Assembly: GCA_037974665.1 (NCBI GenBank)
Contig: CM075783.1
Coordinates: 12,977,762 to 13,041,761, forward strand
Direction of reading: 5' to 3'
Source: Ehretia macrophylla
Lineage: Eukaryota > Streptophyta > Magnoliopsida > Boraginales > Ehretiaceae
DNA length: 64,000 bases
Part shown: positions 1 to 64,000 of the stretch, in pieces
Layout of the letters: every line of letters begins with the position of its first letter
Numbering within the stretch: the stretch's first letter is position 1
Position numbers and translations under genes: made by a program
The notes under the pieces: generated by a model
Told to the model about the DNA's origin: nothing
Seen by the model: only the letters and a program-made list of their open reading frames with translations
Database searches by the model: none

Positions 1-217
1 CTGAATTTTTTTTTAAAAAGAAATTGTTACATAATCGTTGGGTTTTTCCCAACGACTATGTTAACACCTCACGGCTATATATAGTGTCGTGGGGTACCAA
101 AATCCCTGATCCATTTTTTGTTGCTTTTCACGATACTCACGTCCTAAAAAAAAATTGTCTTTCACGATACGAATCAGGTCATTCATGCGAAAAATATTAT
201 CCAAAAAATCAAGCCAA

Positions 218-610
218 ATGTCTAGAGCATCAACGGCAAGAAGGTCCTCAACTTTTCGGGAAGATATTAATGGAACAATCATTAAGTTCAAAAATAGAAG
301 ATGTTACCGTGGAAACAAAGCAGCTGTTCGAATATCTGAATTAATAGATAATCCATTCAAACTATATTTTTTTTGCTTGAGATCAAGATGCTCATTTTAC
401 ACACTTTGGATACCCGATGAACAAGAGCTATCATTTGAAAACTTTGCAGGGTTCACAAAAGACATCCCACGGAACAACTCATCATCGGCGAGCGACAAAT
501 TAATAGATTTAAATTACAAATTTCTCAAGTTGAACATCATACTCTTTGTAATAGTACTACTTATGATGCTAGTTGTTTATGGCATAATGCAAGTAAACAT
601 GACAATGTAA
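218..610 (+). CDS. GRF-type zinc-finger protein with C-terminal membrane segment, probably element-borne and degraded
   Basis: The frame gives about 130 residues from the ATG at 218; an in-frame ATG at 155 would add 21 residues without family similarity. Residues 28-66 match the GRF zinc finger: a Cys, VRISELIDNP, then KLYFFC and RCSFYTLW. The C-terminus has a hydrophobic stretch (ILFVIVLLMMLVVYGIM) that looks like a membrane helix. This architecture is common among small plant proteins found in many copies near MULE and other transposase genes; its function is unknown. Normally the finger starts C-x-C-G, but here it reads C-Y-R-G, so one zinc ligand seems lost by a TGT to CGT change. It converges on the transposase remnant ending at 1230. 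It could also be an unrelated host gene fragment. Confidence 0.55.
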   Translation: MSRASTARRSSTFREDINGTIIKFKNRRCYRGNKAAVRISELIDNPFKLYFFCLRSRCSFYTLWIPDEQELSFENFAGFTKDIPRNNSSSASDKLIDLNYKFLKLNIILFVIVLLMMLVVYGIMQVNMTM

Positions 611-1229
611 TGTAACTTCTAGGTAGTATTTAATTTGATATGTAGTATTTTACATTTACAAAATGTGCATGTACTTCAACTAACAAGCCTTCTATCATAA
701 TTGGCTATAAGCAAAATGAAAAAAATGAATTAAACTATAACTGGATAACATTCTATACACATTGTGAGTAGTTTAATCCCCCAAAAAGATGTTCAAAAAC
801 TGCCATTTAGGCCAAAAATACTATGCAACAAATGCAAAGAATAGTCTATTGTAAGTCCCGTGAGAAACAAGGACCGTCAAAATGTATACAATGAAGCACA
901 AAATAAGTCCCGTGAGAAACAAGCTAGCACCAACGCCTGCATTATAACCAAATAGGAAATATATAATGTATCAAATGACATAAGAAGCGATTGATAAATT
1001 CATAAATATTTTAGTCATATATAGCAATGTGCAAGGGGGTCTTCAAAGACTCTTGAATAAGTAGTTGCATTATTAATCCCAGGCAATAGCCGAGCACCGT
1101 CTTTAGAGCTGGATAATGTGGGCCGAGAATCTTGAACAGTAGGAACATTTGGGGCAACCTAGTAATGCACTCAAATATTATTTCACTTTGATATAATATG
1201 AGTAATTAGACAAAAAAGGATGCATTAAA
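611..1229. other. Spacer between the two convergent MULE genes
   Basis: No gene is seen. A 21-base motif beginning ATAAGTCCCGTGAGAAACAA occurs nearly unchanged at about 851 and 903, a small direct repeat. The rest is AT-rich and could hold the 3' untranslated regions of the flanking convergent genes. Confidence 0.4.
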
Positions 1230-1482
1230 TTATTGAAGTGTAAAGTAAGAATAGTCATTAACCTCTTCATGTTGTTCTTGGTTTGGCCTCCTTCTTTTTG
1301 TAGTAGGTGTTTCACCTGTTCTACGCAGACAAGTTGTTTTGTTGTGTCCAAGTTCACGACACAATGAACACCTGGCATGTACTGATCTTTGTTGCTTAGA
1401 TGTTGTTGTAATTTCCCCAACTTCTCTTGTCCTTTTAAAATTTGGTCTTCCCCTTTTTCTAAGCTTCTCTGGAGGTTGCCAT
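1230..1482 (-). pseudogene. MULE transposase, C-terminal fragment with CCHC zinc knuckle
   Basis: The minus-strand frame shows a basic KRGRP patch followed by the zinc knuckle CSLCRELGHNKTTC, which fits C-x2-C-x4-H-x4-C. It then has a basic tail to a stop at 1230; a donor-like GAAGAG/GTTAAT lies just before the stop. This is the standard end of plant MuDR-type transposases, after the SWIM finger. The upstream part of the reading frame is cut at 1482, where LTR-like sequence beginning TGTAATACCCCG is inserted. The DDE catalytic core and SWIM domain are not found in the window. Confidence 0.75.
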
Positions 1483-4400
1483 TGTAATACCCCGATCCCT
1501 CATGAGACCAGAGCCCCGATCTTAATACCCCAAAGGCACGAAAAATGAGGGAAACGAACGGAGTTTTTCTTACTCAGAAGAAATAGCCACAAAATAATAT
1601 TCCAACAATCTTAAACAATCACAAGCTTCGTTACATGACTTTCCAAAACTCTAAGGACATTCGAGCTTTACAACTATGACAAGATAAAACATACAAGCAT
1701 GCATTTACTATAAGCCATCGAATACTATGGTTATAACTCCAATTATCATACCACTCTAATATTTTCTATTTAACTTTATTAGTTTTTAAGTCATCAATCA
1801 ACTTAACTTCGTTCAACAAGCATGCAACTAGCAAAGCAACAAAGTAAAGCATTAAAGATATTATAAACTCACTATTATTTATCAAGCCATACAATACTTT
1901 AACTTCCTATTACATTCCTATAAGAGAAGCACGAATACACACAAGATCATAATGTTTCAAAATAGTTTACAAGCCAAGTTAATCAATTAATTTTCATAAA
2001 TTCACATTAGACAGGTATCTAAAGCTAAGCATCCACTCAATGAAACTCTCGAGCCTTCTTCTCCTCAGACTCTGAAGGCGCTGAACCTAAAAATGTTAGA
2101 AACGAGGGTGAGCATACAAAACACGTATGCCCAATAAAGGAGGGAACAAGTATTCAGGGACTTTTCAAAAATGTTTTCATGCAATGCAACAATAAGAAAG
2201 GCACAAGAAATCAATATAAAATAACAACTAAATAGATAATACTTTTCCACATATTGAAAAGGAAACCAAGTAGTAATGCGAGATACATAAGCGATTTATA
2301 ACTAAATAACTCATGTAAAGGAACACAATTACAGTTAACTCTCCTGTGGTAGATCTTTATACCCCAACAAGGTAGTTCAAGCCTCTGGGGTAGAAGATTA
2401 TGCCACAACGAGAGGTTCTAAAAAAGATATATCGTCGATCACGAGCACGAACCACGATTCACGAACCACGACTCACGAACCACAAACCAACAAGAAATAG
2501 TTACGATATCGATAAGCCGGCAAAAACCCCTTATAACTCCCATGAGTGTACTCTGGATGTACCCCGAATCCTAAGTCCCAACTCTCCTAGGTAGGTCCAG
2601 TATGCCCCAACAAGGTGAACCACGCCTCTGAGGTAGTAGATTATGCCCTAGCGAGAATGGGAATAAGGGTCATAGTAGCTGAGCTAGACCGATAGCCCGA
2701 TACTGCCAGAAGTTTCTCGACACTACTATGCCCCAAATGGTTGTGCAACCACAATAACGATAATGAGAAATATAAGTCACAAAATACAAGATTATACTCG
2801 CTGGTATCTATAATTCCAAGGAAAATTGAGTCAATATCCATACGAAGTATACACATATACAAGATAATTTACAAGTATTATAGACAAAATAACAATATAA
2901 GCCAAATAACAATGCACACATGATAGAATCATACTCCAACAAGTTATTCAAGCCACTCAACTCACGAACCTCACTAATAGAATTCACATGATATATAGGA
3001 TAACCATATACAAGACAATTTATAAGCAATATACAAGCATATTCGAGTAAAATAACTACGCCATCCGATTTATAAAATGTCACTAAATAGGCAAATATGC
3101 TATACAAATACATTCAAGACACTTAACTATTCAATTATAAGCCATTTACTAACAACTATTGTAATTTCTTATAAACTAACTTTTCTAGTCCCGTTATAAG
3201 TCCATACTAAACAAAGGCTACGCAAACCCCAGAACACCAATTTTGTCTATCTAAGGACACTTTATGACCCCTTTTTAAGCCAAAAAAAAAATCAAATTTT
3301 CATTACATCTACACATATGCTCTGAAGGCTCCATGGTTACTTTGAACTACGACCCTTCTATCTACATATTCACTCAATGCCATAATTACTCCATAATGAT
3401 TCTCTAACATATTTAAGACTAATTAGAACTTTTAATCTCACCCCGGACCACTGCATCAATAGGTCTCTTATATATTCACAAATAAGACTTCAAAATTCAA
3501 CGTTATCAAAATTCAATAATTTTTAACGTACAACTATTTTAGTAACCCTAGAGTCCATATAAATTATTAAATCAAGTATCGGGTCACTATTTTAAGGGTC
3601 TACATGAATAATAACTCTAAACTTCCTTTAAATTAATTTCTTTGTACATCTAGCAATTACAAGCCAATATAAGCACTAATCTAGGTTCATTAACACCTAA
3701 GATTTCATTAAATAGCATATGATTAAGTTTTAAATCAAGAATTAACAAAAACCCTAAAATGCACTATTTATCATCTTCCTTGTTTGTCTATCTCACATAT
3801 CTATGGCCAAACAACTAAGCAAAGCACAAAGGGATATTCTACTAACTTCAAAAACACCATTAGAAGCAATTTAAACCGATAAACTAAGCATACACATTAA
3901 ATCTAAAAATTTACACAAGTTAGGTTTAAGCTTAAATATGCGTAAAAACATGGTATCCCTCACCTTTCAAGGCTGAATTCTAATGTACAAGCTCAAATTC
4001 ATCAACCAAGGTAGAAAAATTGCTCAACTTTCCTTGTTTTGCTCTCGGCTTCTTCTCTTGCTTCTTCCGATTTTCTTTTCTTTTGCTTAGCTTTGTTCTG
4101 TTCTTTTTTTTTTTGCTCCTAAGTCAACTAAGCTAAGCTAAGCTAATAGTATATCTAATGTTAAGTCAAACATCTAATAGCTTTGATTTGTTTCTTTTGT
4201 TTAAGGTGAACCCGATTCCATTTTTTTTTTTTTTTACTACATTGCTTAATTCTAATCTATTCTATCTAATAGATTAAAAGACTATTAAGCTAGTTAATTA
4301 GGATGAAATGTAATGCTATTTAGAAATTAGGACTAATCGAATTAAAACTAGCCTGGAAAAAATAAAAACACCCAACTCTAACATCTCGGGCATATGATGC

Positions 4401-4640
4401 ACGTAGATAGAACTGAACGAATTCATAAAATAATTCACGTAAGACAATTATGAAATCAGATAAAATAAATTAATTAAAAGAAAATCAACTCTAGGATCGG
4501 GAAGTTTAATTCAATTAAATGTAAATAAATAATAAACACAAGATAATCATTTCTAATTACTCTTTTAAATTTAATTTAAATAATTACAAGTAATATTAAA
4601 AATAATCCAGCTCGTTCGGGTCAGGGTCCGGGCTTCCCAT
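1483..4640 (-). mobile_element. Solo or truncated long LTR in reverse orientation, same family as the 34996-39035 LTR
   Basis: The left end, TGTAATACCCCGATCCCTC, matches the reverse complement of the end of the LTR at 39035 (TGTAGTGTCCCGATCCCTC). Internally, 2600-2720 aligns with the reverse complement of about 38170-38290, sharing GGTGAACCACGCCTCTG and GCGAGAA-GGGAATA. The CCCTCACCTT leader with the pyrimidine-rich stretch near 3960-4090 aligns with 35400-35520. The right boundary is uncertain: GGTCAGGGTCCGGGCTTCCCA near 4640 resembles the start of the sister LTR, but no target duplication is visible. No coding sequence of a retrotransposon interior is present. Confidence 0.6.
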
Positions 4641-4895
4641 TCGAATAGTAAAATAAATTAATTTTAAGGTATGTAAAATAATTTTAAATATTTAGAATAA
4701 TAAAGTAAGTGCCTCGGGTAAAACATATTATTTGAATAAAAAAAATAACTATTAATGCCCAAAAATAAGTGTATACTGAGTGAAAAAAATATGAATTCGG
4801 TAAAATAAAATACTTTAATTTTTAACCCAGATTCAGGACTCATTTTAAAATGATAAAAATAAGTCTATTAAGTATTAGGGACAATCCCGTATAAA
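4641..4895. other. AT-rich spacer between LTR and transposase fragment
   Basis: The MULE reading frame stops matching the family just before this stretch, after NPLVCVK at about 4905-4925. The sequence that follows is AT-rich with a GGGACAATCCCG motif and looks like retroelement regulatory DNA. No gene is supported. Confidence 0.35.
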
Positions 4896-6010
4896 TACAT
4901 GAATATTTCACACAAACTAAAGGATTACTTTGCATGATAACTTTGGCATACGTCGGCAACAAAGCATAACTTTCGTTCCAATCCCCCAAAACTAAATTTA
5001 CCGCCTTCTTCTTTGCTCTAGACAATTTTCTTCTCGAAACTCGGACTCCAAATCGGCTTTGTAGATTTATGGCATCTCATCTGCCGATTTGTTGATGTTG
5101 TATTTAAACTCTTCGAGGAATTCATTAGCAATCCATTTTGATGATGCCCCAATACCTTTCAAATCTTTCAAACATTTATGATCTTCACTAATTGACTTGA
5201 TTTTAAATGTCTTATTATCAACATAAGTTGACGCATGAATCCTTCATTTGCACCCTTCATTGCTACACTTAACTGCGAAAATCTTGATTTATCATTTTTT
5301 ATTTTGCACATCTTAAAACCAACTTGAACAGCATATTGTTTCACTATCCTCCGAAAATGAAATACATCATCAAATAATAAACCTGGGTGAAGCTTTACAA
5401 CTTCCTGTCCTTGTGCATCAAATTTCATCTTAAAATATACTCCTTCCATCTTTTCACTCAATTTAGTCATTTGTCTATCAATTGAACGACTATCCACACT
5501 TGAATCAGACATCACGCGCTCACAATTTTCATCATTCTCGGATCCCAAGTTAAACAACTCATCTTCACTATCAATTGAATTCATAACATCATTCGGTTTA
5601 TTTTCAAATGAATCACTATAATCACTTCAACAAAAAAATTCACCCCCATCACTCCTATCATCATCAAGATTTTCTATTTGGATTGAAAGATGTTCATTTA
5701 CAAGTGATTGATCAACCACTTGTTCCTGGTTAACAACTTGAGTTACTTGGGATTCTTGTTCTTGGTTAACAACTTGAGTTAGTTGGGTTATCTGTGAACT
5801 GCATGCATTCATCATATTATTTACATGCTCATTTCCTTCATCTTGACAAAGATACCACCCAATAACTGTTTGCACATCTTCATCATTCTTTATTTCCAAT
5901 TTCTCATATGTACATAGACGCATAGCCTCAAAATATATCAATTGACCCAACCATTCTCTACCCTTTGACATGCATATATCATTCAACATATCACCACAAA
6001 AAATACCCAT
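4896..6010 (-). pseudogene. MULE transposase, N-terminal DNA-binding half (broken)
   Basis: On the minus strand an acidic, Gln/Val-rich N-terminal section is followed by KLHPGLLFDDVFHFRRIVKQ, the typical MuDR-family start of the DNA-binding domain. The zinc finger follows as C-x4-C, then RIHAS, then HKC near 5170-5290. After it comes FLEEFKYNI and a final matching block (LGDWNESYALLPTYAKVIMQ) at 4905-4990. Defects seen: a frame break and stop between 5627 and 5584, a TGG to TGA stop in the conserved C-K-W-R-I-H motif, and another TAA before the last block. The catalytic DDE region that should follow is absent. Confidence 0.75.
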
Positions 6011-6552
6011 TGGACTCTAAGTTTGGAACAATACTTGTTTCACCGCGATAGTGAACATTGAAAGCGAACAACATTTTTGAAAACTACTAAAAGAATATAC
6101 ATATCATTACAACACAAAATTAATCTCTAAAACAAAACGACCATAATATATAACATTACATTCGGGACGCAAAGATATTACACATCTAACATAATTAACA
6201 CATGATATTCGAACCAAATATTACACATCTAATATTATTTGAAAAATCTGAAATCTATAATATTACATTCGGGATGCAAAGATGGCCGAAGCAAAAATAT
6301 ACCCACACTAAATATACTCGATAAACCACCATAATAATACATGAAAAAAGGTTTAGTCTAATAATGTACAAACTAAAACCCCAAGCAAATTATCTCATCA
6401 AAACAATAACCCTAAGAGTTTAGAAAGAAATTAATCTAACACAAATAAATAACATGCAAAGCTCAAATATAACATAATCTTACACAAAATGTCTAAATTA
6501 GCCAACAAAGTAACATAAGTTTTGGTTTTGTGTTGTTTTCGCGCATAATGGA
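6011..6552. other. MULE 5' region, no gene
   Basis: This is AT-rich sequence upstream of the transposase start. The phrase CATTCGGGATGCAAAGATGG near 6265 returns, with small changes, as the start of the two tandem units that follow, so the region shares ancestry with them. Confidence 0.35.
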
Positions 6553-6832
6553 CGATCGGGATACAAAGATGGCTTCAAGGTGAGTTATTGTGTTGCTTTG
6601 TTTTTTTTTTAACCTACAATTTCTAATATGTTGTGCTTGTGTGTGTGTGGGGGTGTGTGTGTGTATGTATGTCAAAGGAAGATGATGAAAGAGAGAGGAA
6701 CGATCGGGATGCAAAGATGGCTTCAAGGTGAGTTGCTTTGTTTTTTTTTTTTTTGACCTACATTTTCTAATTTGTTGTACTTGTGTGTGTGTGTATGTAT
6801 GTCGAAGGAAGATGATGAAAGAGAGAGGTTGA
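6553..6832. repeat. Two tandem copies of a 148-base unit
   Basis: CGATCGGGAT(A/G)CAAAGATGG starts both units, at 6553 and 6701. Each unit continues through a T-run, a (GT)n tract with GTATGTATGTC and AAGGAAGATGATGAAAGAGA. The units differ mainly in T-run and GT-tract lengths. They sit just inside the MULE terminal region and may hold its promoter. Confidence 0.8.
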
Positions 6833-6879
6833 GTGTAAAGCAAACCAAAGAAGAAAAAAAAATTTGAAAGGGTCATGAC

Positions 6880-7101
6880 CCTTTTGGTAGTGCCGATGTG
6901 GCACTACCCTATCCAACCATGCTTTAAAATTTGATTTCTTCTTTTTTTTTCATAAAGGGCAAAATATCTATTTTGCCCTTAAACCAGTTAACTTTAACGA
7001 AGGACAATTTAACAGAGGGACGAAATGTGTATTTTTTTAAAATACAGGGACTTGTTTAGTCTTTACGCTAAACTTCAGAGACTAAATTGGCTTTTTCCCG
7101 T
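6880..7101 (-). repeat. Putative MULE terminal inverted repeat region
   Basis: Read on the minus strand this begins GGGAAAAAGCCAATTTAGTC and contains phrases typical of MULE ends in plants: short tracts about resumption of TTAGTC and CCCTCTGTTAAATTGTCC. It also has a short inverted repeat, GGGTCATGACCC (6871-6882), and GGGCAAAATA/TTTTGCCC near 6957-6980. The partner end lies outside the window, so the assignment rests on sequence character and position. Confidence 0.45.
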
Positions 7102-7790
7102 TTTTATTTTTTTCCCATCTAACCAAGAAGGAAGCATAACACTGTTGAGCAGTCTCAACGTCCTAAAATAACAGCAAACACTATATTTGAATCCTCTTAT
7201 GTCATTAACGTTGTGACACAAATTCAAGTCCTCCAAACAAATAACATACCATTCTCCCCATTTCTTCTCAAGAGCAAAGATGGATATGTTTTTAATTTTA
7301 CTTCTTTGGGTAAGGAATCAGCACATTGACGGTTCATGCTTGCACTTTTGAAACTTTCGATATTTTCAAATCGGACCAACAACATTAATAATGTCGATAC
7401 ACACAAAAGAATGAAAGAGATACATGACGAAAGATCTACGTGAAAGGGCCAAAGACTCAAGGTTGAAGTGGACACAAATAATATTGTGAGAATATGTTAA
7501 CTATAAAAAAAAAAGAAATAAAAAATAAAAAATATGCTTGTGAAAGCTATCAATATCAGTATTTTCTAAGATCTAAAAAGAAAAAAAGAAATCACAAATA
7601 TAGAGAGACGATGTTATGAACTTATAAATAAAAATAAAAACATGCCTTAGAAATAAATCTGACAGATCTTGTGGTGAGATTGTAAAGTAAGAGCAAAGAG
7701 TAATGTAAAATGTTTTTTTTCTCCCTTGTGCAAAGAGTGGTGTAAGTTAACACCCATTGCAACTACATTTTTTCATTGAGTAAAAAATAT
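7102..7790. other. Non-coding, nothing recognised
   Basis: No gene, repeat or conserved frame could be supported. A phrase like GCAAAGAGT(A/G)(A/G)TGTAA appears twice near 7692 and 7730, possibly the ends of a small foldback remnant. Confidence 0.3.
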
Positions 7791-7793
7791 TTT

Positions 7794-8940
7794 TTAATTA
7801 ACCAAATTTTTCGTGTTACCAAATACCGAAATATGGAGCCAAAGCACTTTCACCTTCCATCTCCTTATTCTAACTTCAATTTTGAACCAGTTCATCAAAC
7901 AAGAAGCTTTCTTTCGACCTCTTGAATAATGGAACACCAAAATATCTTGATGGAAAGAAATGCCTTCGAGAGCCCATGACAACAGATGCAAATGTTAAGC
8001 TTGCAATTGAATTTTTTTTTGGCAAGAAAAAACCGCTTTTCAACATATTTGCAGGCTACATATTCTTACAAGAAGTCCATAGATGAATAATGATTAAAAA
8101 ATTCTTCCAACCACAAATGCTCTGGTTTTCAGAAATTATTTCTGGTAAATGCTTAACTAGCTTAGCCACTAGCAACTACAAAATATTTTTATTGTGGGGT
8201 GCACACAGGCTAATGTGCCTGAAAACATTACAACTGGCTAGATTTTCCTTCTTTGGAATTAAGACAATCGATATCAAAGTGATTACTAAGGATTCACCTA
8301 ATTTTCCTGGGATTGTAATTCACTCGATCAGAGCACTGCCCTATCAAGGTGAAAGCTGTGAGTGATCGGCTAGCTTTTTCAGTCGAGAAACTAAGAATCA
8401 ATTGAATGTCTGTCTATCCATAAACATTTATTCTATCTGTATATCTAGAGAATCTCTATACATATAAAACTATCTTATGGCATGATATGATCGCCTAACC
8501 ACAGTATACACCCACTGCATGAGTGAAATATTGTCCGACTTGAAATTTACATCTGACCCTAAGTTCGGGACAAATCTAATTTCCAAATCAATAAGAATTT
8601 TGGTGGCATCGATCCGCTGGACTCAAGGAGGCAATTCTCCAATTTTTTTAGGGTCGATTGACATGTGATCGATAAGCAGAAATATCAATTTCAAAATACC
8701 ACCTACATCACGACGGCCAAAGAGTCAAATATGTTAGTAGGAAAAAGTCAAATGTGGCTTGCTACAAACTGGGCTCAGGTACTGCAGTTAGCCATCCATT
8801 AACAGCTGATAAAAATCCACACAAATAATATTCTAGCATATCCTGATAAAAATTTCGAACTAAATCCATCAGGCCCTGCAACTGAACAAGGCTCAATTTC
8901 AAACACCACATTCTTCGATTCCTCCGACGATGGTCCTTCA
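7794..8940 (-). pseudogene. L1-type LINE reverse transcriptase, heavily decayed
   Basis: Three minus-strand blocks appear in the correct order for a plant L1 reverse transcriptase. At 8830-8939 the frame gives EESKNVVFEIEPCSVAGPDG, the conserved AGPDG region. At 8060-8272 it gives LIPKKEN, RHISLC and then KHLPEIISENQS. At 7794-7991 it gives FHYSRGRKKAS, corresponding to the LGVP-x-GRKK region. Stops and frame changes separate them. The FADD catalytic segment expected between the last two blocks is missing. About 450 extra bases lie between the first two blocks. The fragment lies just downstream of the ankyrin gene's stop, in the same orientation. Confidence 0.7.
8290..8765. other. Unassigned insert inside the LINE remnant
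   Basis: The AGPDG and LIPK blocks of an L1 are normally about 60 codons apart, but here they are about 600 bases apart. The extra sequence has no coding signal that I recognise. No clear terminal repeats or target duplication could be defined. Confidence 0.3.
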
Positions 8941-9184
8941 TATAAACAACAAAATGCATATATATTGTGATATTACAGATGCCAAGATCAATAATAAAGA
9001 GGACAAAAACCAAAGGTACAAAGACATGAGATAGAAATTAGATTGACCATGGAGCATAAAGTGAAAATGCCTAGAACAGACATGAACTAGTACATAAAAT
9101 AGTACATGAAATAGTAAATCAAGAACGGAACAAAGGTTTGAAACAAGTGACCTCCAAAAAAGTTAACACCACAAATAAAACCAA

Positions 9185-12100
9185 TCATGCATGTCTTAAT
9201 GCCCTTGTGAATGCCCACCGAAAGAGCTTATGAAACTCCAAATTCTGCACTTCAATTTTCTTCGCACAAGTCATAGGCTCAAAATTCATGGTGGTTTTTG
9301 CAATAGGTAAAGCATGGTACATTCGAGACCCAGAGACAGAAATTCTACTGGATGAAGTTGATCTACAAATAGAAGCTCTACCCGAAGCTGACAAAACTTG
9401 ACTGTCTGATCGCTTTTTTAATGGCTGAAATGAAAAGATAGTGCATCTTAAACGATCTTAATCCAAATAATGTCTAGAGAAACATTACAAATCAGGTTTA
9501 CAAAAATTGTAGCTCATCATATCATCAATGCCACCAAAAGGCCTACTAGAAGAATTTAAGTACAACAACCTGAAACTGCCATGAACTGCACCCTGCACCC
9601 TGCACGCCCCAGTTTTCTCCCCTCCCAAACCACCCCTCCCCCCTCCAAAAAAAGTTAATAATAAATAAAAGCACAAGCACACACCCCTCTCCTGAAACAA
9701 GAGAGGGATCAGTCCTACCAATTGCAAGAAAACAGGAAGATGCAATCACACAATAACAGGTGATACAAAACGCACATCCAACAAAACATGCATGCTTGTT
9801 TATCTCATCTCTTGATCACGCCGAACCTACATTCACCCTTTTTTTTTTTGGTAACATCAAATGAAGCTTAGCAAAGATATGATACCTGCAAAACTACCTA
9901 TGCAATTAAACATAAAACGTGTTAATTTGGGACCTTTGTTACATACTTTGTATGACTTAGCAGGGTCGTCGAAGGCTTTCCACTGCATGTAAGGCAGCCC
10001 ATCTTTTAGAAATTCACCTGGTTATGCTACGGAAGTTAGAGAAATTTTCTTCCAACCCATAAAATCAAACAACAAAAAATCAGGGAATTACCTATATACT
10101 TTTGATACCATATGTCATGAGCCACTTGCCTTTTTTTTTTGTACAACCAACATACAAATGACAAAGAAGTAAATTAACATCATTAGTTCAGATGTCACCA
10201 AATAGTAACCCTCCACAGTATTATGATAAAGACAACACTTTCAAAAAAAATAAAAGTAAATAAATAAAGATAAAGAAGACATCAGTAGCCAATTGTGAGT
10301 GCAAATGAATTAAACTTTTGGCAAAAAATTCTACTCTCGACTTGTGAACAATCTCTACTTGACTAAAAATGTTTGAATCCCAATATAGAAATTGTGGAGC
10401 CAACATCACACGGATATAGCATCCCATTAATAAATATTTGTATAAATGATATTTGTATCTAGCTCATCAAAGTATGTTTGATCTTTTCCAACTTTAGCGG
10501 CAAACATTACACTCTTTATTTTATACAAGTCCATATAAATACTCACTTCCCTTCACCAAAATAAGATCAAACTGTGAAGTCAAGTCAAGCATGAACTATA
10601 ATCTTTCATTTTAGATGTGAGCTTTGAAAACAATATATTTGATCTGAGAGAGGCAACACAGCAAAAGCTTCTATTTCAAACCTTTTATTTGATTTGAAGG
10701 AGGCATGTTCAAAAAAGTGTATATTTGATTTGAAAGAGGCAAGCTTAGAAAACTGTATATTTGATACAATGATCTTATTTGCACCCACAATTGTGGATCA
10801 AAGAAAGTTGAAATGGAACATGACTGAGGAAGACAATCCAAACCTCTGAATATCTTCGAAGGTATCACATCCGACATCAAATCCTCCTTCCTCAAAGATC
10901 CAAGCAACTTCTTTGGCCAATTTCTCAAAAGAGTACTGTGAGCAAAAAGAACAATCTTAACAAATATGAATTTCTTTATAAATAAAAAGAAAGAATGCCC
11001 AAGAACTATAAAAAAAGAAAAAAAGAGAGAGAAAAAAAAAAGGACCTATCATGGTAATACATAGTTTCAAGAGAAGGACAAGGAAAATAAATATGTGAGA
11101 AGAAACCTAACATATTTATATAATCCAATAACCACAAAACACAGATATCTAAAAGGGACGAGTATGTACTTTTGTTTGCTCTAGCTGAAGATACTTGGCG
11201 AGTTGTTCACCAATCCTTTCAAATATTTCAACTAATTGCAACATTTCCACCAACCAAGCCTTTTTTTTTTGCCGTTGTTGCACCTCTTTTTTGTTACCAA
11301 GGTCATACATGGACCTTACGTCAAGCACACTCAAGGATGCAATCTCAGCCAAGAGAAAAGGACGAATTCTTGCCATTTCACCAAAATTATCTTCTAGAGG
11401 CAAAGGTGTAGTCAGTACTTTTTCATGGGCTACCATCAGTAATGTAGCTAACTCAACTACCTTTCCTTCCTTTGCATAATAATAAATTTCTTTTCCAATC
11501 TCATTGGTCTTTTGTGCAAGCAACCTCACAGTCTCCAAACACAGTCTCAAATGTGGAGCACAAAGTCTAAACACCAGCTTAAAGACAGAGTGGGTTCCAT
11601 TCCAATTCCAATCAATGATGCCTTCGCCTTTCCTGTCATAAAAATGCATATAAGAAAAGTTGCAACACTATCTATGTATGAAAGAAAATTATCTGCATGG
11701 TCCATGCTAAGGTTAGAAGCATTGATACCTTATTGTATCAAGTGCAACATCCAGCGGCAGCTGCATCCCTTCCATACCAATTGGCGTACAGTCACATCTA
11801 AGGTCTGCTTCAGCTCCATTGTGTTCAAGAAATAACTTAGTGAGCTCAGGGCATTCAAATGCAGCTGCAGAATGTAGTGCAGGAAGTCCTTCAAAACATA
11901 AAGCTGCATTGTAATCTAATATTGGACCAGTTTCTCCATTTATCACTGCAGTTGCACATTTTGCAGAATCGTATTTAAAGAACTTGATACCAATCTGGTC
12001 TAGTATACTTGGATCTGCGCCCGAAAATTTTATTTTCTTGACTAATCTTTCCTTATCGTCTTGTGCAAGGATGAAGTCGAAGATATTTTCATTAGGTTGA

Positions 12101-14227
12101 GGGAGATCGTACTTGAGTAAATGTTGGTAAACCCCCTTATTCAGGAAGTCAAAAGTGAAGATAGGCTGTTTTCCACGGAAAAAGAAGAAGTGAGAGGAAA
12201 GAAAAACCACATTATATTTGAAGCAACCTAGACGGGGAGCAAAGGAAGTAAGTAGTGGGTAGAGAGAACAATTAGATAAAAAGCTTGTGCAGATGTGCAC
12301 TTATCATGCCCTACCATCGCAATTCTTGTGCTTAAACAAGGGGGGACTATAGAGATACTTATTACATATCTTCACGGGTAAGAGAGTGAAATTTCCACCT
12401 CTATGTTTCTATTTCCCTTTATTAAAATAATGGTACAAATGAAGACATTCACAATATACTTCACAATACACAAATTTTTGCAATTTTTACAAGGAATGGT
12501 TTTGAGATCTTACCGCAGCAGGATTAGAAAAATGAGACTCGGGTTGCAATTTCATCTTAAGATGTCCTATTTGAGATTTAGAGGGGGGAGGGAGGGGGGG
12601 AAGAAAAAGTAAGAAAAGATGGTAAACATTACAAAGATTATATTCTTAAGCAGAATTCTATTTTCAGTTAGGATTTTTTTTTTCTTTCTTTTTTTGGCTA
12701 CAAGTTAGGAACACAAAATTCACAAATTAAAAGGGTTGATTTTATTAATTACCTGCCTCCTCCGATCCCAGTTTGGACAAAAAGCTTGTCAAAACCACAA
12801 ACAAGCAGAATGTTAAAAATGAATCACAAATATTATTTGTCAAAGCCGGACGTTAACATTACCCACTTACAGAGAGAGTCACAAACACTTGCAATAGATG
12901 AAGCAAAATTGATTATGCAAAAGAAATTTGCAAGATTACTTACCATCTTATATCATCTACTCGTATGTCTTTCCTCTTCAAATTGAATCCCAATACCCTT
13001 AGACAAATTGCAATTTCTACCGCCAAACGATATCTATCAATGTGCTGAAATAAATATAGAACGTCCATAAACAATGATATAAGGAGGGAGATAATAAATC
13101 AATTGAAAAAGTCAAAGAAAGAAAACATGAATAATAGTTGAGTTCATATGCATGAATATATTCAAGCCGTTGTCTATTTCTTTTGCATGGGGCAAAGAGA
13201 AATAGTCACAAATAGCACGAAGCACATTTTATTATACATGCCTGTATTCTTTCTGACAGACGATATTTCTCAAGAACGCCACCAGCCCGATTAAAAACCA
13301 CGAGGATCAATGATGCGGACAGCAACATATTCTTTTTACGTTTGCAAATGCGAATTGGCCGGCTATATCGGCCACCACCCGTTAATTTGATCTCCTCATC
13401 ATTAATTAATTGTAATTCTCTCATAATGCAATGTTCTATGTGGGGAATGTGAGCGCCAGCGACTTTAGTCATCAACTTTTTCCGAGCCACCATAAGCAGA
13501 ACAGCCAGCTCAACAAGCCTTACTTCCTGCACAATGGACGCACTTATCTCTGGAAGTTCTTCAGTGTTCGATGCAAGCAATTCTATCGTCTCCAGCGACT
13601 CTCCCTGCAATATTAGTACCACAAAATTGAAGTAAAAAAACAACAATGCGAGGAATTTTATTTGTGTTTCTAGCCCAATTGGAAAAAGAAAAATTCTAAA
13701 TCCAACTCTAGGAAAAAAGCTTGACAAAAACTTGGAGAAATGAAGGAAGGAAAGAGTACCAATTCTGGTATGCAAAGTATATAAATCAACTTAAAGATGG
13801 ACTTGTGAGGAGCCCAATCAAGCAGAAATCTCTTGTTGCATATTGTTTCAAGGGCCACGCTGAGCGGGAGCATTCCAGCATATTTAGACGCAGAATCACT
13901 GCAACATAAATTAGTTCTTGCTCCATGCTGCAAAAGTAGCTCAGTTAGACTAGGTGATAGATGCTGAGCAGCATAATGTATTGGGTACAATCCATTCTGG
14001 AATGGTACATTAAGATCCACAGCAAGTCCAGTCTCCCCTTCAATTAAGACAGTAGCGCAGTTTACAGCATGATGGGAACAAATCAACATCAAAAGTTGAC
14101 TTGGGCAGAGTTCAACTTTACTGATAGCACACCTCTCTTTTTCCAATTGTGCCTTAACACAAGCAACAAAATTATACTCATCGTCCATGACGATTAGGTC
14201 TTCAACTTGCCTTGCGACGTCAGACAT
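9185..14227 (-). CDS. Ankyrin-repeat protein with two homologous halves (11 exons, 785 residues)
   Basis: Exons, all minus: 14227-13760, 13604-13242, 13044-12944, 12784-12753, 12566-12514, 12165-11729, 11632-11170, 10935-10844, 10129-10092, 10017-9947, 9424-9185. All joins keep frame, total 2358 bases. The start is the ATG in the MSDVARQVEDL context, 12 bases inside an AG-bordered exon, which implies an upstream 5'UTR exon. Half one is residues 1-339 and half two 340-706. Each has an ankyrin-type helix pair (GLYPIHYAAQHL near 79; GLPALHSAAAF near 431), an LFK/FKL helix, a VELA-LLMVA helix and a basic tail. The C-terminal 79 residues are Ser/Arg-rich, then end RWAFTRALRHA. Tail exons of the two halves keep identical intron phases (0,2,1,0). 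No signal peptide or membrane helix is seen. Such proteins are uncharacterised; binding of protein partners is the usual ankyrin role. Exon 9 and the GC donor of exon 2 are the least certain parts. Confidence 0.78.
10606..10770. repeat. Imperfect short tandem repeats inside intron 8 of the ankyrin gene
   Basis: The phrase ATATTTGAT(C/T)TGA(G/A)(A/G)GAGGCA recurs at about 10629, 10685 and 10729, with a partial copy at 10757. Spacing is about 30-55 bases. If exon 8 is read through instead of spliced, this tract would fall in the 3' untranslated region of a shorter transcript, whose stop is at 10798. Confidence 0.6.
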
Positions 14228-14431
14228 AAGGCCACTGCTCTGGAAATTCCAAGACAAATTAGAACAACAAAAACTAAGGAAACAGGACAAGAATATTTTA
14301 TATTAGAACCAACACAATCCAACATAAAAACATTTTTGGCTAAGGCCAAGCCAGCGATTAGGCAATAAACATAGTAAAACAAATAAAGAGAATTACCATA
14401 GAAAGAGGAGAGGAAGAAAAGGGGAAACTTA

Positions 14432-14437
14432 CTCGAT
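14432..14437 (-). promoter_or_regulatory. Candidate splice donor of a 5'UTR exon for the ankyrin gene
   Basis: The minus strand reads CTATCGA/GTAAGTTT, a strong donor, about 200 bases before the exon carrying the start codon, which itself begins after TTTCCAG. A leader exon ending here would include sequence from the transposon-like block upstream. Transcript evidence would be needed. Confidence 0.35.
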
Positions 14438-14444
14438 AGATTTT

Positions 14445-15730
14445 AGGGTAAACGGCATAATACCCCCGGTTTACCTAAAGTGCACATTTACCCCTGTGGT
14501 TACTAAAGTAGATAAGACAACCTTGTGGTCTAACAAAATTGTACACACGTCCCCCTAGTACTAACTACCGTTTGAATATTAACCAAAAAAGAAAAAAATT
14601 AACAAATTTAACACCGGTCCTCTGCCCCCGCCCCCTATTAGCACCACCACCTACCATCACTACCAACCCCATCTCTCACCCCTACTTCTACAGCCACCCA
14701 CCTCAACAAGCACCACCACCCCCGTCCCTACCCACACCACACGTCACCTCCAACGACAGAGAGACGGCTGCATAATCCATATCAAAACCTGCAAATCCCA
14801 ATCCGAACCCTATAAGCTCCCTACCTCACTGCAATTTCTGTTCCCAAAAATATCCCTTGCTCAGCGCCTTTCTTGGGGTGAAAATATCACCTACTCGTTA
14901 AAGATATTGCCGACGGTGTCACGCTACCTCCACGACATTATGCTGCCTCCACGGCAACGCCACTTCCGTGACCATGCCACCTCCGCAACCACGCCCTTCC
15001 TTCCTTCTCTTTCTGTAGCAATTACAGACCCCAATTCTTCGATTTCTCTCTGCATTTGTTTTTCTTCTCCATTTCCTCCTTCGATTCTCTCTTCTCCAGT
15101 TATAAAACCATATTTTTATTGATATTGATATTGAATAGCAGCAATAGCAATACCTGCTTATTGTTGTTGTTGTTCTTGTTGCCAAGGAAGATTATACCAC
15201 CGTCAATCATTACAAGAAGAATATGCGACAATTGGAGCACAACTTCTTTTTTTTTTTTTTTTTCCTCACCAAAATACAATCAACTCAACGGCCTGTGACT
15301 TCTTTTTTATGACTTCTCTTGAACCCAAGGGGCTTTCATGGGGCTGATTCTGAGGCTTGTAATACTGGTATATTCATCTAGTATCTTTATGCATGATGAT
15401 AACCAATTTGACAGCAAACTTATTGCTTTAAAGAGAAATTTTGCGGATATATAAAATACAAGAATTTTCACTTTTTTGAAGATCTAGTGGTGATACCCGA
15501 AAAAGGGGTGTTTTATTATTTTTTAATTTTTATATTTGAAATGATAATTATATCCTATTCAGGGTATTTTGGTCCATAAAATTGTTTTTTTAAATAGAAA
15601 TCATTAATTAAAAAAAAACATTGCAAAAGCTGCGAGTTCATTACACCCACTATTAAGTTAGACGATTTTTCTAAGAGAATGCATACACTTTTTCATAAAC
15701 TATAGGGGCAAATAGCTATTTTAGAAAACA
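14445..15730. mobile_element. Possible non-autonomous TIR element upstream of the ankyrin gene
   Basis: The left edge has GTAAACGGCATAATACCCCC, followed by repeated short phrases about TTTACCCCTGTGGTTACTAA. The right edge, read inverted, has a similar layout (ATTTGCCCCTATAGTTTATG). Both recall the ends of MULE-like non-autonomous elements. Inside, 14600-15100 is a Pro/Thr/His-rich, relatively GC-rich stretch that could be captured gene sequence. It has no supported start or conserved domain. Ends and target duplication could not be fixed. Confidence 0.3.
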
Positions 15731-16250
15731 CGAAAGAAAAATATTCAATTACAATAAATCATAGGAGAATATTATGTAGTTTCCACTATATTTTAAGAGA
15801 AAATAAGGTGATAGAGTGCATACCCCTTCCATGATGATGGCTGCCAAGATTTAGACACCTACGCCCACAACAATATATTAAAAAGCAAAGCTTGAAATTT
15901 GCCTGAAAATTGAAAAAGGCAGCATCTTTATAGTTTACCAACAATAGCCAAGAAATAAAAAGAATTAGGATAACAACAATAGCTGATAATCATACCAACT
16001 ATAAAAGTACAAGACAATAACCTAATTACGATCAAGAAAGTATGCTGCCTAATCCGAAATTCACAAAAAATACCAACAAAAAAATTCATAAAAAATACCA
16101 ACAAATTAGTCAATGCGTGCTTCAATCGGAATGGGATACCTTGGATTTTGCTATGAATCTGCACAACAACAGAACATAATGGAAAAATCTTAACCTTTTA
16201 TCCCCTCCGTGCCCAAACACTAATTATACAATTGAAAGACATCAGCGCAT
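15731..16250. other. Probable 5' leader/intron of the ankyrin gene
   Basis: No coding exon is recognised. A segment between GTGCAG near 16160 and GTATCC near 16141 (minus strand) could be a small leader exon. A GTATTTTTTATGAATTTTTT-type phrase is duplicated near 16060-16100. Confidence 0.25.
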
Positions 16251-16300
16251 TACCCCGCCGCCTCGCTCTCTTTACTCTGCATATAAATTCACAAACACAA
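16250..16300 (-). promoter_or_regulatory. Candidate promoter of the ankyrin gene
   Basis: On the minus strand a TATA-like GAATTTATATGCAGAG is followed after about 20 bases by the only GC-rich leader-like stretch nearby (GCGAGGCGGCGGGG). This is where a plant core promoter and start site would be expected. It is about 2 kb from the ATG, so a long 5'UTR intron is implied. Confidence 0.25.
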
Positions 16301-19300
16301 ACCCAATCCATATATACGTCGATTTAGCTGGGCTGTATGGATTTTTGGTTTTTTGGTTTTACTTCACGATTCCTCTCCTTCTTAAAATCATAAAAGAGTT
16401 GGACTGGGCCATCCTTATTTAGATTTCGTCCCTGGCTAAAATAGTTCCATCTAGTAATAACTACATTAATTAATTTTTCCAAAAGGTTAATTGCACGGCT
16501 AGCCTCAAATATTAACACACTTTTCAAATTAATCCTTATTATTTCAAAACATATTTATATTAATCTTTAATGTGATTCTACAAACTTTGTATCAAATTGG
16601 TCTTTTCTGTCTAATATTAATAGAATATGAATAAAACGACTTATTACCCCAATATAGTCTATTAAATTACCAAATGCACCCCAACTTCTACCACTACCAC
16701 TTCTAGACCAAAAATGAATCCCTTCCAAAGCTCTTACATTCATGAGCCTTTGTATAGGCAAAGGCTTAAACTACAATACAAGTTTAGTCTATCAAGATCT
16801 TGGATTACATTGCTTACTTGACAAGCTTATATTAGCTTACCTTATTTGCTTATTAGATATTATCTTACAACTTGGTTAATATAGATACAGACAACTTGTC
16901 AATTTTACCCAATGCTTAACGCCATAACCAACCCCTTTATACTAATTGATCCTACCCCAATGAACCATCACCCTCAATTAAATCCCTAGCCTAGCCCCAT
17001 AAACAAACTCCCACCATAGAATACAATTAATACAATTTATATACATGTTAGGTGTGTAGGTGTATGTCAAGACCCAAGAGTACCTGATAAAGCCCAATAC
17101 AAGTCTCGACCCAACTCTCAATAATCAATTGATAAAGCTATTAGGAGTAGTGTATGCCTAAGAGACCACTAGTGCTGGCTCTAATACCATTTCTCACGGG
17201 CCTAGCATAGATCAACCAGCGCGACGCCCAATCCCTTGAAGCTAAGGACAAGGCCAGCCAGTCACACAGGGTCAATAAGTATAAACAAACGAAATATAAC
17301 AAGTCCAACAAGGTTGGCAATAGAGATGTACCTAAATCATGGATATCACATGTTATTAAACTGCAAGCATAAGTGTGTCCCATTTGGCTAGAGGATAGCC
17401 AACTTAGCGCCCGAGTCTTGGGTCCTTGTCAGCACGTGATACAGTGCTGTTAATCTTGAGCATATGTAGATGAACTAACGAAGTCAAGTTCTCATACTTT
17501 GAGTCACTATGAGTAAGATCTTGTATGGGTCAATATCTTTGTGATTTGGGTATCTAGACTTGGTTAGAAATGATATGCATATGTAACAAGGAATCTATAC
17601 AATAATCATTTCCTTAGAATAATTCAGGTTGATCATCCTAAATCTATGCATAGTGGTACAGATTGTAGGCTGTATCGGTTGTTACACTTGTGGGTCACTC
17701 CCATGGTCAAGTGGATAACTTCTGTAGAATGGTTGGATTATGGATTAAAGGTTCTAAGGAGATATATGTAGTAAAAAGAAGATAGATGTAGTAAAAAGGT
17801 GATAGTTCAAGTTGTGAACCTGTTCTGGCTATGAGTAAGTATAGAGGGGCAATATGGTCATTATTACTTAGTTGGTCTAGAGACTGAGTGTCGTACTATG
17901 TATGGCATACTCTTGTATACACAATAATTATCCTATAATACAACCATAATCTTTTAGTGGAATAGACTAAGGTTAAAGTGACAAAATGTTACTAGAGACT
18001 AGCAAGGGCATTTTGGTCATTTTTAATAGAAGAATAATTATGTCTTTGGTCCCTCTTTTAGTCAATCACCTTATAATTGTTATTACTAAATTTGGGTGTT
18101 GCTAAATATGTGAGAGAAGAGAAGTCCAATGGCAACTAGAAGTCTAGAGTAGACTTTCCATTCTTAGAAGAAGTTTCTATTCTTGACGGTTGATTGAATT
18201 TTGGACATGGACTACATAATAATTAATTAGATTAAATTTGGGGTTGAACCATGGCTTGAATTAGATGAAAAAAGGGCTTTAGGCGTCTAGCCCATGTATG
18301 GGATGACTAGTCCATGTGTGAACACAAGATGGAAGAGTTTTTTTAGTATTTAACTAGTATAGAAAAATTCAAAGTTCTAAACTCTTTCTAACTTGGAAAT
18401 TGATTCATATAGAACTACATTGCCTAGTTTTTCCTATATAAAGGCTTTTATCCCAAGCTCTACAACTGCACCATCTTTTCTAAGATCTCTCTCTCTATAC
18501 ACAACTAAGCCTCTCTTAGAGGAAACAATAAATACTCTTCTTTTAATTTAGTTTTGCAAGATCAAGCTCTAGGTGTGTGGAGCTTGTTCCTCAAGGTGAA
18601 GTTTTTTTTTTGAGTTTTGTTTTTCACAGTTTAACATGTATTTCGAAAACTATTTCTTTAAGAATTAAACTATAAATTGTTGATTGTTCTTGTTACTATT
18701 TCATGAGTTATTCGATTTTAAAGATCTTTGCATGAATTTTTCTGCATTATTCTGCCCATAATTAGCTTAGGATTGATTTGTTTTATACGTAATAACATTT
18801 CCCTTCAATAGTGTAAGAGCCACATCAAATTAAATCATAAAATAATTAACTAGTTTAATCGAATTCAATAGAAACTAAGAAATTGGGTAGCCTCTAGATT
18901 AGAACACTTAAGATTCTAGAAATTTTAAATTTATTATGTGTTAATGATACATGAAAATAAGTGTTATGAGATGTTTCTATGAATGTTAAATTAATTATCA
19001 AAATTTTAATTGTTTGTAGTTTTAATTAGAATTTGAATCTTGATTGAACTGCTAGCTAATAGTAGTTTAAAGGGTTGCAACTAATAGAATTTAAAACCAC
19101 TTCAAAATCGCTAGAAGATATATAGGATTTATCGGAATTAATTTTTCCTATTAAATTTTACAAGTAATAATTCCTCTATTAATTTAATTTCATAATAATG
19201 CAAAATTAATTAAAAATACCATGAATTATTGGATTGGGTTAGAAGAACAACATGATCGACCCATAGGAACCATAATCTTAAGATTGACATTTTAATAAAA

Positions 19301-19404
19301 ATAAAAATAAAAATGGGGTGCGTGGTCAACTCGAGGTCAAAGGGTAAAAGGCCCATTAATTTCGCGTGTTGTTTTGCGTAGTCTACTTTATTTGGTAAAT
19401 CTTG
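16301..19404. other. Intergenic DNA, no gene supported
   Basis: AT-rich sequence without a recognisable coding frame. The phrase GGCTCTAATACCATTTCTCA near 17175 resembles phrases found in plant LTR elements. 17400-18600 may be LTR-like: a TATA-like TATATAAAGG near 18435 is followed by a pyrimidine-rich leader. Borders and a partner were not found. Confidence 0.3.
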
Positions 19405-19412
19405 GTACAAAG

Positions 19413-19900
19413 CATAGTTTTCGAAATCGTACAATTCACAAAATAAATCGTACAATTCGATTTGATTCGCACAAAAATCGATTCGAATCAGTTAGTGAAT
19501 CACTAATTTAGGTGAATTGGTCACGGAATCGTAGTGAATCGGTGAATCATTCCCGATTCAGGTGAAACCAAAAAAAAGCCCAAAAAATCCAAAATAAAAT
19601 AAAATAAAAGCCCACTTCAATTTTTTGCAAGCAATATACAATTAGCCCATTATTAAAAACATGAACAAATAAAATAAAATAAAAATATTTATGATTTAAC
19701 ATTAATTTTCAACTATAATTACAAGATCAAAAATTCAAATTGGCTTTCACTTGTTTTTTGTTGTTTATTTTTGCTAATGAAAAATAATATATCAATTATC
19801 ATCTAGAATTCTAGTTTTAAATTTGTGACCGAATCGATATGATTCACGATTCAAAAATGGTATTTCGATTCATAATACGATTCACGATTTGACAACTATG
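19413..19900. mobile_element. hAT-type MITE, 488 bases
   Basis: The element starts CATAGTTTTCGAAATCGT and ends CGATTTGACAACTATG, so the ends are imperfect inverted repeats (CATAGTT-TC-AAATCG). It is flanked on both sides by the 8-base direct repeat GTACAAAG (19405-19412 and 19901-19908). Eight-base duplications are the mark of the hAT superfamily. Inside are many GATTC/GAATC words near both ends, which could be subterminal transposase-binding repeats. There is no coding capacity. Confidence 0.85.
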
Positions 19901-19908
19901 GTACAAAG

Positions 19909-20823
19909 TACAAATATTTTTCCTTGTAGGGAGTTATCAATATTTAATGATTTATTATAAGCTAGAAATTAATTTTGCTAAATTATGTGCATTTACATAA
20001 TTAATTTTATGTTTATATAATTATGCAAAAATTATCTAGTAACAAGACAACCTAATAGGATTAAAATTAGACAATCCTATATAGATATTAACTAGATAGT
20101 CAAGTCCATAATTAATATAGAATTAGGCTAGCCTATTAAAGTCTAAAGATTTATTAATTAAAGATTGAAATTGGTTAGGGAAAGTATTAGATGACTATTT
20201 TGCCTTTAGATACCTGGACTTGACTTGAGACTTAAGAAAGCCTTACCTAGGGTTTAATATTAACCCGGATTAGGCTATGTGATTTAAAAGTAATACTTAA
20301 AGGTTTTAGACAAAAATAATTATAGGTCAATCTAGCTTTTTCGAGAAAAACCAAAATTAAGTATTAAAAGAAAATCACAAGAATTAGAAACTCTTAAGCC
20401 AAATAATCGAGTGGGAATGAGAAACAGGAAATCCCATGGTTTTTCAAGTCTGGATCATGTTAAGGATTGATGTCACCTCGCCCTACCATTCGGTATGCTC
20501 CCTTCGGAGAATGACATCAAGTCTAGATTTAGCGGGATAATCTAAAACTGGTTATTCTCATAAAAGATGTAAGTGTGGCGGCCACCCCCATCGGTAGAGT
20601 TCTAGGCTATAGATCAATTTATAGATATTAATCAAGTCGGAATATTCTAGGAAATCCTATAAGGAACGGTATTTACACTCGATTCAAGATAAATAGTATC
20701 CTCCCTACGAAGAAGTGCAATTGGGTCTTAGGAAGCCAAACATATAAGTGATAGAGTTTTCACTAGAGCACTAATCACAGTTTAAAGGGTCATTTATGTT
20801 GTGCAAATGCATTCATAAGTTCC
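19909..20823. other. Intergenic DNA, no gene supported
   Basis: AT-rich, with no reading frame that shows protein similarity to me. It ends at the 5' LTR of the copia element. The last five bases, GTTCC, are the candidate left target duplication of that element. Confidence 0.4.
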
Positions 20824-22005
20824 TGTTAGCCCAAAAGGCTTCTAATATTGGTTTTGATGATAACAAATCATGATTATGTTTAGTGAGTTTGTTTAAGTGT
20901 GCATGAGTGAGATAAATCAAGATTGACTCCGAATCCAAGTTCATCAAGCTAAAGAAAAAAGAAGATCATTCATCAACTCAGGGAAAGATAAAGATTCAAA
21001 AAATGAAGATGGAGGCATAAGGATGGAGACGAAAGTCATAAGAGGTACCGGTTGGGACTTAATTAGGGTTTGGGTCTTGCAAATGGTATATGCTCAATGA
21101 TAATTCCTAAAAGTATTTTTGAAATATTCATCTATCTTTCAAAAAGATTTTACAAAAGACTTTATGAAAGAAACATAAAAAAACCCAAGCCATTGTAACT
21201 TTTGAGCAAACCGGATGACCCCAAGAGAACTGGTCGACCGGTGCCAAAGGGGTCCTCTTCCGGTCGACCAGTCAAGCATGGGTCATCCGGTCGAGCCAAT
21301 ACGCTGTTTTAAAAATAGAGCCATTTTGTGAACGTTGCAAAGCATTGAATGCATACCTCTTAGCCTCTATTAATGTCTCTCAATAACCCTCTTCCAAGGT
21401 ATTGATTCAAAGCAATTACTCTTAATTTCTAACACTATATTCATCTTTGAATCACCATTGTGCTATTCTATAGTAAGAATTTGTGAGTAATATTGAGATA
21501 AATATTCATTATATTCATATACTCTAAAAGATGGCTTTTATTGTTTTCTCAAACACTTATCAAAAGAGAGAGTTAAACACTTTGAAAGGAATGACTTCCT
21601 TGTCAAAGGTGTTGGGGTTGAAACTTTGTATTGAAAATGAATTTTCTATTGTAAAAGTTTGAAGTACAGTTGTAGTTGGTTTGTGGGCTCACCAACATTT
21701 GAAGAGTCACAATAGTGAAGATTGTTGAAATTCTAAGTGGGAAGTTTAGGTCGTGGACTTAGGCGGGGGTCAAACTACGCTAAATTACGATTTGCAATCT
21801 CTTTCTCTGAACTCTCTCTTACCATTAATTTATGCACACTAAGTGTTTGATATTTTGCCTCACTCATATTTTATATTGCTAGAGTGCATATTTGTTTAAG
21901 GTTATTTTTGATTGATCATTGCTAGTATATTGCCTAATTGAATAAGTAGTAGTATTGTCTATATAACCTAATTCACCCCCTCTTAGGTTTAATTAAGGGA
22001 CAACA
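20824..22005 (+). repeat. 5' LTR of the copia element
   Basis: It begins TGTTAGCCCAAAAGGC and ends GGGACAACA. It aligns throughout with the 3' LTR at 40508-41700, including GTTTAAGTGTGCATGAGTGA and CACTTATCAAAA. A near-palindrome ACTGGTCGACCGGT lies at 21229-21242 and a related CCGGTCGACCAGT at about 21258. The two LTRs differ at many positions by eye, so the insertion is old. Confidence 0.9.
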
Positions 22006-22007
22006 AG

Positions 22008-22019
22008 TGGTATCAAGAG
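22008..22019 (+). promoter_or_regulatory. Primer-binding site of the copia element
   Basis: TGGTATCAAGAG lies two bases after the 5' LTR. It matches the usual plant copia site TGGTATCAGAGC complementary to initiator methionine tRNA, with small changes. Confidence 0.8.
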
Positions 22020-22063
22020 GTAAGACTTTGCATATAGCTTAACATCTAGCAAAGAAAAGATAA

Positions 22064-23190
22064 ATGGCAAACAATACTACTTCTCATTTCTTTGAAGGTT
22101 ACTCCACTAATAGGCCTCCATTGTTTGTAGGTACCAATTTCAATTATTGGAAAAACAAGATGGAGACATACATTCAAGCCGTTGACTATGCTCTATGGTC
22201 ATTGGTAGAAGATGGCCCTTATGTTCCAATGAAGGAGGTGATGGTCAAAGATGGTGATACTTCAAATTCAAGTGAATGTGATAAAGTCAAAGCCATCAAA
22301 GTACCTAAGGAAATGAGTGAGTTCAATGATCAAGATATTATCATGATGACCAAGAGCTCAAGAGCCAAGAACATCCTCTATTGTGCCCTAAATGAAACCG
22401 AGTATAATTGTGAGAGTTAATGTGAAACCGCTCACGAGATTTAGGAGATGTTACACATGTCTTATCAAGGGGCGTCTCAAGTGAAGAATACCAAAATTGA
22501 TCTTCATATCCATGAGTATGAATTGTTTCATATGAAGGCCGAATAATTACTAAATGAAATGCATCAAAGATTCTCCAAAATCGTAAACAACTTGAGTGCT
22601 CTCAGAAAGAAGTATCCAAATGAAAAATTCAACCGAAAGATTCTTATGGCCCTTCCAAAAGAGACATCAATTAGAGAATCAACCGATCTCTCCAAGTTAA
22701 AGGTGCATGAGCTCATTTGCAACCTTGAGACGGAAGAACTTGTATTGAATCAAAAGAAGGTACGAGATGATGAAGAAAATAAGACAAGGAAATCACTTGT
22801 TCTCATTACTCAATCTCAATTAAGTGATGAAGACAAAGATGATAGTGATCTTGATGAGCTTGTACTCCTTACAAAGAATTTTAAGAAATTCGTGAAATAC
22901 AAAAAGATGAAGAAAAGATAGCCCATTAACAACAAAGTCAAAAGGAGATTCAAAGAGAAGATGGACAAGACCAAAGAGGAGATTAAGTGCTTCAATTGTG
23001 ACAAGTCGGGACACATCAAATCAAACTGTCCAAAATTGATCAAAGGGAAGCCAATGACAATGAAGGCTTGTGTTGAAAATGATGTATCAACCGATGGTGA
23101 AAGTGGAAGTGAAGCCGAAGTGGCCGACTTTGTGTGTTTTATGGCTAGAGATAATGAGGTTGCCTTAAAGGTAAAGTATGAAGATACTTG
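22064..23190 (+). pseudogene. Copia gag
   Basis: From the ATG at 22064 the frame has FVGTNFNYWKNKMETYIQA, the typical copia gag start, in which a tryptophan-lysine stretch follows the glycine. The frame breaks near 22420, resumes at 22559 (LMALPKETSIRES...) and stops again at 22920. A zinc knuckle at 22988-23029, CFNCDKSGHIKSNC, keeps the C-x2-C-x4-H-x4-C pattern. The protein would coat the element RNA. At least two frame breaks make it non-functional. Confidence 0.85.
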
Positions 23191-25000
23191 AGTTATTGAT
23201 AGTGGGTGCTCAAGGCATATGACGGGTGATGTCTCTTTCTTCTATGAGATTGACAAAGATTTTAAAGGTAAAGCTAACTATGGAGGGAATGAAGGAGGCA
23301 AAGTCATTGGTAAGGGTAGCATAGGAGATATAAACTCTCTTTCCATTCATGATGTCTTGTATGTCAAAGGTTTTAGACATAATTTGCTAAGTGTGAACCA
23401 ATTTTATGATAGTGGATTTAGAGTTTACTTGTTGCAAGGTATATAATAAAGATGATAAAGTGTTGTTTGTTGGCAATAGATGCGATAATTTATATGTGAT
23501 TAATTTCCATGAATTAAAGTGTCAAAATGTGACATGCTTAGTTACCATTAATAAAGACTTATGGTAATGGCATAGGAGACTTGGTCATGCTAGCATGGAT
23601 TTACTTGCTAAACTTTCTAGAAAAGAACTTATCATAGGTCTTCCTAAGACTAAATTTCAAAAAGACCATTTATGTGATGCATGCCAATTTGGAAAACAAC
23701 ACAAAACATCTTTCAAAACAATTAGCAAAATAACCACATCAAGAGCTTTACAAAAATTACATATGGATCTTTTTGGTCCAATGGATATGGTAAGCCTAGG
23801 TGGATCTAGATATGTCTATATTATCATAGATGATTACACTAGATTTACATGGGTAAGACCCCTTGCACATAAAAATGATGTCTTCAATGAATTTGCTAAA
23901 CTTTGTAATAAGGTGCAAAATGAAAAAGACTATTATATAAATTGTATTAATAGTGACCAAACCAAACTAAGCTTTGTCCCAGTAGGTGAGGTCGGCTATA
24001 TGGATCATGTGACGCCATTCCTTCCTGTCGAGAGTCATCTCCTCTATGAGATCCATACACGCGAGGTCTCATCTAATTGTCTCCGTTCAAGTAATCTTAG
24101 GTCTACCTCTATCCCTCTTCTGGTGTATTATTTCTAAACTTTCGCACATTCTAACAGGTGCCTCAACAAGTCATCTCCTTACGTGGCTAAACCATCTCAG
24201 ACGATTTTTCCTCATCTTATTCTCAATCGGGGACACTCCTACTCTTTCACGTATCACCTCGTTCCTAATTTTGTCCTTCCTAGTTTTGCCACACATCCAT
24301 ATCAACATTCTCATCTCAGCCACCGACATTTTATAAACATGTTGATATTTTACCGCCCAATACTCCGAAGCATATAACATAGCAGGCCTAATGGTTATCT
24401 TATAGAACTTCTCTTTTAACTTAAGTGGTACTTTTCGATCACACAAGATTCCTGACGCATTTCTCCACTTTGTCCGCCTGTGCTAGGGTATCTCTCTGGC
24501 ATTGTCAGTCCCAAGCCTGGATAAAGGAGGAGGGTTGTATTAGGCAGCCGAAAGCCAGTGTAAAACATGTCGGATCTTTCACATGGATTTACGACAAAAT
24601 GTATTCATAGTGACAAAGGCACCGAATTTATAAATGCATCTTTTATGGACTATTGTGAAGTACGTGGCATTGAACATAATTTTTTGGCTCCTAGAACTCC
24701 TTAACAAAATAGGATAGTGGAAAGGAAAAATCGGACTTTACAAGAAATAGCAAGAACAATGTTGAAAGAAAACAACTTGCCAACATATTTTTGGGGTGAA
24801 GCTATAAATAACGCATATTATGTGCTAAACTGTGTGCTAATTAAACATTTTCTAAAGAAAACACCTTATGAATTATGGAAAGGTAGAGCACCAAATGTTT
24901 CTTACTTTAAAGTATTTGGTTGTAAATATTTCATCCTAAATACAAAAGAACATCTTGGCAAATTTGATTCCAAATCAGATGAATGACTTTTTATGGGTTA
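23191..25000 (+). pseudogene. Copia protease and integrase, interrupted by a LINE
   Basis: The protease active site appears as VIDSGCSRHMTGD at 23192-23230, DSG being the aspartic protease triad. The GAG-pre-integrase zinc finger follows (HLCDACQFGKQHKTSF). Integrase has LHMDLFGPM with its first Asp, and DYTRFTW. The core is then cut at 23957 by a LINE fragment and resumes at 24615 with KGTEFINASF. The Glu of the catalytic triad lies in VERKNRTLQEIARTML. A stop codon occurs in front of the DSG motif (TGAGTT near 23190) and elsewhere in the frame. Confidence 0.8.
23958..24595 (-). mobile_element. RTE-type LINE fragment, internally deleted
   Basis: The minus-strand frame at 24446-24171 gives KLKEKFYKITIRPAMLYASE then MSVAEMRMLIWMCGKTRKDK, a well-known C-terminal signature of plant RTE reverse transcriptase ORFs. 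A last block, DRKEWRHMIHIADLTYWDKA, lies near 23975-24035. The start (24595-24450) carries the leader-like TAATACAACCCTCCTCCTTT, so leader and ORF end are fused and most of the ORF is gone. The 3' end at 23958 reads GTTTGGTTTG, the short TTG-type tail of RTE elements. It is flanked by 19-base near-identical direct repeats (23939-23957 and 24596-24614, two mismatches) that form its target duplication. Confidence 0.85.
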
Positions 25001-25329
25001 CTCTTCTAGAAGCAAGGCTTATAGAGTTTTTAACAAAAGAAACATGGTTATTGAAGATTCTATGCATGTGGATTTTGATTAAACTAATCATTTTGCTCTG
25101 AGAAAGAATAATGATGATGTAGGAGTTCCCGAAGTAGAATTCAAAACCTATTGTGAGAGATCACCCAAATGATTAAATTATTGGTGATCCTTTCAAGGGA
25201 GTAAGAACGCATTCCTAAATGCTTATTGTGAACATGTTGCTTTTCTTTCCCAAGTAGAGCCTAAAAATGTTAAAGAAATATTAGATCATGAAGATTGGAT
25301 AATTGTCATGCAAGAAGAATTAAACCAAT

Positions 25330-26440
25330 TTGAAAGAAGTAAAGTATGACATCTAGTTGAAAAACCTAAGGATTATCCTATAATTGGTACAAAATAGGTA
25401 TTTAGGAATAAACTAGATGAATACGGGGTAGTAACTAAAAACAAAGCTAGGCCAGTGGCTCAAGGGTATAATCAAGAAGAAAGCATAGATTATGATGAGA
25501 CTTTTGCTCTTGTAGCTAGACTTGAATCTATTCGTATGCTTCTTGCATTTGCATGTTATATGGACTTTAAATTATATCAAATGGATGTAAAAAGTATCTT
25601 TCTAAATGGCTATCTTAAGAAAGAAGTTTATGTGAAACAACTACCCGGATTTGAAGATCCTAACTTGTCAAATCATGTATATAAACTAAATAAGGCATTG
25701 TATGACCTTAAGCAAGCACCTAGAGCATGACATGATAGGCTTAGTAATTATTTGTTTGAAAAAGGGTTCACTAGAGGCAAATTAGACTCTACTCTCTTTG
25801 TTAAAACAAAAGGCAAAGATATATTGCTTGTACAAATTTATGTTGAAGTGTCATTATTGAATCTCTTTGTGAGTATTTCTCTAAGTGCATAGACAAGGAA
25901 TTCAAAATAAGTATGATAGGAGAGTTGAATTTCTTTCTTGGACTCCAAATCAAGCAAACACAATATGGTACTTTCATCAACCAAGCCAAGTATACTAGAG
26001 AACTCATCAAGAAGTTTGGGCTTGAGTCATCAAAAGAAATGAGTATACCAATGTCAACCTCAATCAAACTTGACAAAGATGAGGAAAGTAACAAGGTAAA
26101 TGAAAAGAAATATAGATGTATGATTGAAAGTCTTCTTTATTTAACTGTCTCTAGACCCGATATTGTATTTGTTGTGTGCTTATGTGCTCATTTTCAATCT
26201 TGTCCTAAAGAGTCTCACTTAAATACAGTAAAAAGAATTATTAGATATCTTAAGGGGACTATAGATTTAGGCTTATGGTATCTAAAAGGCACATCATTTG
26301 AAATTGTAGGTTATTCGGATGCGGATTATGCTAGAGATCAAGTAGATAGAAAGAGTACTAGTAGATGTTGCCAATTTCTAGGTCAATCATTAATCTCATG
26401 GTCTAGTAAAAAATGTAGCATTCTCTATAGCCGAAGCTGA
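25330..26440 (+). pseudogene. Copia reverse transcriptase and start of RNase H
   Basis: Conserved blocks are ARPVAQGYNQEESIDYDETF, YQMDVKSIFLNGYLKKEVYV and LNKALYDLKQAPRA, followed by a stop. The catalytic Y-V-D-D region is destroyed: the frame reads YVEVSLLN and shifts. GELNFFLGLQIKQTQYGTFI then begins the connection region. RNase H follows with YSDADYARD and KSTSRCCQFLG. The domain is cut at 26450 by a CACTA element inserted inside the AEAEY motif region and continues at 33979. Confidence 0.85.
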
Positions 26441-27059
26441 ATACGTATCTCACTACAAGAAAACAGCCTTGAGGCTACCAAAAATGGCGATGAAAAAAGT
26501 TTGGTAGTCATTTGCAACGAATGGCGATGAAAGGGTGACGAAATGAAATATTTCGTGACTATTTGGTGGCCAAAATGTGCGAAAAAATATGTTAATGGGA
26601 AAATTACAAATGGTCACCCTTTGGTAGTCAAACGGCGACGAAATAGCGACAAACAAAGATAATTTTTGATTAATTAGTTTTTGGTCGCCATTAGATCGCC
26701 AAATGGCGACCACATGGCCACCGTTATCATTATTTTTGTTCGTAGCTTAATTACCAAAAATAAATTATTAAAAAAATTATAAAATAGAAAAAATATAAAT
26801 ATGATATCCATTTGGTCGTTATTTAGCGACCAAATGGCGACCAAAAAACATAAAAATTTATAGAAGTTAAAATTATAAAAAAATAAATTGACAAAAAAAA
26901 GTTAAATAAATAAACTAAATAAGGGTCGCCCTTAGGTCGCAAAAGGGCGACTCATACGCGACAAATTTCATTTAATTTTTCAAAAAGAAATTACAAAAAA
27001 AGTAAAAAAGTTATAAAATAAAAGAATTAATTATCTCAACTAAATTCTATATTTTGAAT

Positions 27060-29940
27060 GATAGTTCGTAGCCCCGTGGTGGCCATTGGCCACCAAACGG
27101 CGACAAAACGTAAAAGTTTGGTCGCCCTTTGGTCGCTAATGGCTACGAAGGGGCTACGAAGTATCCATGTTCATAAAATGTTAGGTAGATTTAAAATATA
27201 AAAATTAATAATAACAAATACATTAGAAATTTGTTCAAAATCTATTTTGTTTTGATTGAAAATATATTATAAGGTTTACTCAATAGTATAAAGTTATACA
27301 TATTTAAGATATAAGAGTATAAAAATGAATTAATGATTAATAATTCTATATTTAACAAAAGTGAGATTATGAAATACAAAGTGAAAAACAATGAAGATTG
27401 TATCATTGTCATTAGTTTTTTGCACATCAATCAAATTGTAATTTTGCACTAACATCAATGAATTAGTATAAATTGTAGAATTACTATAATAAAAGATAAT
27501 ATTTAGCTTAGAAGATCTACTTAAAACAAAAGAATTAATTATATGAAAGAAATTTTTTTTTTTGCATACTAGTTCGTAGCGTCGTGGTGGCCATTGGCTA
27601 CTAAACGGCGACAAAAAGTAAAAGTTTGGCCGCCCTTTGGTCGTCAATGGCTACGAAGGGGCTACGAAATATTCATGTTCATGAAAATTTAAGTTAATTT
27701 AGAACATAAGAATTAATAATAACAAATACATTATAAGTTTGTGTAAGATCTTTTTTGTTTTGATTGAAAATATATTATAAGGTTTACTCAATGGTATAAA
27801 GTTGTATATATTTAAGATATAAGAGTATACAAATGAATTAATGATTAATAATTCTATATTTAACAAAAGTGGGATTATGAAATATAAAGTGAAAAACAAT
27901 GAAGATTGTGTCATTGTCATTAATATTTCGCACACAATCAAATTGTAATTTCGCACTAACATCAATGAATTAGTATAAATTGAAGAATGACTATAATAAA
28001 AAATAATATTTAGCTTAGAAGATCTACTTAAAACAAAAGAATTGATTATATGAAAGAAATTTTATTTTTTGCATGCTAGTTTGTAGTATCGTGGTGGCCA
28101 TTGGCCACCAAACGGCGACAAAAAGTAAAAGTTTGGTCGCCCTTTGGTCGCCAATGACTACGAAGGGGCTACGAAATATTCATGTTCATGAAAATTTAAG
28201 TTGATTTAGAACATAAGAATTAATAATAACAAATACATTACAAGTTTGTGTAAGATCTCTTTTGTTTTGATTGAAAATATATTATAAGGTTTACTCAATG
28301 GTATAAAGTTGTATATATTTAAGATATAAGAGTATTAAAATGAATTAATGATTAATAATTCTATATTTAACAAAAGTGGGATTATGAAATATAAAGTGAA
28401 AAACAATGAATATTGTATCATTGTCATTAGTTTTTTGCACACCGATCAAATTGTAATTTCGCACTAACATCAATGAATTAGTATAAATTGAAGAATGACT
28501 ATAATAAAAGATAATATTTAGCTTAAAGGATCTACTTAAAATAAAAAAAAATTGATTATATGAAAGAAATTTTATTTTTTGCATGCTAGTTTGTAGCCTC
28601 ATGGTGGCCATTGGCCACCAAACGGCGACAAAAAGTAAAAGTTTGGTCGCCTTTTGGTCACTAATGACTACGAAGGGGCTACGAAATATTCATGTTCATG
28701 AAAATTTAAGTTGATTTAGAACATAAGAATTAATAATAACAAATACATTACAAGTTTGTGTAAGATCTCTTTTGTTTTGATTGAAAATATATTATAAGGT
28801 TTACTCAATGGTATAAAGTTGTATATATTTAAGATATAAGAGTATGAAAATGAATTAATGATTAATAATTCTATATTTAACAAATGTAGGATTATGAAAT
28901 ATAAAGTGAAAAACAATGAAGATTGTGTTATTATCATTAGTTTTTCGCACATCAATCAAATTGTAATTTTGTACTACCATCAATGAATTAGTATAAATTG
29001 AAGAATAACTATAATAAAAGATAATATTTAGCTTAGAAGATCTACTTAAAACAAAAGAATTGATTATATGAAAGAAATTTTATTTTTTGCATGCTAGTTC
29101 ATAGCCTCATGGTGGCCAAACGACGACAAAAAGTAAAAGTTTGGTCACCCTTTGGTCGCCAATATTTTTATAAATAAATAAATTCATTTATTTAGAATAA
29201 AATTAATAATATAAATTAAAAGTTGTTTTTAGATAATATAAAACATATTTACAAAATTTAATGTTAAATAAATTTAGTTATTTAATATAAAATTAATTAA
29301 TTTATAATTTATTATAACAAATTTTAGCTTTTGAATATCATTTTGTAGTCTCGTGGTGGCTATTGGCCACCAAACGGCGACAAAAAGTAAAATTTTGGTC
29401 ACTAGTTGGTCGCTAATAGATATGAAGGGGCTACAAATTAAAAATATAAATCAAATTATTTATATAAATAAATAAATTCATTAATTTAAAATAAAATTAA
29501 TAATATAAATTAAAAGTTGTTTTTAGATAATATAAAACATATTTACAAAATTTAATGTTAAATAAATTTAGTTATTTAATATAAAATTAATTAATTTATA
29601 ATTTATTATAACAAATTTTAGTTTTTGAATACCATTTTGTAGCCCTGTGATGGCCATTAGTCACCAAACGATGACAAAAAGTAAAAATTTGGTGGTCATT
29701 TGGTCGCTAATAAATATGAAGGTGCTACAAATTAAAAATATAAATCAAATTGCTTATATAAATAAATAAATTCATTTATTTAGAATAAAATTAATAATAT
29801 AAATCAAAAGTTGTTTTTAGATAATATAAAACATATTTATAAAATTTAATGTTAAATAAATTTCGTTATTTAATATAAAATTAATTAATTTATAATTTAT
29901 TATAACATATTTATATATATAAAAGATATAAATGAACAAA
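27060..29940. repeat. Higher-order tandem array in the CACTA left arm (about 508-base and 250-290-base units)
   Basis: The marker TAAAAGTTTGG(T/C)CGCC starts at 27111, 27619, 28126, 28636 and 29134, giving units of 508, 507, 510 and 498 bases. Shorter units follow at 29388 and 29682. Each unit holds a cluster of the GGTGGCCATTGGCCACCAAA inverted motif and GGTCGCCCTTTGGTCGC words, plus a long AT-rich spacer. Units are near-identical by eye. Open frames within, on the minus strand, repeat with the unit and are not genes. Confidence 0.9.
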
Positions 29941-30001
29941 AAAAAAAATTAGGGCTTGGTGCGACCAAAGGGCTGGAGGCACTTTGGTCGCTGCCCACAC
30001 T

Positions 30002-30036
30002 TAAATCAGAGGGCAGCGCCGCTGCCCTCTGATTTA
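30002..30036. repeat. Perfect 35-base GC-rich palindrome
   Basis: The arms read TAAATCAGAGGGCAGCG and CGCTGCCCTCTGATTTA, 17 bases each, perfectly complementary around a single central base. It lies between the left tandem array and the microsatellites of the CACTA element. It is followed by a (ACCCC)n-like tract at 30037-30080. Confidence 0.9.
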
Positions 30037-30120
30037 CCCCAGACCCCACCCCACCCCACCCCAGACCCCACCCTACCTCTCTAATGTATATTTTTTTTGT
30101 TTTTATTTTGCTTATTACAT

Positions 30121-30150
30121 TATACATATAGTAATATGTATATGTATATC

Positions 30151-30200
<50 letters not shown>

Positions 30201-30321
30201 TGTGTGTGTGTGTGTGCATTCCCTTTTTTTCTGTTTTTCTTAATTTTCATTTTTTCCTTTGTTATACAAACTACATATGTGTATGTGTGCATTGCCTTTT
30301 TTTTGTTTTTTTTAATTTTCG

Positions 30322-30370
<49 letters not shown>

Positions 30371-30527
30371 AGATCTATAAATATAAAATAGGATCTATAT
30401 ATAAAAAAAAAGGGAAAAATGAAAATAAAAAAACAGAAAAAAGCAATACATATGTATATGTGTGCATTGCCTTTTTTCTATTTTTTTTAATTTTCTTTTT
30501 TTTCTTGGTTTTATATATAGATCTTAT

Positions 30528-30604
<77 letters not shown>

Positions 30605-30760
30605 TTTTGCTTTTTTTTATTTTTTATTTTTCATTTTTCCCTTTTTTTTTATATAGATCCTATTTTATATTTATAGATCTTATATATATATATACATATA
30701 TACATACATATATATATATATTATAATTTTTTTCTATTTTTTATTTTTTTTATTTTTTTA
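30121..30760. repeat. Microsatellite cluster, (GT)n and (TA)n
   Basis: Contains (GT)n at about 30164-30217, (TA)n at about 30325-30358, a long (TA)n at about 30533-30602 and shorter tracts to 30720. The segment between 30230 and 30720 repeats a phrase (TTTTTT-TTAATTTTC, TATATAGATCTTATATA) in direct and inverted form. It forms part of the CACTA interior. Confidence 0.9.
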
Positions 30761-31490
30761 TTTTCTGATTTTATTCTTTTTTTTTGTATTTTACGTTTTT
30801 AAATTTTTTTTCTTTTTTTATCAAACTTACCTTATTTTCGGGGTTTTTAATTTTAGATTTTTTTTTGTTTTTTTAATTTTTGAATTTTTGGGTTTTTATT
30901 ATTTGTTGTTTGTGGTTAGTTTGTTTTTAAATTTGTGATTGTTAATGATGCAATTGTTGGTTGTTTGCTATATTTTTTTGAAGGATAGGAGTTTGTTTAG
31001 TGTGATAGGCTAGACTATCACGACTCAGGTTAGTCTTCTAAGTCAATATGCTTTATATTCGTGTTGAGATATTATATTTGATATAATGTTGTAAGTTGAG
31101 ATGTATTGTTGTAAAGATAACTGTCTTTAGAAATGTGATGCCGCGTTGTAGTTGAAATAATGTTGATAAAATGACTTTGAATTTAATGAAGGTTAATGTT
31201 CTAGGTGAGATATTGTAGCAGATATAACTGTATTTAGAAATGTGATGTTGCCTTATAGTTGAAATAATGTTAATCAAATGACTTTGAATTTAACTATGTA
31301 AAAGGTAAATTTAAAGGACTTGAAATGTTACTTTGGAAAAATAAAATTAATCAAAATTACTTTGTAATTAATTTTTGTTTATTATTATTAATAACATTTT
31401 GTAGTTAATTATTTTGGGAGTTGTGGAATATACAATAATGATGAATTGTGTATATAAGTAGGTCAAATTGGTAATACAAATTTAGTCAAA

Positions 31491-32327
31491 ATGGAAAGGG
31501 ATCGGCGGTCCTGGATGAACAATCGCTTAACACCCGATGGAAGATCATTGAATCCTATTTTTGTTAAGGGCGTAGAAAATTTTGTTGTGTTTGCATGTAG
31601 CAAACCACAATACATGGATAAAACCAAAATTAGATGTCCTTGTGCAAAATGCAAAAATTGTCAATTTGAGGAACCCGAAGAGTGTACTCTTCATCTATTT
31701 AGAAAGGGATTTATGCGTCATTATTATGTATGGACTTCACATGGGGAATATGAAAATCTAAATGAGAATAACGATGATTGTAATAACGGGGATCATTTGG
31801 GCATGATGAAGGAAACACTTATAGGACAATGATATTTGAAGCTGCTGGGCCAGAAATATTACCTCCCACGGGTAATAACAATGAACCGTATGAAGAAGAA
31901 CCTAATATGCAAGCAAAACGGTTTTATGATCTATTAAAGGCCGCAGATGAGCCATTGTGGGATGGGTGTGAAGAATACAGTCATTTGTCAGTGGTGTATG
32001 AGTTATTGAATATCAAGGCAGAAGAGAACATGTCTGAGCAATGTTTTAATCGATTTGTTAGATCTGTACAAAGAATGTTGCCTAAGAATAATAAATTGCC
32101 AGAGAACTTCTATAGGTTCAATACTGATTTGAGGCCATTGGGTTTGACTTACCAAAAAATTGATGTGTGTATAAATGAGTGTACATTGTATTTCTTGGAT
32201 AGAATTGACCTCGAGTTGTGTTTGAAATGTGGCCACGAGCGGTACAAGCCATTCCTAGTTGGTAAAAAATACGATAGATCGATATCATACATCAGTCCAC
32301 TTTGCAGGTGCCACTGCTTTTCATAAG
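31491..32327 (+). pseudogene. CACTA transposase, N-terminal part
   Basis: The first frame (31491-31832) starts MERDRRSWMNNRL, then has RCPCAKCKNC, CTLHLFRKGFMRHYYVW and a HGEYEN block. These match the N-terminal transposase-associated domain of plant CACTA transposases. After a frame change at about 31830 the frame gives LWDGCEEYSHLSVVYELLNI and LPKNNKLPENFYRF. CINECTLYFLDRIDLELCLK then follows, still in family order. The DDE catalytic domain that should follow is missing. After about 32285 the sequence jumps to a different CACTA gene (next entry). The product would be inactive. Confidence 0.85.
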
Positions 32328-33004
32328 TACCAGAGAAGAATGGTATGTAAAACAATTATGTAATAAATTCAAAAGTGGGATTATTTAATTTTATGTCTTA
32401 TCTTATCTTACAATTATGTACTAATTATGCGTTAATAATGCAGGAGTTAAAAGAAAGCCGTCCGGTGACCCACGACGATATTTTCAAAGCAATGCATAGC
32501 AAAATAGTAGATGATGCAACCCATTACTCTGATGAAAAGGCTGCTTAGTTAATGGTAAATATTATTACAATGTACCAAGTGTGTTATAAAGTAATAAGAA
32601 GACTTATTATTTCAAATTTCTCTTTACAGGAGTGGTATAATGAGATACTCCAGCAGCGTGAGGCTGTGAGTCAAGCCAACCCTACAACGCCGCCCGTTGA
32701 CCCTGACCAGATCTTCTTCGAGGCGGCTGGCGAGTTGAGGATGGGATACGTCTATGAACTCGACACGTAGGGAATTCGTATTGGGAAAGGATTATATGAA
32801 GCATCCACCATTCCCCCAACTAGATTAACGCAACAACAAGTCGACATTGCTGTCAGTCAGGCAACAGAGACCATTAAACTACAACTTGAGGAGTAACAGC
32901 TGGCGTACTCGAAATTGCTGAGAATCGTGATACAACCGCAAGATGACATGACACGGATGCGAGACAAGTGCCCATCCCCTGATCCAAACCAGCACGATAA
33001 TTAG
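32285..33004 (+). pseudogene. CACTA second gene (tnpA-like), 3' part, fused to the transposase remnant
   Basis: A frame reading SVHFAGATAFHKYQRRM ends at a GTATGT donor (32343). After an AG at 32443 it continues ELKESRPVTHDDIFKAMHSK to 32554, then a second intron to 32629, and EWYNEILQQREA onward. This corresponds to the C-terminal half of the second protein encoded by many plant CACTA elements. A TAG interrupts the second exon (near 32547) and another the third (32768), after which similarity runs to about 33004. The direct junction with transposase sequence shows a large internal deletion. Confidence 0.7.
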
Positions 33005-33139
33005 TAGGTTTTAATTTATTTTAAAAAAAAATTCTAAACCTAATATTATGTACTTTATTTTGAAGATCTTTTAAATACTTAAATATGCATATATTAAATT
33101 AATTTTGGTTTTGTAAATATTAAATTTAATTTTTTTTTA

Positions 33140-33775
33140 AAATTATTGTGTGGCAACGAAATGGCGACAAAAACGTAGCTACCACATGGCGACTATTATT
33201 GGCTACCACACAAAGATGAAAATTAATGAATAAAAAAAATAATTAAAAAATTTGGCTACCTAGTAGCGACGATAAAATAGCCACCATATGGCCACCAAAA
33301 TCAGCTACAAATTTGGGCTACTAAATGGCGACCAATGTAAATAATGAAAATTAATGAATAAAAAAAAATAATTAAAAATTTAGCTACCTAGTGGCGACGA
33401 TAAAATAGCCACCATATGGCCACCAAAATCGGCTACAAATGTTGGCTACCAAATGGCGACCCACGTAAATAATTAATAAAAAAAAATTAAAATATTTGGC
33501 TACCAAATGGTGACGAAAGTATGGCTACCACATGGCCACCAAATTGTGGCTACAAAAATTGGCTACCACATGGAGACGAAATTAAATAATTAACAAAAAA
33601 TATTAAAAATAATTTGCTACCTAATGGCGACAAAGATTGGCCACCATGGGGCGACCAAGTATAATTAATTGATAAAAAATTAACGAATTAATTAATAAAA
33701 TTGCTAATTATAAAAATTAACTAATAATTTATTTTTCTAAACATTGCGATCAAGGGACTACAAAATGTAATAAAA

Positions 33776-33824
<49 letters not shown>

Positions 33825-33960
33825 CCGATTTGGCCACCAAAATGTGACCAAATGACAAAATAGCGACAAGGGTTTTCTCAACGCTCAGTTTTTGGTCGCC
33901 CTTTGGTCGTCCAATGGGTATAGGCGACCAAAGGGCGATGAGAAACCTTCATCGCCCCAA
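33140..33960. repeat. Right subterminal repeat region of the CACTA element
   Basis: Many copies of TGGCGAC(A/G)AA, GGCTACCA and TGGCCACCAAA in mixed orientation, with two longer direct units of about 125 bases (33240-33365 and 33366-33490). A (TA)n tract lies at 33784-33822. The last 80 bases carry TTTGGTCGCCCTTTGGTCG, also present in the left array. Confidence 0.85.
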
Positions 33961-33978
33961 ACCAATTTTCTTGTAGTG

Positions 33979-34290
33979 TATGTCGAAAATTGTGTAGCCC
34001 AAATTCTTTGGATGAAACAAAACTTGCTCGATTATGGTCTTGTGTACGATAATGTGCCTATTAGATGCGACAATTCAAGTGCCATTAATCTCACTAAGAA
34101 TCTTATCCAACATTCTAGAAATAAACATATTGAAATTAGGCATCATTTCATTAGAGCTCATGTTCAAAAAGGGGACGTTGTACTTGAATTTGTTGATTTA
34201 TTGCATCAATTAGCATATATTTTTACCAAACCATTACATAAAAATCAATTTTGTGTGATTAGAAGAGAATTGGGTATGCTTAAGATGTGA
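33979..34290 (+). pseudogene. Copia RNase H, C-terminal part
   Basis: Continuation of the RNase H frame after the CACTA insertion. VENCVAQILWMKQNLLDYGL, RCDNSSAINLTKN and HSRNKHIEIRHHFIR are standard copia RNase H ends, including the DNSSAI Asp and the final His. The frame stops normally at 34290. Together with 26283-26450 this completes the domain. Confidence 0.88.
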
Positions 34291-34299
34291 TAAAATTGC

Positions 34300-34767
34300 A
34301 AAACTTAGAGTTTTCTAAAGTCAAAAGAAATCCCTGGCAAAAGCTGTACCACCGGAAGAAGGTGAGTTCACCGGTCGACCGGTTGCTCTACCCCTAGTCC
34401 GGTGGAAGTGCTGCGGGCAGAAGAGGGTACTGGCACCGGTCGACCGGTGATCTTACCCTCGTCTGGTCGCTGCACTACCGGGCACAAGGTTTAAAACACG
34501 TTTTTCACTTAATTCATTCATTTCTTTCTTTAACAAAACTCTTCATCTTCTCCATTAATCACCATTAACACTTGTAAACCTTTCATCTTCATCATTTTCC
34601 TATAAAAGAGGGTGAAGCTTAACAATTCTCACAACCAACTTCAAAGCTTCTCATTCTCTTCAAATTTTCATTAAACTTTTCTTCCAACTTCTCTCACACA
34701 CCAAGTGTTTGATAAAATTCTCCAACCAAGTTTTCCTTGTCTTTTCTTGAACTTCTTCTTCATACTC
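34300..34767 (+). other. Spacer between copia pol and the extra ORF, with two palindromes
   Basis: The perfect 14-base palindrome ACCGGTCGACCGGT occurs at 34370-34383 and 34435-34448. Related copies lie in the 5' LTR. The rest is AT-rich leader-like sequence with CTTC-rich tracts before the ATG at 34768, which could act as the leader for a separate transcript. Confidence 0.7.
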
Positions 34768-37700
34768 ATGGCATCCTCATCAAGACAAGGTTCCAAGAAA
34801 AGAAGGACCGAGTTTAGGCCTCATACCATTGATCTATGAGATCCCTCATATATAATTGCCTCAGGTGATCACTCCAAGAAGGAAATTCTATGGGGTAAAA
34901 TCATTGATCCTCCAAACTTTTTAGAACAAACCTATATCTACAAATTGCTTCAACATCAAAAGTGGCTTTATCTCTTTGGACTTGAGGATATAAATTGTAA
35001 TACCCTGACCCTGAGCATATAGTTATTTTATTTACTTGCGTATATTAATATGCTTATTTTAATCATTTGCGTACATTTACATGTTACCTTAATTGTTTGC
35101 ATATAATTATTAGCATTACTTTTTATATTTCTTGAAAAATGTGCATTCGTTTTATTTAGTGTACATTTACGTGCATTTTTTTTATATTTTAAGTATCGTA
35201 GGCAATAAAATAATTACACTATACTACACTAACTACCTAGATTAGTCAAAATACTATAAGGTGGCAAACTAGAAATATACACTTAGTTAAGGGGGCAATT
35301 TGGTCTTTGGAGCCACCTAGATATTTTATCTAACATAAAACACACACAACACACCTCATACACACACAAAAATACTGCAACACACACACACACATCAGAC
35401 CACACACAACACACACCAATCGATCAAAAGAAGAAAGAGGAGAAGAAGTAGAAATAAACAACCCCGAGCCGATTTTCTCGCATTTTCGTGCCTTACCTCG
35501 CGTTCCTAGCATGTGTAAGGTGAGGGAAAATCTTTTAAAAACTGATTTCAGAACTTACATTGCATATATATGTGTTTTTGAGTAAGAAATTGTTGTATTA
35601 GACAAGTTTATACATGTATATGTTTGCAGGATTTTGTTGTAGCTGCTGTACTTTATGTATTGTTTGAGCAATTAATTATTTTGGGAAAAATCTGGAAAAA
35701 TCACATATTAATCTAGACTTGGAGAGGTACAACTTTCATGTTGGAAGAGTTGTGAAGAAAAACCGTTTGTTTGCTCATAATTGCTGAAATCAGTGAAGTT
35801 TTGTAGTTGACTGGAACTGGACAGTTTTACTTGCCTGAATTTCGTGGAGTTTTTGACCTAGTTAGATAACTTGGAAAATTATGAAAATTTTACAGGACCT
35901 AGATAAGCTAGTTTAGAACAAGTTCTGTTTAGGTCGAGTTGGCCAATTCCTCCATCTATTGCCTCCAAGAAAATAAAAACCGAAACCTGATAGAATTCGT
36001 GACTAATCTGGACAGCTTTGCACACTTGAGTTGTTTTAGTCATATCTTGATGAATTTAACTCAGAATCGAGTTCTTTTTTATTCTAGAGTTATCTACTTT
36101 CGAAGATATTTCCATACACATAAAAATTAGTTTCATAGGAGGTCGTTTGCTTAGGAAATTGTGCAGCCAAATTCAAGGTATAGCTGAGATGTTGAAACTG
36201 TTAAACTTATTTGTTTTGTGCTCTTTGGCTTCTTGAGGTTAAATAATGTACTATATATGCTTATCTATGCTTATTTTACTCTCAAATATGGGTATAGAAT
36301 ATGTCTATATGATTGGATAACTTGATTCATTACTAGTATTGCCTTATTGAATTAAAAAGGGGAAAAAATGAAGTTAGCGCCTTAATGCTTAGTTTTAGCT
36401 TGTTATTGAGTTATATGTGTTGTAGAGACTAGGATCACTTATTAGTTGCTCAAAATAAAGTGAATGCTGTGTGTTTGTGTGTGGTGAACCTAAGGGGCCG
36501 AGTAGTGTTCTTGCGCATAAGGGGTGTTTATGTGGTTTCTTGAGTTATATGAGTAATTTGGGTGCTAAATGAATGACTTGCCTTAAATTGTTCAATGGAT
36601 TACTTTACTTGCGTGTTTGGTTATCATGTAGAATTACTTAATGTATTATGTTGTAGTGGATGCTACGTAATTTGTTCAATTGTGTGTAGGCTACATGTTT
36701 GCTAAAAGTTTTAAGAGAGGAATAGAAATGCGTTGCATACTAGTATATTTCTTGTAGTTAGTTTAGTGCATGAAAACATCAAGTAGAACAAGAAGTGCAT
36801 ATTCGGTCAGCCCACTGCCCTTGTCTTTCGAAGCTCTTTTGACCTATTAAAGGTGCTCGAAACTTACCGAAATTTATCTAGAAGCTAGATTAGGCAGTTT
36901 AGAGCAAATGTTGATTTCTAGGGCTAAGACTAATCCTAACGATTTAGCCCTCTGATCATATAATTTCTGAATTGTAGCTTGAATCTCGCTAGAACTAGAC
37001 AATAATGCGCAATTACATGAAAATAGCTATAACTTGAGAAATATAGCTTCGAGTTAAGATCCGTTTGAATCTAAAGTTATCTAAACTCGAAGAGCTACGT
37101 TTATATATAAAAATAAAAAAATTTGAAGATAATTAGCATGGGTAACCGAACTGATTAAGTTAGGGTTCTGTTAGAGGAATGGAAAAAGTATATGCTTTTG
37201 TGAAGTTCTACTTTGATTTGTCATTTGAACTAATTGATGGTTATGAGGTATCTATCAAGTTATATTATATGTTAAATAAATGAGTTGATTAGTATTTGTG
37301 AGATTTAATTGCCACGAGCTTATAGTGTTAGTCTTATAAGAACCTTGTTTGAATTGGTATGTGAGCATCTCCGTGGTTAATTAAGTTGATTCATTGAATT
37401 AGATTAAACTCTAAATGTTGTAGTAAGTGTTGTTCCATAATCGAATAGGATTGTAACAAATTGTGGAGTTAGCTTAGGTAGATAAAAGTTGATGTTTGTT
37501 GTAGTTAAAGTAATTGAAGTATTTTGCATGCTAATGAACATTGAATCAAGTCTAGTTGCCCCTCATGATGTTAATGAATATTTTCAAGCTTGTCTTTAAG
37601 TCTATGTGTAAAACTAGTTAGTTATTTGCATGTCGAGTTTAAATGGATTAAAGTTATATGCTGGATATGCTTCAAATTGTGCCAAAGGATAAAGGGAATA

Positions 37701-40003
37701 AGTGTCAAAATTAAGCCTAATGTTGCAAATATCTTGGAATGCTACTTTTCATGTTGTTCTATTGATTATCGGGTTGCTTGTATGTGACTCTGCATGACTA
37801 TCAAATGTTATGTTATTATTTGTTATAAAGTGTATAATTGTGTTGTGTTGAACTAAATTACGAATCCTATGTGAATTATTAGTTTTGAGCACGGGGGAAA
37901 AGATTGAGAAAGTTCGTGGCTTCTGGAGGTGAGGGAGTCTTCATTTCTTCTATGCATCTTAACTTATTATATTGTCTTTAAATTGTATTATTTAGTAATT
38001 GATAAAGCTTATATGTATTATTTACTTGTTATCTTGTGTCTTTTCATGTTATTTGTGAATAACTGTGAGGGTAGCCTACTTTGTCGTCCCTCTTATGTGA
38101 TATTTGATATTCTTGGATCTCGTGATCTTGACGCGAGGTTGTGCAATATTTTCGGACATGGTAGCGTCGGGAAACACGGGCGGCGTCGGGATTGCCGTGC
38201 TCCCTCGACTACCATGGTGCCTATTCCCTTTCTCGCTGAGGCATACTCCACTATCCCAGAGGCGTGGTTCACCTGCTGGGCATGGACCTACCTCAGGAGA
38301 AAGGGTCGTAGGATCGGGATACATCCGGAGTATCCCAACTTGTTGGAGTAAGGGGTTTGCCGGCACTTGCGTGAAGTTCGAGGCTCGTGGTTTGAGATTA
38401 AAGACTTGAAGTGGAACCGTATCCTTTTTAATGTAGTTAATCACTTGCTATTTAATATTGTTGTTTTATGTTATATATATATATGACTTCTTGTGTTTGC
38501 ATATCATATTGCACGCCCCGGTATGTTGCATGACCTCCCTCACTAGGCAACATTGTTGCTCACTCCTCATTTAACATGTTTCAGGAGAAGCTAAGGTTGG
38601 GCCCCAGCTAGTTGTTGAAGAAGAAGAAATACTGCTTGAGTTTGTCCCTTGAATACTTTCTTGTGAGGTTGACTTGTTCAGATGTGCATATGAAGAATAT
38701 GATACTTTTGTATAAGTTCTATTTTAAGACCTTGCGTGGTCTTGTATGTATTTATGTGGTATGGAAGATTATGATACCAATTCAACCCTTATATAGCTTG
38801 GTAGTTGTAGTTGGGATGTAATAACTTATAGTCTACTATGCTACTTAAGTATTTTGCTTGATTATGTGTCTAATGAACGGAGAATGTTGGATTATAGTTT
38901 TGTAGTTGAATTCTATTATTCACAGGTTTTCGGATTTGTCTTATAAACAGGGGAGACTCTGTCCGTTTTTCCTAAATTTTCGTGCCTTGGGTATGGGATC
39001 GAGACCCCGGTCTCGTGAGGGATCGGGACACTACATAAATTGCGTTGAATGGATTCAAGAATTCTATGCCTACTTTGTTGAAGGAGAAAAAAGATAGTGT
39101 AAGTGGGATAAAAAGTAAAGCTAATGGTGTGAATATCTTTTTGAGCGAACGTGATATGGCTAGAATGCTTGGCATTCCCAATAGTGGCCTCAAGATCTAC
39201 TCCTCAGCCAACTTACCAAAAGGGTTACACGACAACGCCCAAAAGAAGATGATTGCAACTTTGTGGAAAGGCTCGGGAAGGTCGGAGACATATATGCCTA
39301 AAAGAGATGACATTTGTGTTGAAAAACAATTGTTTCTATATATCATGAATCAAGTCATCATGTCTTGCAGTGTAAAAGACGAGTCTATTCCATTCTTCAT
39401 GGGCTATATGATGTATCTCATTTACAAAAAGGTAAAAGTTCACCTTCCCACATCATGCTTAGTCATATGTTGGCTTTCAAGAAGAAGTTTATGCCCTATG
39501 GAATGATTTTGTGTCATCTTTTCTGCATGAATGATGTTGCTTGTGTTGGTCACTTTGAACCTCTAAATGCTGCTACCTATCCTCTAGATAAATATTGTCT
39601 TGATAGACAATTTATGGCTCTTGTGAATAATGAGGTCGTCTATATAGAGCAACGTCAATTCCTCAAAGGTCAAACTGAAATCACTGACAATATAGAAAAC
39701 TATGACCTTGGGGAGGAGGACGATGAAGGTGAAGCTTCAAACGAATGTGAAGAAGGAGGTGAAGAAGTAAGAGATGCCAAAATTAGGGCTTCACGGGCTG
39801 ACATTGGAGGTGCAAACTCTTTTACAAGAAGAAGATCTAGCCAAGACACTCTTGAAGAAGTCAATACCAAGATTGACAATTTGACTTCGCAAGTTGATCA
39901 ATTATCTTTGGATGTTGGAGCTGGCTTTGATCAAGTAAACATCGAGATAAAGGGTATGAAGGCCAGGCTTGAGAAGCTCTATGAGAAGTTTATGAAGGAC
40001 TAA
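34768..40003 (+). pseudogene. Extra ORF downstream of copia pol (Sirevirus env-like position), split by a solo LTR
   Basis: The 5' part (34768-34995) starts MASSSRQGSKKRRTEF and ends at the LTR insertion. The 3' part (39041-40003) carries SERDMARMLGIPNSGLKIYS, then AFKKKFMPYGMILCHLF and an acidic linker. The C-terminus is coiled-coil-like (VNTKIDNLTSQVDQLSLDVG). Several frame changes (near 34837, 39095, 39470) break it. A long ORF between pol and the 3' LTR is a known feature of Sireviruses, and part of the sequence resembles the putative plant transposon protein domain. Its role is not known. The name env-like is positional only; no membrane segment is evident. Confidence 0.65.
34996..39035 (+). 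mobile_element. Solo LTR of about 4.04 kb, likely Ty3/gypsy
   Basis: It begins TGTAATACCCTGACCCTGAG and ends GGGATCGGGACACTACA, with TG...CA borders. It is flanked by the 5-base direct repeat TAAAT (34991-34995 and 39036-39040). No primer site, polypurine tract or pol sequence was found inside, so a solo LTR left by LTR-LTR recombination fits best. Its ends are imperfect inverted copies of each other. Such TGT-CCC ends and very long LTRs occur in Tekay/Del chromoviruses, but that placement is only a guess. A TATA-like region and purine-rich leader lie near 35310-35520. The family also occurs at 1483-4640. Confidence 0.85.
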
Positions 40004-40223
40004 GAGAGATGCCTTGAGATGCCTAGGATGTTTTCATTTCCCCTATCCCATAGATATTGCATTTTCCTTTCAAACACAACTTTTCATGCATTTTCCGTGT
40101 TTAAGTTTTCAACCCTCTATGTTCTTCCAATATATGTTTCCATTATCTTGCTCTTTAGTTTTCATTTGCTATACTTTACTTTACATTATTGCCCTTCCTC
40201 TTCTATTATCTTGTTTGCTAATG

Positions 40224-40507
40224 ACAAAAAGGGGGAGAAAAAATGTGTAGAAATAGTAATACAAAAAAAGCTAGCATGATAAAACTTAGAACTTGAGCTT
40301 AAAAGAAGACTCATACATTAAGGGGGAACAATAAATCAACTTTAGTTAAAGTATGCACAAGTTGAGAGGGGAGCTTGTACAAACCTATATATTGGAATTT
40401 CAGGTTCAAGCAAGCTTAAAGTGAACTAAATGCTTTCTCAAACTCATTATGCTTACATTGTTACTACTATTTGAGAAAGGTTTTGTCATCATCAAAAAAA
40501 GGGAGAT
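40224..40507 (+). promoter_or_regulatory. Multiple polypurine tracts before the copia 3' LTR
   Basis: AAAAAGGGGGAGAAAAAA lies near 40226, AAGGGGGAAC near 40320 and GAGAGGGGAG near 40364. The final AAAAAAAGGGAGAT (40494-40507) directly abuts the LTR. The last one should prime plus-strand synthesis. Repeated purine tracts here are a described trait of Sireviruses. Confidence 0.7.
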
Positions 40508-41700
40508 TGTTAGTCTAAAGGCCTTCTAATCTTGGTTTTGATTATAACAAACCATGATTATATTTAATGAGTTTGTTTAAGTGTGCATGAGTGAGATGAA
40601 TCAAGATTGACTTCGAATTCAAGTTCATCAAGCTAAAGAAGAAAGAAGATCATCCATCAACTCAAGGAAAGATAAAGATTCGAAGAATGAAGATAGAGTT
40701 ATAAGGATGGAGACGAAAATCATAAGGGTACCGGTTGGGACTTAATCGGGGTTTGGGTCTTGCAAATGGTATATACTCAATGATGATTCTTAAAAGTATT
40801 TTTGAAATATTCATCTATTTTTCAAAAAGATTTTACAGAAGACTTTATAAAAGAAACATAAAAAAACCCTAAGCCATTGCAACTTTTGAGCAAATCAGAC
40901 AACCCCAAGAGAACCGGTTGACCCGTGCCAAAAGGGTCTTCTGCCCAAGGCCTCTTCTGTCGACCGGTTGAGCATGGGTTGTCCGGTCGGGCCAAAACGC
41001 TATTTTAAAAATAGAGTCATTTTATGAACGTTGCAAAGCATTTAATGCATACCTTTCAGTCTCTATTAATGTCTCTCAACAACCTTCTTCCAATTATTGA
41101 TTCAAAGCAATTACTCTTGATTTCTAACACTATATTCATCTTTGAATCACCATTGTGCTATACTATAGTAAAAATTTGTGAGCAATATAAAGATAAACAT
41201 TCATTGTATTCATCTACCCTAAAAAGGGGCTTTTATTATTTTCTCAAACACTTATCAAAATAGAGAGTTAAATACTTTGAAAGGAAGGACTTCCTTGTCA
41301 AAGGTGTTGGGGTTAAAGCTTTGTATTGAAAATGAATTTTCTATTGTAAAAGCTTGAACTATAGTTGTAGTTGGTTTGTGGACTCACCAACATTTGAAGA
41401 GTCACAATAGTGAAGATTGTTGAAATCCTAAGCGGAAGCTTAGGTCATGGACTTAGGTGGGGGCTGAACCATGCTAAATCGCGATTTGCAATCTCTTTCT
41501 CTCAACTCTCTCTTACCATTAATTTTTGCACATTAAGTGTTTGATATTTTTCCTTACTCACATTTTATATTGTTAGAGTGCATATTTGTTTAAGATTATT
41601 TTTTATTGATCATTGCTAGTGTATTGCCTAATCAAAAAAGTAGTAGTATTGCCTATATAACATAATTCACCTCCCTCTTAGGTTAAATTAAGGGACACCA
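40508..41700 (+). repeat. 3' LTR of the copia element
   Basis: It begins TGTTAGTCTAAAGGCC and ends AAGGGACACCA. It aligns with 20824-22005 with scattered substitutions and small gaps. The right flank, ATTCT, is the candidate changed target duplication. Confidence 0.9.
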
Positions 41701-41819
41701 ATTCTTTTTTTTTATTATTTTCATGCATGCTATACATATATATGTCATACATAAATGCTCATTCTTGATCATTTTACATGAATATCCAGAAAGATAACAG
41801 TTTCTTTTAGTCCTTGACT

Positions 41820-43020
41820 ATTCTATTGAATGACAAGCTGACATGCCCATTTTTCATTGGTTGAAAGAAGAAGTTGGACATAGTGCTCACAATTGATGAG
41901 TATAAGTTCTTCCTGACCTAACCCTGTGCTCAAATAAAGGCCAATTCTACTGATGCCTAACTTGAGGCCCATCATAAATAGCAAAAGACAGATAACATTA
42001 TCAAATGTTATATGCTAGCCTCTATGTCTGACATGTTGGGGTACCAACATGAGAACATAGCCACTAGTGTTGAGATCATGACCTCACTAATAGATATGTT
42101 CTCAGACATAAGCAGGCATTTCAAAAGAAAGTTGTAATGAGGGAGATCATGACAACCAAGATGGTTGGGGGTTGTCCGTCTTGGAACATGTTCTCAAGAT
42201 GACAGATAACTTTAACATTGCTAAAATCTTAGGGGCCCAAATCGACACTACTAGTAAGATGGACATAATTCTCAAGATATTGCTGGAATCCTTCTCCTAT
42301 TGCAAGCTCAAAATGAGCCAGATGAACATGGGGCTCCCAGAGCTAATGAAGGAGATTCAGGCAACTGAGGGCATCATGCAGCCCAAAGCCCAAGCCTATG
42401 TAGCCCAATAAGCTATTTCTTCTAGACTTAAGCCTTAAAAGGAAGGTTTAAAGAAGAAGGGTATATGGGGAAACTGTAAAGGCGAGAGGCAGTAAGGTAG
42501 TAGGAGGCAAAGGAAGTAGAAAAACATTTAAGCCATTGAAGTTGGAAAAGTCTAGTGATAGAGTTTTGATTTTGAACAATATTTATTATGTTTCAGATAT
42601 ACGAAAGAATATCATTTCAGTTTTACAATTAGTTGATAGTGGTTTTGCTGTTAATTTCTATTATGACTATATTGTTAGTAGAAATAGAAAGTTTATTTGT
42701 TTTGGAAGATTGCATGATAATTTGTTCTATATATATCATATTATTTCCAACATGTATAATATAGAAAGTGAATGTTCTACTTCCCTTAAATGAAAGGTTT
42801 CATCCACCAATGATATATATTTGTGGTACCTACGTTTGGGTTATATTAACCTGAACTGAATTTAGAGGATTGATTGAGGATGGGACCTTGGGCTCATTAG
42901 ATCTTGAAACATGGTCTTAGTGTGAGTCTTTCCTCATGGGGAAGATGACCGAAAGACCATTTTCTTCTAAAAGGCATAGGGCAAGTGAAGTATTGAAATC
43001 AGTGAAGGATATAGATTTTT
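41820..43020 (+). pseudogene. Second copia element, gag to GAG-pre-integrase remnant
   Basis: Plus-strand blocks include EHVLKMTDNFNIAKILGAQI near 42180 (gag), SDRVLILNNIYYVSDIRKNI and SVLQLVDSGFAVNF at 42550-42660 (protease side) and LWYLRLGYIN near 42821. A GAG-pre-integrase block with Ser-Lys-Arg-His (SSKRHRASEVL) follows near 42965. The sequence stops matching after about 43020. There are many stops. No LTR could be assigned, and the subfamily differs from the complete copia element upstream. Confidence 0.75.
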
Positions 43021-43351
43021 AGGTTAATACTAGTGTATTTACAAATTATATGCATATTATACACATACTAGAAATAGCCATAATCCATAAGCAGACAAAT
43101 CTATGAAAACATGCAATTAATATAGCAAAAATCCTGCTTCTTGTGCTAGAATTGGCTGTGAGATTACCTTCTTGTGTTGGCTTAAAATCTCAACACACAA
43201 GCAATAAACGGAGTGTGTGGTGGTTGAAAAATTTGTCCAAAGCACGAGAGACTTTGCAAAAGGTACAACTCCTTGAGTCTTCTCCCTTATTCAATGATCC
43301 TAACGAATGGTATATGAAATCGGTGGAAATTTCTCTCTTCCTTTGATTTTC

Positions 43352-43880
43352 TCACCTTGGCTGTGTACCCCGAAAATGGTCACAATTAAAATCCCTATGA
43401 GCTTTCTTCAACACTTTCTGCTTCTGGTAAACTTGGAACATAGGATAGCCATGCATGTTGGTATTCCAATTATCTTCAACAATACTCTTGTACCCCTCAT
43501 GAGAAAACCAGATATTATAGAATTTAAACGGAGATTTATGCCTTGAGGCCTTGGGGTGCCCCATAGAGTTATTCTACATAAATTCTCTGTGGTGTATCAT
43601 TGGTGATTTCAACGAGATCCTTAGGAGTGAGGATAGAATTCATTGTGATAGTACTCCGAACAGTGCCTTTGAGTTCAATGACTGTATTCAAACAGCAAGT
43701 TTGCTTGAACATCAATCTATCGGTTCTCATTTTACTTGGATTAACAATACTGAGGGTGACTTTATTAGGGCAAGTGGAATTGATCATGTGTTGATTAACA
43801 GCAGATGGATCTAGGATTTCAATAACTCTTAATTGCTTATTGAGAATCTGGGCATCTCTGACCACAATCTATGTAGAATT
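43352..43880. pseudogene. L1-type LINE fragment with internal inversion
   Basis: On the plus strand 43571-43880 encodes an endonuclease C-terminal half: WCIIGDFNEILRSEDRI, SHFTWINNTEGD, DHVLINSRW and GISDHNL. Directly next to it, on the minus strand, 43564-43352 encodes SPFKFYNIWFSHEGYKSIVE and VLKKAHRDFN, the region that in intact elements follows SDH. The two blocks are thus adjacent but head to head, the layout left by 5' inversion during LINE insertion. Neither block is part of an open gene. Confidence 0.7.
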
Positions 43881-44345
43881 TTCTACTTTACACTATGTTT
43901 GAATTAAGGGAAACAGGAGAAGGAATTAGTTGGAGAAGGATTATTTAATTTTTCATCTTGTTTGGTATGGATGAACTAATAAATAAAAGGCATACAAAGA
44001 ACATGTATTACAACTCTTTTGAGGTATACGAACAATTAACCTAATCCTTCTATTAGTCAATCAAAATGAAGAAAAATATTCTATTACATAAAGCATCCGA
44101 GGATAACATCAAATAGCCAATTCCCTTTCTATTAAGCTACGATTTTAGATAAGGTGGTCATTCAATACAATATTAGGTAATGAATTTAAATAAGAAATGA
44201 ATGAATTAAGGAATGAAATAAACCTAAGAAAGAGTATGTCATATTTAATATACTTTAGGAATGAAGATATAAATGAATGTCTTGATTACAAATCCATGTT
44301 TGGCAGTCCGTATATCAGAGTAGTACTAGGAATGACTTTTATAAA

Positions 44346-44405
44346 ATGATAAGATTGTTATTATTATTATTATATATTTGTTATTTTCTTAAGAATAAAA
44401 ATGAG

Positions 44406-44443
<38 letters not shown>

Positions 44444-44522
44444 CAACAACAACAACAACAACAACAACCACAATAATCATAATAATAATAATAATAATGG
44501 TACTAGTAAAATAATAATTATA

Positions 44523-44566
<44 letters not shown>

Positions 44567-44726
44567 GACTTGACATTTTGTTGTTATATACATTTATATT
44601 TTAAAAGGACTTTTTTTTTCATTTTTTAAATAATAATAATATCAATATTAATAACAAGAATAATAAATATTATCCTTTATTATTATGAACATGTTATATT
44701 TAAAACGATACTATTTTCATTTGATA

Positions 44727-44814
<88 letters not shown>

Positions 44815-44815
44815 T
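44346..44815. repeat. AAT/AAC trinucleotide microsatellites
   Basis: (AAT)n tracts lie at about 44409-44440, 44478-44567 and 44727-44812, with (AAC)n at about 44441-44470. The translated runs of Asn or Ile in this area are artefacts of the repeat. Confidence 0.95.
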
Positions 44816-47800
44816 AAAAGTAATATTTATAAATGATAATTATTATAGTAATAATAAGGATTGTCCTACATCATTATATACATTGAAGGTATTTTGTTCA
44901 TTTGATAAATAATTTATCAAAAGGATTCTTTTGGATGTTAGAAGGAAAATTAGTCTTCAAAGAAAATATAGATATAGTCTGGAAAATTGTATTTTGTATT
45001 TGGATTGGAGGCTCAACTTAGTTCAAGTTTGCCTTCTTTGTAATGTTCAAGGATGTAGAATACAATGATTTACTTGCCTAGCAAAAAAAAAAAAAAAAAG
45101 TGAAGGGCAATTAAACTATTCATATCAACAATCTTAATTGTTTATTCCCTGAAATTATGTCTAATGGAATGGCATGTACACATCCCTTGGTGGACTTCAG
45201 TTGCACCTTTAAGTTCTGCACCTGCATTATGTGACTAATTTATGATGAAGCCTAAAGGACAAACACTAATAATGTATTTGGAATTGCATAAAATGAACCA
45301 ACCAAATCCTTAATTAACTCCTTTTGGCAACATAATGTCTTTTGGCATTTCTAATCTCCTAGAATTTACTTCATCTAATTAGAACGAGTGTTCATCAACA
45401 ACAAATTCGAATATAGAGACTGGGATATGCACGTAGGGGCCAGTTGAAACTGCAGCATCATTGACCCTACAAACTAAATACTTTAAATATATAAATATTT
45501 TAAGGATAAAATGCACTCGGTCCTCTAGCGTGATTCAGAAGTTACATATTGTTTCTTGTGTCATTGAAAGTGTTAAAGAAATTTCTATGTTTTGACAAAA
45601 GGTTTCACGTAACCCCACTCCGTTTATCTTTGCGTCAATTTTATACCTCGCGCACTTGGAGTGCAACTCTTTTTGTTTGCTTAATTGCTTCCCACCCAAA
45701 TGACCCTATTTATGGACATGAATACCCTTTCCCACATAGAACCATGTTGAACATAGAAAAATATAAGTCTTTACGCATATCCAACACTATATATAAATCC
45801 CATTCCAATGATTTGAATCATTAGCTTTACTTTGCACATATCTAACACTATATTAAAAACCCCATCCCAATTATTTGAATCATCAGCTTTACTTCTCAAG
45901 TCTACAGGCTGATCAAGAGAGGCTTCTCGCATATCAAAGACAACAAAGAGAATCGCTATTGTCACCACATCCTTGATAATTCATGTTGTTGTCATTGTGG
46001 TTGTTGTAGTTGGAGCTACTCGTGGCAAATGCGGGGTAGAGGTTCACATTCAACCCTTCTTACACCACCAAATAGTTTCTTCAGAAAAAGGACGAAGGAG
46101 ATTCTTTAAAAAATGAGATGAAAACAGCTTGGAATTGGAAAAAAAAAGATTGTGCTTGATAAGGGTAAAGTTGTCTATACACCATTTAGCGCCTGAACAT
46201 GCTGCGGAGGTCCGAATCCCTGGGACTCATTATGTTTCCCAAAAAGATTCTTTATCCATTAGTATAAATAGCACATGAACAGTCACAAAATGTAACTCAT
46301 ATTTTACTTAAAATAGTTATATATTACTATGTCCGTACCATTAAATTATTAAGCCCTAGGATTATATAATTGACTAGATCGTCGTAAGTAGTACGTCGAA
46401 TATAACACCCATTGTTCCATTTCATTTTTGCAGGTCTTAAGCTCGGGTTGGACAAGCCAGATTTTGCACCATAGCAATGCTCATACCTTAGATCGAACAA
46501 TTTGGATCCCAGCTGACGTGTTATATAAGTGTTGTAACTTTGAGGATTGATAGGTTGATTTTGATTGACGGTCAACTCTCTCTCCATATAGTTAGGGCTC
46601 TCTCTCTACAATAAGGGTTCTCTCCCAACACCTTTGGAAAAATTAAGGATTTAAAAATGTCAAATATGTAATTCCCTACTGGTACAACATAAAAGTAAAG
46701 AAGTCATTTAATGTTTTTTTTAATGCCGCTAGCTTAAGTGAAAGCCAGGGACGGTATGAATCCTTTCAAAATTACACAAAATTCTTTTTGGACTTTTGAT
46801 GATATAAGGAGATAAAATATTACTTTTAAATAACACAGGAGGACGGAACATATGTTACCCAAAGTTTGAGTAGACTATTACCAAGTTCCCTTCCTTCACT
46901 AATTTATAAAGGTTTGAGAGTTTATTTCCAGCCATAATTTTCATTGATGACTAAAACTTATAAGTTGCATTGCAGATCACCCCAAATTTACCCAATAGAT
47001 TGCATTACAAATCAATCCAAATTTACCCAATCCTACATTCACAGTGATCATTTTGCTATAATATAATTCCTATGGAACATTTATCATCTAATCCTTGGGT
47101 AACATATTATGTGAGACACAGTAGTAAGCGACAAGATGGAGCAAAAATGCAACAAAGAAAAAGGCTGATCATATTCACACATTTCATCTAGGAGAGATCC
47201 AATTTGTCTCTTGCAAGAACACCACAAGTCTAGCAAAAGTAGAGATAATACAACATGCATACCATTAGCTAGCTATGGGTATCCTATCTAGCTAAGGCTT
47301 TTATCTAGGGAAGCACTTCAGTTCACTTGTGCGGCCGTGGAGATCTCAAATACATAGAGGGGCCTGCTTTTACGCCACAACTGCGTGGCCGTAGGGTCGA
47401 ACTAAAGAATATTTCTTTCATCTATAAAAGAGAAGATGCCAACGACAATAAGATTAATCAGTAGAATAATCCTACAAACGCCTTCTTTCATCTGGCTCAA
47501 GTAGGTAAAATGGACACATCGTTGTTGCTTCACAAGTCGTTCAGCCAAACCAGGATGTGGCTTCCAACAAGAGCGTAGACTTCATCCATCTGCAGAAGCA
47601 ATAGGAAAAAATTACAATATAAAACGCTTTTCCATGATACCTCAAGAGAAATGGAACATAATGAACTTAAGATCTTAAACTACATACAGTCAAGAAGATA
47701 AAGTAGATGATGACGCTCGTATCGTCTCAACTAGTTAGAACATCTGACTGGGAATTTGCCTCCCAATTTTCAAACTCACTACTTTCTTCTGCAGGCTGCA

Positions 47801-48076
47801 CTTGACCGAAAACTAGTAGTCACTATCATTCATCTTTGTTCTGCTATAATCTTCTATTGCTATAACAAAATTTTGCAAAAAGATGGAACTCTGATATGCA
47901 TTAAAGGAGCATGAGTTATGTGATAATGGAAAAACATTCATCCTGAACATATTGGATGCAATCGTCTTGCTAATTAGAAACAAGCCATCATCTCATAGAA
48001 TTCGCTCATTTTCACTGTTGTTGTAAAGAGAATGCATTAATAGGCATCAATACTTCATACTTTCTTTGACATCAAT
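44816..48076. other. Intergenic DNA, no gene supported
   Basis: No conserved frame was recognised. Two imperfect 61-base tandem units start CATATCCAACACTATAT at 45776 and CATATCTAACACTATAT at 45837. Near 46160-46220, AGGTCCGAATCCCTGGGA resembles a polymerase III B box and may belong to a SINE. The last five bases, TCAAT, are the left target duplication of the palindromic element. Confidence 0.4.
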
Positions 48077-49757
48077 TGATACAATAATTACAGCACTTAA
48101 ACCACTGTATTTCTACTATATTTGCATCATAATTTAGGACTAAATGCAAACACTTATATACTTTTGATGCAATATAGGATGATCTCGAAAAGTGAAAATC
48201 AGACCCAAAATGATTCAAATTGCAAACCAAAGAGTTGAAGAACGAAGAAGATTGGAGAACCATGGGCAAAAGGAGCTCGTAGAGAAAGAATTTAGCCCAA
48301 CTAAGCGTAGAAACGAGCTCAGGATGCTGATTTTAGCAAGAAATGACCATTTCAGAATTTTGCCTGAACATTAAATCGGGCTGGCATCAGTGATGCGAGC
48401 GAGATAAGGCCCCAGCGTGTGCCCGGCATACATGGCCAGCATGGACACACAGGCACTGCCCGCGTGGCCACGTCGGCTATGCCCGTGTGGCCTTGCATGA
48501 CCATGGCCATGCGTAGGCTAAGGGGCCACCACCCATGGCCACTCAACCTTACATTGACCACGACAATCAAATGCCACTAGAGATCCAATAGAATTCCTAG
48601 GAGGGGTCTATAAATAACCCCCAGAGACAACATAGAAAATATAATTGTTTAGTTTAATTATTAATTAGAAATAATTTAGATTTAATTAATGTTAATGTTT
48701 TTAATTTAGTTAATTTTAATTCCTATTAAATATTTAGTTAGTTTAATTTAATAGTAAATTGTAGAATACCGAGAAAGTTCTGCCAGAGTAGTTCTTACTC
48801 GGGGGAAATTCTGCCCGAGTAATAGTTCTTATACAAGGGAAGCTCTGCCTGAGCAGTTCTTACTCGGGGGAAGTTCTACCCAAATAGCTATTTTTCTGTC
48901 AGACCTCTGCTCAAATTCGTGGAATCAGAAATACAAAGTCGTCATATCGGGGGAACTTTTCTTGACTCTCTTATTTGTACAACTTTTATTTATTATTATG
49001 TTTGAGTAGAGCTATTATCTAGGGGAAGATATTGTAAATGACAGTCTTGTAATCTATGATCTCAGATTCAGTTAATTTGATTCAATTGCAATATATGACT
49101 TGCTTTAATTCAGTATTATCTTTCATACGTAATGCTTTTAAGTAGATGTTATGATTGCTTTATTTTCATGCCATATATCCAAGCTTTAGTAGTGACTCAA
49201 TAGATTGACAACCTTAGATTCCATGAGACTATAGGTTAAACCATAGTTTCTAGACTAGTGGAGATGTGAATACTTAGTTAAAACATATTGTTTTCAACGA
49301 CAGATCCATTCTACAGCTATATAATGGACTCGTAGATGGAACAACACCTATAACAGAGTTAGTAATCGGGACTTTAATCGGAGTAAGGTAATTAACTACG
49401 TTGATGCTTATAGCTTAACCTTTGCGTAGAATTAGAAAATCTTGGATGTCGAGCCTAGATTAATTGTCTCATTGCATATCCATTCCCCCTAGATTCTTTT
49501 TCCTTGTATTCAACAAATACTTAGTTTATTTTAGTTGTAGTTTAAATTACATTTCTGCACGTCACTCAAACTATTCTTCAAAACTGTCACTTAAATGCTT
49601 TAACACTTTCACACTACTTCACTAACTAACTAACGCACTTCCCTGTGAAAATTGACTCCGCACTCAGAGCACACTACACTACAAGATCCGTGCACTTGCG
49701 GATTATTAAAACTTGGTTGTTTTACACCTATTTATAAAGCACAACCCAATCGCATCA
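48077..49757 (+). repeat. Left LTR of the palindromic element
   Basis: Starts TGATACAATAATTACAG and ends CCCAATCGCATCA. A TATA-like GGGGTCTATAAATAACCCCC lies near 48604. A run of imperfect direct repeats, (A/G)TTCT(G/T)ACTCGGGGGAA type, lies at 48775-48880. It is followed by five bases and the primer site. A GC-rich island at 48380-48540 is rich in GGCCA and TGGCC words. Confidence 0.85.
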
Positions 49758-49763
49758 AATTTT

Positions 49764-49781
49764 TGGCGCCGTTGCCGGGGA
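49764..49781 (+). promoter_or_regulatory. Primer-binding site, left arm
   Basis: TGGCGCCGTTGCCGGGGA lies just after the LTR. This is the site type used by Athila/Tat elements (family knowledge: aspartate-type tRNA). The right-arm copy at 56653-56670 differs at two positions (TGGCGCCGCTGCCAGGGA). Confidence 0.85.
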
Positions 49782-49991
49782 AGCACGGTGTAGTTTAGTT
49801 TTTAATAAAAGTAATTGCGAATTTGCTTTAAGTGTTGTAATTACTGTTTATACTTGTTTTATACTATTTTATTTATATTACTGCTTGTAAAGTATATTAG
49901 TATTATTAATCTTGTATTTTTATTACATACTTAAGTTTACAAAGTTCTTGTATGCACGGGAGTCGTTCTTTAAAACTGGAACTCGCCCCGT

Positions 49992-50980
49992 TTGATCCCG
50001 AGCTCCAGAAAAATTTGCGTAGGAAGTCATAGTTCACAATGGCGGATCAAGAAGGAAATGTTCAAAACCTTCAACCTGTTAATCGACCCACTAATGACTC
50101 TTCATCAACATTTCTCTCCGGGCGATTACAATCCTGAATTTGTCATAGCTCCACTGGCTCTTGGCAATGTCAATTTTGAGCTTAAGACAGGGACCATTTC
50201 GAATCTTCCTTTCTTTTATGGGAAAAGCAATGAAAGCCCTAATACTCACATCATACAATTCTTGGAGGCATGTTCTATGCTTCATATCCCTAACGTGAGC
50301 CGTGGGATTATTCAACTGCATTTGTTTCCATTTTTCTTAAAAGACAAAGCCAAACAGTGATTAAATTTTCGAAAATTTTTACATAGGTTCTTTCCAATGG
50401 CCAAGACCATTACTTTGCGAACAGACATCATGTCATTCGTTCAGTCGGACTTAGAGCCCTTTAATGAATCATGGGAAATATTTATTGATCTAAAGAATCA
50501 ATGTCCTCACCATGGGTTTGCACGTCACGAATTCTTGCATTATTTCTTTAAAGGTCTTACACCTCAGCAGAAAATGATGGTAAATGCAATAAGCATGAAG
50601 GTTTCGATAACCTCACAGCGGACAAAGCTTAGGATAAAATATAAAATATAGCTGAAAACTCACTTCAGAACATAGCTACAAATAGAGAAACTAAGAGTAC
50701 CCACAACCTCCCAAAAGAGGGCATTGTTCGAGGTTAACTCTAATTCCCATTTGACTGATAAAGTAGATGCCCTAGCCCAGCAAGTTGAAAAATTCATCTC
50801 TCTAGGGTCTACTTCTTCACAAGCCCCTCAGATCACAGAAGTATGTGTTGTATGTTCTGCAGTAGATCACTCTACTTTGGACTGTCCAATAGGTTCACAA
50901 TTTCCTAAGTTCATGCAAGAACAAGTCTTTGCCACCCAAGGATATACGAGAAATTATGATCCTTACTCCAATACGTAAAA
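49992..50980 (+). pseudogene. Athila-type gag, left arm
   Basis: Conserved blocks: FSPGDYNPEF, NFELKTGTISNLPFFYGKSN, IIQLHLFPFFLKDKAKQ, FNESWEIFIDLKNQCPHHGF and FFKGLTPQQKMMVNAIS, in gag order. CVVCSAVDHSTLDCP near 50845 is a zinc-knuckle-like C-x2-C-x4-H-x4-C. Frames change at about 50360 and 50640. The product would package element RNA; this copy is dead. Confidence 0.82.
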
Positions 50981-51789
50981 TCTTGGCTAGTGAGACAATC
51001 CCGCATTTTCATGGCAACAAAGGAATCAAGAGCCTCAATTTCCTTAACAACAACAATATCAGAATCAATAATGAAACTTTGAGCCTCGTTTCCCATAACA
51101 ACTATATCAAAGGCCACAAAACTCTAACCCTTCTGGTTTTTACCCAGTCTAGAAAGATCAGTTCCGAACACAATGGAGCAATGTTCCTGGTCTTCCTCCT
51201 ACACAGTCATCATCTGATGACAAGTTTGACAAACTATTACAATTGGTCCAAGTTCAACAACAGTCTATTGCTAAACTGAGAAGCTGGCCCAAACTCTAAG
51301 TAAGAGAAACGAGGGTGCACTTCCATCTCAAACCGTGGCAAATCCACAAGAATAGTGTTGTACTATCCAAATCGAGATTGTCCAAGAACAGGCTAAAGTC
51401 GTGACTACCCTTAGGAGTGGAAAGATTATAGATTACCAGGTTAGAGAAAAAGGTAGGGATGTTCTTGAAGAATGAAGAAATAGAGGAACTAGAGATAGAG
51501 GTTTTAGGCAATGATGTCCAAGACTCCCGTAGGAATGAGAACTTAGTGGTAGAGTTAACAGTTGAATCCTCATCTCAAGCACTTTTCCCAACAGCTCTGT
51601 CCCGTCTGAAACCGATAGATGATCCTAAACAACTCAAAGTCTTAGAGCATTTGAAAGACATTTAGATCAATTTGCCATTAGTTGAGGTAATACAACAAAT
51701 TCCAGCCTATGCCAAATTTCTAAAAGATCTATGTGTGAAAAAGAGACGGAACAACCCCATTCCTATGAAGGTCCATCTTACTGAAAAGG

Positions 51790-52366
51790 TTAGTAACATC
51801 TGTACTAAAGGACTACCTCAAAAGTACAGTGACACTGACCTTTCACCATTCCATGTTTAATTAATGACCAATGCATTGAAAATGCCTTGCTAGACTTAGG
51901 ATCTAGTGTTAACCTAATCCCTCACACAGTTTACCAAAGGTTAGGTCTTAGAGTGTTAACATCGACAAATGTAACCCTCCAACTGGCAGGTAGATCTGAG
52001 CGAAGACCTTGAGGTGTTGTAGATGATGTCATCGTTAGAGTAGAAAAATTTATGTTCCCAGTGGATTTTATTGTGTTAGATATGGACCTAGGCCTTAATA
52101 ACAAAAATACCACTCCCATCTTATTAGGCAAACCATTATTAGCAACAACTGATGCTGTTATTTACTATAGAACGGGAATGCTAGAACTAACATTTGGGAA
52201 CATAAAAACAAAATTCAGGGTTGTTGATATAGCTAACAAGTTGAACCAAGATGAAGAAGAAGAACGCTTTCATCTAGATACCATTGATTCATGCATAGAT
52301 GAGTTTGTCCAATTAATCTCAACTCCTGATGAAAAAAATAGCCGAGTTAGAATGACTATTGTATGA
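51790..52366 (+). pseudogene. Retroviral-type aspartic protease region, left arm
   Basis: Frames give ALLDLGSSVNL-like sequence near 51885-51920 (active-site DLGSS position) and then, from 52052, FPVDFIVLDMDLGLNNKNTT and ILLGKPLLATTDAVIYYRTG. These are the second half of gypsy proteases in this clade. A TGA in the RRP-GVVDD block and frame shifts interrupt it. Confidence 0.75.
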
Positions 52367-52638
52367 ATGCGACATTTCACCTAAAATGATCGTCTCCGTT
52401 TCCGTTGTTGCTGATAAGTAACAACTCATTTCCTTAAAGTTTCAGACTGTCCCACGATTGAGTCCTCACCAACTTTGGAACTCAAAACCTTGCCCCAACA
52501 TCTTAAGTATGCTTACTTAGGACCCGATGAGACCCTTCCAGTCATCATTGCCTCTGACTTGACTACCGAGCATGAAGAAAAAATATTAAAAGGTCCTAAG
52601 TACACACAAAGAGGCAATAAGGTTGGACAATTTCTGAC

Positions 52639-53048
52639 ATGAAAGGAATTGATCATTTTGTGTGTATGCACAAAATTTATCTCAAGGAAGGAATTACTCA
52701 TTCTCGACAATTTCAGAGAAGACTAAACCTAAAGATGGGTGATGTCATCTACAAAGAGATCAAGTTACTTGATACAGGTATAATATACCCAATTTCTGAC
52801 AATCCATGGGTAAGTCCGGTACAAGTGGTACCGAAGAAATCTGGGATTACTATGGTCCCAAATGACAAAAAAAAAAGCTAATTTCTACACTCACCACCAC
52901 TGGGTAGCGTGTATGCATTGACTATAGAAAGCTCAATTCTAAAACTAGGAAAGACCACTTTCTTTTACCCTTCCTCGACCAAGTCTTAGACAGAGTAATC
53001 GAATAAGGCTACTACTACTTCCTGAATGGGTATTCAGGTTATCCAATT
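52639..53048 (+). pseudogene. Gypsy reverse transcriptase, N-terminal part, left arm
   Basis: LLDTGIIYPISDNPWVSPVQ and VVPKKSGIT, then GWRVCIDYRKLNSKTRKDHF-type residues over two frames, and YYYFLNGYSGY. The sequence then leaves the family just before the catalytic Asp pair region. The right arm stops at the same residue. The enzyme could never have been complete in this structure. Confidence 0.8.
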
Positions 53049-53292
53049 TGGGTCTAATTAGATCAAATAATTAACTAAAAAAACAAATAATTAACTAAAA
53101 AAATAACAACCTATTTTAGCCTCAGAAGGGGTATTTATAGACCCCCTCCCCCCCAATTGATCTAATTGGACCCTTTTTAAAACAAATAATTAACTAAAAA
53201 AATAATAATTTCCTATTTTAGTCTTTGGAGGGTATTTATAGACCTCCTCAATTAATCTAATTGGACCCAAAAAGGGTCCAATTAGATCAATT
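53049..53292 (-). repeat. Centre of the palindrome: two tandem copies of an LTR promoter segment
   Basis: On the minus strand the phrase GGGTCCAATTAGAT(C/T)AATTG, then GGGTCTATAAATACCCC or GAGGTCTATAAATACCCTCC, then AAAATAGG and TTTAGTTAATTATTTGTTTT occurs twice. It corresponds to the TATA region of the LTR (48580-48650). The centre is AT-rich apart from a C-run at 53143-53153, and short inverted copies of CCAATTAGATCAA flank it. Confidence 0.75.
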
Positions 53293-56200
53293 GATTAGAC
53301 TTGAATACCCATCCAGGAAGCAGTAGCAGCCTTGTCCGACTACTCTGTCTAAGACTTGGTCGAGGAAGGGTAAAAGAAAGTGGTCTTTCCTAGTTTTGAA
53401 ATTAAGCTTTCTATAGTCAATGCATACACGTCACCCAGTGGTGGTGCGTGTAGAAATTAGCTATTCTTTGTCATTTGGGACCACAGTAATCCTAGAGTTT
53501 TTCGGCCCCACTTGTACCAGACTTACTCATGGACTGTCAAAAATCGGGTATATAATACCTGCATCAAGTAACTTGATGATCTCTTTGTGGACGACATCAC
53601 TCATCTTTGGGTTTAGTCTTCTCTGAAATTCTCGAGAAGGAGTAATTCATTCCTCGAGATAAATTTGTGCATACACACAGAAGGATCAATTCATTTCAAG
53701 TCAGAAATTGTTCAACCTATTGCCTATTTGTGTGTACTTAGGACCTTTAATAGTTTGTCTTCATGCTTGGTAGTCAAGTCCGAGGCAATGATGACTGGAA
53801 GGGTCTCATCAGGTCCTAAGTAGGCATACTTAAGATGTTGGGGCAAGGTTTTGAGTTCCAAAGCTGGTGAGGACTCAATCGTGGGACAGTCTGAAACTTC
53901 AGGGAAATAAGTTATTACTTGATCGTTCTTATCTAGATCAGCAACAACGGAAGCGGAGGCGACCATTTCAAGTGAAATGTCGCATTCATACAATAGCCGT
54001 TCTAACTCGGCTATTTTTTTATCATGAGTTAAGATTGATTGGGCAAACTCAACTATGCATGAGTCAATGGTATCTAGATGAAGGTATTCTTCTTCTTCAT
54101 CTTGGTTCAACTTGTTGGTTGCATTAGCAACCCTGAATTTTGTTCTCATGTTCCCAAATGTTAGTTCTATCATTCCCGTCCTACAGTAAATAACATCATC
54201 AGTTGTTGCTAAGAATGGTCTACCTAATAAAACGTGAGTAGTATTTTTGTTATCAGGGCCTAGGCTCATATCTAACACAATGAAATCCACTAGGAACAGA
54301 AATTCTCCTACTCTAACGATGACATCCTCTACAACACCTCGAGGTCTTCGCTCATATCTATCTGCCAGTTGAACGGTTACATTTGTCGGTGTTAACACTT
54401 AAAGACCTAACCTTTGGTAAACTATGTGAGGGATTAGGTTAACATTAGATCCTAAGTCTAGCAAGGCGCTTTCAATGCATTGGTCATTAATTAAACATGG
54501 TGAAAACTCCTAGGTCACTACACTTTTGAGGCAGTCTTCTAGTGCAGACGTTACTAACCTTTTCAATAAGACGGACCTTCTTAGGAATTGGGTTGATCCG
54601 TCTCTTTTTCACACACAAATCCTTCATAAATTTTGTATAGGCTGAAATCTATTGTATTACCTCAACTAATGGAAAATTGATCTTAATATCTTTCAAATGT
54701 TCTAAGATATTGAGCTGTTTAGGATCATCTATCGGTTTCGGACGGGACATAACTATTAGGAAAGGTACTCGAGATGAGGCTTCAACTGTTGACTCAACCA
54801 CTAAGTTCTCATTCCTACGAGAGTCTTGGACATCATTGCCTAAAACATCTATCTCTGGTTCATCTATTTCCTCAATTTCTTCAGGAACATCCCTAACCTT
54901 TTCTCTAACCTAGTTATCTATGGTCTTCTCACTCCTAAGGGTAGTCACGGCCTTAGCCTGTTCTTGGACAGTCTTAGTTTGGACAGTACTACACTGTCCT
55001 CATGGATTTGCCATGGTTTGAGACGAAAGTACACCCTTGTTTCTCTTACTTAGAGTCTAGGCCAGCTACCCAATTTGTCTTTCAAGTTTAGCAATAGACT
55101 GTTGCTGAACTTGGACCAATTGTAATAGTTTGTCAAACTTGTCATCAAATGATAACTGTGTAGGAGAAAGATCGGGAACATTGTTCCGTTGTGTTCGGAA
55201 CTGATCTTTCTGGACTAGGTAAAAACCATGAGGGTTAAGAGTTTTGTGGCCTTTGATATGACTATTGTGGGAAACGAGGCTCAAAGTTTCCTTGTTGATT
55301 CTGATATTGTTGTTGAGGAAACTGAGGCTCTTGATTCCTTTGTCGCCATAAAAATGCGGGATTGTCTCACCAGTCAGGATTATACGTATTGGAGTAAGGA
55401 TCATAATTTATTGTATATCATTGGGTGGCATAGACTTGTTCTTGCATGAACTCAGGAATTGTTAACCGATTGGACAGTCCAGAGTATAGTAATCTACTAC
55501 ATAACATACGACGCATACTTCTGTGATATGAGGGGCTTGTGAAGAAGTAGACACTCGAAAGATGATTTTTTCTACTTGCTGGGTTAAGGCATCTAATTTA
55601 TCAGTCAAATAGGAATTGGAGTTAATCTTGAACAATGCCATCTTTTGGAGATTATGGGTGCTCTTAGTTTCTCTATCTGCAGTTGTGTTATGAAGAGAGT
55701 CTTCAGCTATATTTTTTATTCTATCCCAAGCTTCGTCCGATGTGAGGTTATAGAAACCTCCATTACTCATTGCATTTACCATCATTTTATGTTGAGGTAT
55801 ACGACCTTTAAAAAAATAATGTAAGAGTTCATGACGTGCAAACCCATGGTAAGAACATTGATTCATAAGATCAATAAATCTTTCTCATGATTCATGAAAT
55901 GGCTCTAAGTCCAACTGAATGAATAACATGATGTCTGTTCGCAAAGTAGTAGTCTTAGCCATTGGAAAGAACTTATGTAAAAATTTCCGAATAAGTTCTT
56001 CCCAAGATATAATGACCCCTGCGTCTAAATGATTTAGCCACTGTTTGACTGCCTTTTAAGGAAAATGGAAACAAATGCAGTTGAATAATCTCACGGCTCA
56101 CGTTAGGGATGTGAAACATAGAGCATGCCTCCAAGAATTGTATGATGTGAGTGTGAGGACTTTCGTTGCTTTTCCCATAAAAGAAAGGAAGATTCGAAAT

Positions 56201-56480
56201 GGTCCCTATCTTAAGCTAAAATTGACATTGTCAAGAGCCAGTGGGCTATGGCAAATGCAGGATTGTAATCGCCCGGAGAGAAATGTTGACGAAGAGTTAT
56301 TGGTGGGTCAATGGGTCGATTAACAGATTGATTAACGGGTTGAGCTACTGGAAGAGGTTGAAGGTTTTGAACATTTTCTTCTTGATCCACCATCATGAAC
56401 TGTAACTTTCTACACAAATTTTTCTGGAGCTCAGGATCAAACGGGGCGAGTTCCGGTTTCAAGGAACGACGTCCGTGCAT
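53293..56480 (-). pseudogene. Athila-type gag, protease and reverse transcriptase start, right arm
   Basis: Mirror of the left arm. Gag begins near 56480 (DYNPAFAIAH region) with FARHELLHYFFKGRIPQHKM at 55800-55840. Protease lies in the 54398-53990 frame (FLVDFIVLDMSLGPDNKNTT, VLLGRPFLATTDDVIYCRTG). The reverse transcriptase start is at 53730-53293. The protease frame is longer and cleaner here (224 codons from 54398) than in the left arm. Its own frame breaks differ from those of the left arm, so the arms decayed independently. Confidence 0.82.
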
Positions 56481-56676
56481 ACAATAACTTTATAAACATA
56501 AGTATGTAATGAAACTACAAGATTAATAATACTAATATACTTTACAAGCAGTAATATAAATAAAACAGTGTAAAACAAGTATAAACAGTAATTACAACAC
56601 TGTTAAAACAAATTTGCAATTACTTTTATCAAAAACTAAACTATACCGTGCTTCCCTGGCAGCGGCGCCAAAAACA

Positions 56677-58394
56677 TGATACGATTAGGTTGTGCGTTAT
56701 AAATAGGTGTAAAACAACCAAGTTTTAATAACCCGCAAGTGCACAGATCTTGTAATGTAGTGTGCTCTGAGTGCGGAGTTGATTTCCACAAGGAAGCGCG
56801 TTAGTTAGTAAGTGAAGTAGTATGAAAGTGTTAAAGCATTTAAGTGACAGTTTTGAAAAATAGTTTGAGTGACGTACATAAATGTAATTTAAACTACAAC
56901 TAAACTAAACTAAATATTTGTTGAATACGAAAAAAAAGAATCTAGGGGGAATGGATATGCAATGAGGCAGTTAATTTAGGCTCGGTATCCAGGATTTTTT
57001 AATTCTACGCAAGGGTTAAACTATAAGCATTAACCTAGTTAATTACCTTAGTTTGATTAAAGTCTCGATTACTAACTATGTTATAGATATCATTCCATCT
57101 ACGAGTCCGTTATATAATCGTAGTATGGATCTATCCTTGTAACCTGGTGTAAATGGCCTGTTTTAACTAAGTAATCACATCTCGACTAGTCTAGAAATTA
57201 TGGTTTAACCTATACTCTCATAGAATTTAAGGTTGTCAATCTATTGATTCACTATTAAAGCTTGAATATATGGCACGAAAGTAAAACAATCATAACATCT
57301 ACTTAAAAACATTACGTATGAAAGACAATAATGAATTAAAGCAAGCCATATATTGCAATTGAATCAAGTTAACAGAATCCGAGACCATAGATTAAAATAC
57401 CGTCATTTACAATATCTTCTCCTAGATAATAGCTCTACTCAATATAATAATAAATACAAGTTGTACAAATAAAAGAGTCGAGAAAGGCTCCCCCGATATG
57501 ACGATTTTGTATTTCTGATTCCAGAAATTTGAGCAGAGGTCCAATGCAAAAATAGCTATTCGAGCGGAACTTCCTCCGAATAAGAACTACTCGGGCAGAA
57601 CTTCTACCGCATTCTACAATTTACTATTAAATTAAACTAACTAAATATTTAAAAGTAATTAAAATTAACTAAATTAAAAACATTAACATTAATTAAATCT
57701 AAATTATTTCTAATTAATAATTAAAAACAATAATTAAACTAAACAACTATATTTTCTATTTGGCCTCCAGGGGTATACAAACCCTCTAGGAATTCTATTG
57801 GACCCCAATGGCATTTGATTGTCATGGTCCTCATTTGTCAATTGGACCTCCAAAATCACCATGGTCCATGATTGGACCATGGCGAAATGTATTGTCGTGA
57901 CTCAATGAGTCACGGCAATGCAAGCTTGAGTAGTCATGGGTGGTGGCCACTTAGCCCACGTGGGCAGAGCCCGCGTGGCCACGTCGCATGGCCTTGCGAG
58001 ACCACACGGGTAGTGCCTGTGTGGCCATGCGGGCCATGTATGCCGAGCACACGCCGGGGTCCCGTCTCACTCGCGTCACTGGTGCCGACCTGGTTTGATG
58101 TTCGAACAAAATCTTGAAATGGGTATTCCTTGCTAAAATCAGCATCCCGAGCTAGTTTCTGCACTCGATTGGGCTAAATTCTTTCTCTACGAGCTCCTTT
58201 TGCCCCTGGTTCTCTAATCTTCTTCATTCTTCAACTCTTTGGCTTGCAATTTGAATTATTTTGGGTCTGATTTTCACTTTTCAAGATCATCCTATATTGC
58301 ATCAAAAATATATAAGTGTTGCATTTATTCTTAAATTATAATGTAAATATAATAAAAATACAGTGGTTTGAGTGTTGTAATTATTGTCATATCA
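56677..58394 (-). repeat. Right LTR of the palindromic element
   Basis: Inverted counterpart of 48077-49757. It shares the outer end, the GC-rich island (57940-58090) and the ATTAATTAGAAATAATTTAG stretch. The primer site follows at 56653-56670. It is slightly longer than the left LTR. Confidence 0.85.
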
Positions 58395-58399
58395 TCAAT

Positions 58400-58740
58400 C
58401 CATTACAAGACCAACGATATTGCAACATTTCAAACACCAACAAACTGCAGAATGATTGATGGGATTGAATAGTCAAAGTAGATCCAAGTAGTGAAAGCAT
58501 ATGCTACTACTTATAGAAACTTAGTCATAATCTTACGCGGTCTCCAATATATCTAGCCAAACTAGCAGACTCCTCTACATTGAACCACAGTGAAAATGCA
58601 GGCAGAATTATCCATATGTCCAAGCCTTTTTAAGTATTTGTGTCCGTCGTTCTTCAAATCAACTTTCAGCACCATTTGCCTCAAATTGGGCATGACCTCA
58701 GGTTGACAAAAAACCCTTGAACCTTACATTGTCATTGCTC
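58400..58740. other. Spacer between the retroelement and the J-protein pseudogene
   Basis: No coding signal or repeat was recognised here. Confidence 0.35.
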
Positions 58741-58985
58741 GTCCAGAAACATGCATGATCCATTTCCAGCTAGAAAAATGAACGTTAATTACTCTTTGAG
58801 AGATAAAGAGTGCCCAGAAGCTCTCTTTGATGTTCCAGGATCACCACAAGTCAATGGGCCGCGAAACTACTGATTCGGGTTGTACACAGGCTTCTGTGAG
58901 ATATAGGTTCAGTCAGGACACTCAAAACATTGAGCCACCTCTGACAACATGGCTTTGAAAGTCCTCCATTGCTGTAATTCTTACC
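58741..58985 (-). pseudogene. Broken copy of the last exon of the J-domain gene
   Basis: It aligns with exon 5 of the J-protein gene (61650-61399), including GGTAAGAATTACAGC, a GTCAATGGGCC word on the plus strand and the C-terminal end. The acceptor AG before GGTAAG has become TG. One extra A after AGC shifts the frame, and Trp became a stop after CPD. Intron-like sequence just upstream (59000-59025) also matches the gene's intron 4, so this is a DNA-level duplication and not a processed copy. Confidence 0.8.
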
Positions 58986-61398
58986 CAGTAATCGATCAAC
59001 AGAACCACCTAGCTATTCCTCATTCCATGTTCAATGAAAGATCTCTAACATAGGCTCTTAAACGAACATCGACAACTACCTTTTAACTTCTTCACATATC
59101 ATATTGTTTGGTGGAAGAGCATTGCACTCCAGCCCCTTTCACTATTTTCTCCTTTCCATTTTCCATATAGCAAGAGCTGCCCTCACATTTACTCACAAAG
59201 TAAGGATCAATATCAGAGAGACACAACGAGGCTTGCAGAGTATGTAACAATCTTCCCCTCCGTGACAGAAAGAAAACACAAAAGGAGAGAAAGAAAAAAG
59301 GGTATAAGGTGGAGAGTGAAGAGTGGAGAGGAAAGGATGAAAATACACTCCCAAGTAACTAGTTAGTAATTCTAAGAGTCCAGAAATCACAGAGGATTTT
59401 CTAGCCCAGCATTTACATCTATAAGAGAACAAGGGACAAATGCAATTGACTAATATACCATAACACTATTTGACTACAAGAATCACTCAAAATTCTTCAC
59501 CAAGAAATTTTTAGACTCAAAATAAGATAGCGAACTATTTAGAACTGCAGTACTCCCTCATCCTTTTACAAAGTCACCTTCAATCTCCTGTCAAGGATTC
59601 AATCTCCTGTCAAGGAGAGATGGAGAAGGTGAAAGAATGCTTGCAATCAAAGTGTCGTCGACAAATAGATAAATCAACACGGATAGATCAAAAGTAACAA
59701 CTTTCCAGTGCTAGCATATAAATGCAGAACTCAAGGACACATATTTCCACAAAGTCGAGACATCTAGAAGTAAGCAATGGTTGTCAAGAATCATGGATTT
59801 ACATTTTAAAACCAGTTAGTATTAAGTAGAGTTAATTCATGACCTTATAAAATGATCTTTGAATTAGTAATTTTTCGATGTGGAAAGAACGTATATTCCA
59901 CCAATGGTAATAGCAAATTTCATCATTTGTTCTAAAGTCGCCTTCAGTCTCCGGTCAAAAGAGAGGACGAGAAGGAGATATAACTTGGAGAACAGATTCT
60001 TAAATATTGTATTAATCATAAGTTCAACACTTACATACATGGGTTAACTAATTTACAATTACGAAGGAACTAACATGGACAATCACTACACATGCGCAGC
60101 CTTAAGAAAGGAAACAACTCAAAGTTTCAGTCATCCAAGCAGCATCCCACAAATATTATAGCTATAATAGCAATAAATAATCCAATGACAAGTAGCATGA
60201 ACAAGCCAAGTTATCAAGTTTCACAATCACACGCTATCCACTTGGTATCCAAATTCTAAAAGCTAAATAATGATATTTAAAACACACAATGAGTAACAAT
60301 CATCAAGAAAAAAGCCCCCCTCTAGCTTCCTACAAAAGCATAGATATCGTCCAACTGCAACCATTTATGCAAAATCACAATGCAAGGTGCTCTATTCCAC
60401 CAATAATGCCTTGAAAGAAGTGAAACAATCCAACTCAATATCTTAAAGGCATTCTCACACTGCATATGATTAAAGGATGTGAAACAGATGAAATTGGATT
60501 CTTTCTCAACTACTCAGCAACGCCGCACCAGGACGACTAATGGTTCTTATGCATCAAAGATACTGCAGCCTTCTTAAGCCGAAAGAAATCTGGGCAAGAA
60601 TCTTATAATAAATAGTATGACAGGGAAGCAGAATCGTCTAAGCGCATCAATGCATTATTTTCAAATATCCTGCAGGTGAAAGCAAGTTGTATTTTAAGAC
60701 GAGCCCTATTCTCCGATCCTATAGAATTGAGCAATGGATGTGATCCCCAAGTACCTAGCAGAATGCAGTGCAAAACCCCAGATGCAACACATCCTGAAGA
60801 TGTAATATAAGATGAGGACGAAAGTGAACAAAGAGAAAACAGAAAAGCAAACCCAATCAGACAGAATGAAAACATAAAAAGCTTCCAAACATCTCTTTCT
60901 CCTCTCTGTTGAATTACCGCTAATAGTTCAATCTAATGCAATCTCATATGTAATCCAGAAAGAAGGGAATCAAGGGATCACCTCATTCAACTTACTGCAA
61001 AAGACGCATCATCAATCGCATTACGCTGTCATCATGTATTATAATATTCAACTTGCTCTTAGTCCAATCATCATAAGACAACAATATCTAAAGTATTTTA
61101 AGCACTTTCTATTTAGTAACAAAAACTTTTGATAGACTTGGGGTTGACTGGTTTTATTAGTTCCAATAAGACAAAGCAATAAACATACAAACTACAACCC
61201 CTTATTGACAGGATTCTTTACATCTCTTCAAAACTGTGTCTTGCTCAAGTGCTCCTGACTCGGCCACAACAGAAGTCCAGATGCCCCTTGGGTGCGTCCA
61301 TTGTTCTCCAGAATTAAGTCCTTGGTTTCACAAGCACCATCTTCCTCCATAAGACAAGGCCTATGAAGAACTAACAGATCTTTCGCCTATTTCCACGT
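58986..61398. other. Intergenic DNA between pseudogene and J-protein gene
   Basis: No further exon of the duplicate was recognised. A phrase TTCAATCTCCTGTCAAGGA occurs in tandem at about 59578-59620, with a diverged relative (CCTTCAGTCTCCGGTCAAAA) at about 59940. This hints at a further local duplication. The 3' untranslated region of the J-protein gene should occupy the right-hand end. Confidence 0.35.
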
Positions 61399-63821
61399 TT
61401 ATCTGCAAACATGGTTTGTTCCATACATCTCCAACCCAGAAAAATGTAAATGTGAATTTCTCTCTGCGAAATTTGAGTCTCTGGAAGCTCTCCCTGAGGT
61501 TCCAGAATTATCAAAAGTCAATGGGCCACAAAACCATTGAGGAGACTCACACACAGTGTTGTGCGGAAAGCTGCACCAGTCTGGCGAGTCAAAACCTCGA
61601 GCCATCTCCCAGAACATGCTCTGGAGATCCTCCATGCTGTAATTCTTACCCTGTGCATAGTGATCATGGTGAATGAGTCAATAACCTTACAAGAACCAAC
61701 TAACTTTTCTTCATCCCATGTGCTACCATAGATCACAGACGTATATTCCAGAACAAACTTCTAACACCCATTTAGAATTTCATATTTTCATAATCAGTGG
61801 AAATACTCTTTTCTCAATAGGCCAATACACTAATATGTTCACTACTTGTCTTCCTAAGGCAACATACCCTCATATTCCAAGAAAAAGAAAGGATTGGTGC
61901 CAGTAAAAAGCAAAAAGGATTGCAAAATTGTTTTGAGACATGACTTTTTAAGAAGAATTTTAAGAAGAAAAACCTGCGGAAAGAAGAATCAAATCCAAAT
62001 TAAACATACCAAACCAACCAGGACGAAGTTATAAATTCACTTGTTTCTCTCTCCATATAAAATTCTATTGAACACCAACACAAAAAACAAGGCGGCATGA
62101 CGGGGAACTAGGGTCATTGGAATCAAAAAAATACATCAACCGAAGTAGAGTAAAATGGTTTCTCTTCATATAAAATTCTATTGAACACCAACACAAAAAA
62201 CAAGGCGGCATGACGGGGAACTAGGGTCATTGGAATCAAAAAAATACATCAACCGAAGTAGAGTAAAATGGTTAGATAGTGACTTGATGTACTCACAGTT
62301 TCCGAGTTCAAACCTTCGGCCTATCATTGTAACCCCCAAAGACAAAAAAATAAAGAAAGGAAAAAAGAAAACATCACAGATTTCATAGATATATACCCCA
62401 TACAGTCCAATGCTCTCACAACATACAATGTTATGAAGCCATAATATACATATAGTAGCTCTGAATTGTTTAGATAACAGATCACTTTAATATAATTCAA
62501 AATTGTAACTTTCTTCATCATATGTCAGCAAAATGATGCAGATCGAACTGCAACCACCAAATTGCAAACTATACTATGCTAGATGAACCTGACTGTATGA
62601 TCTCAGTATCTCAATTGTAACAAACAAGCACAAAGAAGAGACTTTATTGCATTGTGTGTGTCAAGAAACAGAGAAACAATTAGAATGAAAGACATATTTA
62701 CCTCTTTCTGCACATCCTCCACAAGGGATACCATTTCTTGTAGAAAATCAGCAAAGCCCTGATAAAATATCAGAACCAACAATCTATTAGTAAAGAATCC
62801 TGCAGTCATTAAGATGATGACTTTATTTAAACAGACTAAAAATATTGCAGCATACTCACCTCGACCTCATCCTCATCGTCCTCGGGGTCATATAATCCTG
62901 CATCATACATTGCTCTCTTCCTCCTATCAGACAACACTGTTCCAACCAAAAACTCAATAACCAAGAGGGCATAAACAATAATAGGCAAATTACAAAAAAA
63001 CCCTATTGTCAAAGTTACACGTTATACCTTATGGTACCCTCACTAATCTCATTACCCCATGTCCGATGACAACAGGAGATTTTGTACCACATTCTTAGAA
63101 ACAAAACAATATTAGATTATTACAACACAACGTGTAATTTTGACAAAATACATGAATATTTTTGGCAAAATAGCCGAAAAATAGCAGAGTGTGCCGTATG
63201 CAGACATTTAAGCATACAGAAGTATGGAAGGGAAAAAAAAATTGATGTGGTATACCAGAAAGGGATTTGCTTAGATTCTTGAATTGTTGTATCCATTATT
63301 ACCTGAATAAGCTTCTTGAATTTGTTGAAATTTTCTTTGGACTTCACTTAGCAGAGTAGGTGTCCTCGTCCACTTATCAGGATGCCATCGCTGCATGCAA
63401 ATATCAAAGCACCATAAAAAAGAAATGTTCCTTAATGTCTTAAGCATCAAGATATAGAACACATGTAATTCATTAACTATAAACGCTATTAAAAACAATA
63501 AATAAATAAATAATTTTTTTTAACAATTTAAATTTTTAAATGAAATAGTAAATTTTGATATACCAAAAGAGGGGCAGTAAATAGAATGAACTACACTCTT
63601 GATTCAAATTTCACAATCACTTATTTAAAACACAAAATTATTCATGAGCAAAACTCCGTCAATGTTAAAAACAACAAATAAATAATCCGGACCCGAATGG
63701 AGTTTTCACTTACCATAGCAAGCTTCTTGTATGCACGACGTATTTCTTCATCAGAAGAGTCCGAACCAACACCAAGAATGCTGTAATATGAACCAAACCC
63801 TTCACTAGTCTCCATCTCCAT
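61399..63821 (-). CDS. Small J-domain (DnaJ) co-chaperone, 193 residues
   Basis: Exons, minus: 63821-63714, 63390-63303, 62936-62860, 62758-62702, 61650-61399. They total 582 bases, all GT-AG and in frame. The J domain is residues 10-76: YYSILGVGSDSSDEEIRRAY is helix I-II, RWHPDKW carries the HPD triad that stimulates Hsp70 ATPase, then QRKFQQIQEAY and LSDRRKRAMYD. An acidic DPEDDEDEVE follows, then FADFLQEMVSLVEDVQKE and a Ser/Asn-rich tail ending TNHVCR. No zinc-finger (CXXCXGXG) or C-terminal DnaJ domain is present, so it is a J-domain-only class protein, probably cytosolic or nuclear. The start is the first of two close ATGs (MEMETSEG). It resembles a family of short plant J proteins of unknown client. 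A TATA-like TATTATAAAAAC lies just upstream. Confidence 0.9.
62045..62272. repeat. 113-base near-perfect tandem duplication in intron 4 of the J-protein gene
   Basis: CATATAAAATTCTATTGAAC through TCAACCGAAGTAGAGTAAAA is present twice with a period of 113 (62054 and 62167). The units differ by only a few bases at the left edge (CTCTCTC versus CTCTT), so the duplication is recent. Confidence 0.92.
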
Positions 63822-63965
63822 TAACACAAAACAAACAAAAATTGTTTTGTTTTTATAATACACACGATCACAACCCAAGCAGAACAATCAATATGTCACG
63901 GCCAAGAGTTGTTTTATTTATTTATTTTTTGAAGCTTTATTTTCTCGACTGCATTACATTACGCA

Positions 63966-63996
63966 GCTAAATGCTAAATGCTAAATGCTAAACGTG
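63966..63996. repeat. (GCTAAAT)4 minisatellite upstream of the J-protein gene
   Basis: GCTAAAT is repeated four times, the last copy being GCTAAAC. It lies about 150 bases upstream of the start codon, in the presumed promoter. Confidence 0.9.
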
Positions 63997-64000
63997 AAGC

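Follow-up and report, generated by a model that had tools for sequence, protein, structure and literature searches.

A locus of the Ehretia macrophylla genome is described here in which two inverted 5' halves of elements of one Ty3/gypsy family, each with an LTR, a primer site, gag, protease and the start of reverse transcriptase (RT), lie tail to tail at positions 48077-58394. The best reading of this arrangement, to which we give a probability of about 0.7, is that integrase inserted, in a single event, a DNA molecule bearing two U3 ends. Integration as one unit had been proposed in an initial annotation of the same DNA, and it is supported by, and explains, the matching 5-bp duplication, the two U3 outer ends, the equal age and decay of the arms and their shared subfamily mosaic; it also explains the missing partner LTRs. 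The inverted double element seems to be an unusual, very old accident of retrotransposon copying, with a plain footprint where it was inserted. Positions refer to the window, i.e. the whole stretch of 64,000 nucleotides that was analysed (C20:12977762-13041761), and the assembly searched comprised 1.58 Gb in 20 contigs.

The left arm extends from 48077 to about 53042 on the plus strand and the right arm occupies 53299-58394 on the minus strand. The inverted repeat was detected as 23 blocks with a complementarity of 85-94%, and the two arms align with 88.8% identity over 4866 columns (404 transitions, 141 transversions and 32 indels; K2P 0.123), so the facing LTR-gag-protease-RT arms of the initial annotation are real and were placed at the right coordinates. 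The left arm opens with a 5' LTR of subtype A containing a TATA box (TGATA...GCATCA, 48077-49757, 1681 bases), and the 5' LTR of the right arm, also of subtype A (56677-58394, minus strand, 1718 bases), is without 5 bases of the left arm's TATA box. Their termini are of the TG...CA type (TGATA or TGATATGAC at the start and ATCA at the end). The LTR starts face outward, TGATA at 48077 on the plus strand and TGATATGAC at 58394 on the minus strand, and therefore both outer termini are U3 ends, just as had been claimed. Each arm carries a primer site, TGGCGCCG(T/C)TGCC, which in the left arm reads TGGCGCCGTTGCC (49764-49776, plus strand) and which we take to be of the tRNA-Asp type; judged by this site, the closer lineage is presumably Athila/Tat.

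The order gag, protease, RT is found in the left arm, with a gag piece at 50361-50651 (PF03732, E 5.8e-8), an aspartic protease piece at 51839-52012 (PF13650, E 2.9e-5) and an RT start at 52621-53042 that ends after GGTATTCAGGTTAT, all on the plus strand. Recognition of gag and protease by Pfam concerns left-arm pieces only, and the right-arm pieces scanned gave no gag, protease or RT match. The RT starts, neither of which has a Pfam match of its own, were assigned by alignment: the left one to 13 loci continuing into RT, and both to the C13 copy, which runs on into PF00078. The right RT start lies at 53299-53646 (minus strand) and ends after GGTATTCAAGT. The arms are broken fossils, with a longest open piece of 224 codons; that of the right arm (53724-54398, minus strand) has no Pfam match and falls between protease and RT by alignment with the left arm. 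An integrase following RT and RNase H is absent from both arms. The C13 relative has RT_RNaseH (1.2e-20) followed by Integrase_H2C2 (2.1e-4) and rve (1.1e-6) in piece L003, and the C8 relative has RT_RNaseH_2 (2e-11) followed by rve (1.2e-4) in piece L033; these weak but ordered integrase matches, scoring below the curated cut-offs, fit Ty3/gypsy.

Both outer ends are flanked by TCAAT, at 48072-48076 and 58395-58399, confirming the identical direct repeats reported earlier. The probability that two 5-mers drawn at random from the surrounding DNA are the same is 0.00185 (about 1 in 540), and 5-bp duplications are what this family makes. Such a duplication was perfect in three of the five pairs with both ends read, namely the solo LTRs on C12 (GAGTT) and C17 (AAGAT) and the C18 element (AGGTC); the flanks were imperfect in the C2 (CTAGT/CCAGC) and C19 (ACGGG/AGTTA) LTR pairs, in which the pairing of the two LTRs is assumed. 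The claimed absence of second LTRs was borne out by blastn over the window, where neither a partner LTR nor a 3' half of the family occurs elsewhere. These data bear directly on the rival explanation in which two elements inserted independently in opposite orientation and a single RT-to-RT deletion, with filler at the joint, later fused them: it needs the TCAAT match to arise by chance, at the above probability, and we regard it on the whole evidence as unlikely.

As a query in the assembly, the left flank (47400-48080) returned only itself, and the right flank (58390-59100) returned itself and two weak partial matches, one of 71% over 232 bases in the window and one of 68% over 241 bases on C4. 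Thus the search of the assembly revealed no duplicated empty site, and an empty site with a single TCAAT, a check proposed in the initial annotation, was not recovered there, the flanks having no other full-length match. The same flank data argue against an assembly artefact or an inverted duplication following one normal insertion. In addition, the repeat ends at the LTR termini with the flanking DNA excluded, and numerous separate indels, besides an 11% divergence, distinguish the arms; we hold this explanation to be very improbable.

Other features of the window are recorded here. The weak local repeat of the right flank joins 58758-58989 with 61423-61654 (71%). Two direct repeats (20824-21999 and 40508-41693), separated by 19.69 kb and 87-94% alike, surround Copia pieces (gag_pre-integrs, rve, RVT_2) and are probably the LTRs of a Copia element enlarged by further insertions; inside this interval lie tandem blocks of about 508 bp (27011-29587) and about 294 bp (29163-30044) and inverted repeats at 30323-30721. 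Four open pieces on the minus strand at 11149-14302 resemble, as we presume, NPR1, and the one scanned (11713-12300) had no Pfam match. A minisatellite-like array with 9-bp steps is located at 44373-44875.

Both arms are equally decayed and thus of equal age. In the Tajima relative-rate comparison chi2 remained below 3.84 for all 15 outgroups (highest value 3.00), with left-unique/right-unique counts of 204/200 (L015), 186/186 (L002), 164/153 (L016) and 171/164 (L013). In the RT segment the left arm had seemed to evolve faster, an effect that disappeared over the whole arms, where the relative-rate counts are even. The K2P between the LTRs of the two arms is 0.138 and falls within the span of the values for the LTR pairs of four other elements, 0.093 (C2), 0.133 (C1), 0.153 (C16) and 0.219 (C18, 585 aligned columns). 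The LTR pair of C13 was unalignable over its length and was left out. At a substitution rate of 1.3e-8 per site per year, the K2P of 0.123 corresponds to roughly 5 million years, a figure that serves for scale only. For 12 of the 13 indels of at least 3 bases between the arms, the state in other copies was determined, in some cases from a single copy; ten of these appear private to one arm, and two changes of repeat length, one of 65 bases and one of a CAA unit, recur elsewhere. For two separate insertions the equal age is an unfavorable circumstance; the divergence of the arms, being about that of other copies of the subfamily, is in their favor.

The shared subfamily mosaic was scored at 154 sites separating group X (C13 and C5) from group Y (C2 and C10), each defined by two copies; for part of the LTR, C2 is the sole representative of Y. 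X states prevail in both arms as far as about arm position 2280, Y states between 2461 and about 4440, and X states again beyond that, and the arms agree at 123 of the 144 sites scored in both. The scoring covers the fetched copies, a minority of the genomic ones. Of these, three other non-reference copies (C19:26.46 Mb, C16 and C8) were scorable on both sides, and in no case does X prevail upstream, the C19 and C16 copies being mainly Y and the C8 copy mainly Y and mixed in places. In the Y region by itself, the left arm agrees with the right at 64 of 77 sites and with the C19 copy at 66 of 77. Four LTR loci that lack gag (L008-L011) likewise commonly show X states in the LTR. A search with the first 224 bases of the LTR gave 41 matches (40 of 1951 candidates scored), of which 11 places, counting the query itself, reach at least 86% over 209 bases or more. 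Among these 11 listed places, the subtype A LTR is followed by a match to the gag-RT of the arms in three, the two arms and C13, with a partial twelfth match on C17 left out; the C13 copy itself defines X.

In Arabidopsis, 27 of 32 new Onsen insertions are recombinant, according to the excerpted text of PMC5668417, and on that ground one shared mosaic suggests a single reverse-transcription event. By the same comparison, two separate insertions would usually differ in their mosaic, copies of the Onsen burst being mostly recombinant. Independent insertion would moreover require that, among the matches listed, the only two copies found with a subtype A LTR and a mainly Y pol sit side by side.

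Two further observations concern the distribution of the family. One locus, L005 (C1:77290984-77297500), has a pair of subtype A LTRs about 5.1 kb apart with a PPT-like tract before the second and no gag match between them, and is a possible non-autonomous derivative. At C19:26.29-26.47 Mb there are, among 40 scored, at least six related copies within about 180 kb on one strand.

Trees and substitutions, as judged from the sequences at hand, do not establish the arms as sisters, a point against single integration. Alleles exclusive to the left and right arms amount to eight doubletons, all transitions with no transversions, and other pairs containing an arm reach six; no indel of at least 2 bases is private to both arms. 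Private shared substitutions or indels were rejected as sister proof, there being none beyond background, and this lack speaks for two insertions. In two segments of about 1.2 kb (13 rows each), the right arm resembles the C6 (91.9%) or C2 (90.7%) copy more than it does the left arm (90.1% and 88.4%, respectively); the left arm, for its part, is nearer in the second segment to C10 (89.4%) than to the right arm (88.4%). The family copies radiate star-like. In the RT-segment tree the right arm and the C6 copy group together (83/79), the grouping of both arms not being rejected (p-AU 0.208); that grouping has a support of 25/0 in the middle-segment tree and of 77/74 in the whole-arm tree of eight rows. 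Transversions with both arm states recurring in other copies number 26 of 120 between the arms and, for an arm against C2, C10 or C13, 58/124, 64/134, 70/145, 67/149, 65/142 and 68/148. The low share between the arms speaks for single integration; a low share also occurs elsewhere (C13 with C5, 37/141; right arm with C6, 9/33) and is hence not specific to the two arms.

Identity of the arms was likewise dismissed as proof of common origin, other copies being equally close. For one 800-base stretch of the left arm, at least 21 other places outscore the right arm. Identity alone proves nothing, because inverted pairs at 89% seem to arise by nesting, as at C8:59086000-59110500 (L031-L033), where the U3 end of one element adjoins the LTR/primer-site boundary of the other. 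This C8 pair was set aside since it probably reflects ordinary nesting, and it suggests that inverted copies 89% identical can be separate insertions, a point for the two-insertion explanation. A locus considered as a second palindrome, C19:23984294/23996338, was rejected, being a minus-strand element with a PPT-preceded 3' LTR beside a separate LTR.

The two arms had been thought to end at the same base in RT. Their homology to RT in fact ends 3 nt apart, with 256 bp of non-palindromic DNA (53043-53298) between them: the left arm departs from RT after GTTAT and the right arm after GT, the left one reaching 3 nt further in RT coordinates. At thirteen loci, two of which overlap, the sequence passes the break and continues in RT, typically as ...GGTATTCA(A/G)GTTATAACC, with variants. 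The centre is a U3-TATA-R fragment of an LTR of another subtype, B, located on the minus strand, thus reading toward the left arm and in the sense of the right one. It contains a U3 hairpin, TATAAATA at 53132-53139 and 53233-53240, the TATA box and the R start, and is itself arranged in about 2.3 tandem units. As a query it gave 25 matches (all 19 candidates scored), the best other than itself being 82% over 121 bases, and it is closer to the subtype B LTRs of C2 and others than to subtype A, that of the arms (80% over 65 bases for the left one). Centre-like DNA lies inside or beside a family LTR in nine of the ten fetched loci, L019 showing no such LTR, and on this ground a MITE was rejected as the centre. 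The initial annotation also advised looking for other copies with the same arm junction. For the query 52940-53400, among the 82 matches listed (40 of 718 candidates scored), only the locus itself exceeds about 10 bases past either break.

This centre bears on each account of how the halves were joined. It resembles filler, in accordance with two insertions followed by deletion, and hairpin cutting could perhaps produce a near-symmetric deletion; breakpoints lying within 3 nt nevertheless weigh against two insertions, and a hairpin-guided deletion accounts for the near-symmetric break and not for the duplication. The self-primed palindromic cDNA of the initial annotation is not demonstrated: sisterhood of the arms cannot be proved, mutations private to the pair do not rise above background, and a 256-bp joint of another subtype is unpredicted by simple snap-back, which by itself leaves the centre unexplained.

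Under single integration, the inserted DNA would have been built from one recombinant type of element, present as two 5' halves in inverted orientation with their U3 (5' LTR) ends outward, and the element's integrase would have inserted it in a single step, giving rise to the TCAAT duplication. For the joining of the halves we tentatively propose that during reverse transcription the plus strand switched, in RT, onto its own or a sister strand. Stated in full, and with equal caution, it may be that a plant gypsy integrase accepted a product that had a U3 at either end and lacked a U5 end, formed when one recombinant plus strand folded back in RT with a piece of another LTR at the joint, and integrated it as a palindrome. 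Somewhat less probable, in our judgement, is the other route, a sub-case of single integration in which two full-length cDNAs were joined tail to tail, integrated through their two U3 ends, and later lost their 3' halves when the inverted-repeat centre was cut out near-symmetrically. Such a dimer agrees with the data no less than self-priming does: it accounts for the duplication, the near-symmetric and non-identical break and the filler, and makes self-priming unnecessary; it requires a second event, and remnants of 3' halves are absent from the window. The central 256-bp LTR piece would be filler taken up at end joining or at the strand switch, and its tandem units suggest end joining with copied filler.

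The interest of the locus is mechanistic. If the single-integration reading is true, two U3 ends suffice for concerted integration of a plant Ty3/gypsy element, shown in a natural genome, and aberrant inverted cDNAs can get into chromosomes. Such insertions are ready-made inverted repeats and could, if transcribed, yield hairpin RNA that initiates silencing of the family. Palindromic and autointegration products of retroviruses are likewise inverted DNA structures, known as unintegrated forms. Among the texts and excerpts covered by our literature search no inverted, two-U3 integrated plant LTR element was found, a result by which absence is not proven.

Within the assembly, the C8 pair is the likeness at hand, its inverted arms belonging to the same family and being 89.1% identical over 3.3 kb; it differs in being head to head, with an LTR in the middle and with 3' halves and 3' LTRs present. 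Onsen progeny resemble our locus in their mosaic make-up, family members having recombined in a burst; they differ in that the excerpted text of PMC5668417 describes recombinant insertions and mentions no inverted product. Closest in argument are the composite LTR elements of Sabot and Schulman 2007 (PMC1950507), which carry flanking 5-bp duplications and for which single integration of a template-switched, abnormal cDNA was argued. Here, too, a composite of two elements is flanked by a duplication of the length made by its family. The complexes of Sabot and Schulman (PMC1950507) are in the same orientation and have three LTRs and two complete cores, whereas ours consists of inverted halves with only a 256-bp LTR piece between them in place of an internal third LTR, both outer ends being U3 and the rest of RT, everything downstream of it and the 3' LTRs being missing.
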